A stretch of 39,595 nt of DNA, from assembly GCF_026627425.1 (NCBI RefSeq), contig NZ_JAPNLH010000025.1, positions 1-39,595 of the forward strand, in the 5' to 3' direction. This DNA comes from Arthrobacter endolithicus. GTDB lineage: Bacteria > Actinomycetota > Actinomycetes > Actinomycetales > Micrococcaceae. The notes beneath the pieces were generated by a model that was given only the letters and a program-made list of their open reading frames with translations, did not search any database and was not told the origin of the DNA. Each line of letters begins with the position of its first letter. Positions within the stretch are counted from its first letter, which is position 1. A program made the translations under genes and the position numbers. Positions 1 to 39,595 of the stretch are shown piece after piece.

Positions 1-265
1 GACTGCAGGGCAACGCGAGCATCCAGGTCAGCGACACGACAATCACGGCCGCCGGGCTAATAGTCACCGAGGCCCGGCACAGATTGAGCCATGCCTTGCC
101 CAATCTGGACCAGATGTCCCTCCAACCGGTTATCACCCCGTTTAATCACCACCTCGACCATCAAACGCCAACACACGGATGAGCCGATCCGTCCCACTAT
201 GGGCGCAGCCGCAAAAATCAGCTCCGCCGCCCTGGCACTGATCCCCGGACACGGCAGTTTCCTCA

Positions 266-418
266 TCACCGCGAACGACGGGTTCTCCGATGCCGGTTAA
301 AGCTCGCCCATGACAAAAATCCACCGGCCCCGGCTATTTTCCGATCGGCCCGCCTCACTATCTGTTCATAGCTACGGCCCTCGAACAGCACAGCCATGAT
401 CGCGTTGTAGCCGGCCAT
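266..418 (-). pseudogene. possible N-terminal remnant of an IS21-type IstA transposase
   Basis: A 50-codon reading frame starts at an ATG with a strong ribosome site (AAAGGAGG, 5 nt spacing). Its first residues, MAGYNAIMAVLFEGRSYEQIV, resemble the helix-turn-helix start of IS21 IstA proteins, which often begin with an Ile-Met-x-Leu-x-x-Gly-x-Ser-Tyr pattern. After about 25 residues the resemblance ends and a stop follows, so at best this is a broken 5' end. The rest of the leftmost 265 bases shows no recognisable protein on either strand. The call rests on a short motif and is weak. Confidence 0.3.
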
Positions 419-504
419 CAATGCCTCCTTTCATCAGAAATCAGCACCCAAGGTGTTGCTTTCCTGTAAGAGGAGGAGCACCCGAAGGAAGACCGCAAAA
501 CCAC

Positions 505-1560
505 CTACAAGCTATTTTTCGGAGCCATCAGAAAGTCCTGGCGGACGCCGAGGGCTTCGTCGGTGCGGCGGATGGATTCAGCGGCGTCGGTGACGGTTCC
601 GGCGAGGGCGCGGACGGCGTCGATGTTTTCCGGAATGACGACGGCTTGGTTGTCTACTGTATAGGTGTAGAAGAGTTCGCTGCCCTGGACGGTGAGGATG
701 TCTTCCCAGAGGGCGACTTCGTACATGTCCCCGCGGGGCCGGCCGAGATCTTTCATGAGCTCGATGGTGCTGTTCAGGGCCACAATTCCGTCGGCCCGGC
801 GGACCAGGGCGATCCGCGGCATGGCCCGCAGCGCGTCGAGTATTTCCTCCCTACCGGCGGGGCGGGTGAGCTCAACGGTCCAGTAATGCATGTGGTTCTG
901 GGTGTGCGAGCCTTTGACCGCCGTGGTTATCACGTCAAGGTCGGGGTCCACCGATTTCGCGTCCGGTCCTTGGTGGCTGGGAATGCTGGCCTCCGGGACC
1001 ATGGTGTTCATGATCCCGGAATGGTCCGATTCCCATGGGTCAGTCGCCCGGCGGATGAGCACGCCGCGGGCTTTGCTGAGCAGCCCGGCGTCCTTCAGCG
1101 CGGTCAGGGTGCGCACGGTCGCGGTGGTGTTGCAGGAAACCACCCGGGTGGCCTCCCGGCCCAGGGCCGTGTCGTAGTTGGCGTGGGCGACGAAGGAATG
1201 GCCGGTGAGTTCATGTTTTTCCCCGCCCTGGAAGATGGCCTTCACCCCGTGTTCGCGGTAGTGGTCCAGGTTGCCGGCGCCGATTTTCGCCGGGGTGCAG
1301 TCCACGATGACGTCCACCGCGTCCAGGAGCTGATGTAGCCCGCCGGCGACAGGTATGCCCCCGGCAGCCAGGTCCGTTGCGCTTTCCGTGGTGGAGGCGT
1401 AGACGGGGATTGCCAGTGCGACGGCGGTTTTGATCCGGTAGTCCGAGATCACGTCGCTGATTCCGATAAGTTCCATGTCTGGCTGTGCTTTTATCGCATG
1501 GGCGACGCGTTTGCCGATGACTCCGTACCCGTTCACGCCGACTCGTATTTTCTCGGACAT
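505..1560 (-). CDS. gap: type II (archaeal-like) glyceraldehyde-3-phosphate dehydrogenase
   Basis: The 351-residue protein matches the type II GAPDH family, which oxidises glyceraldehyde 3-phosphate to 1,3-bisphosphoglycerate with NAD(P) in the cytosol and is only distantly related to the usual bacterial GapA. The N-terminal dinucleotide-binding segment reads VGVNGYGVIGKRVA, and SCNTT near residue 140 carries the catalytic cysteine. Length fits the family (about 335-350). I chose the ATG at 1560 over the one at 1575 because AAAGGA sits 6-7 nt upstream of it and MSEKIRVGVNGYG is a typical start. The gene lies 72 bp downstream of the damaged ubiB-like gene and may be the last gene of the xfp operon. 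A housekeeping gapA would be expected elsewhere in the genome, which is an inference. Confidence 0.92.
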   Translation of the reverse strand: MSEKIRVGVNGYGVIGKRVAHAIKAQPDMELIGISDVISDYRIKTAVALAIPVYASTTESATDLAAGGIPVAGGLHQLLDAVDVIVDCTPAKIGAGNLDHYREHGVKAIFQGGEKHELTGHSFVAHANYDTALGREATRVVSCNTTATVRTLTALKDAGLLSKARGVLIRRATDPWESDHSGIMNTMVPEASIPSHQGPDAKSVDPDLDVITTAVKGSHTQNHMHYWTVELTRPAGREEILDALRAMPRIALVRRADGIVALNSTIELMKDLGRPRGDMYEVALWEDILTVQGSELFYTYTVDNQAVVIPENIDAVRALAGTVTDAAESIRRTDEALGVRQDFLMAPKNSL

Positions 1561-1632
1561 GGTTATTCCTTTCATTGGAGTGGTTGTGCAGGGATTGTCG
1601 GGCCATGGCGGCTGCGCCCTGATGGGTGCTGG

Positions 1633-2205
1633 TTAGGGTCGGCGTTTTCGTTGCTGGCGCGCGGTCCAGGCCAGGTCGGCCCGCAGCGAGCCAGCTGTTA
1701 CCAGGCATGCTCCCAGCAGCGGTGCCTGCCAGGATTTTTGTCGGGCCGGGCCTGCTGCCACAAGGTCCCCGATGCCCCGGACGAAGGCGTTGGCCAGGAT
1801 GGCGACGACGAGGTGCTGGCCGGGCTGCAGGTTGAACGATGCAAAGAACTCCCCGGCGCGGTGTCCGGGTTCGTGTTCGATGAGTCCGGCGGTGAGGGGT
1901 CCGGGAACCGGCGGCGCGGAATCCTGCAGTTTGGTCAGTTCCTCCTGGTAGGGTTCGGCCAGCAGCAGGTCCTGAGGGGTGGCGAGGAGCTGACCGAGCT
2001 TCACGAAGGTCGGGCCGAGCTGTTCCAGTGCCAGGCGCAGGTGTTCGGGGTTCGAGTAGGGTTCCTCCCGGCGTTCATTGTCCAGGAACCCGTGCTGGAA
2101 GGGCAACCACCGCTGTAGGCCCATGGCGCCGGCCAGGAATCCGAGGCCGTACCGAACCAGGGTTTCGGCGATCTGCGAGTAGCGTTCGGCATGGATACCT
2201 GTCAC
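1633..2205 (-). pseudogene. UbiB/ABC1-family atypical kinase gene with internal in-frame deletion
   Basis: The first part has the ABC1/UbiB N-terminal signature (RYSQIAETLVRYGLGFL, then ALEQLGPTFVKLGQLLATP and YQEELTKLQDSAPPVP). It reaches EFFASFNLQP and, at about position 1821, passes in frame into GQHLVVAILANAFVRGIGDL and a hydrophobic end (APLLGACLVTAGSL) that resembles the membrane-anchored C-terminus of the same family. The central kinase core is missing: AxAxIGxVH loop, catalytic Asp and metal-binding residues. The 190-residue product compares with about 450-560 in the family. I prefer the GTG start at 2205, 4 bp after the upstream stop and preceded by a GGGGGAG ribosome site. No kinase activity is expected. 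Confidence 0.82.
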
Positions 2206-2209
2206 CTCT

Positions 2210-5200
2210 TCACTCCCCCACCGCAGAAGCGCTATGGGCATCCGGCGGTTCGGGCGGGGTCCGGGCCGATTCCGCGGGCAGGGGAACGTCCCAGTTCTGG
2301 CCGGGGGCGAGGGTCTTCTCGATGCCCTCGACGCAGACCCGGACGGGGGCGGCCGAACAGGGATGCAGCCGCAGGCTCACCCGGTCCTCGGTGAGAGTGA
2401 TGCTGATCGGTTGTCCCCGGTAGCTGAGCCGAAATGAGACCGCGGTCAGTTCGGCGGGCAGGACCGGATGCAGCCAGAGAGCGTCCCGGCGGGTTTCCAC
2501 CCCGGCATAGCAGCGCATCACCATGTCGGCGGTCCCGGCCATGGCTCCCACGTGGACTCCTTCGTGGGTGGTCCCGCCCTGCGTATCGGCCAGATCGGCT
2601 TCCAGCGCCTGTTCGAACAGTGACCAGGACCGGGCCCGGTCGGTACGGGCGAGTACCCAGCTATGGATCAGCCTGCTCAGGGTCGAACCGTGGCTAGTGC
2701 GGGCCAGGTAGTAGCGGACAGTGGCCGGGATGAGTTCCGCGGCCAGGTCGTAACCGAGGCGGCTGAAAACTTCCCGCAGTTCTTCGGCGGAAAACAGGTA
2801 GAACAGCATCAGGACATCGGCCTGTTTGGAGAGTTTGTATCTGTTGGTGGTGTCACCTTCGGCCTGCAGAATCAGATCCAGCCGGCCGATGTTGGCGTAC
2901 CGGGCCCGGTAGGCATCCCAGTCGAATTCCTCCAGTGCTTCGTATCCCTCGAACTGGCTGATCACTCCGTCGTGGAACGGGATGCGCAGCCGCCTGCTGA
3001 TCCTCCCCCAGTGTGCCGGTTCCCCGGGCTGAAGGTGCAGCCTGTTCCACAGCGGCCCGCAGTCGTGGCCGGCCAGCAGGGCCACCGTTTCGCCGGCCCG
3101 GGCCAGGACCCAGGCGGTGAGCACGTTCGTGTAGGCGTTGTTGCGTAATCCCTGGCCCGGTGCGTCGGGATAACCGTCGTGGTACTCGTCCGGGCCCATC
3201 ACCCCGCTGATGTTGTAGCGGTCCTGGGTCGGATCATGGACGGCCAGGGAGGTGAAGAGCCGGGCCACCTCGACGAGGATCTCGGCCCCGTAGTCGGTGA
3301 GGAAGCGCAGGTCGGCGGTGGCCTGGTAGTACTGCCACACGCTGTAGGCCACGGCCAGGCCGACGTGCCGCTGCCGGCGGGAGTTATCGCCCATCCACTC
3401 CCCGTTGCGGACGTTGAACAGTTCATCCGGGGTTTCCTCCCGGCCCTCGCTGCCGGACTGCCAGGGGAACATGGCCCCGTCCAGGCCTGCGGCGCGGGCT
3501 GCGGTGCGGGCTGCGTCCAGGCGCCGGTACCGGTAGAGCAGGAACGCGCGGGTCAGTTCCGGCCGGTGCAGGGTCAGCACCGGGTAGACGAAAAGTTCAT
3601 CCCAGAAGATATGCCCGCGGTAACCCTCTCCGTGCAGGCCGCGGGCGGGCAGGCCCGCGTCCATGTCCGTGTCCGCGGCGGCAACGCTCTGTAATACGTG
3701 GAAGAGATGCAGGTTCAGGGCCAGCGACTGCCGCGAACCGGTCTGCATCTCGATCCCGAACCGCTCCCACAATTCAACCCAAGCCGTGGTGTGGGCGTGC
3801 AGCAGGTCTTCGAATCCGGGGGCGTGGCGGATCCTGTTCCCGGCGTCCAAGGCAGCCGTGGAGAGCGCCCGGTCCCGGGAAGATGCTACGGCGGCGGTCT
3901 TTTCCACCGTCACGGCCCTGCCGCGCTGCAGGCTGATCGTGATCTCATGACCGGCACGGGCCTTCGCGGTCATCAGCCGCCGGCCGGTCACCGCGCCACC
4001 GGGACTGACGCGGGTGCGCAGGGCGGTCGCGATCCTGATCCGGGACTGGTTGGTGACCGCCTCATACAGCACCGTGTCGGCGTCGAGTTCGACGGAGCCG
4101 ACAGGGGCCAAGTGATCGTGGGCCAGGGACCGGTCCGCTGCCACATTGGTATTGGCCACGGCTCCGTTCACGGCCGAACACACGATCACCTCACCGGACC
4201 AGTCCTCGGCCTCGAGCGTGACGTCCAGTGCGGCCAGGTGCGGTTCGGTCAGGGACTGGAACGCCCTGGAGATGATTCGGGTGGTCCGGCCTGCGGCGTC
4301 GCGGTACCGGTTGGTGCGGGTGAGCACCCCGGTACGCAGGTCCAGGTCCTGATGGTGGCTGAGCATCTGCTCTGATCCCGGGCGCAGTAGGGAGCCCTCT
4401 GCGGAACGGACGGTCAAGAATGACCAGTCCGGGGCGTTGACCAGATGCTCGGTCTCCAGGCTGTGGCCGTGACGGTCGGTGCTGAGCCGGTTGTAAATTC
4501 CGGCCAGATAGGTCCCCGGGTAATGGACGGCGCCGGCGGTGCTGCCGGGCACTGCGCCGCGGGTGGCCCAGTACCCGTTCCCGAGCGTGCACAACGCCTC
4601 CCGGGTCCCCTCCCGGGCAGGGTCGAACCGGTCATAGACCAGGTTCCAGCCCCCCGGGGCGACGCTCGCCGCACCCCCGCACCAGGAGCCCCCGTCCATC
4701 TCCCGGGCGCCAAGACGGGGCCAATTGAGACGACGGGTTCCCTTGAGATTAAGTTCGGCCACATCCCCCACCACCACGTGGGCTCCGGCGGCAAGCAGCC
4801 GGTCCGGGCTCCCGGTACGGTCCACCCCCACGACCAGTGCGAAACCCCCAGCTGCGCCGGCGGCGACCCCGGCGGGTGCGTCCTCTATGACAACGGCATC
4901 GGCGGGATCCACGTGGAGCCGGTGTGCGGCCTCCCAGAACATGGCCGGATCCGGTTTGCCCGGCAGTGAAAGCGCCAGCGCGTCGGTTCCGTCGACCCGG
5001 ACGGTGAACAGGTCCGTGATGCCGGCGGCGTCAAGGACCGCCGCACTGTTGCGGCTGGAAGTCACCAGCGCAACGGGCACCTGCTCCGCGGCCAGGTCCC
5101 GCAGCAGTTCCATCGCATCGGGAAAGACCGTCACCCCGCCGTCGCCCAGCGCGGCAGTGAAGAAATCCTGCTTGCGGGTGGCCAACCCGTTGATCGTGAG

Positions 5201-5515
5201 CTGCTCGGGCGCATCCCCAGCACTGCCCTCAGGCAGGGTAATCCCCCGGGAGTCCAGGAACGTTCTCACCCCGTCCTCCCGGGTCCGTCCGTCAACGAAG
5301 GCCCGGTAGTCCTGCTCCGCGTCAAACGATACTTGCGTGTCATCGATCCGGGGCAGGGCCTGATCGAAAAGTGCCTTCCACGCCGCCGCATGCACCTCGG
5401 CGGTATCGGTGACTACCCCGTCCATGTCAAAGATTACCGCGGCATAGCCCGAGGGCGTCCCGTAGTTTCCTTGCCCGGGTGCTGGCGGCAGGTGGTGCAG
5501 ATTGTCTAGGTGCAT
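2210..5515 (-). CDS. fusion of HAD beta-phosphoglucomutase-like domain and GH65 disaccharide phosphorylase
   Basis: This 1101-residue fusion has a HAD phosphatase/mutase domain at about 25-255: DMDGV at 30-34, LVTSSRN near 151, GKPDP near 187 and VIEDAPAGV near 209. From about 290 to 1080 it is a glycoside hydrolase family 65 phosphorylase with the general-acid Glu at about 777 in VMGPDEYHD. GH65 enzymes phosphorolyse trehalose, maltose, kojibiose or nigerose to glucose plus beta-glucose 1-phosphate, which a beta-phosphoglucomutase turns into glucose 6-phosphate. The fusion could therefore do both steps. The exact disaccharide cannot be told by eye; trehalose or maltose is likely. The ATG at 5515 overlaps the xfp stop as TGATG and has GGAGGA 6 nt upstream, so the two genes are probably translationally coupled. 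Confidence 0.9.
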   Translation of the reverse strand: MHLDNLHHLPPAPGQGNYGTPSGYAAVIFDMDGVVTDTAEVHAAAWKALFDQALPRIDDTQVSFDAEQDYRAFVDGRTREDGVRTFLDSRGITLPEGSAGDAPEQLTINGLATRKQDFFTAALGDGGVTVFPDAMELLRDLAAEQVPVALVTSSRNSAAVLDAAGITDLFTVRVDGTDALALSLPGKPDPAMFWEAAHRLHVDPADAVVIEDAPAGVAAGAAGGFALVVGVDRTGSPDRLLAAGAHVVVGDVAELNLKGTRRLNWPRLGAREMDGGSWCGGAASVAPGGWNLVYDRFDPAREGTREALCTLGNGYWATRGAVPGSTAGAVHYPGTYLAGIYNRLSTDRHGHSLETEHLVNAPDWSFLTVRSAEGSLLRPGSEQMLSHHQDLDLRTGVLTRTNRYRDAAGRTTRIISRAFQSLTEPHLAALDVTLEAEDWSGEVIVCSAVNGAVANTNVAADRSLAHDHLAPVGSVELDADTVLYEAVTNQSRIRIATALRTRVSPGGAVTGRRLMTAKARAGHEITISLQRGRAVTVEKTAAVASSRDRALSTAALDAGNRIRHAPGFEDLLHAHTTAWVELWERFGIEMQTGSRQSLALNLHLFHVLQSVAAADTDMDAGLPARGLHGEGYRGHIFWDELFVYPVLTLHRPELTRAFLLYRYRRLDAARTAARAAGLDGAMFPWQSGSEGREETPDELFNVRNGEWMGDNSRRQRHVGLAVAYSVWQYYQATADLRFLTDYGAEILVEVARLFTSLAVHDPTQDRYNISGVMGPDEYHDGYPDAPGQGLRNNAYTNVLTAWVLARAGETVALLAGHDCGPLWNRLHLQPGEPAHWGRISRRLRIPFHDGVISQFEGYEALEEFDWDAYRARYANIGRLDLILQAEGDTTNRYKLSKQADVLMLFYLFSAEELREVFSRLGYDLAAELIPATVRYYLARTSHGSTLSRLIHSWVLARTDRARSWSLFEQALEADLADTQGGTTHEGVHVGAMAGTADMVMRCYAGVETRRDALWLHPVLPAELTAVSFRLSYRGQPISITLTEDRVSLRLHPCSAAPVRVCVEGIEKTLAPGQNWDVPLPAESARTPPEPPDAHSASAVGE

Positions 5516-7959
5516 CAAGAGTCCTCCACTGCCGGTGCAGCAGTCTGTGCATGCGGCCAGCTCCAGCCGCTGATGGCCGGATCGTCCTCTCCGTGGGCCC
5601 GGGTCCAGGCGCGGGCGCGGACACGTTCATCAACCATCCGCTGACGCAGCCCGGCAGCCCTCTCGGCCAGGCCTGGGACCCTGTCAATGACGTCCATCAC
5701 CAGGTGGAACCGGTCCAGGCTATTGAGCATGACAATATCGAAAGGGGTGGTAGTGGTGCCCTCCTCGCGGAAACCGCGCACGTGGAAATTTTGGTGGTTA
5801 TTCCTGCTGTAAGTCAGGCGATGTATCAGCGCCGGGTAGCCATGATAAGCGAAGATCACCGGCCGAGTGGCAGTAAAGACAGCGTCGAACTCGGCCTCCG
5901 GCAGCCCATGCGGGTGCTCAGTCTCCGGCTGCAGCCGCATCAGGTCCACCACGTTGACAACCCGGACAGTCAACTCAGGCAGGTGTCGGCGCAGCAGGTC
6001 CACGGCCGCGAGGGTTTCAAGGGTCGGTACATCCCCGGCGCAGGCCATCACCACATCGGGCAGCACCCCGGCAGTGGCCGTCCCGGTGCAAGGAGCAGCG
6101 GTTTCGTTGCCCGCCCATTCCCAGATTCCCAGCCCGCGCTGGCAGTGCAGGGCCGCCTCGTCCATCGTGAGGTAGGACAGGGCCGGCTGCTTGCCGGCGA
6201 CGATTAGGTTGATGTAGTTGCGGCTGCGCAGGCAGTGATCCGCCACCGAGAGTAGCGTGTTGGTATCCGGCGGCAGGTAGACCCGGACAATTTCGGCTTT
6301 CTTATTGATCAGGTGGTCAATGAATCCCGGGTCCTGATGGGAGAAGCCGTTGTGGTCCTGGCGCCAAACATGGGAGGTGAGCAGATAGTTCAGCGAGGCG
6401 ATCGGCCGTCGCCACGGAATTTCGCCGGCGACCTTGAGCCACTTGGCGTGCTGGTTCACCATCGAGTCGACAATATGGATGAAGGCCTCGTAGCAGGAGA
6501 ACATGCCGTGCCGGCCGGTGAGTAGATAGCCTTCCAGCCACCCCTGACACAGGTGCTCCGAGAGGACCTCCATCACCCGCCCCGACTGGGCCAGGCTCTC
6601 GTCGGTGGGTAGCATTTCGCCTTCCCAGACACGGTTGGTGGCTTCGAAGACGGCGCCGAGCCGGTTGCTGACCGTCTCATCCGGTCCCATCAGCCGGAAC
6701 GTGGACGGGTTGTTGGCGATGACGTCGCGCAGGTAGGTGCCCAGCACCCGTGTTGCCTCGCTGATGGTTGTCCCGGGCGCCTCAACGGTGACGGCGTAGT
6801 GGCGAAAGTCCGGCAGGCGCAACGGCTTCAGCACCGCTCCTCCGTTAGTCACCGGGTTCGCGCTCATCCTGCGGGTGCCTTCCGGTGCAAGGTCAGCCAG
6901 CTCGGACAGCAGCGCCCCGTCGGCGTCGAAGAGTTCCTCCGGATGGTAGGAGGCCAGCCATTCCTGCAGCTGGCGCAGGTGTTCCGGGTTTTCCCGGAGG
7001 CCGGCCAGCGGCACCTGGTGGGAGCGCCAGGTACCTTCGGTCGGCAGTCCGTCGACCTCCTTCGGCCCGGTCCAGCCCTTGGGCGTGCGCAGCACAATCA
7101 ACGGCCAGCGCGGGCGTTCGCTCACGGCCCCGGCCCGGGCCTCGTGCTGAATACGGCCGATCTCGTCGACGACGTCGTCCAGGACCGCCGCGAACTGCTG
7201 GTGGACCCGGTCAGGGTCGTCACCGCTGACCAGGTAGGGTCGGTGTCCATACCCCTTCAGCAGGGCCATCAGTTCCTCATCGGGGATGCGCGCCAGGACG
7301 GTGGGGTTGGCGATCTTGTAACCGTTCAGGTGCAGGATCGGCAGTACCGCACCGTCGTGGACGGGGTCCAGGAACTTATTTGAGTGCCAGCTGGCGGCCA
7401 GCGGTCCGGTCTCGGCCTCCCCGTCGCCGATGACGCAGGCCACCAGAAGGTCCGGGTTATCGAAGGCCGCCCCATAGGCGTGCATCAGCGAATACCCCAG
7501 CTCCCCGCCCTCATGGATGGAGCCCGGGGTCTCCGGGGCGACGTGGCTAGGGATACCACCCGGGAAGGAGAACTGCCGGAACAGGCGCCGCAGACCGTCC
7601 TCGTCCCGGCCGATGTCGGGGTAGACCTCGCTGTAGGTCCCATCCAGGTAGGCATTGGCGACCAGACCGGGGCCGCCGTGGCCGGGTCCGGTCACGTATA
7701 TCGCGTTCAGGGCCCGGGCCTTAATCACCCGGTTCAGGTGCACGTAAATCAGGTTCAGCCCCGGCGTTGTGCCCCAGTGGCCCAGCAGCCGCGGCTTGAT
7801 GTGCTCCAGCGTCAACGGCTCCCGCAACAAAGGGTTGTCCAGCAGGTAGATCTGGCCAACGGAGAGATAGTTCGCCGCCCGCCACCAGGCGTTAATGTGT
7901 TCGAGTTGGATGGGGCTAAGGACCGGGTCCCGAAGCGTTAGCACCTGATAGTCATTCAT
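5515..7959 (-). CDS. xfp: xylulose-5-phosphate/fructose-6-phosphate phosphoketolase
   Basis: The 814-residue thiamine diphosphate enzyme has family-typical length and motifs. These are GPGHGGPG near residue 90, a ThDP/Mg site [19 protein letters not shown] followed by LNGYKIANP, the [10 protein letters not shown] segment, and [16 protein letters not shown]. It cleaves xylulose 5-phosphate (and usually fructose 6-phosphate) with phosphate to acetyl phosphate plus glyceraldehyde 3-phosphate or erythrose 4-phosphate. The glyceraldehyde 3-phosphate is a substrate of the GAPDH encoded downstream, and glucose 6-phosphate from the GH65 fusion can feed the route. The ATG has AAAGGAT upstream. The start lies 54 bp after the metal ATPase gene, so co-transcription is plausible. 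No acetate kinase or phosphotransacetylase gene is in the window. Confidence 0.95.
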
Positions 7960-8013
7960 GAGTTGTGCATCCTTTGATCGACGGGGAGAAAGTGCGTCAT
8001 GGCCTCGGACGTT

Positions 8014-10509
8014 TTACCGGGCTCCACTCGGCGCTGGGGTCGGGGCCGGTTCGGATTTCGTCGTGGTTCCGGCCGGCTCAACCGGTGCGGGCAGGTGCAG
8101 CCGCTTCAACAGCAGTGCGTTGACCGCGACGATGACGCTGGAACCAGACATTGAAATGGCGGCGATTTCCGGGCTGAGCCGAATGCCCAGGGAAGCGAAG
8201 AAAATGCCGGCGGCGATGGGCAGTGCGATGACGTTGTAGCCGATGGCCCAGCCGAGGTTTTGCCGCATCTTGCGCACCGTCCCCTTGCCGATGCGCAACG
8301 CCACCGGAACATCCAGCGGGTCCGAACGCATCAGGACCACATCCGCTGTATCAATAGCTACATCTGTCCCTGCACCGATTGCCATGCCGAGGTCTGCCTG
8401 GGCAAGTGCCGGGGCGTCATTGACGCCGTCCCCTACCATGGCGACCCGTTTGCCGGCGGTCTGCAGCTCTACGATTTTCGCTGTTTTGTCCCCTGGCAGT
8501 ACTTCGGCGATGACGGTGTCGATTTTCAACAAGGAGGCGATGCGCTGGGCCGTTGCCTCATTGTCTCCGGTGAGCATGATGACCTCGATGCCGGCCTCGT
8601 GCATCGCGGCGACCGCTGCGGCAGCCGTCCCGCGGACCGCGTCTGCCAAGGCAATCATCCCGGCTGCTTTGCCGTCGACGGCCACCAGGACGGCGGTGCG
8701 GCCGGTAGATGCAAGCTTCTCCCGCCGCTCGGCCACAGGGGCGATGTCAACTCCTTGGGCAGTCATGAGTTTGCGGTTGCCCACAAATACCTGGTGTCCG
8801 TGAACCATCGCTCCTGCGCCGTGCCCGGGTACGTTGCGGAAGTCTGTGGCATCCGGTGCGGACACGCCTCTGCCCTCGGCATAGTTGACGACGGCGGCCG
8901 CGAGGGGGTGCTCTGATTCGCGTTCCACGGCAGCCACGAGGGCGAGTAGTTCATCCTCGTCAATGCCGACGGCAATGAAGTCCGTGACCTCCGGCTTTCC
9001 TTGGGTCAGGGTGCCGGTTTTATCCATCACGACGGCATCTATACGTGCCGCGGTTTCCAGTGCGGTGGCATTCTTGAACAGGATCCCGCGCTTGGCGCCC
9101 AGGCCGGTGCCGACCATGATGGCCGTGGGCGTGGCTAGCCCTAGCGCGTCGGGGCAGGTGATGACCACGACCGTAATGGCGAAGAGCAGCGCCGTCTGCA
9201 GGCTTGCCCCGGTCAGCAACCACACCACGAAGGTGGCACTGCCTCCTATGAGTGCGACTAGGACAAGCCAGAAAGCGGCCCTGTCCGCCAGGCGTTGGCC
9301 GGGAGCCTTGGAGTTCTGGGCTTCCTGGACGAGCGCGACGATCTGGGCCAGGGCCGTGTCTGCACCGACCTTCGTGGCCCGGACCCGTAGTGTTCCGGTC
9401 GTGTTCACGGTGGCCCCGACGACTTTGGAGCCCTTGGTCTTGGCAACCGGCAGGCTTTCCCCGGTGACCATTGACTCATCGATGTCAGACTCGCCGTCTT
9501 CGACGGTTCCATCCGTGGGGATCTTGGACCCCGGACGCACCAACAGCAGGTCCCCGGGAACGACCTCGGCGGTGGGGACTTCTACCGGTTCCCCGTCACG
9601 GATCACCAGCGCCTTGGCCGGTGCCAGTTCCAGCAGTGTCCGGATGGCGTCGTTCGCCCCGCCCCGGGCGCGCATTTCAAACCAGTGTCCCAGCAGCACG
9701 AAGCTGGCCAGCACCGTGGACGCCTCGTAAAACACGTCGCCCCCGCCGGTCAAAGTCACGACCAGGCTGTAGACCCAGCCCGCTCCCACGCCCACAGAGA
9801 CCAGGACCATCATGTCCAATGTCCGCGCCTTCAGTGCCCGGTAGGCGCCGTCGAAGAAAATCCAGCCCGCATAGAAGACGACCGGCAGGGACAGAGCAAG
9901 TGCCAAGACATCGTCCCGTAGGCCGAAGGGCGCCGGCACCGTGAAGCCGAGGACATTTCGTCCGATGGGTGAGAAAAGGGTAATCGGTACCGACAGTGTG
10001 GCCGCCACGAGGAACCGGTTCCGCATGTCTTTGACCATCGCGGCCATCGCCTTGCCTCCGTGGCCACCACCGTGGCCCATGACGTCCTGCGGGTTTTTGG
10101 TTACGGGTCCGCCGTGGTCTTTGTGGTCCTGGGCCTGTGGTTCTTTAGCCGTCGTTGTCCGATGCCCGGCCCGGTCGGCAACTGAGACGGTTTCGTGGTC
10201 GTCGGCGGCGCGGCCGTGGTGCTTTTGGGAGGATGTGGTGTCATCCATCATTGGATCGCAGATGTGGTCAGGGACGGATAGGCCAGCGCAATGGTAGCCG
10301 CACTTACGGATCCACTGGGCCAGATCGGCCACCGATGTCTGCTGCGGATCATAAGTGACGTTGGCTGTCTGCGCTACAGGATTTGCGGCCACGGCGACAA
10401 CACCCGGGAGGCGCCCCAGTACCGACTCTATGATGGATTTCGAGGAAGCCCAGTGGACGCCTGCCACTTCCATAACCGCTGTTTCAGACTTGGGATTCAT
10501 GCAGATCAC
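8014..10509 (-). CDS. P1B-type metal-transporting ATPase (copper group) with CPD motif and degenerate HMA domain
   Basis: The 831-residue protein has all catalytic P-type motifs: MVTGES, phosphorylated Asp496 in [25 protein letters not shown] and [14 protein letters not shown]. The late membrane helices carry [12 protein letters not shown] and [15 protein letters not shown], which match the Cu(I) P1B-1 signatures. Two things are odd. The intramembrane motif is CPD (residues 452-454), where CPC is usual. The N-terminal heavy-metal-associated fold reads GVHWASSK where GMTCxxC is expected, so it lacks the paired cysteines. A His/Asp-rich linker (HDHx[13 protein letters not shown]) follows and may take over metal binding. 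The translation starts at GTG 10509 or ATG 10500; GGAG lies upstream of both. Copper efflux is likely, but the altered motif could change specificity. Confidence 0.9.
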
Positions 10510-10721
10510 TCTTCTCCGAAATAGAGTATTGATTCACGAGGGGCCTCTTCAGTGGCTATCTACGCGGTGTACGAGCTGGGAATCATTTGCTTCGTAAGGA
10601 TTGAAAGTTCGCCGAGACCGGTCCAAAGGCTCTGAATCGTCGGACCCTCGTGCGCTGACCATCCCGACCAGACGGCACGTTGGCTCCGATGTGGTGGTGA
10701 GATCAGAGGCAGACTGCGCGT

Positions 10722-11174
10722 CTAAATTCTGCTGACGGTGAGGTGGGTGAGCGAAACCGCGTCCGGCACAGCGGCGCGGATCGGATAACATGCCGGTCGC
10801 GGAAGGCGGACCGGTGTCACCGTGCTCCCGGTGGAGGGAACCAACGTCGGAACGTTGAAGCGCAAGCCAGCACCGGTAACGGCGGAGGCTACACATGCAC
10901 CACTGCTGCACGAGCACTGGCCGCAGGGTGGTGTCCCACTCCCGTCGGCGTTGATTCCGTCGCCGGCAGCCCCCATCGGAGCCCTATCGGGGGCAACAAC
11001 GGATTCTGTCTGGAAGGACTGCTGCGCTGCACCGGCGAGAATAGCGCTGGCGGCGCCTAGGCTACTCGGAGGAAGCGAGTGCATGCCCAAAATGGCGGCG
11101 GTTAGGAAGAGAAAAGCCAGCACCGTCATAATCCGTGGCTGAGTGGCGTTTCGCCGCCGCAAAAACTGTGCCAT
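10722..11174 (-). CDS. DUF6153-like exported or membrane-anchored Cys-containing protein
   Basis: The predicted product is about 150 residues. A charged start (MAQFLRRRNATQ) is followed by one hydrophobic segment (IMTVLAFLFLTAAILGMHSL), which suggests a signal peptide or anchor. A downstream stretch CGQCSCSSGAC holds four cysteines and could bind metal. The layout resembles DUF6153 proteins that accompany copper genes in actinobacteria, but this is recognition by eye. The ATG at 11174 is preceded by GGGGGTGGGA; an alternative start at 11189 lacks a good site. It lies about 210 bp upstream of the metal ATPase gene on the same strand. No function is established. Confidence 0.6.
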   Translation of the reverse strand: MAQFLRRRNATQPRIMTVLAFLFLTAAILGMHSLPPSSLGAASAILAGAAQQSFQTESVVAPDRAPMGAAGDGINADGSGTPPCGQCSCSSGACVASAVTGAGLRFNVPTLVPSTGSTVTPVRLPRPACYPIRAAVPDAVSLTHLTVSRI

Positions 11175-11189
11175 TCCCACCCCCCGCAT

Positions 11190-11859
11190 TTCGTTCAGTA
11201 ACGTTTGTGTTCAGTGACGTTTGTACTGTGTTGGTGCCCTCAACCTGATCATACCTCGCAGGTCGGGAGCACCCGGGGGTCCTTATGCCCTTGATTTCTC
11301 TGCGTGTGTATGTGTTCGCTGGAGTGCATGACGGTACTGGTTCCTTGTGCAGCGGACGGTAGGGGGTGAGGACCGTTAACTGCCGGCGGGAGGCGCGACC
11401 ATGGAATTGGTTCACCGCAGGCCGGAGATGACGGTCCCATCGGCAATCAACGCGAGGGCCAATTTCCCTATTAGTGATTCGTTAACTAGGAGTTCTGGGA
11501 AGGACCAAATCATTCAGATGGTGCCGCGCTCCCCCTATGTTCAGACCATTCATTGCGTTGCGGCCAAGATAGGGCTGATGTCGTCACATTTCGGTGGCAA
11601 CAGAATATACCCGGTCCTCATGGCACCGTGGCGGTCCTCGGGGGTAACGGGGCGGTGTTCCTTCTTTTGGCCAGGTACTTTGGAAGGATTTTCCCTCGTA
11701 GAATCCTGTTCGGGGGCAGCGTGTGGTCTCAGGAGGATGGCGGCGACGTGTTCCTTCGCTGCGGCTCGTTGCGGTTGTAATAGCCCTTGGAATTGCCAAT
11801 GGTCGGGAGTATGGCGGCGCGGTCGGAAGGGGATTAATGCGCCGGGTCGGGCGCTCTGG
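11190..11859. other. 670-bp stretch with no supported gene
   Basis: Open frames exist on both strands, including a long plus-strand one at 11401-11934, but none has a recognisable family, a convincing ribosome site or normal composition. The stretch separates the copper/carbon unit from the nitrilase-Nudix gene, both on the minus strand. It should contain the promoter for the gene that starts at 11174. I see no palindromic copper-repressor site here. Confidence 0.5.
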
Positions 11860-13968
11860 TCATGGCTGGACCTGTTGGGGGCCGTCCACGGTCGTCGTGG
11901 CGCCGGGATTCCCGACATGGAGCATGCCGGCTAGCAGGTCGGTCACCAGAGCTGTGACGGCTCCGAGGGTCTTGGGGCCGGAATTCTTGGGCGCTCCAAG
12001 GGGGGACCTGAAGGGCCTTTCCGGTGGTTCCCCTCCGGCCGCCTGACGTAGCGGGATCGAGGTCAGTGCGCTGACTTCGGCTAGGTTGGCCGGTCCGGTG
12101 AACGCGGGCCGTGCCGACCATGCCAGCACCGGGGTGAGCAGGAAACCGCTGTCGGCCAGCGCAACGGCTGGCAGCGTGCCCAAGATGTGCACGCTGGCCG
12201 GGTCCAAGCCTGTTTCCTCGTAGGCCTCACGGAGCGCTGTACTGGCCGGTCCGTCGTCGCTGGTTTCGGTTGCGCCGCCGGGGAAGACCAGCTGCCCGGG
12301 GTAGTGGATCAGGTCGGGTGCGCGTTCGGTGAGCAGCACCGCCGGTCCCTCCGGGCTGTCGGTGAGCAGCACAAGCGCCGCAGCGGACCGTAGTGTGATC
12401 TGTACCGGCTGCCGGTCCAGATGGAAGCGGGCAGGCCCAGTCAGCCGTGCCAACCGGGTGGCCCATGCTGGGAGTGCCGATGACTCGTTGCCGAAAGCTT
12501 GAGGGACGGGAGCTCCGGGCTCCAGCCACTGCAGCTGACCGGTTCGTATCCGCAGCAGCGCCACACCGGGAGCGCTGTCTGCTGGTTGCACCAGGCGTGT
12601 CTGCTGACCGAAACCGGGATGGCCGAACAGTGCCCTGGCCGGACGACGGCTCGTCAGCTCCGTGGTGGCGGAGAAGTTGGCGGGGTTGTTGGCCACCGCG
12701 ACGAAGGCCTGCCCGGCTCCTACAAGGTTCGCGACCGGGCCGCCGAAGGCGACCAGGGTTTCGCTCATTGCCGGCACCAGCACCATGTTGACACCGGCCT
12801 CAGTCAAAGCGTGCACGGCGTGCGGGTTGAGCAGGTCCCGGCAGATCGCAATCACCAGATGCCACCCGTCGGCGCTGACGTGGACGCGTAGCTGCGGCCA
12901 GCCCTGCGGTTGGATGTCTTCATTGAGCGGCATGTCGGCCGGGGAATGTTTGTCCTGAGTCAGCGGCGCCGGGCAGCCGCGAAGATAGGCGATAGCGGTG
13001 TTCCGGCGTCGAGGCGGCCCGTCGCGGCCGTCCGGGTCGGTGCCGGGATGCGCGTCGTCGTGGTGGTAGCTGCCAGCCACCAGCAGCCGCGGCCCATCAG
13101 CGCGGCAGGTCCAGTCCTGTAGCCGCGCGGCCAGCGACTCGGTGACGCACAATTCGGGCAGTACGACGATGCTCGCGCCGGCTGTGACGGCGGCACTGGT
13201 CAGCCGGTCAATTTCATCGTGTTGCCGCTGCTCGTCGGCTGGACGGACGGGAAAAGTCCGGCCCAGGGCATCGACGGGGAATTCGAACTCGGCCAGTGTC
13301 CGGTTGGGATGGCAGGTTGCTATGACCGTGTCCGGGCCGACGAGTCCGGTAAGAGCGTCGGCGAGGCTATAGTCGAAGATGACCTGAAATTGTGTGGTCC
13401 ACTCCCCCGCCAGCCGGATGTGGCGGGTCTCATCCAGCCGGTTGGCCAACCGCCACGACGGTGAGGTAGCCGGCAGCGTCGTTACCAGAGGCAGGTCCGG
13501 ACTATCCAGAGGGATCGGATCCCCCACGCCCGGCTGGTATGGGCTGCGCCGTCGGAAGGACTCCGCGAAGCTGTGGCCGTAGCGTTCATCGAGCAGTTCG
13601 GCCAATGCGTGCGCAACAACCACGGCCGGCAGATCCTCCGCCGCGGTCAGCGCCGCAGCCAGTGCCCCTCGCACCTGCAGATCCAGGACGGGCACCGTCG
13701 AGGCGGCGGCCAGCACCGGCAGCACGTCGGCCACGATCAGCTCTACCTGCGTGCGGCAGCCGGGATCGTTCACCCGTTCCCACAGCACCGGGTGCTCGTC
13801 GCGGCACAGTAGCAAAAGGTGGGTGAGGGTGATCAAAGGTTCGGCCTCGGCCACAATCGCGGCTTGGATCGCCGCGACCCGCTGCGGCAGCGGCAACGGG
13901 CGGGCCACGCACGGAGCGCATGCCGTCATCGTGTGCTTCTGGCCGTCGCGGTGGGGAGCCGGGCTCAC
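11860..13968 (-). CDS. three-part protein: unknown N-terminus, nitrilase-like hydrolase, CoA-pyrophosphatase-like Nudix domain
   Basis: The 702-residue protein combines two enzyme families. Residues about 1-190 are Ala/Leu-rich, probably helical, and unrecognised. Residues about 210-480 look like the carbon-nitrogen hydrolase fold, with the expected Glu-Lys-Cys triad: Glu272 in VVLPELCV, Lys340 in TQDKHSP and Cys376 in AICRDLLNP. Residues about 525-650 form a Nudix domain with HYPGQLVFPGG (555-565) and REAYEETGL (580-588). These are close to the CoA diphosphatase signature, although the usual spacing to the first Nudix Glu is altered. The protein could hydrolyse an amide and cleave a nucleoside diphosphate-linked metabolite, possibly repairing a damaged cofactor; that is inference. 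The GTG at 13968 has GAGG 7 nt upstream. No signal peptide is seen. Confidence 0.8.
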   Translation of the reverse strand: MSPAPHRDGQKHTMTACAPCVARPLPLPQRVAAIQAAIVAEAEPLITLTHLLLLCRDEHPVLWERVNDPGCRTQVELIVADVLPVLAAASTVPVLDLQVRGALAAALTAAEDLPAVVVAHALAELLDERYGHSFAESFRRRSPYQPGVGDPIPLDSPDLPLVTTLPATSPSWRLANRLDETRHIRLAGEWTTQFQVIFDYSLADALTGLVGPDTVIATCHPNRTLAEFEFPVDALGRTFPVRPADEQRQHDEIDRLTSAAVTAGASIVVLPELCVTESLAARLQDWTCRADGPRLLVAGSYHHDDAHPGTDPDGRDGPPRRRNTAIAYLRGCPAPLTQDKHSPADMPLNEDIQPQGWPQLRVHVSADGWHLVIAICRDLLNPHAVHALTEAGVNMVLVPAMSETLVAFGGPVANLVGAGQAFVAVANNPANFSATTELTSRRPARALFGHPGFGQQTRLVQPADSAPGVALLRIRTGQLQWLEPGAPVPQAFGNESSALPAWATRLARLTGPARFHLDRQPVQITLRSAAALVLLTDSPEGPAVLLTERAPDLIHYPGQLVFPGGATETSDDGPASTALREAYEETGLDPASVHILGTLPAVALADSGFLLTPVLAWSARPAFTGPANLAEVSALTSIPLRQAAGGEPPERPFRSPLGAPKNSGPKTLGAVTALVTDLLAGMLHVGNPGATTTVDGPQQVQP

Positions 13969-14107
13969 CGTTTTTCCTCAGTGTCCGGTTGCGTACGCGG
14001 GGACGAGGTCCAATGCGGATTGGTTTGCCCGGTGGACCGTCGCGGCGCCCGCCCCGTCTTCGGGAAAAGGCTGCGACCACCCGGTGTGGTGCGGGCTAGC
14101 GGCCGGC

Positions 14108-14593
14108 TCATGGCAGCTGTTGAAGCAGGCGGCGTGCTTCCCCGGCCATCTGCCGGGCGACGATGACGTCGTAGCTGGAGGCGAGCACCCCGCTCGTGGA
14201 GGTGAAATCGCGTTTTCCCCGCTGCAGGGCATAGTTCACGATCCCAAAGAGCATGAACAAGGCTGCACCCATCAGGACGAAGGTCACGATGGAAACAAAA
14301 CCGCCGCTGGAGGAAAAGAACGAGAGCAGCACGCCGACGAAAAGGCCGAACCACATCCCGGTCAGAGTCCCGGACAAAGCCACGCGCGGATAGCTCAGCC
14401 TCCCCGTGACGCGTTCTACCTTCTTCAGACGGTTGCCCACAATGGACACCAATCGAACCTGGAACTGGTGGTCAGCTAGATAATCGACCGCTTTTTGTGC
14501 GTCCAGATACGAAGTGTAAGTGCCAATGGTCTCCTTACTCGGTATGCTGCGGGAATCATCCGGCGGCTGTGGTGTTCCCAAAAAATTCGGCAT
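14108..14593 (-). CDS. general stress protein 17M-like membrane protein
   Basis: The 161-residue protein starts with a soluble segment matching the general-stress 17M fold (IGTYTSYLDAQKAVDYLADH, then VRLVSIVGNRLKKVERVTGR). Two hydrophobic helices follow (about 74-93, TGMWFGLFVGVLLSFFSS, and about 97-120, VSIVTFVLMGAALFMLFGIV), and a cytoplasmic tail ends in MAGEARRLLQQL. This layout is common in actinobacteria and its biochemical role is unknown. It starts at ATG 14593 and lies about 140 bp upstream of the nitrilase-Nudix gene on the same strand. Conserved sequence and length suggest an intact gene. Confidence 0.85.
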   Translation of the reverse strand: MPNFLGTPQPPDDSRSIPSKETIGTYTSYLDAQKAVDYLADHQFQVRLVSIVGNRLKKVERVTGRLSYPRVALSGTLTGMWFGLFVGVLLSFFSSSGGFVSIVTFVLMGAALFMLFGIVNYALQRGKRDFTSTSGVLASSYDVIVARQMAGEARRLLQQLP

Positions 14594-14925
14594 ACTTCCA
14601 TTCTTGCCCGAATCATGACCATGTCACCGGGCTTAAGCCTCTATAATCTCAATTTATGTGACCTTCTGAGCGCAGATCCGACAGTAGTGGTTAGGTAGCG
14701 GCGTCCACAGGGTCATGTATTTGTGGTGTTTCTCCCGCGAGATCTCACCCATCCGGATGTTCACGAGCCTCCCAAAAGGTGAGCCGCCGAGTCTCGTCCA
14801 CGACGCGTCCGCAGCGTCCAGTCCCGATTGAAGGGGACACGGACCGCAGCGAGGTACTCACCCGGTCGTGGCCGCTGCCCTGCGTGCGAAGCGGAGCTGG
14901 CGCTGGGCTGTCGCCTCGCGTCCGG
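14594..14925. other. intergenic region, no supported gene
   Basis: This 330-bp stretch lies between the general stress gene and the DUF4396 gene, both on the minus strand. No frame has a recognisable product. It probably holds the promoter of the general stress gene; an AT-rich patch around 14636-14665 (CTATAATCTCAATTTATG) is the only noticeable signal. Confidence 0.4.
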
Positions 14926-15836
14926 CTACCGGCCGGTGAGGGATCCAACCGTTCCGGCGATGATTACACCGATGCTGAGGAGAGCGAGGCTGACGATAAT
15001 CATCCAGGTCTTGTCGATTCGATCAGCCTTCACCGTTGTCGTTTCCTGATCGGCGGGACTGTTTTCGGATGCCGTGCTGAGGCCCGAAACGGCATTGCGG
15101 CGCTCGTTCGCGAGCCGGTTACCGTTAGCGCTGAGAGCGACACCGGCAAGGGCCAAACCCGCAGCGAGCGGGACTGGTGTTCCATCGGGGTGGATTGTCA
15201 TCATTCCGTGTTTAAGGCCTGCTGAGACAAGCCACCAGTTCAACGGGTAGGTTACGGCGAACCCGAGTGTGAGGGATAAGGAGAAGATGAACCAGAACTG
15301 GGGATGGTTGGGGTTGCCAGGGTCCCGGCTGCTTGCCGCCACGGGACGCTCAAGGCGATCATTCCCGCCATCAGCCCATTCATCGACACGAACTCGGGCA
15401 GGAACGTCATTCGAAGGCTGAGGGCGTAGTTGCCTCCAGCCATGTCCCGCATGAAGAGTGCTTGGAATATTGTCCACCCGAACAGGAAACCAAGTCCGTA
15501 TTCTCCCAGGAGGTTCACCCACATGGGCAGCCGAAGTGGTGTGAGGGCCGCGGCGGCGACCAAGATACCGATGCCGTCTCCGGCGACGCAGTGCATGGTG
15601 GATCCGACAACCTGACGCCACCGTGCGCGAGCATAGTCGGCGTGAAGACCGGGCAATGGTTCTCGGCATGAGAGGACATAAAGCACCAGCCCAATGGGGC
15701 CAGTGAAAAGGACGACGACTACGAAACCCCATTTCAGTACTGGAGATTCGGGTGTATGGACGATGTCTATAGCAACGAAACCCACCGAGGCTGCCACTTC
15801 TGCAAACCAGAGCAACATAATCCCATCAAGCACCAT
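14926..15836 (-). pseudogene. DUF4396 membrane protein with a frameshift
   Basis: The first frame, from ATG 15836 (AAGGAG 5 nt upstream), encodes MVLDGIMLLWFAEVAASVGF, EYGLGFLFGWTIFQALFMRD, MAGGNYALSLRMTFLPEF and NGLMAGMIALSVP. The second frame continues with SRDPGNPNHPQFWF, SLTLGFAVTYPLNWWLVSAG and LKHGMMT, then a linker and a final helix (MIIVSLALLSIGVIIAGTVG). Together they form one DUF4396-type protein of about 300 residues, a family often near copper genes. The two frames meet at about 15340-15346, where one base appears to be missing in the run CCCGTGG. It may be a true inactivating mutation or an error in the sequence. Without a shift the product would lose its C-terminal helices. Confidence 0.8.
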
Positions 15837-16111
15837 GCTCACTCCTTCGTCTTCTCGATGAGGCCATGCGAGTGGCCCTAGCCTCCGCAGCCTGCCGATC
15901 CCAATGCGGTCGATAGTGTCCTGATCGGGATGGGGGGAGAGATACGGGATGGTCATCACCGCCGACGATGGGGGCTTTCCGCTGGTCGTCGCTGCCGAAG
16001 GCAAGGACGCCGAAGGTAAGGACGCGGCCGCGTATGCCTTTTTCCGCACCGGCGATGGCCGCCTTCGGCGCTCTGCTGCAGTGTTTGCCCGTTGTTCTGT
16101 GCTGGAGTCGG

Positions 16112-16399
16112 CTATTTGGGCCTGAGCAGCTTGCTGACTATTGGGAAGGGGTTGGTCTCGGGGGGCGGTGGGAGGGCTCTGCGCCGGGCGCGTTCAAGTG
16201 CGATCGTCACACGTCCTGCGAGGATGAGGGCGGCCGCGAAAATGAGCGAGCTAAGCCCGAAACTGAGACCGGCCAGGGGGCTTGGCGGTGCGGTGACAGC
16301 AGCGGTGATTGCTCCGGCTGTCGCGACCATGATTGCGATCAGAAAAACCAGCCAGCGGTGCGCTCGTCTGCTCTGGGCTTGACCACTCCGGAGCGCCAT
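16112..16399 (-). CDS. small two-helix membrane protein coupled to cytochrome b
   Basis: The 95-residue protein has two hydrophobic segments, WLVFLIAIMVATAGAITAAV and GLSFGLSSLIFAAALILAG. A basic loop and a proline-rich end follow (RRRALPPPPETNPFPIVSKL). Its ATG at 16399 overlaps the cytochrome b stop as TGATG, so it is almost certainly translated with that gene. I do not recognise the family. Its position suggests an accessory subunit or assembly factor for the cytochrome b protein. It is the last gene of the three-gene minus-strand cluster. Confidence 0.7.
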   Translation of the reverse strand: MALRSGQAQSRRAHRWLVFLIAIMVATAGAITAAVTAPPSPLAGLSFGLSSLIFAAALILAGRVTIALERARRRALPPPPETNPFPIVSKLLRPK

Positions 16400-17502
16400 C
16401 ACATGCCCAAATGGTTCTTGGCAGGGGTGAGGATCATGATGATGCTCAAAGCAACGAGAACAACCAGAAGTACGGCGGCGAGAGTTATGGCCACCGGACG
16501 CTGCCGCCATTCTCGTTTCTTGTTACGGTCGACGAACGGCAAGATTGCCAGAATGGCGAAGAAAGCAGCCTCCCCCCACACGATGGCTGGAAGTCCGAAC
16601 CAGTTTTCCAACGTGAACGGCCACCAGAACATCCACAGTGGTTTGGTGATCTCAATACCCGCCACCGGGGACGAACCGATGGCTGCAGGAAGAAGCACTG
16701 CGAGGATGCCGAGGATACCGGTCAAAGCGATCCCGAAAGCGACCAGGCGACGAAGGTGCCGCGTGAACGGCTGCGTGGGCTCGGCGGCGGCGGCCTGCTC
16801 GACCAAAACCCCAACGGGCAGGCTGGGGTGAGGGGACATGTGATGACGTTTGACGAGGAGGAAATGCAGGATGACGAGTACAAGGATGATTCCGGGAATG
16901 ATCACTACGTGGGCACCGTAGAGCCGCAGCAGGATCGAGAGTTGGCCGGAGAAATTAGGCGAGAACCAGAAGCCGAGCCCGCCGAGTAGATTGCCGATTT
17001 CGATGTTGTGGCCGAGGGCTTCGAACCCTTCCTGGTCCCATTTCAGGACCGTCCCGGTAAAGATGGAGAAGGTCACCAGAGCGAACATGGCGACCCCGAC
17101 GAGCCAGTTCCCCTCACGAGGTTTCTTGTAGGAACCGGTAAAAAAGACTCGGCTGAGGTGGAGCAGGGCACCGACATACATCGCCTGCGCTGCCCAGAAG
17201 TGAATGCCTCGGACTAAACCGCCCCAGTCGTTTGACTGGACGTTGCGAATCGACTGATTTGCCAATTCCGGCCGGGGAGCATAGAACTGTGCGAGAACGA
17301 TACCGCTAGCGATGAGCAGCACGAAGCTGACAGCAGTAATGCCACCGAGGGTCCACGCGAACCGGTTGCCGTGTTCGGGGACAGGGTAGGCCAGCGCGGA
17401 GATGCCCATGCGCTCATCGATGACACCCCAGGCCTTTCGTGTCCAAGTGCGAGTTTCCGGGTTTGCCGAAACGGGAGCAGTGTCAGCGATTTCAGCGGGC
17501 AT
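16399..17502 (-). CDS. diheme cytochrome b (bc/b6-type N-terminal domain)
   Basis: The 367-residue membrane protein has two histidine pairs for two heme b groups: GIHFWAA with ALLHLSRVF (14 residues apart) and YGAHVVIIP with VILHFLLVKRHH (15 apart), as in cytochrome b/b6. SYKKPREGNWLVG and the segment WDQEGFEALGHN are also family-like. Three further hydrophobic helices follow towards the C-terminus (GIALTGILGILAVLLPAAIG, IVWGEAAFFAILAILPFV, AITLAAVLLVVLVALSIIMI). Such proteins carry electrons between quinol and a partner on the outer face. No Rieske or cytochrome c gene is nearby, so the partner is unknown. The ATG at 17502 lies inside the end of the upstream gene. A longer N-terminal extension to 17733 is possible in this frame but overlaps that gene and looks non-coding. 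Confidence 0.88.
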   Translation of the reverse strand: MPAEIADTAPVSANPETRTWTRKAWGVIDERMGISALAYPVPEHGNRFAWTLGGITAVSFVLLIASGIVLAQFYAPRPELANQSIRNVQSNDWGGLVRGIHFWAAQAMYVGALLHLSRVFFTGSYKKPREGNWLVGVAMFALVTFSIFTGTVLKWDQEGFEALGHNIEIGNLLGGLGFWFSPNFSGQLSILLRLYGAHVVIIPGIILVLVILHFLLVKRHHMSPHPSLPVGVLVEQAAAAEPTQPFTRHLRRLVAFGIALTGILGILAVLLPAAIGSSPVAGIEITKPLWMFWWPFTLENWFGLPAIVWGEAAFFAILAILPFVDRNKKREWRQRPVAITLAAVLLVVLVALSIIMILTPAKNHLGM

Positions 17503-18148
17503 CGTGGTCACGTCCGTTTGATTTAGGCTGCGGGGATTGATGACGCAGGCCCTCGGCTCCGAGGATGTCGCGGCGCAAATCCCGCATGCCCTCAGGCGGA
17601 CGGAACCGCACTGCGAGGATGGTGCCGCCGATGGCGATAAGCACTGAGAGCACAAGGAAGACCCAGTCTGTGACGGTGAGGGACCCTCGAGACTCAAATG
17701 GGGCCACCATGATGGTGGTTCCGGTCTCCTCACCGACCGCCGGCTTCAGCGCCGCTACCGCTTCTGCGATGGATCCTTGGAGAAGGGCTCGGCCAGACTT
17801 GGTGTCTCCATTCATGAGGTCCGTTTTAGCTTGTTCGACATCTGCGACCGCGACCCCGTCCTGATCTTTTGCGGCGAGTGCCTCATCCACCTTCGCCAAC
17901 GCTTGGGTGGTACCAGCCTGGGAGGAGTCGTTGACCAGGTAACTGAGCGCCTGCTGTACCATGACGTAACCCTCGGTCGGGGATTGTCCACCGTGCGCCC
18001 AAGCTGGCTGGCCAACAAGCATGACACTCAGGAAAACCACAAGGAAGCCGCCCAGACTCCGTCGCCAAAATCTGTACAACCGGGGGCGGAGCCGAACGGG
18101 GCGAAGCCGGTCAGCGATGGTAACGAAGGAGTGCACTGTCCGATTCAT
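17492..18148 (-). CDS. signal-peptide protein with C-terminal membrane helix, upstream of cytochrome b
   Basis: The 218-residue product has a positively charged start and a signal sequence (FWRRSLGGFLVVFLSVMLVG, then QPAWA with a cleavage site before HGG). A helical extracytoplasmic region of about 110 residues follows (QALSYLVNDSSQAGTTQALA, LAAKDQDGVAVADVEQAK). The C-terminal helix (VTDWVFLVLSVLIAIGGTIL) precedes a short cytoplasmic tail (FRPPEGMRDLRRDI). I chose ATG 18148 because AGGGA precedes it; ATG 18193 is an alternative without a ribosome site. Its end overlaps the cytochrome b start by 11 bp, so the two are probably coupled and may form one complex. The family is not recognised. Confidence 0.72.
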   Translation of the reverse strand: MNRTVHSFVTIADRLRPVRLRPRLYRFWRRSLGGFLVVFLSVMLVGQPAWAHGGQSPTEGYVMVQQALSYLVNDSSQAGTTQALAKVDEALAAKDQDGVAVADVEQAKTDLMNGDTKSGRALLQGSIAEAVAALKPAVGEETGTTIMVAPFESRGSLTVTDWVFLVLSVLIAIGGTILAVRFRPPEGMRDLRRDILGAEGLRHQSPQPKSNGRDHDAR

Positions 18149-18527
18149 GAAGCCATCCCTGGTCACGTCTGGATGCGCCGAAATAGACGACATTATTCAA
18201 TATATGGACTAAGAGGGAAAGTTTCTAGGTCTTGGCCTTCATCTCCTCCGATCGGGTGTGGGCGTGGATTTTGGTCGTCGACGTGGCTAGCGGAGGAAGC
18301 GGGTCGTGTCTGCTCGTCCGGCCCCGCTGCCAGGGTTTTCCCCAGAATGTTCCTTGGTCGCGCCGTCGCTGCGCGGATGCTGGCATAGGCGGGTTGTAGA
18401 GCCGGACTGATGGTGGTGAAGAGTGTTTCTGACATGGTTTGCCAGGACTAGATCTCGGGTAACCGGAGGCGCATTTTCCGGTACCGGAGGCGATCCGGGC
18501 CAGGACTATGCGTGATTTTGCATCGGA

Positions 18528-18941
18528 TTGTGCCGGTGCCTGATACCCGTCGATCCGGTGGAGCGCTTCCTGGCCGATCTGGCGTCGATAGAACGCTCGA
18601 CTAACATGGTCAAGGCGGAAGCCCATGATCTGAAGGACTGGTACAGGACCGGTTCCTGTTCGTGCTGCTTCCTCGATGCCGGAATGCGGATCGGTGAGGC
18701 CCTCGGTCTGCGGCACGAGGACCTATCCATCGTTGAACGCCAAGTAGCGGTCGTCGCCCGGGACAACGCGAACGGTGCCGTGCCAAGAGTGGCTGACGAC
18801 GTTGCCCACCGGCCGGGAAGTCGGCAAGGCTACCCGCTCAAGATGGAATCCGGCGTCGCCTATCAGGGCACGATTTCGAAGCCGCGGTTGCCCACGAACC
18901 GGTCCGTTCAATGTAGCGACGAGATGCGGGGAACCGGTTGA
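18528..18941 (+). pseudogene. fragment of a tyrosine recombinase / integrase
   Basis: The frame encodes PVERFLADLASIERSTNMVK and AEAHDLKDWY, which match the N-terminal SAM-like domain of tyrosine recombinases. It then jumps to LDAGMRIGEALGLRHEDLSI, ERQVAVVARDNANGA, which is the start of their catalytic domain with the first catalytic Arg (MRIGEALGLRHEDL). The region between is missing, the stretch before LDAG looks frameshifted, and the later His-x-x-Arg and Tyr motifs are absent. This is a decayed remnant of a mobile element. The 330 bp to its left (18194-18527) has no supported gene. Confidence 0.7.
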
Positions 18942-19025
18942 GGACCTTCGACCCTGTTCCGTGGGGCCACCGGGGCCATAGACTCCAACCAAAGACTGGT
19001 CAGCATGTCTACACGGGATGGAATC

Positions 19026-19283
19026 ATGATGTATGGATGGGACGGGAACGGTTGGGGTGTAGGTGCCTGGGTGGCGATGGTACTTATGATGTTGGTGTTC
19101 TGGGGAGGGGTGGTCACTGTCGTCGTTCTCCTGCTTCGACGCACCCATCCGCATGAAGGACCCGGCGCCGTGCGGCCCCCGCACTACGACGCCGAGCGTA
19201 TTCTGCACGAACGGTTCGCCCGCGGTGAGATCGACGAAACGGAATACACCGCCCGCCGCTCCGCACTCCGGCATCCGGAATGA
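19026..19283 (+). CDS. small SHOCT-domain membrane protein
   Basis: The 85-residue protein begins with a Gly/Trp/Met-rich segment (MMYGWDGNGWGVGAWVAMVL), then a membrane helix (MMLVFWGGVVTVVVLLL). It ends in a SHOCT motif (AERILHERFARGEIDETEYT), a short C-terminal domain often found on small actinobacterial membrane proteins near copper genes. I chose the ATG pair at 19026/19029, with GGATGG just upstream; ATG 19005 is an alternative. Its stop overlaps the cupredoxin start (ATGA), so the two genes are coupled. A second, broken copy of this type lies at 27186-27452. Confidence 0.78.
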   Translation: MMYGWDGNGWGVGAWVAMVLMMLVFWGGVVTVVVLLLRRTHPHEGPGAVRPPHYDAERILHERFARGEIDETEYTARRSALRHPE

Positions 19284-19855
19284 AGCCCGTCTCGCATCGC
19301 GGGCAGGTCATTTTCGGGGTGTTAGTCACCCTCATCATGACAGCCCTGTCCGTCGTCGTCGTCGTGGGGGTTGTGGGCGGAGCCACTGGCGGCGGCAACG
19401 GGTTCCTGTCCCGCCAGAACTGTGCGGCGCCTAGTCTTTACGGTCCGGTGGTGAACGTCTCCCTGACTAACATGGGTGGACCGCTGATGGGCCAACGCAA
19501 CGGCATGATGAATGGCGGGGCGATGCGGCTGACCGCGGACCGTGCCACCGTGCCGGGAGGAAAGGTGTCTTTTCTGGTAACCAACGGGGGCAGTATCAGT
19601 CATGAACTCGTGGTTTTGCCGCTTCCGGCCGATCAGGTTGTCGGCACCCGCCCGATTGGCGGTGACGCCAGGATCGATGAAGCCGGGAGTGTCGGTGAAG
19701 CATCCAATACATGTGCTGAAGGTGCCGGCCAAGGAATCGTTTCCGGTTCCTCAGGCTGGGTTACCCTCACGTTGGCACCCGGGCGCTATGAACTGGTGTG
19801 CAACCTTCCCGGCCACTATGGCGCCGGAATGTATACCCAACTCACCGTCTCCTAA
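19280..19855 (+). CDS. membrane-anchored cupredoxin (sulfocyanin/plastocyanin-like)
   Basis: The 191-residue protein has an N-terminal anchor or signal helix (VIFGVLVTLIMTALSVVVVV) and a single cupredoxin domain. The type-1 copper ligands are all present: His108 in SISHELVVLP, then Cys174, His179 and Met184 in VCNLPGHYGAGM. The region between (GTRPIGGDARIDEAGSVGEA) is a long insert typical of sulfocyanin-like proteins. It should sit on the outer face of the membrane and bind one copper ion, serving electron transfer or copper binding. It overlaps the SHOCT gene by 4 bp. A diverged fragment of a second copy lies at 26969-27040. Confidence 0.85.
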   Translation: MKPVSHRGQVIFGVLVTLIMTALSVVVVVGVVGGATGGGNGFLSRQNCAAPSLYGPVVNVSLTNMGGPLMGQRNGMMNGGAMRLTADRATVPGGKVSFLVTNGGSISHELVVLPLPADQVVGTRPIGGDARIDEAGSVGEASNTCAEGAGQGIVSGSSGWVTLTLAPGRYELVCNLPGHYGAGMYTQLTVS

Positions 19856-19859
19856 TTTC

Positions 19860-20320
19860 CGTACACCTCTTGTCGTGCGCCGCTGAGAGGGTGGGGCTCG
19901 GGTCCATGACACGGAAAAGTAGCGCCGACCGCCGATTCCTATCCACGCAGCTCGAACTCCGGCCTCTCGCAAACTATGGCTATGAAGCGGTCTGGTTGCG
20001 AGATAGATCAAACCCCAGCGCACTTCGACACAAAGCGAAGCCCAACAGTCTGGGAGCAATCAAGCTGGTCCGCGAGGCAGAAGTCGGACACCAAACCATT
20101 CTTTGGCTAGCTGCGGGACCAGTGGCGCCATACCTGCTTCAGGAACGGTGGCACCATCGGGATCGATAATCGAAGTGGGAGTGATATTGGAGCCTGATTG
20201 TCGGCCGGACGTAAGGTTATTATGACAGCTAAGCTGGGTTTTTCCCCCCGTGCAGCTAGGCTCAGCCCTCATACATGCCCAGGCGCGACGTAGCCCGTCT
20301 CATCAGAAAACGACGCCCAG
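19860..20320. other. intergenic region between convergent units, nothing supported
   Basis: About 460 bp lie between the cupredoxin gene (plus) and the ABC permease gene (minus), which converge. Several short frames are open but none has a recognisable product. I could not identify a clear terminator hairpin with a T-run. Confidence 0.4.
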
Positions 20321-20322
20321 AC

Positions 20323-21825
20323 TCAGCCGACGTGACGTGCCGGACGTGTGGCGCGGTCGTAGGTAAAGACCACTGCCAGGGCAAGTGCAACGAACCATCC
20401 GAACCCCACCAGGAGGGGCACGATTTCGTCGAAACCCGGGGTAAATGCCTCGTCGATCAGAACCTGTGATCCGCCGTAACCGGGCAGCAAACGAGACCAA
20501 ACGGTCGGTTCGGGCTGCAACATGGGATTTTGAACAATGCCGATATCCAAGAATGCGAGTAGGAAAGCGACAAACACTCCGCCGACGGATCCGAAGATCG
20601 GTCCGAGAAGCGCCCCGATGAGCCCGTAAGTCAGGGCGAGGAGCATGTTGGCGCCAGCGTAGCCCGCCCATTGAACCGGGCTGAAGACCAGCGCGCTGGT
20701 GGCTAGCGCCACACCCGTCGCGACCAGAGCGGAAACGGTCAGAACCCCCAGTCGGGCGGACAGCAGGGAGCTGGTCCGCATTCCAGCCAGAGCCGCCCTC
20801 CGGTCGCCATCCCGACTCTGGAGCACGCCAAAAAGGCCGAGGAGCGCCGCGAGTGACGCGACAGCCACGGGAGCCATTGTCGCGCCGTGCAGGTCGATAA
20901 GTGACAGTGTGCGGGTGATGCTCTCGCCGTTCTCATGCAGGCCAATCGAGATGGGTTTGTCCGGTGTGACGACATAGACGCCGAGAATGAAAACCACGGG
21001 CACAACGACGAGGAGTGCCCAGAGCGCGGGATTACGTCGGGTGTCCCGCCATGCGGCCCGTAGGGCGGCGGAGGTTTGGGAACGGAACGATCCTACCTCT
21101 GGCGGACGGATGCGACCGTGGCCGGTGCGGGTCCGGGCGGCGATGAGTGCCCAGGCTGCGCCAACCGCGGATACCGTCCAAATCAGGGCCCAGCCGAGAT
21201 CACCGATGGGCCCGCTGTGTCCCGACGGCAGGTCGATCATCCACAGGGTGACGTAGTGAGTCGGCAGAAGCCGGGTAGCGACGTTGTCGGCGGCACCCAT
21301 CGCCGGTCCAAAGAACACGTCCACGATCCAAACGAACAGGACCACGACGCTGCCGTTGAGTGGATTGCGCACAACCGCCCCGACCGCGGCACCGATGGCG
21401 ACGTAGATACCGGCAAACATGAGGGTCCCGGCGAAAGCGCGCCAAGGGTCGTCGACGCCAGTGCGGGCGACGAGGGCGATCAAGGCCGTTGTCGCAGCCA
21501 TCACGGCGAGGCATCCGCCGGTGACCAGCCGGGCGAGAGAGAGCCGCGCTGCCGGGAGGCCGGCGATGACCACTCTTCGATCGGTGCCGCGTGTCGTTGC
21601 CATTTGGAAGTACATGGCAACACCAGCAATGAATCCGGCGGCCCAGCCAGCGGTTGCTAACTCAACCGCCGGGCCTTCTGGACCGCCGAGCAACCTTGAA
21701 AAGGACGCTAGTTCACCGCCCGCAACGAGCACGAAGACTGTGGGCACGACGATGAGCAGGAGCAGGTTGACGGGATTGCGCACGTAGTCGTTCAGAAAGC
21801 GTTGGACAAACACCAACGTGGTCAT
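20323..21825 (-). CDS. ABC transporter permease (ABC-2 type, two tandem halves)
   Basis: The 500-residue protein has about 12 hydrophobic segments arranged as two similar halves. Each half starts with a short amphipathic stretch before the first helix (FVQRFLNDYVRNPVNLLLLI and ALRAAWRDTRRNPALWALLV). This duplicated layout matches exporter-type ABC-2 permeases in actinobacteria. Its ATG overlaps the stop of the ATP-binding gene by 4 bp (ATGA), so the two form one operon and transporter. The substrate is unknown. Drug, lipid or metal-complex export are all possible, and nothing in the sequence decides. Confidence 0.85.
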   Translation of the reverse strand: MTTLVFVQRFLNDYVRNPVNLLLLIVVPTVFVLVAGGELASFSRLLGGPEGPAVELATAGWAAGFIAGVAMYFQMATTRGTDRRVVIAGLPAARLSLARLVTGGCLAVMAATTALIALVARTGVDDPWRAFAGTLMFAGIYVAIGAAVGAVVRNPLNGSVVVLFVWIVDVFFGPAMGAADNVATRLLPTHYVTLWMIDLPSGHSGPIGDLGWALIWTVSAVGAAWALIAARTRTGHGRIRPPEVGSFRSQTSAALRAAWRDTRRNPALWALLVVVPVVFILGVYVVTPDKPISIGLHENGESITRTLSLIDLHGATMAPVAVASLAALLGLFGVLQSRDGDRRAALAGMRTSSLLSARLGVLTVSALVATGVALATSALVFSPVQWAGYAGANMLLALTYGLIGALLGPIFGSVGGVFVAFLLAFLDIGIVQNPMLQPEPTVWSRLLPGYGGSQVLIDEAFTPGFDEIVPLLVGFGWFVALALAVVFTYDRATRPARHVG

Positions 21826-22520
21826 CGCGCGACCACGCTGCCAGCCCGGATGTCGAGGATACGGTCAAAACGGTCCTCATCGACCACAAAATGGCTGATG
21901 ATCAATACTGTCCGCCCGGCTGCGCGACGCCCCGCGACGAGTATCCAGAATCGTTGGTAGGTGTCCCAATCGAAGCCGGACGAGGGCTCGTCGAGGAGGA
22001 GCACATCGGGGTCAGCCAGTAGAGCGAGACCGAGGTTGAGCTTGGCCAGTGTTCCTCCGGACAACTGATCGGCGCGAGTGCGCGCGTATCGCTTGAATCC
22101 CAGCTCTTCGTAGATCGATTCTCGTGATGCTGCCATTGCATGTCCGGTCATGCCGTAGGCCCTACCGAACAGGTCGAAATGTTCGTCGCAGCTCAAGCGG
22201 CCGTAGACGAGTGGTGTCTGCGGGCAATAGCCCAGCCGACCGCTGCGGGAAATCGTTCCTTGGTCGGCGCGCATCTCACCGACTAGGATTTTCATTAGGG
22301 TCGATTTACCGGAGCCATTCTCACCGGTAAGGCCGACCACCTCGCCGGGGTGAAGGGCGAGATCGACACCAGCGAGCACATCGCGGGTCCGGCCGAAGGG
22401 CCAGTGGCTGCGTCGATACGACTTCGTGATACCCGAAGCCCGGAGCACCGGATCATGACTCCGGCTGCCGTTCTGCATGTTTCTGCCGTGCTGGATGTGT
22501 TCGCCGTGTTCGTGGACCAT
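21822..22520 (-). CDS. ABC transporter ATP-binding protein with His-rich N-terminus
   Basis: The 232-residue ATPase has Walker A (GENGSGKST), a Q-loop (LGYCPQTPLVY), a signature LSGGTLAKLNLGLAL, Walker B (DVLLLDEPSSGFDWDT) and a switch His (IISHF). The ATG at 22520 is preceded by GAGGGTCG. The resulting start reads MVHEHGEHIQHGRN, with five histidines in about 22 residues, which is unusual for this family and may bind metal. The reading frame stays open to 22664 without a good start. It partners with the permease gene downstream. Confidence 0.87.
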   Translation of the reverse strand: MVHEHGEHIQHGRNMQNGSRSHDPVLRASGITKSYRRSHWPFGRTRDVLAGVDLALHPGEVVGLTGENGSGKSTLMKILVGEMRADQGTISRSGRLGYCPQTPLVYGRLSCDEHFDLFGRAYGMTGHAMAASRESIYEELGFKRYARTRADQLSGGTLAKLNLGLALLADPDVLLLDEPSSGFDWDTYQRFWILVAGRRAAGRTVLIISHFVVDEDRFDRILDIRAGSVVAR

Positions 22521-22756
22521 TTCGACCCTCTTTCTTCTTCGATAGTAGGCGCTTGTCGCTTGCCGCCGATATGGGCCGCGGCTCATAGAAAATGCACGCG
22601 TATCCGGTATCGAAGAATCACCTGGGTTTGCGCGCGTCACGCTGTGGCTGTCGGCGCTGGTCAACGGGCGTCGGTACGACCGGGGTATGGGTATGGGGAT
22701 GAGCTAACCCAAGCGTCGCTCAGCGACGGTGCTCGCCGGATACACGGATTAGCGTC

Positions 22757-23075
22757 TTGAAAGGTGTCCGCCAGCAGGGCCATGGAACCGCTGATCAGCA
22801 CAACGGCGAGCTGCAGGACAGTGGTTCCCAGCAGCAAGACCACACTGATCTTCGAGGCACTGACACTCTGGGGGGATCGCCTCAAGGGCATCGTCAATGG
22901 AATCGGCCGCATCGTGGATGTGCGGCACAGAGAGCCCATGAAGGAAGCCCATCACTCCGCTCAGATGTGAGTGTCCGTCGTGGCCATGCCCATGCCTGCG
23001 GTCATTGTCCTGGGCTTGGTCGTGTTTGTGGCCGTGTTCATCGACATGCGTGTGCCCGGTATGGGAGGGGGTCAT
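22757..23075 (-). pseudogene. truncated and frameshifted CDF cation transporter (CzcD/ZitB-like)
   Basis: From ATG 23075 the frame reads a His-rich leader (MTPSHTGHTHVDEHGHKHDQ, then RRHGHGHDGHSH) and DAADSIDDALEA, as in cation diffusion facilitators. Homology then resumes in another frame with SASKISVVLLLGTTVLQLAV, VLISGSMALLADT, the first two membrane segments of the family with the metal-site Asp. So there is a frameshift near 22880. The coding sequence stops matching at about 22760, which leaves roughly 105 of about 300 or more residues. The transporter cannot work. It sits just downstream of its likely ArsR regulator. Confidence 0.82.
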
Positions 23076-23135
23076 GCTGTTCTTAGCGATTTGGTGATGA
23101 TGGTCGCCCGGGCTATTGCTAACACTGTGCTCCGC

Positions 23136-23363
23136 CTAGAAGATCGCGTCGGCGACCAGCTGGCGGGCATGCTCGTTTTCCAACCGGTAAAAGACCCGGG
23201 TTCCCTCATGGCGGGTGGAGACCATGCGGGCCAGACGCAGCTTGGCCAAGTGTTGGGAGATCGACGCCGGGGACTTGTCGAGGATTTCCGCCAGCTGGTT
23301 GACCGGCAGTTCGCTGTCCCGCAGCGCCATGATGATCCGGATCCTTGGCGTGTCCGCCGGCAT
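23136..23363 (-). pseudogene. ArsR/SmtB-family metal-responsive repressor, probably damaged
   Basis: The 75-residue open frame holds a complete winged helix (LPVNQLAEILDKSPASISQH, LAKLRLARMVSTRHEG, TRVFYRLENEHARQLVADAI). Family members usually extend at both ends. Upstream codons read VGVEVFA in frame directly after a TGA, while the neighbouring frame reads EYIELAL, so a base is probably missing near 23380. At the end, IF is followed by TAG and then AEHSVSNSPGDHHH in the same frame, which suggests a CAG to TAG change. It would have controlled the broken CDF gene downstream. A shortened protein might still be made from ATG 23363. Confidence 0.65.
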
Positions 23364-23398
23364 GGCGAATACCTCAACGCCAACTCAATGTATTCGCC
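23364..23398. repeat. 9-bp inverted repeat at the ArsR start, possible operator
   Basis: GGCGAATAC (23364-23372) and GTATTCGCC (23390-23398) are exact inverted copies separated by 17 bases. The left arm abuts the ArsR start codon. ArsR repressors often bind palindromes at their own promoter, so an autoregulatory site is possible. Against this, the arms overlap what looks like the original 5' coding sequence, and the spacer is longer than in known ArsR sites. Confidence 0.35.
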
Positions 23399-23470
23399 GC
23401 CGGGGCGGCCTTTGGCACAACTTGTTACCTGCAACCTTACGCAGATCATTGCACACTCGGAGACGATGCC

Positions 23471-23500
23471 TTGACGAAGAATACCCCCCAGGGGTATACT
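23471..23500 (+). promoter_or_regulatory. promoter overlapping a CsoR-like copper operator, upstream of copZ-copB
   Basis: A -35 box TTGACG (23471-23476) and a -10 box TATACT (23495-23500) are 18 bp apart. Between and over them lies an exact palindrome, ATACCCC-CCA-GGGGTAT (23481-23497), of the G/C-tract type bound by CsoR copper sensors (consensus near TACCCnnnnGGGTA). Occupancy would block RNA polymerase, and Cu(I) would release the repressor. The first downstream gene starts at 23609. No csoR gene is in the window, so the repressor must be encoded elsewhere. Confidence 0.75.
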
Positions 23501-23608
23501 TCATTTGTTATCAGTGAAGTAGTTTGTCCTGGCCGATCAGCAAGCAGGGCACCACTGCCGTTCAACCCGCAACGCATCCTTCATCCTCGTTCAAAGGAAC
23601 TATCTGAC

Positions 23609-23923
23609 ATGTGCGGAACAGACACCCGTAAAGACCTCAACCTGACCCCTACCGCTGAGAGCGCCTGTGCATGCTGCTCTACCGACTCCACCCCCGTGGT
23701 CCCGTCCGAGGCTGTCGGTACACGGTACGGGCTGGAGGGTCTGACGTGCGGGCATTGCGTGAAAACCGTGGAAACGGCCGTGTCGGCCATGGCGGGAGTA
23801 GAGTCAGCCACGGTTGAGCTAAGGGCTGGCAGCACTTCATCACTGACCGTAGTCGGTGATGCCGGCACGGAATCGGTGCGGGCCGCCGTCGAAAACGCCG
23901 GTTACACCCTTACCGGAAGCTAA
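23609..23923 (+). CDS. CopZ-like copper chaperone / HMA-domain protein
   Basis: The 104-residue protein has an N-terminal cysteine cluster (C2, and C20/C22/C23 in SACACCSTD) and a C-terminal heavy-metal-associated fold (about 38-104). Its metal loop is GLTCGHCVKTVE (C47, C50). It ends with VRAAVENAGYTL, the usual last helix. This is longer than a classical 68-residue CopZ because of the Cys-bearing leader, which may be an extra Cu(I) site. It should bind Cu(I) in the cytosol and pass it to the ATPase encoded next. The start is ATG 23609, with AAGGA about 10 nt upstream. It is the first gene after the CsoR-like operator. Confidence 0.87.
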   Translation: MCGTDTRKDLNLTPTAESACACCSTDSTPVVPSEAVGTRYGLEGLTCGHCVKTVETAVSAMAGVESATVELRAGSTSSLTVVGDAGTESVRAAVENAGYTLTGS

Positions 23924-23964
23924 GCAACCGCTGGTTTCTTTTGCACTGCTGAGCTAGGAGTGAC

Positions 23965-26094
23965 GTGGACAACCACAACAACCCCACGGGCCACCGATCC
24001 ATTGATACTGCCCCGGAACAGGGGCTGTCCGGGGAGAACTCCATCCCGAATCACGCGATGATGGGGCACGCTGGCATGGACCATGATGACCACGCCGGGC
24101 ACAGCGGAGGACAACATGCCGGGCACAGCACGGCCATGTTCAAGAACCGTTTCTGGCTGACCCTGGTCCTGTCCATCCCTGTCGTGTTCTTCAGCCCCAT
24201 GTTCGGGCACCTTCTGGGCTACTCCGTGCCCCAGTTCCCCGGTTCGGCGTGGATCCCGCCCGTGCTGGGCACTGTGATCTTCTTCTACGGCGGACAGCCA
24301 TTCCTCAAGGGTGGATGGCAGGAAATCAAGTCCCGCCAACCGGCCATGATGTTGCTGATCTCTATGGCCATTTCGGTGGCGTTCATTGCGTCGTGGGTGA
24401 CGAGTCTGGGTTTTGGCGGCTTCGACCTGGACTTCTGGTGGGAGCTGGCCCTGCTGGTGGCCATCATGCTGCTGGGACATTGGATCGAAATGCGCGCACT
24501 CGGCTCGGCCAGAGGCGCTCTTGATGCCCTGGCAGCCCTGTTGCCCGATGAGGCTGAACGGGTGATCGACGGCGGAACCGAAACCATCAGCACTGCCGAG
24601 CTGAACCCCGGCGATATTGTTTTAGTCCGACCCGGCGCCAGGCTTCCCGCTGACGGTGAAGTCACCGACGGTTCCGCCGAAGTCGACGAGTCCATGATCA
24701 CCGGCGAGTCCAAGACCGTCTCCCGCACGGTCGGGGACTCCGTAGTGGCAGGTACCGTCGCGACCGATAATTCCCTGCGCGTGAAAGTCACGGCCGTCGG
24801 TGACGACACGGCACTGGCCGGGATTCAGCGACTGGTGTCCGAAGCCCAATCCTCCACGTCCCGCGCACAGGCCCTGGCCGACCGGGCCGCGGCGTTCCTG
24901 TTCTACTTTGCTGCTGGCGCGGGCGTCATCACCTTCATCGTATGGTCGCTGCTGGGCAGCATTCCCGATGCCGTGACGCGGACCGTGACAGTGCTCGTCA
25001 TTGCCTGCCCCCACGCCCTGGGTCTGGCCATTCCGCTGGTCATTGCCATCTCCACTGAACGGGCTGCCCGGGCCGGTGTGTTGATCAAGGACCGGATGGC
25101 GCTCGAGCGGATGCGCACCATCGACGTCGTCCTCTTCGACAAGACCGGAACACTAACCAAGGGAGAACCGGCCGTCACGCATATCGTCGCCAGTGATGGC
25201 ATCACAAAGGATGGGCTGCTGGCATTGGCCGCGGCCGTGGAATCCGACAGTGAACACCCCGTGGCCCGCGCCATCATTACAGCCGCGGAAAAGGCCGGCG
25301 CGCCGGTCTTGGCAGCCACTGGGTTTCAATCGATGACCGGTCGTGGGGTGGAGGCCAGCATTGACGGTTCCACCGTGGCCGTTGGCGGCCCGGCCCTATT
25401 GAAGGAACTCGGCCTGGCCGAACCGGAGCGAGTTGGCACCGCAACAACACAATGGATGGACCGTGGAGCATCAGTCCTGCACGTCATCAAGGACGGTGCC
25501 GTGATCGGCGCCGTCGCCTTGGAAGATGAAATCCGGGAAGAATCCCGGCAGGCAGTCCATGCCCTGCAGGCACGCGGTATTAAAGTTGCCATGATCACCG
25601 GTGACGCCCACCAAGTCGCCGCCACGGTGGCAGCCGAGCTGGGCATCGACGAAGTCTTTGCCGAAGTCCTCCCCCAGGACAAGGACCAGAAAGTGGCCGA
25701 GCTCCAGGGCCGCGGGCTGAAAGTTGCCATGGTCGGTGACGGCGTCAATGATGCCCCAGCCCTGGCCCGGGCAGAAGTCGGCATCGCCATCGGTGCCGGA
25801 ACGGACGTCGCCATGGAATCAGCCGGGGTGGTCCTGGCCGGCAACGACCCCCGCGCGGTGCTCTCCACCGTGGAACTCTCCCAAGCCAGCTATCGCAAAA
25901 TGTGGCAAAACCTGATTTGGGCCACCGGCTACAACATCATCTCCGTCCCACTGGCTGCCGGAGTGCTCGCCTTCGCCGGGGTCGTTCTCTCACCCGCCGC
26001 CGGGGCCGTGCTCATGTCACTGTCCACCATTGTTGTGGCACTGAACGCCCAACTACTGCGCAGACTCAAACTCGACCCGGCCGACGTCAGCTAG
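23965..26094 (+). CDS. copB: CopB-type (CPH) P1B-3 copper-transporting ATPase
   Basis: The 709-residue protein begins with a His/Met-rich leader (NHAMMGHAGMDHDDHAGHSG) in place of an HMA domain, as in CopB. The catalytic motifs are MITGES, CPH at 348-350 (VIACPHALGLAIPL), phosphorylated Asp392 in DKTGTLTKG, SDSEHPVARAI, MITGDA and [14 protein letters not shown]. The last helices carry GYNIISVPLAAG and MSLSTIVVALNAQLL, the signatures of the P1B-3 group. These enzymes export copper from the cytosol. The GTG start at 23965 has TAGGAG directly upstream and lies 41 bp after the copZ-like gene, so both use the CsoR-like promoter. Confidence 0.93.
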   Translation: MDNHNNPTGHRSIDTAPEQGLSGENSIPNHAMMGHAGMDHDDHAGHSGGQHAGHSTAMFKNRFWLTLVLSIPVVFFSPMFGHLLGYSVPQFPGSAWIPPVLGTVIFFYGGQPFLKGGWQEIKSRQPAMMLLISMAISVAFIASWVTSLGFGGFDLDFWWELALLVAIMLLGHWIEMRALGSARGALDALAALLPDEAERVIDGGTETISTAELNPGDIVLVRPGARLPADGEVTDGSAEVDESMITGESKTVSRTVGDSVVAGTVATDNSLRVKVTAVGDDTALAGIQRLVSEAQSSTSRAQALADRAAAFLFYFAAGAGVITFIVWSLLGSIPDAVTRTVTVLVIACPHALGLAIPLVIAISTERAARAGVLIKDRMALERMRTIDVVLFDKTGTLTKGEPAVTHIVASDGITKDGLLALAAAVESDSEHPVARAIITAAEKAGAPVLAATGFQSMTGRGVEASIDGSTVAVGGPALLKELGLAEPERVGTATTQWMDRGASVLHVIKDGAVIGAVALEDEIREESRQAVHALQARGIKVAMITGDAHQVAATVAAELGIDEVFAEVLPQDKDQKVAELQGRGLKVAMVGDGVNDAPALARAEVGIAIGAGTDVAMESAGVVLAGNDPRAVLSTVELSQASYRKMWQNLIWATGYNIISVPLAAGVLAFAGVVLSPAAGAVLMSLSTIVVALNAQLLRRLKLDPADVS

Positions 26095-26180
26095 CCCCGA
26101 CTCACCGGAACCACCCAGCCTGCTCGGTACGCTCCACAACGACCACCAGCGCCGATCCACCAGAAAGGATCCCTCCAGGT

Positions 26181-26416
26181 ATGCACCCCGCACCCTTCCG
26201 CAGCTGGGATCCTTGCAGCATTGGGGCGGGTTGCTCATTCTCGTGCTCGCTATCATGGGTGGCATGCACCTGACCGGCAGAATCCAAACGGCATCCACGG
26301 AGCCGACATCCATGAGCGCCGTGGCTGTCGCATCAGCAGCAGACCATGTCACGAAAACGGCACCGGCACCCCCCCCCAACTCCACACTGGCGATCTCCCA
26401 CGCCCTCGCAGTCTAG
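26181..26416 (+). pseudogene. small exported/membrane protein, probably frameshifted (DUF6153-like?)
   Basis: From ATG 26181 the frame reads MHPAPFRSWDP. About 30 bases on, the neighbouring frame continues as LQHWGGLLILVLAIMGGMHL, a hydrophobic anchor followed by a Ser/Ala/Pro-rich tail, and stops at 26416. A single-base shift would join them into a protein like the DUF6153-like one at 10722-11174. Past the stop another frame holds MCGFCTAGCPAC, again reminiscent of the Cys patch of that protein. It lies directly after copB and could have been its third gene. The call is tentative. Confidence 0.35.
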
Positions 26417-26968
26417 GGAGCGGTGGTTGAAGCCGCCATGCCGTTCCACGCGGGCACCCGGCAATGTGCGGTTTCTGCACCGCCGGATGTCCGGCCTGCA
26501 AGCCCACGCACCGGGCCCGCACCCCGGCCCCCGGATCGGCGGCGTTAACGGCACCCCTCAACAAGGGCCACTGGTCCTCGCCGGTGCCCGGTGCATTTTT
26601 TAGTAGTCCACAGTAAAGCTGTGGGCCCATAACGCTGCCCCACCCTCCAGGAGACCCCTACACATACGGCCACGGACGGGAGATCATGGTCTTGTCAGGG
26701 AACTCAGACAGTAACCGGTTGTGGGCTCTTATCAGGAGTTCGGCACCGAGGGGGCTGCAGGGCTACTTGTCAGGCCGAGGTGGCGGCAGAGGTCTGCCCG
26801 GCGGGTTCCCGCACGGAAGCTCACTGATATAAGTCCCGGGCTGTCTCAAGGACGCCCCAGCTACGCAGGATCACTCCGCCCAGGTAACTCCGGGACCGGG
26901 GAACCTGGACCCGTATAGAAAGCGCTCCGCATGATGGGCTGCCGACGCACGTTCCGGCTGCTGGCTAG
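26417..26968. other. 550-bp stretch without an intact gene
   Basis: No frame on either strand gives a recognisable complete protein. A short stem-loop (CCACAG-TAAAG-CTGTGG, near 26608-26624) lies in it but has no T-run in either useful direction. The region looks like decayed sequence between copB and the fragment of a second cupredoxin. Confidence 0.4.
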
Positions 26969-27040
26969 TTGGCACCCGGCCCCTATTCCGCCGGAATATA
27001 CACCCAACTCACGGTCGCCTACGGGTGGCTTCTGAATTAG
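26969..27040 (+). pseudogene. 3' remnant of a second cupredoxin gene
   Basis: Bases 26979-27021 match the end of the intact cupredoxin gene (about 19812-19854) at 36 of 43 positions by eye. The translation GPYSAGIYTQLTVAYGWLLN corresponds to GHYGAGMYTQLTVS. Just before it, TTGGCACCCGG also matches the intact gene, but about 30 bases between the two matches are absent. The deletion removes the copper-ligand Cys, and the later His and Met ligands have become Pro and Ile. The copy is therefore dead. It lies 150 bp before a second SHOCT gene, which suggests a decayed duplicate of the 19-kb pair. Confidence 0.72.
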
Positions 27041-27185
27041 AGAAATATCCGACGCTACGGTTTTGCGGAACGCCATAGTGGCCTGTATCTGCCAGGGAAA
27101 TGGTTGCTGTGCTGGGGATAGTCGCCCGTGCAAGAGCCTGCACGGCAGGGGATGCTCCAACCTGGCATGAAGGGACGTGCGAATC

Positions 27186-27452
27186 ATGATGGGGGGCGGG
27201 TTCGGCATGGGCGGGTGGTGGGCCATGGGCCTGCTGTTGGCCGTCGGCCTCATCTGGGTCATCATCCGCGGGGTCCGCGCCGCTGGCGACTACGGCATCC
27301 AGAAGAACAGTCAGGAACCCTGAGATACGGACATCGGGGCCGCAGAGACACTCGCGGGTGCCCGCGGAATCCTTGGCGAGCGATACTCACGCGGTGAACT
27401 GAGCGCACAGGAGTACCAGGAACGTCTCCGTATCCTCGGCGAGGACTCGTAG
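27186..27452 (+). pseudogene. SHOCT-domain small membrane protein with an in-frame TGA
   Basis: From ATG 27186 the frame gives MMGGGFGMGGWWAMGLLLAV, GLIWVIIRGVRAAGDYGIQK, NSQEP and then TGA at 27321-27323. The same frame stays open after the stop with DTDIGAAETLAGARGILGER, YSRGELSAQEYQERLRILGE and a real stop at 27450. The second part is a clear SHOCT motif (ILGERYSRGELSAQEYQERL). So one small protein of 88 residues is interrupted by a single stop, most simply a CGA to TGA change. The first 45 residues could still be made as a short membrane peptide. Confidence 0.8.
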
Positions 27453-27503
27453 CGAGGCCGACCACCAGTTTCGGCAGGTAATCCGCCCGATTTCCCGACC
27501 GGA

Positions 27504-27549
27504 GGGCAGCGTTCCGGGGCGCCGATCGTCGCCGTCCAGAACGCTGCCC
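27504..27549. repeat. 11-bp perfect inverted repeat, possible bidirectional terminator
   Basis: GGGCAGCGTTC (27504-27514) pairs exactly with GAACGCTGCCC (27539-27549). The 24-nt loop can itself pair through GGCG and CGCC. It lies between the end of the SHOCT gene (plus) and the end of the DUF302 gene (minus), as expected of a terminator between converging genes. There is no T-run, so the role is uncertain. Confidence 0.5.
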
Positions 27550-27743
27550 CCCGGGCTACGCTGATTGACCGGACGGTAACTCAGCAACCCTGTGACTCCC
27601 GCCAACAAGGCCCCAGCTGAGCCAGGCACCGCGTGAATAATCCCGCCGACACCGCGCGGTGGCCGAGGGACTCCGGCGCTACGCGGCATTAAACCGTACT
27701 CGTTCTCTCCGCGGGCGGTCGGGCGCCGCCTGTTGGCCGGTTC

Positions 27744-28154
27744 TTAGGCGGATTCGAGTTCCTTCAGGGCTGCGAGGAGCCTGTGGTCGGCGTCCGAGGC
27801 TACTTCGGCCACGGCAGGGGCGTCGCTGAGCTGGACCATGGTCTGTGGGTCGATGGTCTGGACGACGGTGGTGCCGTTGTCAGGTCCGCGTCTGATCACG
27901 ACGTTGCACGGCAGCAGCAGTCCCATGTCGGGGTCCGCGGCCAGAGCTTTTTGCGCCAGGGCAGGATTGCAGACGCCCAGGATGAGGTAGTCGCCCAGGC
28001 CCTGCCCGGCATCGGATCCGAGTTTGGTCTCGAACGTGGCGCGGACATCGATTTCAGAAAGCACGCCGAAGCCCTGCCGGGTGAGGGCTTCGCGGGTCCG
28101 GGTTACTGCTTCTTCGTAGGGCACGGAGACGGTGATGGTGTGTGCGTAGCTCAT
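27744..28154 (-). CDS. DUF302-domain protein
   Basis: The 136-residue cytosolic protein matches DUF302: TITVSVPYEEAVTRTREALT, GFGVLSEIDVRATFETKLG, YLILGVCNPALAQKALAADP, and GLLLPCNVVIRRGPDNGTTV. It has the conserved Asn/Cys positions (GVCNP and LLPCNVV). Length is complete. The start is ATG 28154 with AAGGAGA upstream. Family members occur near copper and sulfur genes, and their role is unknown. The gene follows the broken multicopper oxidase with 56 bp between. Confidence 0.88.
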   Translation of the reverse strand: MSYAHTITVSVPYEEAVTRTREALTRQGFGVLSEIDVRATFETKLGSDAGQGLGDYLILGVCNPALAQKALAADPDMGLLLPCNVVIRRGPDNGTTVVQTIDPQTMVQLSDAPAVAEVASDADHRLLAALKELESA

Positions 28155-28210
28155 TGTTGCTCTCCTTCATCGGTTTTCTCATTCATGCAAAGGACTGTGG
28201 GGCCGCCGTG

Positions 28211-28504
28211 CTACCGGTCTTCGATCAGGCCCATCATGCCGCTGTCCTCGTGGTCCAGGATATGGCAGTGATAGACGGTTTTGCCGGTGAAGTCATCGAA
28301 GGAGATCCGGACCCGGACACTGCTGCCGGCCAGGACGTTGACCACGTCCTGCCACACGGGGCTATCCACGGGCCGGCCGGCTTGTTCGATGATCTGCATC
28401 GGTCATACGTGCAGGTGCACGGAGTGGTCCATCGGGCTCGTGTTCCACAGGATCCATTCCTCGACTGCACCGGCCGGAACCGTGGCCGGCAACGGCTGGA
28501 GCAT
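28211..28504 (-). pseudogene. C-terminal fragment of a multicopper oxidase with an in-frame TGA
   Basis: The frame reads AVEEWILWNTSPMDHSVHLHV, then TGA (28403-28405), then PMQIIEQAGRPVDSPVWQDV and TVYHCHILDHEDSGMMG. HxxHxH and HCHxxxHExxGMM are the C-terminal copper-ligand blocks of multicopper oxidases. Family members have Trp at the interrupted position (HLHVWPMQ), so a TGG to TGA change is likely. The N-terminal two thirds of the gene, including the other ligand blocks, is missing; upstream DNA is unrelated. The enzyme (likely a cuprous oxidase) is dead. Confidence 0.82.
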
Positions 28505-29352
28505 AACTGCCCAAGGCTGAACCTCGCCGCTAGCCTTGTCGCACCCGACCGGCTGGTAAAATAAATACAAAGCGTGGGGTGCTTGCGGTTTCTTGCCTCA
28601 TCAAACAACACCCCACCGCCCGAAGCTCCACAAGCCATCGTGTCTGCCCCTAGCCCCGACAGGGTGGGTAAAGGCGGACCGAGTGTCGAACGGCGTGCTT
28701 GCTTGGCAGCAGACGGTCCAACGCCAGCCCCCTCGGAAGACCGGCACCCTTGCGTCTTACGCGCTGGCCGTTCGTCTAGCGTGAAGCATTTCGCCATCGC
28801 TGAGGGGACGGCTAACCGCACCCGGCACCACTGTTCAGGTGCAATGGTGTTAACAGCTAGGTGGATTGGATGGGCCCCCGACGCGCGCTGACAGGCTCCT
28901 GCATCATCCTGTCCGGCATACGCCGTTCAAGGGGACTGCACAGAGTCCAACCGGCCGACCGGCCGGGTGATCCGACCCAGCATCAGTAAGCCTCGGAATC
29001 AAGCAGCAAGATGGCAGACGGGTTTGGGAGGTACCACTAGCCATCAATGATTTAAGTGCTCCGGCGGCATCGACTGTAACAAACTTGGCGAAGTTCTCGG
29101 ACAGACCGTCGGGCAGCCTCGACCAATGATCTAAGTGCCATCCTAGGGCGGTGATGCGCAGGAGGCGCTCTGCCTCCGACAGGATAAATGCTGGGTTATG
29201 GAATCGATTAGCATCTTCGCAGATGGCACGATCTGCAGCGCGAGCGAGCCTAACGTAGGATGCCCTGCCCTTCCGCAGCAGAACCTATTTGAAAGCAGCA
29301 GTGATAGGCGTGACGGCCGAAAACTGTCACGCTCCGCAGCTAGGCTAGATGC
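28505..29352. other. 850-bp stretch with no supported gene
   Basis: This lies between the multicopper oxidase fragment and the 299-residue unknown gene. Open frames on both strands are short or have odd composition and match nothing I recognise. It marks a change from copper genes to unrelated accessory genes. Confidence 0.45.
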
Positions 29353-30252
29353 GTGGAACAGAAGAACGGTGAATCTCAGCCCAGCAAGCAGGTCAAGCTA
29401 AACTACGAGGCTATCGCTGCCGGGATGTCCGAGAAAGACCTGGCCAAGATTGCCGGCTTCCAGAATTCGGTCCTTCCCGGGCTTGTGGAGTCTTTGGGGC
29501 GCCAGGCTACGTATGCCTCGACCCTGAGGGCGACTAGCCTCGCCGCATCGACTATCATGGACAGCCAGATGGCGACTGGTAGGGCCGCCGACATTGCTCG
29601 CATGCAACTGACAAGCCCTGCACTTGCCGCAGTCACGGAACACATCATCGGCCATAACAAAGAACTGACTGGCTTTGCTTCACGCATGCAGGAACTCACC
29701 AGTGAGATCGTCAAGCAGGCCGGCTTGGCGGAGATGATGGCAGCTGACATGCAGCCGGCGGTTGCACTGGCCGCAAAGTTCGCAGCGCAGCAGTATGAGC
29801 TGACTAAGACCTTTTCTCCTCTCTTGGCTGATGTCATGAAAACCGTCAAGTCATCTTTGGCCACAGGCCAGTTCGCGACGCCTGCGAACGGCTGGTCCAC
29901 GCTGCTTGCCGACGTTGAAGAACTGAAAGAAGAAGCAGGCGCTGATGAGGCAGAAATTGAAGAGTTTCTGCAGGGCCACCCTGAGCTCCAGGCTGAGGTA
30001 GAAGAGCTGACACAGCTCATTGATTTCACCGATCCCGTCCAGCGCGCCATCATCGTCAAGGCCATGAAGCTATTGACGTACCTCATGTTCTTCGCGGTCA
30101 TCATCGGGAGCTGGCAGCTTGTGGCTGGGTACGCTTCGATCATCAGCCTTATGGGCATGAGCGCACCAAACGTCGTCAAGGCGGTGGGCAACGGAACAGA
30201 GAAGGTTCTGAACAAGCTCTCCCAGCTTCCGGAGGAAGACCCCAAGGACTAG
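29353..30252 (+). CDS. unrecognised protein with helical N-terminus and C-terminal membrane hairpin
   Basis: The 299-residue protein is not recognised. Residues 1-190 are rich in Ala, Leu, Met and Glu and look alpha-helical. Residues 186-225 are acidic (VEELKEEAGADEAEIEEFLQ) and may form a coiled coil. Residues about 237-268 are hydrophobic (AMKLLTYLMFFAVIIGSWQL, VAGYASIISLMGM) and form one or two membrane helices. A short polar tail follows. The start is GTG 29353, with a weak ribosome site, so a different start is possible. It has lower GC than the copper genes and no operon partner on its strand. A soluble sensor part plus a membrane end also occurs in anti-phage effectors, but there is no direct evidence of that role. 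Confidence 0.7.
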   Translation: MEQKNGESQPSKQVKLNYEAIAAGMSEKDLAKIAGFQNSVLPGLVESLGRQATYASTLRATSLAASTIMDSQMATGRAADIARMQLTSPALAAVTEHIIGHNKELTGFASRMQELTSEIVKQAGLAEMMAADMQPAVALAAKFAAQQYELTKTFSPLLADVMKTVKSSLATGQFATPANGWSTLLADVEELKEEAGADEAEIEEFLQGHPELQAEVEELTQLIDFTDPVQRAIIVKAMKLLTYLMFFAVIIGSWQLVAGYASIISLMGMSAPNVVKAVGNGTEKVLNKLSQLPEEDPKD

Positions 30253-30465
30253 CAGCGCGGGAAGAATGTCTGAGGCGTCAGGCCAATCAGGCACCGGGCG
30301 AGCACGCACAGCTAGAGTTCACTGACTTGTGCGGCCAAGGCTCGACTGTGCGAGTCGACTCGATGCGCTGCTATGAGGAGCTTGCTGTGTCTTGATCCAG
30401 ATGCTGGACTGCCTTTGCCCAACGGGGCCACCTATCTCGCGCGGTCCAGCATCATTCATCTAGAT

Positions 30466-30750
30466 TTACCGCTCCTGCCAACCTGGCTTCTTCAGATCAT
30501 CCCAATGCACCACAACAATGGCGGTATCAAGCTCAGCCTCAGAGTTACCAGCTGCTGTCCTTTCCACAGGGAAATCAAGTGTACGAGCTGAGACTGAGAA
30601 ACGCGAACGTTCTCCGACTCCCCTATCGCGTACGGTGACTTCTACTTCTCCGACGTCGTCCAGGTAGCCGCTGTAAGCCGACAGCTTTGCAACTTCCGAC
30701 AACCCACTGGACTTGGTGATCAAGTCGATCACTGACTTCTCTTCTTCCAT
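30466..30750 (-). CDS. unrecognised 94-residue protein
   Basis: The frame starts at ATG 30750 with TAGGAAAA upstream and encodes MEEEKSVIDLITKSSGLSEV. An alternating hydrophobic pattern suggests beta strands (GEVEVTVRDRGV, RFSVSARTLDFPVE, TAIVVVHWDD), and the end is KKPGWQER. Composition and ribosome site look like a real gene. It converges with the 299-residue gene and is preceded by an AT-rich region with direct repeats. No family is recognised. Confidence 0.55.
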   Translation of the reverse strand: MEEEKSVIDLITKSSGLSEVAKLSAYSGYLDDVGEVEVTVRDRGVGERSRFSVSARTLDFPVERTAAGNSEAELDTAIVVVHWDDLKKPGWQER

Positions 30751-30770
30751 GATTTTCCTATCAACCGATG

Positions 30771-30848
30771 TTTAGCGAAGCGATTACTTCCCTATAAACG
30801 TTACGGGATGATTAGCCGAATGCAAATATCGCTCGCTTTTAGCGAAGC
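30771..30848. repeat. pair of 11-bp direct repeats in an AT-rich region
   Basis: TTTAGCGAAGC occurs at 30771-30781 and 30838-30848, 67 bp apart, just upstream of the 94-residue gene. The surrounding sequence is much richer in A and T than the window in general. They could be binding sites for a regulator of that gene, or chance. The IS66 element is inserted 35 bp to the right of the second copy. Confidence 0.4.
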
Positions 30849-30883
30849 ATTCTCTTTGCCAATAGTTTTTCATAATTTTTTTG

Positions 30884-32402
30884 GTAACTACTCAGCTGCT
30901 TTAGCTGGTGGTGGCGGGCATCCAGGGATTGCCTTCATGTAGGGCGCGCATGGCGGCGTGGGCGGATTGGCCCTGTTTACGGGCGGTGGAGAGGTACGAG
31001 CGCAGCCGAACGAATGTTTGGGCACCGGCCATGGTGCGCAGGCAGCCGGAGATCTTCATCTTGATTTTCAGTGGCCGTACGTCTTGCTCGGAGCCGTTGT
31101 TCGTAAACGGGACTCGCAGGTCTTCGGCGAAGCGGAGCACCTCGTGCCGATGGGTGTCCAACCGGTCCAACAGGTTGACGTGTTTGGGCCTTCGCCGTTT
31201 GCCGCGCTGGCCTGGGCGGTGTCCGGGGTTGGCCACCCACCCTGCTTCGATGAGTTCGTTGTACCGGCACCGGTACTTCACCAGCAGGGAATCGGCGAAT
31301 CCGTCCGCACCAACATCACGAGCCCGGTTGGACACCCTGCAGATCTCCAACAGCAACTGATCCAGCTTCGTGGCCCATACCTCCTGGCCGGGGACCTCGG
31401 CGGCGGCGACCAGTTCCCGACCAAGATGCGCCCCACACACGGCGTGGCGAACATCGAAGTTCCAGTACGGTGCCCAAAAATCGGTGACCAGCACGGTATC
31501 GGGGGCCAGCGCCGGTAGCACGCCGGCTTCTTTCATCGCCTGGGCCCCGCGCCGGGCGGAGACGGTGTATCGGGTCAGGGAATCGGTGCGGGCAGCGTGC
31601 ACCCAGGCCAGGGCCCCTTCGACCCGGATTCCGGTCTCGTCCGCGCCGAGCACCGGCGCACACGACAGGGCCGTCTTGAGGGTTTCGTCGAAGCCATCGA
31701 GCCCGTCCGCGGCGTCGGCATACCATTGGGCCAAGGATCCCTGGCTGATCCGGGCACCGAATAACTCCGTTAGCAGTTCGGCGGTGCGGGCCAGAGGCAG
31801 ATACTGCCCGGCCAGCAGATACGTTGCCAGCCCCCGAACCCCCGGCCCGTACCGGGCAGGTGCACACACCCCGGCAGGGACGTCAGCCATGGACACTTGC
31901 CCACAGGAACAACGGGTGTGCTGGAGGCGGTGCTCCACGACCCGCAGGGCGATCGGCGGCACATCGAAAACCTGCCGGGCCTCGGTGGAAACCACCGGCG
32001 CGTCCGCAAGGGAACGGCCACAACCGGCACAAGCCTGCGGCCGATGCACGACGATCTCATCCGGTGCCTTCACCTGACGCAGTGTCCTGCCCTCGTGACC
32101 GTCCTGGCCGCCGGACTTACGGTCCGTGCGTCCACGGCGGGACTTCGGCGCCGGTTTCCCATAGCCCTCGGTTGAGGGCGGCTTGTGTGAGTTGCGCGGA
32201 CTCTGAGCCAGCCGGGCACGCAACTGAGCGTTCTCCGTCCGCAACGTCTCAATCACCCGCGCCTGCTCAACCACCAACTCGTGCAACTTCACGACCTGGG
32301 CGGCAAGCTCCTCATATGACGGCAACCTCGACACCACACCAGCATCACCAACCACAACCCAAAATCAACGAAGGCGCGCCGTCAAAGCAGCTGAGTAGTT
32401 AC
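30884..32402 (-). mobile_element. complete IS66-family insertion sequence with 8-bp target duplication
   Basis: The element is 1519 bp. Its ends are exact 19-bp inverted repeats beginning with GTAA: GTAACTACTCAGCTGCTTT at 30884-30902 and its complement at 32384-32402. TTTTTTTG flanks both sides (30876-30883 and 32403-32410), an exact 8-bp target duplication as is typical of IS66. It carries only the transposase gene, without the small tnpA and tnpB genes of classical IS66. Intact ends and duplication indicate recent insertion. It landed in a non-coding AT-rich region and does not break a visible gene. Confidence 0.95.
30901..32355 (-). CDS. IS66-family transposase (TnpC type)
   Basis: The 484-residue protein has the IS66 order. 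A leucine-zipper-like coiled coil comes first (LHELVVEQARVIETLRTENA). Then SPRNSHKPPSTEG and a zinc-finger region (CAGCGRSLADAP, HTRCSCGQ) follow. The catalytic core includes LGADETGIRVEG and LVTDFWAPYW with the two Asp residues. The C-terminal PFTNNGSEQDVRPLKIKMKI carries the Glu, and a family-typical tail follows. It appears intact. The stop codon lies inside the right-hand terminal repeat, so the gene fills the element. The start at 32355 is GTG or a nearby codon; the coiled coil is complete with it. Confidence 0.93.
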   Translation of the reverse strand: MVGDAGVVSRLPSYEELAAQVVKLHELVVEQARVIETLRTENAQLRARLAQSPRNSHKPPSTEGYGKPAPKSRRGRTDRKSGGQDGHEGRTLRQVKAPDEIVVHRPQACAGCGRSLADAPVVSTEARQVFDVPPIALRVVEHRLQHTRCSCGQVSMADVPAGVCAPARYGPGVRGLATYLLAGQYLPLARTAELLTELFGARISQGSLAQWYADAADGLDGFDETLKTALSCAPVLGADETGIRVEGALAWVHAARTDSLTRYTVSARRGAQAMKEAGVLPALAPDTVLVTDFWAPYWNFDVRHAVCGAHLGRELVAAAEVPGQEVWATKLDQLLLEICRVSNRARDVGADGFADSLLVKYRCRYNELIEAGWVANPGHRPGQRGKRRRPKHVNLLDRLDTHRHEVLRFAEDLRVPFTNNGSEQDVRPLKIKMKISGCLRTMAGAQTFVRLRSYLSTARKQGQSAHAAMRALHEGNPWMPATTS

Positions 32403-32410
32403 TTTTTTTG

Positions 32411-33176
32411 AAAGCGTATGAAAGATATAGAGTCCACTTCTAAACCTGACTTCTCAGGACCACCCGTTCGTCAATCGATGTGCATGCGCACCACTGCGGC
32501 GAGGCTGCTCGCATCGACTACACACGTTCGTCGTTCCAGCGATGCAGCACCGTCCTCGACGGCGCCGCCCATTGATGCGCGTGGGTCCGTCAGCCCGTGC
32601 AGAATGGGGATGATGAGGGAGTTGAGCAGTCGACGGTAGCTCGTGCGTGGCGCGATGGAGCGTCGCCGCGTCTCGACAGGGCGCGGACCGGCACGATCCG
32701 CCGCAAACTCCAGGTTTGGAGTCACGGCAATCTGGTTTTTGACGATTGGTAAGCCTCGCATTTCTGGCGGCGTCTCTGCCCGATGCGCGTCGGCATCAGT
32801 CGGGCTTTCGATTCTTGCCTCGAATCCAACCGACTGCTACAGCGCCACGTGGGGAGTTGTTGAGAATAGCAGGCTGTGAGACATATTGATGCGACACCTT
32901 GGCCTCGGAATCCGGACCCACGGGCGATGGCAATGCTCGCCGTCTTGTCCCGTCAAGGGCCAACCCTTGCTGAGACCTCCTCGGGACCAGCTAGCGCCTT
33001 CGAGCTTGCGAGAATTCATGCGGAACGAGGAACAGATTTGACTCTCCTGACCCACACTTATGTCGGGAGGGGAGAGCCAGATTTTGACGGTGCAGGTGAT
33101 GGAATCGGTTTCATTCAAGGGCAACAGCGGCCAGGTACTGATTGACGAGGTGTGGGGCGCGTGGTGAAATCTGGAA
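32411..33176. other. 765-bp stretch without a well-supported gene
   Basis: Candidate frames at 32471-32761 (minus, 96 codons) and 32876-33145 (plus, from GTG, 89 codons) are open but match no family and lack good ribosome sites. The second lies directly before the NTPase gene and could be a small partner, with low confidence. The region should contain the promoter of the NTPase gene. Confidence 0.4.
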
Positions 33177-34055
33177 ATGATAGGAAATTCACGTGGAATC
33201 CTGGTGGGGGCTGATCGGCTTCGGGCATATTCATTACTGCAGAACTTGTGGGACGAGGCCCATGTCTCCGCTCCATGCCGGCTGGTGGTGGTGCGCGGAG
33301 CTTCCGGGTCGGGACGGACAATGATGTTGCAGGGGTTGTACCGGCACTGCGCAATGATGCAGGCACGGCCGCGGTACTGGCCTGCTGATCTGGCCCCTGT
33401 AACCGACGGAGCCGATCCCCGATTGGTTCGGGAGGCTCTCTTTCCGGATCCGGTGGCCCCTGTTCCCGGTTCACGGTTGGGACTCTTCTGGTGGGCTTTG
33501 CGAGCCCGGGCCGGCGGATGTGCTGCCCAGGACGGGCAAGGACAGCTAATGCAGCACCTTGACAGCCTAGCTGCCGCAGTGAGCGAGGCCGATGAACTGA
33601 CCCGAACCCGACTGCGCGCTTTGGTCGACGCGGTGTGCCTCTTCGCATTAATCCTGCCCGTCGCGGCTGGGGTGGGAGCGTTCGTGAACGTGGTGGGGGC
33701 TATGAAGGACGCTCCGTCCGTGGACAGCGGCCTCACTCAAGCTACCCGGACAAGGCGGGGTCTGATCGATCAGGCTCTGCGCGCCGGCGCGGGCCGGCAA
33801 CTGGAGGTGGGCACCCGGGCTGTAGCCACGGAAGCGGCGGAGAACAGCGCCAGGGAGCTGGCATTGGTGGCCGGGATTGTCCCGTTTTCGATAGTGGTCG
33901 ATGACGCTGAGATGCTCGATGAGATCACTGTCGCTATGCTCAAGGTAGTCCTGCGGCACTCTACAGCGCGCGGTCTGATCGTGCTGGCCGTCAACACTGA
34001 TATCCCCATGAGTGAGGATCTCAGCGGCCGATTGCCTCAGAGCGTTGCCGGATAG
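33177..34055 (+). CDS. STAND-like P-loop NTPase domain, cut short by an in-frame TAG
   Basis: The 292-residue product begins with GADRLRAYSLLQNLWDEA, a lead-in usual before a STAND/AAA ATPase. Its P-loop is GASGSGRT (41-48), with Arg where Lys is normal. A hydrophobic stretch at about 150-176 and Walker B (FSIVVDDAEML, 238-247) follow. It then stops at TAG 34053-34055. The same frame continues without a break (LDEEERAGRLTEVTLNPMNP) into the 34107 gene, so the two were one protein of about 938 residues. The stop probably arose from TGG or CAG. The fragment alone lacks the sensor/regulatory part of a STAND protein. The start is ATG 33177; its ribosome site is weak. Confidence 0.7.
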   Translation: MIGNSRGILVGADRLRAYSLLQNLWDEAHVSAPCRLVVVRGASGSGRTMMLQGLYRHCAMMQARPRYWPADLAPVTDGADPRLVREALFPDPVAPVPGSRLGLFWWALRARAGGCAAQDGQGQLMQHLDSLAAAVSEADELTRTRLRALVDAVCLFALILPVAAGVGAFVNVVGAMKDAPSVDSGLTQATRTRRGLIDQALRAGAGRQLEVGTRAVATEAAENSARELALVAGIVPFSIVVDDAEMLDEITVAMLKVVLRHSTARGLIVLAVNTDIPMSEDLSGRLPQSVAG

Positions 34056-34106
34056 CTCGATGAGGAAGAGCGTGCTGGCAGGCTGACTGAGGTCACTCTG
34101 AACCCA

Positions 34107-35993
34107 ATGAACCCGGCTGAACTGGCCGAAGTCGCAGTACAGTACCTGGATCTACAGGACGCTTCTCAGGCTGATACGTCAGCGTTGTCAACGGTGATCA
34201 CCGCCAGCCGAGGACACCCGGGGCGGCTAGTCCGTTTCTTGGATGTACCTTCCATCCGTGCTGCGGTCACCGGCACCGGTGAGTTGCCGGCCAACCTGGA
34301 GTCTCTGACAGGCCAGGGTCAGGCATTCCAGCTCTTCCAAGCCCTCCCACAGGACATGCGTCGAGTGCTAGCTGTCGCCAGTCTGCCCGGGCTCGTCGTA
34401 CCCGCCCGGTGGCTCACCGGCACTCCGCCCGGCATCCTAGGTGTACCGCCGCTGACCGAAGTTGAGGTCGAAGCGGCCCTCACCACTGGATGGGTCGCAC
34501 TGGATTCAACCGGTATGCTGCGGTTCACCTCGGAGACCGCCCACCACACAGCATCCCGAGCCGTGCCAGCTGAACTGACATCGGACCGGCAGCGTCAGAT
34601 ACTGGCCGCGATAGCCGCCTACGTCGACGCCGCCCACAACAACGATTCGTGGACTGCGCTGTTGTCCGACGTGTGTGAAAGCCTCCTGAACGCCCTCACC
34701 GCAGAGGATGTCCGGCGCCTGGGCTTTGACCCGAATCCTGCCTGGCAGGCCGAATTGATCCGGATCCGGCGCGTCACGGGCCGGATCGCCGCCGAGGAGG
34801 CCACCCTAGTTCAGCTTGAGGAGCGACTTCGTACCGGGACCCCGTCGGCAGTACTGGTCGTGGCCACCGCCGAGGCACTCCTGGACGCCGGCCATACCCA
34901 GCGTGCCCTGGACGTCCTCCAAGCCGAGCTGGACCGTCTGAGCGCCAAATACGGAATCGGCGCGGCGGCGACACTACCCGCACTGGCCAACCTCGCAGCC
35001 GCTTGGGCTGTGGTCGCCCGAAAACACCAGGGCTATCCCGGCGCCCAGGAGCTTTTCGAGCATGCGATCGGGCTGTACCGCAGGCTCCTGCAGGGACGGG
35101 TGAGCCACCTGCCCAAAGGCGATGTCCGAATCCTCAATACCCGCCGTACAGTCGCGCAATTGCTAGCTGACGCCTACAGATTTGCTGAGGCCATCGACGA
35201 AGCCCGTAGGTGTGTCCAGGAGATGAAAAGCCATCCGGAATACGGCCCGGACCATCCGGATACGCTTACCACCCGCCGCCACGTCGCATACTGGACGGGG
35301 GAGGCTGGGGATGCGGAGCGGGCGCGGGAGCTGTTCGTGACCCTGCTGCCAGACCGGGTGAGGGTTTTGGGCCCGGACCACCCCCATACTCTTGCCATCC
35401 GCCACAACGTCGCATTCTGGACTGGGAAGGCTGGTGAAGCGGAGCGGGCAAGGGAGCTGTTCGTGGCCTTGTTACCCGACCGGGTGAGGGTTTTGGGCCC
35501 GGACCACCCGGATACTCTTATCACCCGTGGCAACAAAGCTTACTGGACTGGGGAGGCTGGGTATGCGGAACAGGCGCGGGAACTGTTCGCGGCCCTATTG
35601 CCCGACCAGGAGAGTGCATTGGGCCCGGACCACCCGACTACTCTAGTCACTCGAAACAACGAAGCTTACTGGACTGGGGAGGCTGGGGATGCCGAGCGGG
35701 CGCTGGAGCTGTTCGTGGCCCTATTGCCCGACCAGGAGAGGGCATGGGGTCCGGATCACCCGGACACACTTGCCACCCGTGGCAACGTCGCTTCCTACGT
35801 TGGCAAGGCTGGGGATGCGGGTCGGGCGCAGGAGCTGTTAGCGGTCCTGCTGCTCGACCACGTGAGGGTCTTGGGTCCGGATCACCCGAACACTCTAACC
35901 ATCCGCAGCCAATTCGCTTACTGGACCGATGAAGCCGGGGCACGCCTCTGGCTTCTTCCTAATGAAGACCGGTGGCAAGGCCACAATCACTAG
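34107..35993 (+). CDS. C-terminal part of the STAND-like protein, with TPR repeats
   Basis: The 628-residue frame is in phase with the NTPase frame before the TAG. Its first part (about 1-230) is the likely winged-helix/helical arm after the ATPase (AELAEVAVQYLDLQ, LPQDMRRVLAVASLPG). The middle has divergent helical repeats (EALLDAGHTQRALDVLQAEL, AQELFEHAIGLYRRLLQGRV). The end holds near-identical 42-residue TPR units. TPR proteins bind peptides or other proteins and in STAND systems sense the trigger. Whether a separate protein is made from ATG 34107 is unknown; no clear ribosome site is seen. The tail QGHNH follows a last partial repeat. Confidence 0.65.
   Translation: MNPAELAEVAVQYLDLQDASQADTSALSTVITASRGHPGRLVRFLDVPSIRAAVTGTGELPANLESLTGQGQAFQLFQALPQDMRRVLAVASLPGLVVPARWLTGTPPGILGVPPLTEVEVEAALTTGWVALDSTGMLRFTSETAHHTASRAVPAELTSDRQRQILAAIAAYVDAAHNNDSWTALLSDVCESLLNALTAEDVRRLGFDPNPAWQAELIRIRRVTGRIAAEEATLVQLEERLRTGTPSAVLVVATAEALLDAGHTQRALDVLQAELDRLSAKYGIGAAATLPALANLAAAWAVVARKHQGYPGAQELFEHAIGLYRRLLQGRVSHLPKGDVRILNTRRTVAQLLADAYRFAEAIDEARRCVQEMKSHPEYGPDHPDTLTTRRHVAYWTGEAGDAERARELFVTLLPDRVRVLGPDHPHTLAIRHNVAFWTGKAGEAERARELFVALLPDRVRVLGPDHPDTLITRGNKAYWTGEAGYAEQARELFAALLPDQESALGPDHPTTLVTRNNEAYWTGEAGDAERALELFVALLPDQERAWGPDHPDTLATRGNVASYVGKAGDAGRAQELLAVLLLDHVRVLGPDHPNTLTIRSQFAYWTDEAGARLWLLPNEDRWQGHNH
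35244..35992 (+). repeat. tandem 126-bp repeats encoding 42-residue TPR units
   Basis: Five units begin exactly 126 bp apart at 35244, 35370, 35496, 35622 and 35748, with a sixth partial one from 35874. Each starts GPDHPxTL and continues with xYWTGxAGxAERARELF and LLPDxxxxL. The units are close at DNA level, so they probably arose by recent duplication and may change in number. They are coding repeats of a TPR array, not a CRISPR: no short conserved repeat with unique spacers. Confidence 0.9.
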
Positions 35994-36007
35994 ACGCCTG
36001 GCCTAAA

Positions 36008-36025
36008 GACTGGTCGGGACCAGTC
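36008..36025 (+). terminator. possible terminator hairpin after the TPR gene
   Basis: GACTGGTC (36008-36015) and GACCAGTC (36018-36025) are exact inverted arms separated by GG, 15 bases after the stop codon. A pyrimidine-rich stretch (ATGCTCTTCTGCTTCTG) follows, without a continuous T-run. The position fits a terminator; the effective loop is four bases if the innermost pair opens. Confidence 0.45.
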
Positions 36026-36081
36026 ATGCTCTTCTGCTTCTGTGGGCGCGGTGGCGGTGAGTGAGTCGTCGCTACTGAGGA

Positions 36082-36318
36082 CTACGAGCTATTGCGGTCG
36101 GCATCCACAGCGCCAGGGTCATCCACCTCTTGGGATGGCGGCCCCTCGGCCCCAGGTTCGAGGTAGCTAGCCAGCACACCGCACTTGTGGCACTGCAAGG
36201 GACCCCAAGAAGCGGGATCGCCCATTTTTCTTACCAATGGATCGTTAGATGAGACTTCCTTTACCGGAAGCCCAGCCGGATAGAAACTGAAGAGAGCCAC
36301 CGGAAAAGTCAGTTGCAT
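36082..36318 (-). CDS. possible small unknown protein with a CxxC pair
   Basis: The 78-residue frame has a hydrophobic start (MQLTFPVALFSFYPAGLPVK), a PLQCHKCGVLASYLE segment with CxxC, and an acidic end. The CxxC could bind zinc, but only one pair is present. There is no good ribosome site upstream of ATG 36318 and no recognised family. It may be a fragment or a chance frame. The 315 bp to its right (36319-36634) has no supported gene. Confidence 0.3.
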   Translation of the reverse strand: MQLTFPVALFSFYPAGLPVKEVSSNDPLVRKMGDPASWGPLQCHKCGVLASYLEPGAEGPPSQEVDDPGAVDADRNSS

Positions 36319-36634
36319 CAGTTCAACTGTTGGTAGGTACAGCTTCTAATAAATATGCCTCGGCGTGTCGGATGACTCCGATAACCAGTGTTTGGCCTTC
36401 AAGCGGGGCAGGCCACGTGGATATGTGACTTTCAGCGATAAATGGCGGCATTTTCACAGCGCTATTTGGCGCACGGAGCTGTTCGCAAGGGGATCGGCCT
36501 TCGGGACGTGCGGCACGAAAGACCTGCCGTCTCTGTGGCAAAGACTCTCGGACTGAACGCGCTGAACATCTACCAGCCCCCGGCCAAGATGGTCCGACCT
36601 CGAGGCGCATGACTAGCCGCGAGTCTGTTGCAGG

Positions 36635-37588
36635 CTACCGCGATTGCCAACGACGGCGTTGGGGTCTTTGTTCGGCTGCTGGAAGCGCGGTGGCTAGGGC
36701 ACGCTGGGTCTTCGCCGCCAGCCCCCTGTCGGACTTGTGGGCAACCCAGCCAACCAGTGCGGGAAGAGGCGCTCCGGCCCCAGCGGTATAGGATGCCGGG
36801 CCTATTGCCCCCGTGGCAGCAAACTCCACGATTGGAACAGCGACACCGGCGGCCATTGCCATCCATGACTCAGCGCCGGGAAGAGCTCTGGCTTCCTTCT
36901 CTAGTCGTCGTAGGGATGGCTGCAGCCGCTCCACAGCGATCTGACGTAGGTACTGGACAGCGTCCTCGTCGCTCAGCCCTCGGGGTAGCGCGTCGAAGAC
37001 CGGGCCGATCGCAGCTCGTACCTCGGCGGCCGCTTCGCTACCCTGAGCGAGCGCCAGGACCTCGTTGAACGGCATTCTCTCCAGCCCTGGCATCATCAGG
37101 GACGCCATGCCGGTAAGACGTCGCATAGTGAAGTTCGAGTCGTCACGCGGCAGACGGAACTCCTTCCCATCTCGAATCAGATCGAACAGATCGGCGTTGA
37201 GGGTGTTAGCAAGGGTGAGGGCAAACAAGCGATTCGTCAGGTTCTCGAGGTGGCTGTTGTCACGTTGAACGCTTGCGCCGAACAGTCGGGACCGGACCGG
37301 GTGCTTCCGCTTGATGTCTTCAAGCGCCCGATCACTCTCCTCAATGAGTGTCATCGTTTCGACGAAGAGCTCGTCGTTGAGAGCACGGATCGGATTGCGG
37401 TCGAAGGGCTGAAAGTGACTAGCCAGGGAAAGGGCGAGGTCGGGCGATACAAGGACTACCTTCCCTGCCCGTACGAGTGGTGCGAGTAGTGCCAGGATGC
37501 CGACGTGGTGCTCAACCAGGTCGCGAAACTGAGGAACCGCACCATTCTTCATAATGGTGTGCATGTTTTTCGGGTTCAGTGGATCGGG
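36635..37588 (-). pseudogene. unrecognised gene truncated at its 5' end by the IS21 element
   Basis: The frame runs from the element end at 37588 to 36635, about 317 codons, and encodes AVPQFRDLVEHHVGILALLA, PLVRAGKVVLVSPDLALS, and a C-terminal hydrophobic segment (MAAGVAVPIVEFAATGAI, APLPALVGWVAHKSD). The open frame continues about 40 codons into the IS21 terminus. That extension (MANHKPIFVGRSHGHIWAVL) is insertion-sequence DNA and not part of the original protein. So the true N-terminus has been lost, or the gene now starts at ATG 37564, which lacks a ribosome site. No family is recognised. Confidence 0.6.
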
Positions 37589-37607
37589 TGTCAAGGGCCA
37601 TGAGCTT

Positions 37608-37683
37608 CTGCCCACCAGCGGCCAGGTTATCTGCCCACTGGTGGCCAGCAAAACTGCCCAGATATGGCCATGAGATCTGCCCA
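37608..37683. repeat. four 23-bp-spaced terminal repeats of IS21
   Basis: CTGCCCA occurs at 37608, 37631, 37654 and 37677, exactly 23 bp apart; the first three copies are followed by a TGGCCA- or CGGCCA-like block. IS21 elements have such multiple repeats at their ends, bound by IstA transposase. Regular spacing of about two helical turns fits binding on one face of the DNA. Confidence 0.85.
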
Positions 37684-37722
37684 CAAAGATAGGTTTGTGG
37701 TTGGCCATATTGGTCCGGTGTT

Positions 37723-38502
37723 TTAGCTCAGTTGTGTCACTCCCTTCCCGGCCAGGGCTTGGGTCAGCCTGACGGAGTCGCCGCTGGTCTGGCAGACATG
37801 GGCATGATGCAGCAGCCGGTCCACCGTCGCTGTCGCCAGCGTTTTGGGCATGAGTTCGTCAAAACCGGCCGGGTGCAGGTTCGAGGAGATCGCGATGGAG
37901 CGTTTCTCATAGGCGGCATCTACGACCCGGTATAGCCCCTCGGCGGCGTCGGTTCCCACAGGCAAAAGGCCGATGTCATCAACCACCACCAAATCGGCGC
38001 GCAGCACCCGGGTGACGGCGCGGGGGACGCTGTCATCGGTGCGGTGGGCGCGGATGAGCTGGCCGAGGTCCTCGAGGCGGAACCAGGCCACGCGCAGGCC
38101 TTCCTCCACGGCTTGCTGGCCCAGGGCTTCAAGGAAGAAGGTTTTCCCGGTGCCGGAGGGCCCGCAGACGACGAGGTTTTCCCCGCGCCGGATCCATTCC
38201 AGGGTCCGCAGCGCCTGCTGGGTAGGGGCCGGGATCGAGGAAGCATCCGGGTCCCAGGCATCGAAGGTTTTCCCGGTCGGGAACCCGGCAGCCTTGCGCC
38301 TGGTGGCGAGCATCGAGGCTGCCCGGCCACGGATTTCCTCCGCACAGAGGGCTTTGATGACTTCGACTGGTTCCCAGCGCTGGGCGCGGGCGGTAGCGAC
38401 GAGTTCCGGTGCCAGGGCGCGGGCGTGGGGCATTTTCAAGGACCGCATCATCGCTTCAAGATCCGCCGGCAGTGCCGCAGCGGTGGTGTTCAACGGGTTC
38501 AC
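37723..38502 (-). CDS. istB: IS21-family helper ATPase IstB
   Basis: The 259-residue AAA+ protein has Walker A in GPSGTGKTFFLEALG and Walker B in DLVVVDDIGLLP. It also has the IstB N-terminal domain (LPADLEAMMRSLKMPHAR) and the sensor-like ending SSNLHPAGFDELMP. It assists IstA in target choice and transposition and looks intact. The start is GTG 38502, overlapping the istA stop (GTGA), so it is coupled to istA translation. Without a complete istA in the same element it can act only with a transposase supplied from another copy. Confidence 0.92.
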   Translation of the reverse strand: MNPLNTTAAALPADLEAMMRSLKMPHARALAPELVATARAQRWEPVEVIKALCAEEIRGRAASMLATRRKAAGFPTGKTFDAWDPDASSIPAPTQQALRTLEWIRRGENLVVCGPSGTGKTFFLEALGQQAVEEGLRVAWFRLEDLGQLIRAHRTDDSVPRAVTRVLRADLVVVDDIGLLPVGTDAAEGLYRVVDAAYEKRSIAISSNLHPAGFDELMPKTLATATVDRLLHHAHVCQTSGDSVRLTQALAGKGVTQLS

Positions 38503-39472
38503 GGCTTGACCTCGCTCATGGTGGCGGTTGTGGTGGTGATCGCGGCCCAGGCACTGGTGCCTTGGGTCAGGGACGCGTCCTCGCTGGCGACGTGGGTGGT
38601 GGTGCTGGCCCGTCCTGCCTGCAGGATCGAGGAGAGGTCTCCGTGGGCGAAGCGGCCGTGGATTGCTGCGGTTCCCAGGGCCCGGTCAACCTCAATGACG
38701 CCGGCGATCTTCGCCAGCGAGACTGCCTCAGCCATTTTCTGGTTCATCCGTGCAGTGCCGATGGCGGCGGCTTCCTTCAGCCAGGCGATCGCGCCGGCGC
38801 CGATGGCCAGGAACTCCGCCTCGGCCCCGGTACGGGCCCGGGGCGTGTAGTCACCGGGGATCTTCTGAACATAGCCGGGAAAGTGCTCATCGTTGATTGC
38901 AGGGCTCCCCGGCCGGGCCTTGCCGTGGCGGGCGACTTCCACCGGTCCTGCGGGACCGTGGTGAACGATGACGACCTTTTCATCCGGGCCAGCACCGTGG
39001 GAACGGACAAACACCCTCTGCCCCAACAGGTGGGACGGCACGGAGTACATGGCGTTGTTGAACGTGACCATGGGCGTATTCTGCGGCACGATCCGGGCCA
39101 GACCGAAGGAGACCGTGTGAGCTTCATCCGGGACACCGTGCAGGCGCAGGACCTCCTCGGCGAGCATCGCCGCCGGTTTGCGCTTGGTTGCCCGGTGCTC
39201 GCGGGCGTTGATGTGGGCCATGAACTCCTCACACGCGGCCTCCACTTCGGCGAAGGAGCCGTACGCCTCGCGCAGGTTCGTGTCTTTGGGCACGATGTCA
39301 GCTTTGGCCACTCTCACCGCGTTCTCCACTCCGCCCTTGGAAGCTGGATCTGCCGGCTGGCACGTCAACACAGTCACCCCGTAGTAGCGGGCGAAATCAA
39401 CGGTTTGCAGGTTCCTCACCGGCACCCCGGCCACATGGGAGACCGTCACCGTCTTTTCGTTATCGGTGTTCT
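38499..39472 (-). pseudogene. istA: 5'-truncated IS21 transposase gene istA
   Basis: The surviving frame begins inside the catalytic domain with TDNEKTVTVSHVAGVPVRN (second Asp of the DDE triad) and runs through KGGVENAVRVAKAD (the Glu). The C-terminal beta-barrel and tail follow. About 320 of some 500 residues remain. The helix-turn-helix and first Asp are lost. A start at GTG 39449 would give a 316-residue fragment that cannot catalyse transposition. The break at about 39472 is followed by an in-frame stop. Confidence 0.82.
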
Positions 39473-39595
39473 GTGCCCTGCCTGATTATGTGGCCGCGGC
39501 TGCCGTGCGGTGGGCATCGGCGGCTGTTCTTAGTCTGAACCGGTGTTCCATGGCACATAACGGTTGGCTGGGTAGATGGTGGTTACTTCATTTTC
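39473..39595. other. sequence beyond the istA break, possibly the end of another element
   Basis: The last 123 bases are not IS21 coding sequence. They contain no gene I can identify; a short minus-strand frame reads MEHRFRLRTAADAHRTAAAA and stops. An abrupt junction inside istA suggests either insertion of a second element whose body lies outside the window or a deletion end point. Confidence 0.4.

What the first reader, a model, noticed from the sequence alone, without database searches (positions are those of the whole stretch)
11860..13968. Nitrilase-like hydrolase fused to a CoA-pyrophosphatase-like Nudix domain and an unknown N-terminus
One 702-residue frame holds a full Glu272-Lys340-Cys376 triad and a Nudix segment with the HYPGQLVFPGG / REAYEETGL signature. 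Both families act in metabolite repair and nucleotide-linked cofactor turnover, so the fusion predicts two steps on one substrate or its product. The roughly 190-residue N-terminal part is unassigned. Nitrilase domains also occur in some anti-phage proteins, so a defence role should be kept in mind.
Basis: partly seen in the sequence, partly recalled or inferred. Interest (0 to 1): 0.72.

Follow-up and report, generated by a model that had tools for sequence, protein, structure and literature searches.

The report
Fused amidase–Nudix enzyme in copper islands
A single bacterial protein joins a nitrilase-type amidase, a Nudix enzyme that resembles coenzyme A-splitting enzymes, and a new helical front part; it is a conserved but sporadic actinobacterial family, often beside copper-resistance and sugar-metabolism genes, which suggests it may recycle a damaged cofactor under metal stress.

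Summary
Window 11860-13968 (-) encodes one 702-aa protein: a helical N-terminal part without recognised relatives, a nitrilase-superfamily domain (Glu272, Lys340, Glu350, Cys376, 18 of 18 aligned members) and a Nudix domain nearest to CoA diphosphatases (Arg580, Glu581, Glu584, Glu585, 18 of 18). The fusion is a family trait: 19 of 21 loci from one genome scan and 9 of 11 opened plasmid loci carry both domains in one frame; three of the four others are frame breaks with both domains' DNA still adjacent, one is a fragment. All three parts are under purifying selection. The family is sporadic (2 of 297 genomes of the order; 1 of 394 of the class), and every member found is actinobacterial. Copper/heavy-metal genes and spare central-carbon enzymes recur beside it, none at the same cut-off in 20 chromosomal control stretches. 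A defence role has little support. Best guess, inferred: turnover or repair of a CoA-like cofactor under copper or thiol stress. The substrate is unknown; the Nudix substrate motif departs from that of chromosomal relatives. New combination of known folds plus an undescribed N-terminal part.

The parts
11860..13968 (-). whole gene: N-terminal domain + nitrilase-superfamily domain + Nudix domain, 702 aa
13549..13911 (-). residues 20-140: helical N-terminal domain (helices from 27 to 141 in the model); Cys17 and Cys20 (CxxC) at its edge, invariant His50, Cys55, His59
   Evidence: no convincing relative in Pfam or PDB
13399..13548 (-). residues 141-190: connecting segment, the most conserved part of the family (mean pairwise identity 0.80), outside known domains and of low model confidence
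12514..13398 (-). residues 191-485: nitrilase-superfamily domain, Glu272, Lys340, Glu350, Cys376
12034..12408 (-). residues 521-645: Nudix domain, CoA-diphosphatase-like, Arg580 Glu581 Glu584 Glu585
14108..14593 (-). neighbour: YflT general-stress domain protein (not recurrent beside relatives at the 40% cut-off)
8014..10509 (-). neighbour: heavy-metal (copper-type) P-type ATPase with HMA domain
5515..7959 (-). neighbour: phosphoketolase (XFP)
2210..5518 (-). neighbour: beta-phosphoglucomutase-like HAD fused to GH65
505..1575 (-). neighbour: GAPDH; its 73% identical relative in L039 is annotated type II
23965..26094 (+). neighbour: second P-type ATPase

Best explanation
A bifunctional cofactor-turnover enzyme, often carried on actinobacterial metal-resistance islands. 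The Nudix domain hydrolyses the pyrophosphate of a CoA-like dinucleotide cofactor, probably a damaged or oxidised form that builds up when copper attacks thiols; the nitrilase domain then hydrolyses an amide of the released half (for CoA: the amide that holds cysteamine in phosphopantetheine), so that the undamaged part can re-enter synthesis. The N-terminal helical domain with CxxC and His-x4-Cys-x3-His may bind metal or sense redox state. Shown here: the fusion, its conserved catalytic residues, selection on every part, its sporadic spread and its genomic company. Inferred: substrate, order of steps, role in metal stress, role of the N-terminus.
For: Nudix part is nearest to CoA diphosphatases by sequence and fold (NUDT7 first). 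Nitrilase part keeps its catalytic set in 18 of 18 rows and finds amidases and ureidopropionases by fold. Mammalian CoA breakdown uses Nudix enzymes, phosphatases and pantetheinases (review PMC6008590, passages seen); that pantetheinases belong to the nitrilase superfamily is recalled. One fused Nudix group (support 92/91, below the strict mark). At least one metal query gene in 10 of 10 plasmid loci and 15 of 21 genome loci, at least one carbon query gene in 9 of 10 and 14 of 21; none of 25 query genes at the same cut-off in 20 control stretches. Copper inhibits GAPDH (PMC6350627, abstract and section titles seen) and the pentose phosphate pathway (PMC10249872, abstract seen) in S. aureus, which fits spare carbon enzymes beside copper pumps.
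Against: The Nudix substrate motif departs from that of chromosomal relatives: Tyr in place of His in 18 of 18 against His in 29 of 29; Gly-Gln in 6 of 18 against 29 of 29. The CoA-pyrophosphatase cut-off is not met. No pantetheinase is named among the 50 fold matches shown of 692 or the 15 sequence matches. A phosphatase would be needed unless phosphopantetheine is cut directly. Six of 21 genome loci lack every metal query gene and 7 of 21 every carbon one in the stretch held (L057 is only 4,157 bases long). No CoA or NAD biosynthesis gene was seen among the annotated plasmid neighbours or the ORFs scanned, which is not every gene of every locus.
Confidence: 0.35

Rival explanations
1. The enzyme works on a pyridine nucleotide: Nudix splits NAD(H) or ADP-ribose and the nitrilase domain deamidates the nicotinamide-bearing product, feeding NAD recycling under stress.
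For: NudC and ADP-ribose pyrophosphatase structures are among the lower fold matches; an amidase bound to nicotinamide (5ny7) and glutamine-dependent NAD synthetases are among the nitrilase fold matches; the changed motif leaves room for another dinucleotide.
Against: Closest Nudix relatives by sequence and fold are CoA diphosphatases; no NAD-metabolism gene noticed among the neighbours looked at.
Confidence: 0.2
2. Two hydrolases were fused for co-expression or assembly; they act on different metabolites, both useful in metal stress.
For: The segment between nitrilase and Nudix domains is the least conserved part (mean pairwise identity 0.25), as for a tether. Animal NitFhit also joins a nitrilase-like protein to another enzyme (PMC9913352, search listing with the start of its abstract); that its two halves have no established joint substrate is recalled.
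Against: No intact member without both domains was found: 19 of 21 genome loci and 9 of 11 opened plasmid loci have both in one frame, the rest are frame breaks or a fragment; single fused group.
Confidence: 0.25
3. A defence or toxin-like effector: the nitrilase domain destroys an essential metabolite on infection, with the Nudix domain as partner.
For: PADLOC matches at E up to 1: RT-associated nitrilase in 15 of 18 members, CARF nitrilase in 12, UG5 nitrilase in 8 (best E 2.7e-5); plasmid carriage. In DRT1 a nitrilase domain is the effector, substrate unknown (PMC13275509, passages seen).
Against: In the window copy the matches cover the nitrilase part only; no reverse transcriptase or CARF domain; no phage or confirmed viral-contig homologue; neighbours are metal and carbon genes.
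Confidence: 0.06
4. The Nudix part is regulatory, not catalytic (as in NrtR-type sensors, recalled), reading a dinucleotide signal that controls the amidase.
For: Changed substrate motif.
Against: Arg580, Glu581, Glu584 and Glu585 are kept in 18 of 18, which a pure sensor would not need.
Confidence: 0.1

Closest known systems
NudL / NUDT7 / D. radiodurans CoA diphosphatases
   Same: Nudix fold, catalytic box, LLTxR...FPGG lead-in; best sequence and fold matches
   Different: fused to a nitrilase domain; His to Tyr and frequent loss of Gly-Gln in the substrate stretch; separate group in the tree against chromosomal relatives; curated cut-off not met
Nitrilase-superfamily amidases (beta-ureidopropionase, Nesterenkonia amidase, N-carbamoylputrescine amidohydrolase)
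   Same: fold and Glu-Lys-Glu-Cys catalytic set (the set as the family's mark is recalled)
   Different: 12-17% identity in the matches shown; extra N-terminal domain and a 50-residue conserved segment; Nudix tail
Vanin / pantetheinase
   Same: acts after a Nudix enzyme in mammalian CoA breakdown (PMC6008590, passages); nitrilase-superfamily amidase (recalled)
   Different: no pantetheinase is named in the sequence or fold lists seen
NitFhit (worm and fly)
   Same: a nitrilase-like protein fused to another enzyme (PMC9913352, search listing)
   Different: the partner there is a HIT-fold enzyme, not Nudix (recalled)
DRT1, UG5 and CARF nitrilase defence proteins
   Same: weak profile matches of the nitrilase part
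   Different: no reverse transcriptase or CARF domain; different neighbourhood

Membership tests
Nudix superfamily | Nudix box with REUxEExG catalytic residues (box recalled) | tested here: met
   Arg580, Glu581, Glu584, Glu585, Gly565, Asp571 in 18 of 18 rows of A3; Pfam NUDIX above cut-off
NudL-type CoA diphosphatase | score over the curated NCBIfam model cut-off | tested here: not met
   82 bits against 134
NudL-type CoA diphosphatase | CoA lead-in motif as in chromosomal relatives (motif recalled; comparison computed) | tested here: not met
   LLTxR and FPGG largely kept, but His to Tyr in 18 of 18 and GQ in 6 of 18, against His and GQ in 29 of 29 chromosomal relatives; the Arg of the motif varies in both sets (3 of 18 and 11 of 29)
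NudL-type CoA diphosphatase | fold nearest to CoA diphosphatases | tested here: met
   ranks 1-8 of the Foldseek list are NUDT7, Arabidopsis NUDT11 and the D. radiodurans enzyme
NudL-type CoA diphosphatase | hydrolysis of CoA or its derivatives | not testable with these tools
   needs enzyme assay
Nitrilase superfamily | catalytic Glu-Lys-Cys with second Glu (recalled) | tested here: met
   18 of 18 rows of A3, 11 of 11 of A1
Nitrilase superfamily | Pfam CN_hydrolase over curated cut-off | tested here: inconclusive
   window copy 16.4 bits against 23.2; 18 of 18 members match at E up to 1, best 9.2e-8
Nitrilase superfamily | nitrilase fold | tested here: met
   the 50 Foldseek matches shown (of 692) bear nitrilase-superfamily names as I know them, best E 5.1e-8, target-normalised TM 0.29-0.57, rmsd about 6-11, in a model of moderate confidence (pLDDT 63)
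DRT / CARF nitrilase defence systems | reverse transcriptase or CARF domain in the same protein | tested here: not met
   no such domain in the window copy; PADLOC matches limited to its nitrilase part
Pantetheinase | release of cysteamine from pantetheine | not testable with these tools
   needs enzyme assay

The most novel reading that the evidence does not exclude
A single-polypeptide thiol-cofactor repair machine: metal- or redox-switched by its Cys/His N-terminus, it strips the copper- or oxygen-damaged cysteamine end from CoA (Nudix cut, then amidase cut) and returns phosphopantothenate for rebuilding, as one module of a mobile island that pairs copper export with copper-tolerant carbon metabolism.
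Probability: 0.13. Interest if true: 0.8.

Novelty: new variant of a known kind. Interest (0 to 1): 0.55.

Why it matters
If the two active sites share a substrate, this protein is a ready handle for finding how bacteria recycle damaged CoA or NAD. Its company also points to a mobile gene set that joins copper export with spare versions of carbon enzymes that copper poisons, which makes a concrete, testable idea about metal tolerance in soil actinobacteria.

Tried and rejected
Defence role: PADLOC, phage and viral-contig searches gave weak or no support. DevR-type box (GGGNCNNNNGNCCC, recalled): 1 in the window against 2.98 expected; among the upstream stretches looked at, present only before the two Streptomyces copies, whose loci hold 10 (shuffle mean 3.7, maximum 11; L056) and 1 (mean 3.9; L041): above the mean but inside the shuffle range for one, below it for the other. 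N-terminal domain: a profile search of PDB sequences gave 8 matches at E 0.0046-8.7, nearly all designed proteins by their names; the structure search of the model with this part is headed by nitrilase matches and did not address it; a phylum-wide genome sample gave only the window itself (1 of 396). Nearest non-fused nitrilase relative: in plasmids down to E 10, only four further records at E 4-9. The order-wide search listed two more weak matches (G321, E 6.7e-6; G226, E 1.7e-4), covering 145 and 86 of 515 residues; I did not count them as members. Literature: 10 searches. Those nearest to the question (49: at least 3 of nitrilase, Nudix, fusion protein, pantetheinase, 5 papers; 50: five terms on phosphoketolase, stress protein, copper, plasmid, Rhodococcus, 0 papers; 95: at least 4 of five island terms, 26 papers, 10 listed; 96: nitrilase, Nudix, fused, copper, plasmid, 0 papers) showed no paper on this protein or gene set, judged by titles and abstract starts; subscription journals are not held. 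Amycolatopsis tucumanensis (L055) as a copper-resistant strain is recalled, with only search listings seen.

Counting notes: A3 holds the window and 17 of the 21 genome loci; left out were L048 and L054 (frame breaks), L065 (gene identical to L064) and L063 (near copy of L062, not identical). Genes also repeat across sets: L034 equals L060 and plasmid L040 equals L064. Near-identical plasmids count as several records. Of 16 plasmid records I opened 11: 9 intact, L044 broken, L047 a fragment. The genome scan used two peptide patterns, so 21 is a lower bound. The tally covers 10 plasmid loci (L047 left out) and 21 genome loci; 13 of the 25 query genes came from these same plasmid loci, which therefore match themselves. 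The control is chromosomal and from the window's order, so it does not control for accessory or plasmid DNA in general; two matches below the cut-off (28% identity) were seen there. My note gives Gly-Gln as 8 of 18 and says the L055 frame runs on from a transporter; searches show 6 of 18, and a transporter gene in another frame, and I use those.

Full report
The frame at 11860-13968 (-) is open for 702 codons. The GTG start has GAGGA upstream (sequence); the ATG at residue 14, just before the conserved CxxC, cannot be excluded. Residues 20-140 model as a bundle of helices (block pLDDT about 58-93). Residues 191-485 are a nitrilase-superfamily domain and residues 521-645 a Nudix domain. Both models are of moderate confidence overall (pLDDT 62 and 63).

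Homologues: the first 515 residues were found in 16 plasmid records, 15 of them over at least 80% of the query (12 Rhodococcus, 2 Mycolicibacterium, 1 Streptomyces, 1 Mycobacterium), and in no phage record. A two-pattern scan of genome contigs gave 21 loci, all actinobacterial by title: Arthrobacter, Amycolatopsis, Streptomyces, Knoellia, Blastococcus, Nocardioides, mycobacteria and others. Nineteen of the 21 hold nitrilase and Nudix parts in one frame. L048 and L054 have frame breaks with both parts' DNA adjacent. In L055 the first residues are missing: the DNA there reads as a transporter gene in another frame. L067 lacks the C-terminal tail. Nine of 11 opened plasmid loci are intact; L044 is broken into pieces in different frames and L047 is a fragment of the nitrilase part. 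The family is sporadic: 2 members in 297 genomes of the order, 1 in 394 of the class, and for the N-terminal domain alone 1 in 396 of the phylum, the window's own genome counted each time; these are samples drawn from larger groups.

Catalytic residues: Glu272, Lys340, Glu350, Cys376 and Arg580, Glu581, Glu584, Glu585 are invariant in 18 of 18 rows of A3 and 11 of 11 of A1. His50, Cys55 and His59 are invariant too, and Cys17 and Cys20 stand in 16 and 17 of 18 rows of A3 and 10 of 11 of A1. The A1 row without them has a late annotated start; the codons for both lie just upstream. This Cys/His set in a metal island suggests a metal or redox site; that is inference. Segment 141-190 is the most conserved (mean pairwise identity 0.80, against 0.66 nitrilase, 0.59 Nudix, 0.49 N-terminus) and has no assigned role. 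dN/dS in 7 pairs lies between about 0.08 and 0.37 for each of the three parts, so all are maintained.

Nudix part: in a tree of 18 fused and 29 chromosomal NudL-like domains the fused ones lie on one side of a branch (support 92/91, below the strict mark; 89% of 200 bootstrap trees), which fits one fusion event. The lead-in motif differs: Tyr for His in 18 of 18, and Gly-Gln in 6 of 18 against 29 of 29. A CoA-like substrate is the best single guess, but a shift of substrate is likely enough that I do not claim membership in the CoA-diphosphatase family.

Surroundings: upstream of the gene lies a YflT stress gene; downstream, after a small ORF with a weak DUF6153 match, come a copper-type P-type ATPase, phosphoketolase, a beta-PGM/GH65 fusion and GAPDH. 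Genes of these kinds recur beside the homologues in differing orders and orientations: phosphoketolase in 6 of 10 plasmid and 11 of 21 genome loci, beta-PGM/GH65 in 7 and 11, the P-type ATPase in 9 and 11, AarF kinase in 6 and 11, universal stress protein in 7 and 8, GAPDH in 1 and 9, 6-phosphogluconate dehydrogenase in 3 and 0, YflT in 0 and 1 (at 40% identity over 60 residues). Any metal query gene: 10 of 10 and 15 of 21; any carbon query gene: 9 of 10 and 14 of 21. Twenty 19.9-kb stretches around chromosomal NudL genes held none of the 25 query genes at that cut-off. Limits: the loci are related, 13 queries came from them, and the control is not plasmid DNA. Phosphoketolase as such is common (183 of 297 genomes of the order), and this genome holds three. 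The WAY2 genome paper places copA, copZ and csoR in an island of the plasmid that carries this gene; 'nudix' does not occur in its main text, and I did not check that the island is the same stretch (PMC7276702, passages seen). M. chlorophenolicum, the source of L059 and L064, was noted for many copper genes (PMC4524478, passages seen).

Mechanism: in S. aureus copper inhibits GAPDH (PMC6350627, abstract and section titles) and phosphoribosyl pyrophosphate synthesis (PMC10249872, abstract). A gene set with copper export, an extra GAPDH, phosphoketolase and in some loci 6-phosphogluconate dehydrogenase therefore reads as a copper-tolerant carbon module; this is inference. Within it, an enzyme that splits a CoA-like cofactor and cuts an amide of the product could recycle thiol cofactors damaged by copper. 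Mammalian CoA breakdown runs through Nudix enzymes, phosphatases and pantetheinases (PMC6008590, passages). Rivals are NAD turnover, fusion for co-expression, and a regulatory Nudix part; a defence effector is least likely.

Verdict: a real, conserved three-part enzyme family, not described in the papers that my searches showed; domain folds known, combination and N-terminus new, function open but readily testable.

Noticed in passing
window 505-10509 and homologous loci: A recurring gene set joins copper export with spare carbon enzymes (phosphoketolase, GAPDH, beta-PGM/GH65, in some loci 6-phosphogluconate dehydrogenase) on actinobacterial plasmids and islands; it may be a copper-tolerant metabolic module and could be the larger finding.
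   Followed up: partly
window 1822-2193 (-): Remnant similar to the first quarter of an AarF/UbiB-like kinase (66% identity over residues 3-125 of 545); longer copies sit beside the fusion gene in many relatives.
   Followed up: partly
window 14926-16049 (-): DUF4396 matches fall in two overlapping frames (profile 107-141 and 1-98), which looks like a broken or shifted gene.
   Followed up: no
window 15928-16059 (+): Short stretch similar to a multicopper oxidase (54.5% identity, residues 332-370 of the query, E 3.7e-7), possibly a remnant.
   Followed up: no
window 30901-32355 (-) and 37723-39449 (-): IS66 transposase and IS21-type helper ATPase genes, with a weak Mu-transposase C-terminal match beside the latter, suggest a mobile region.
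   Followed up: no
window 13399-13548 (-), residues 141-190: Most conserved stretch of the family lies outside any known domain and is not modelled with confidence.
   Followed up: partly
L044, L047, L048, L054: Broken or fragment copies of the fusion gene on R. aetherivorans and M. paragordonae plasmids and in two Arthrobacter records; described only.
   Followed up: partly
L041 9668, L056 9803: Palindromes resembling a DevR-type box lie 87 bases before the annotated or a candidate start in both Streptomyces copies; not in the other upstream stretches looked at.
   Followed up: partly
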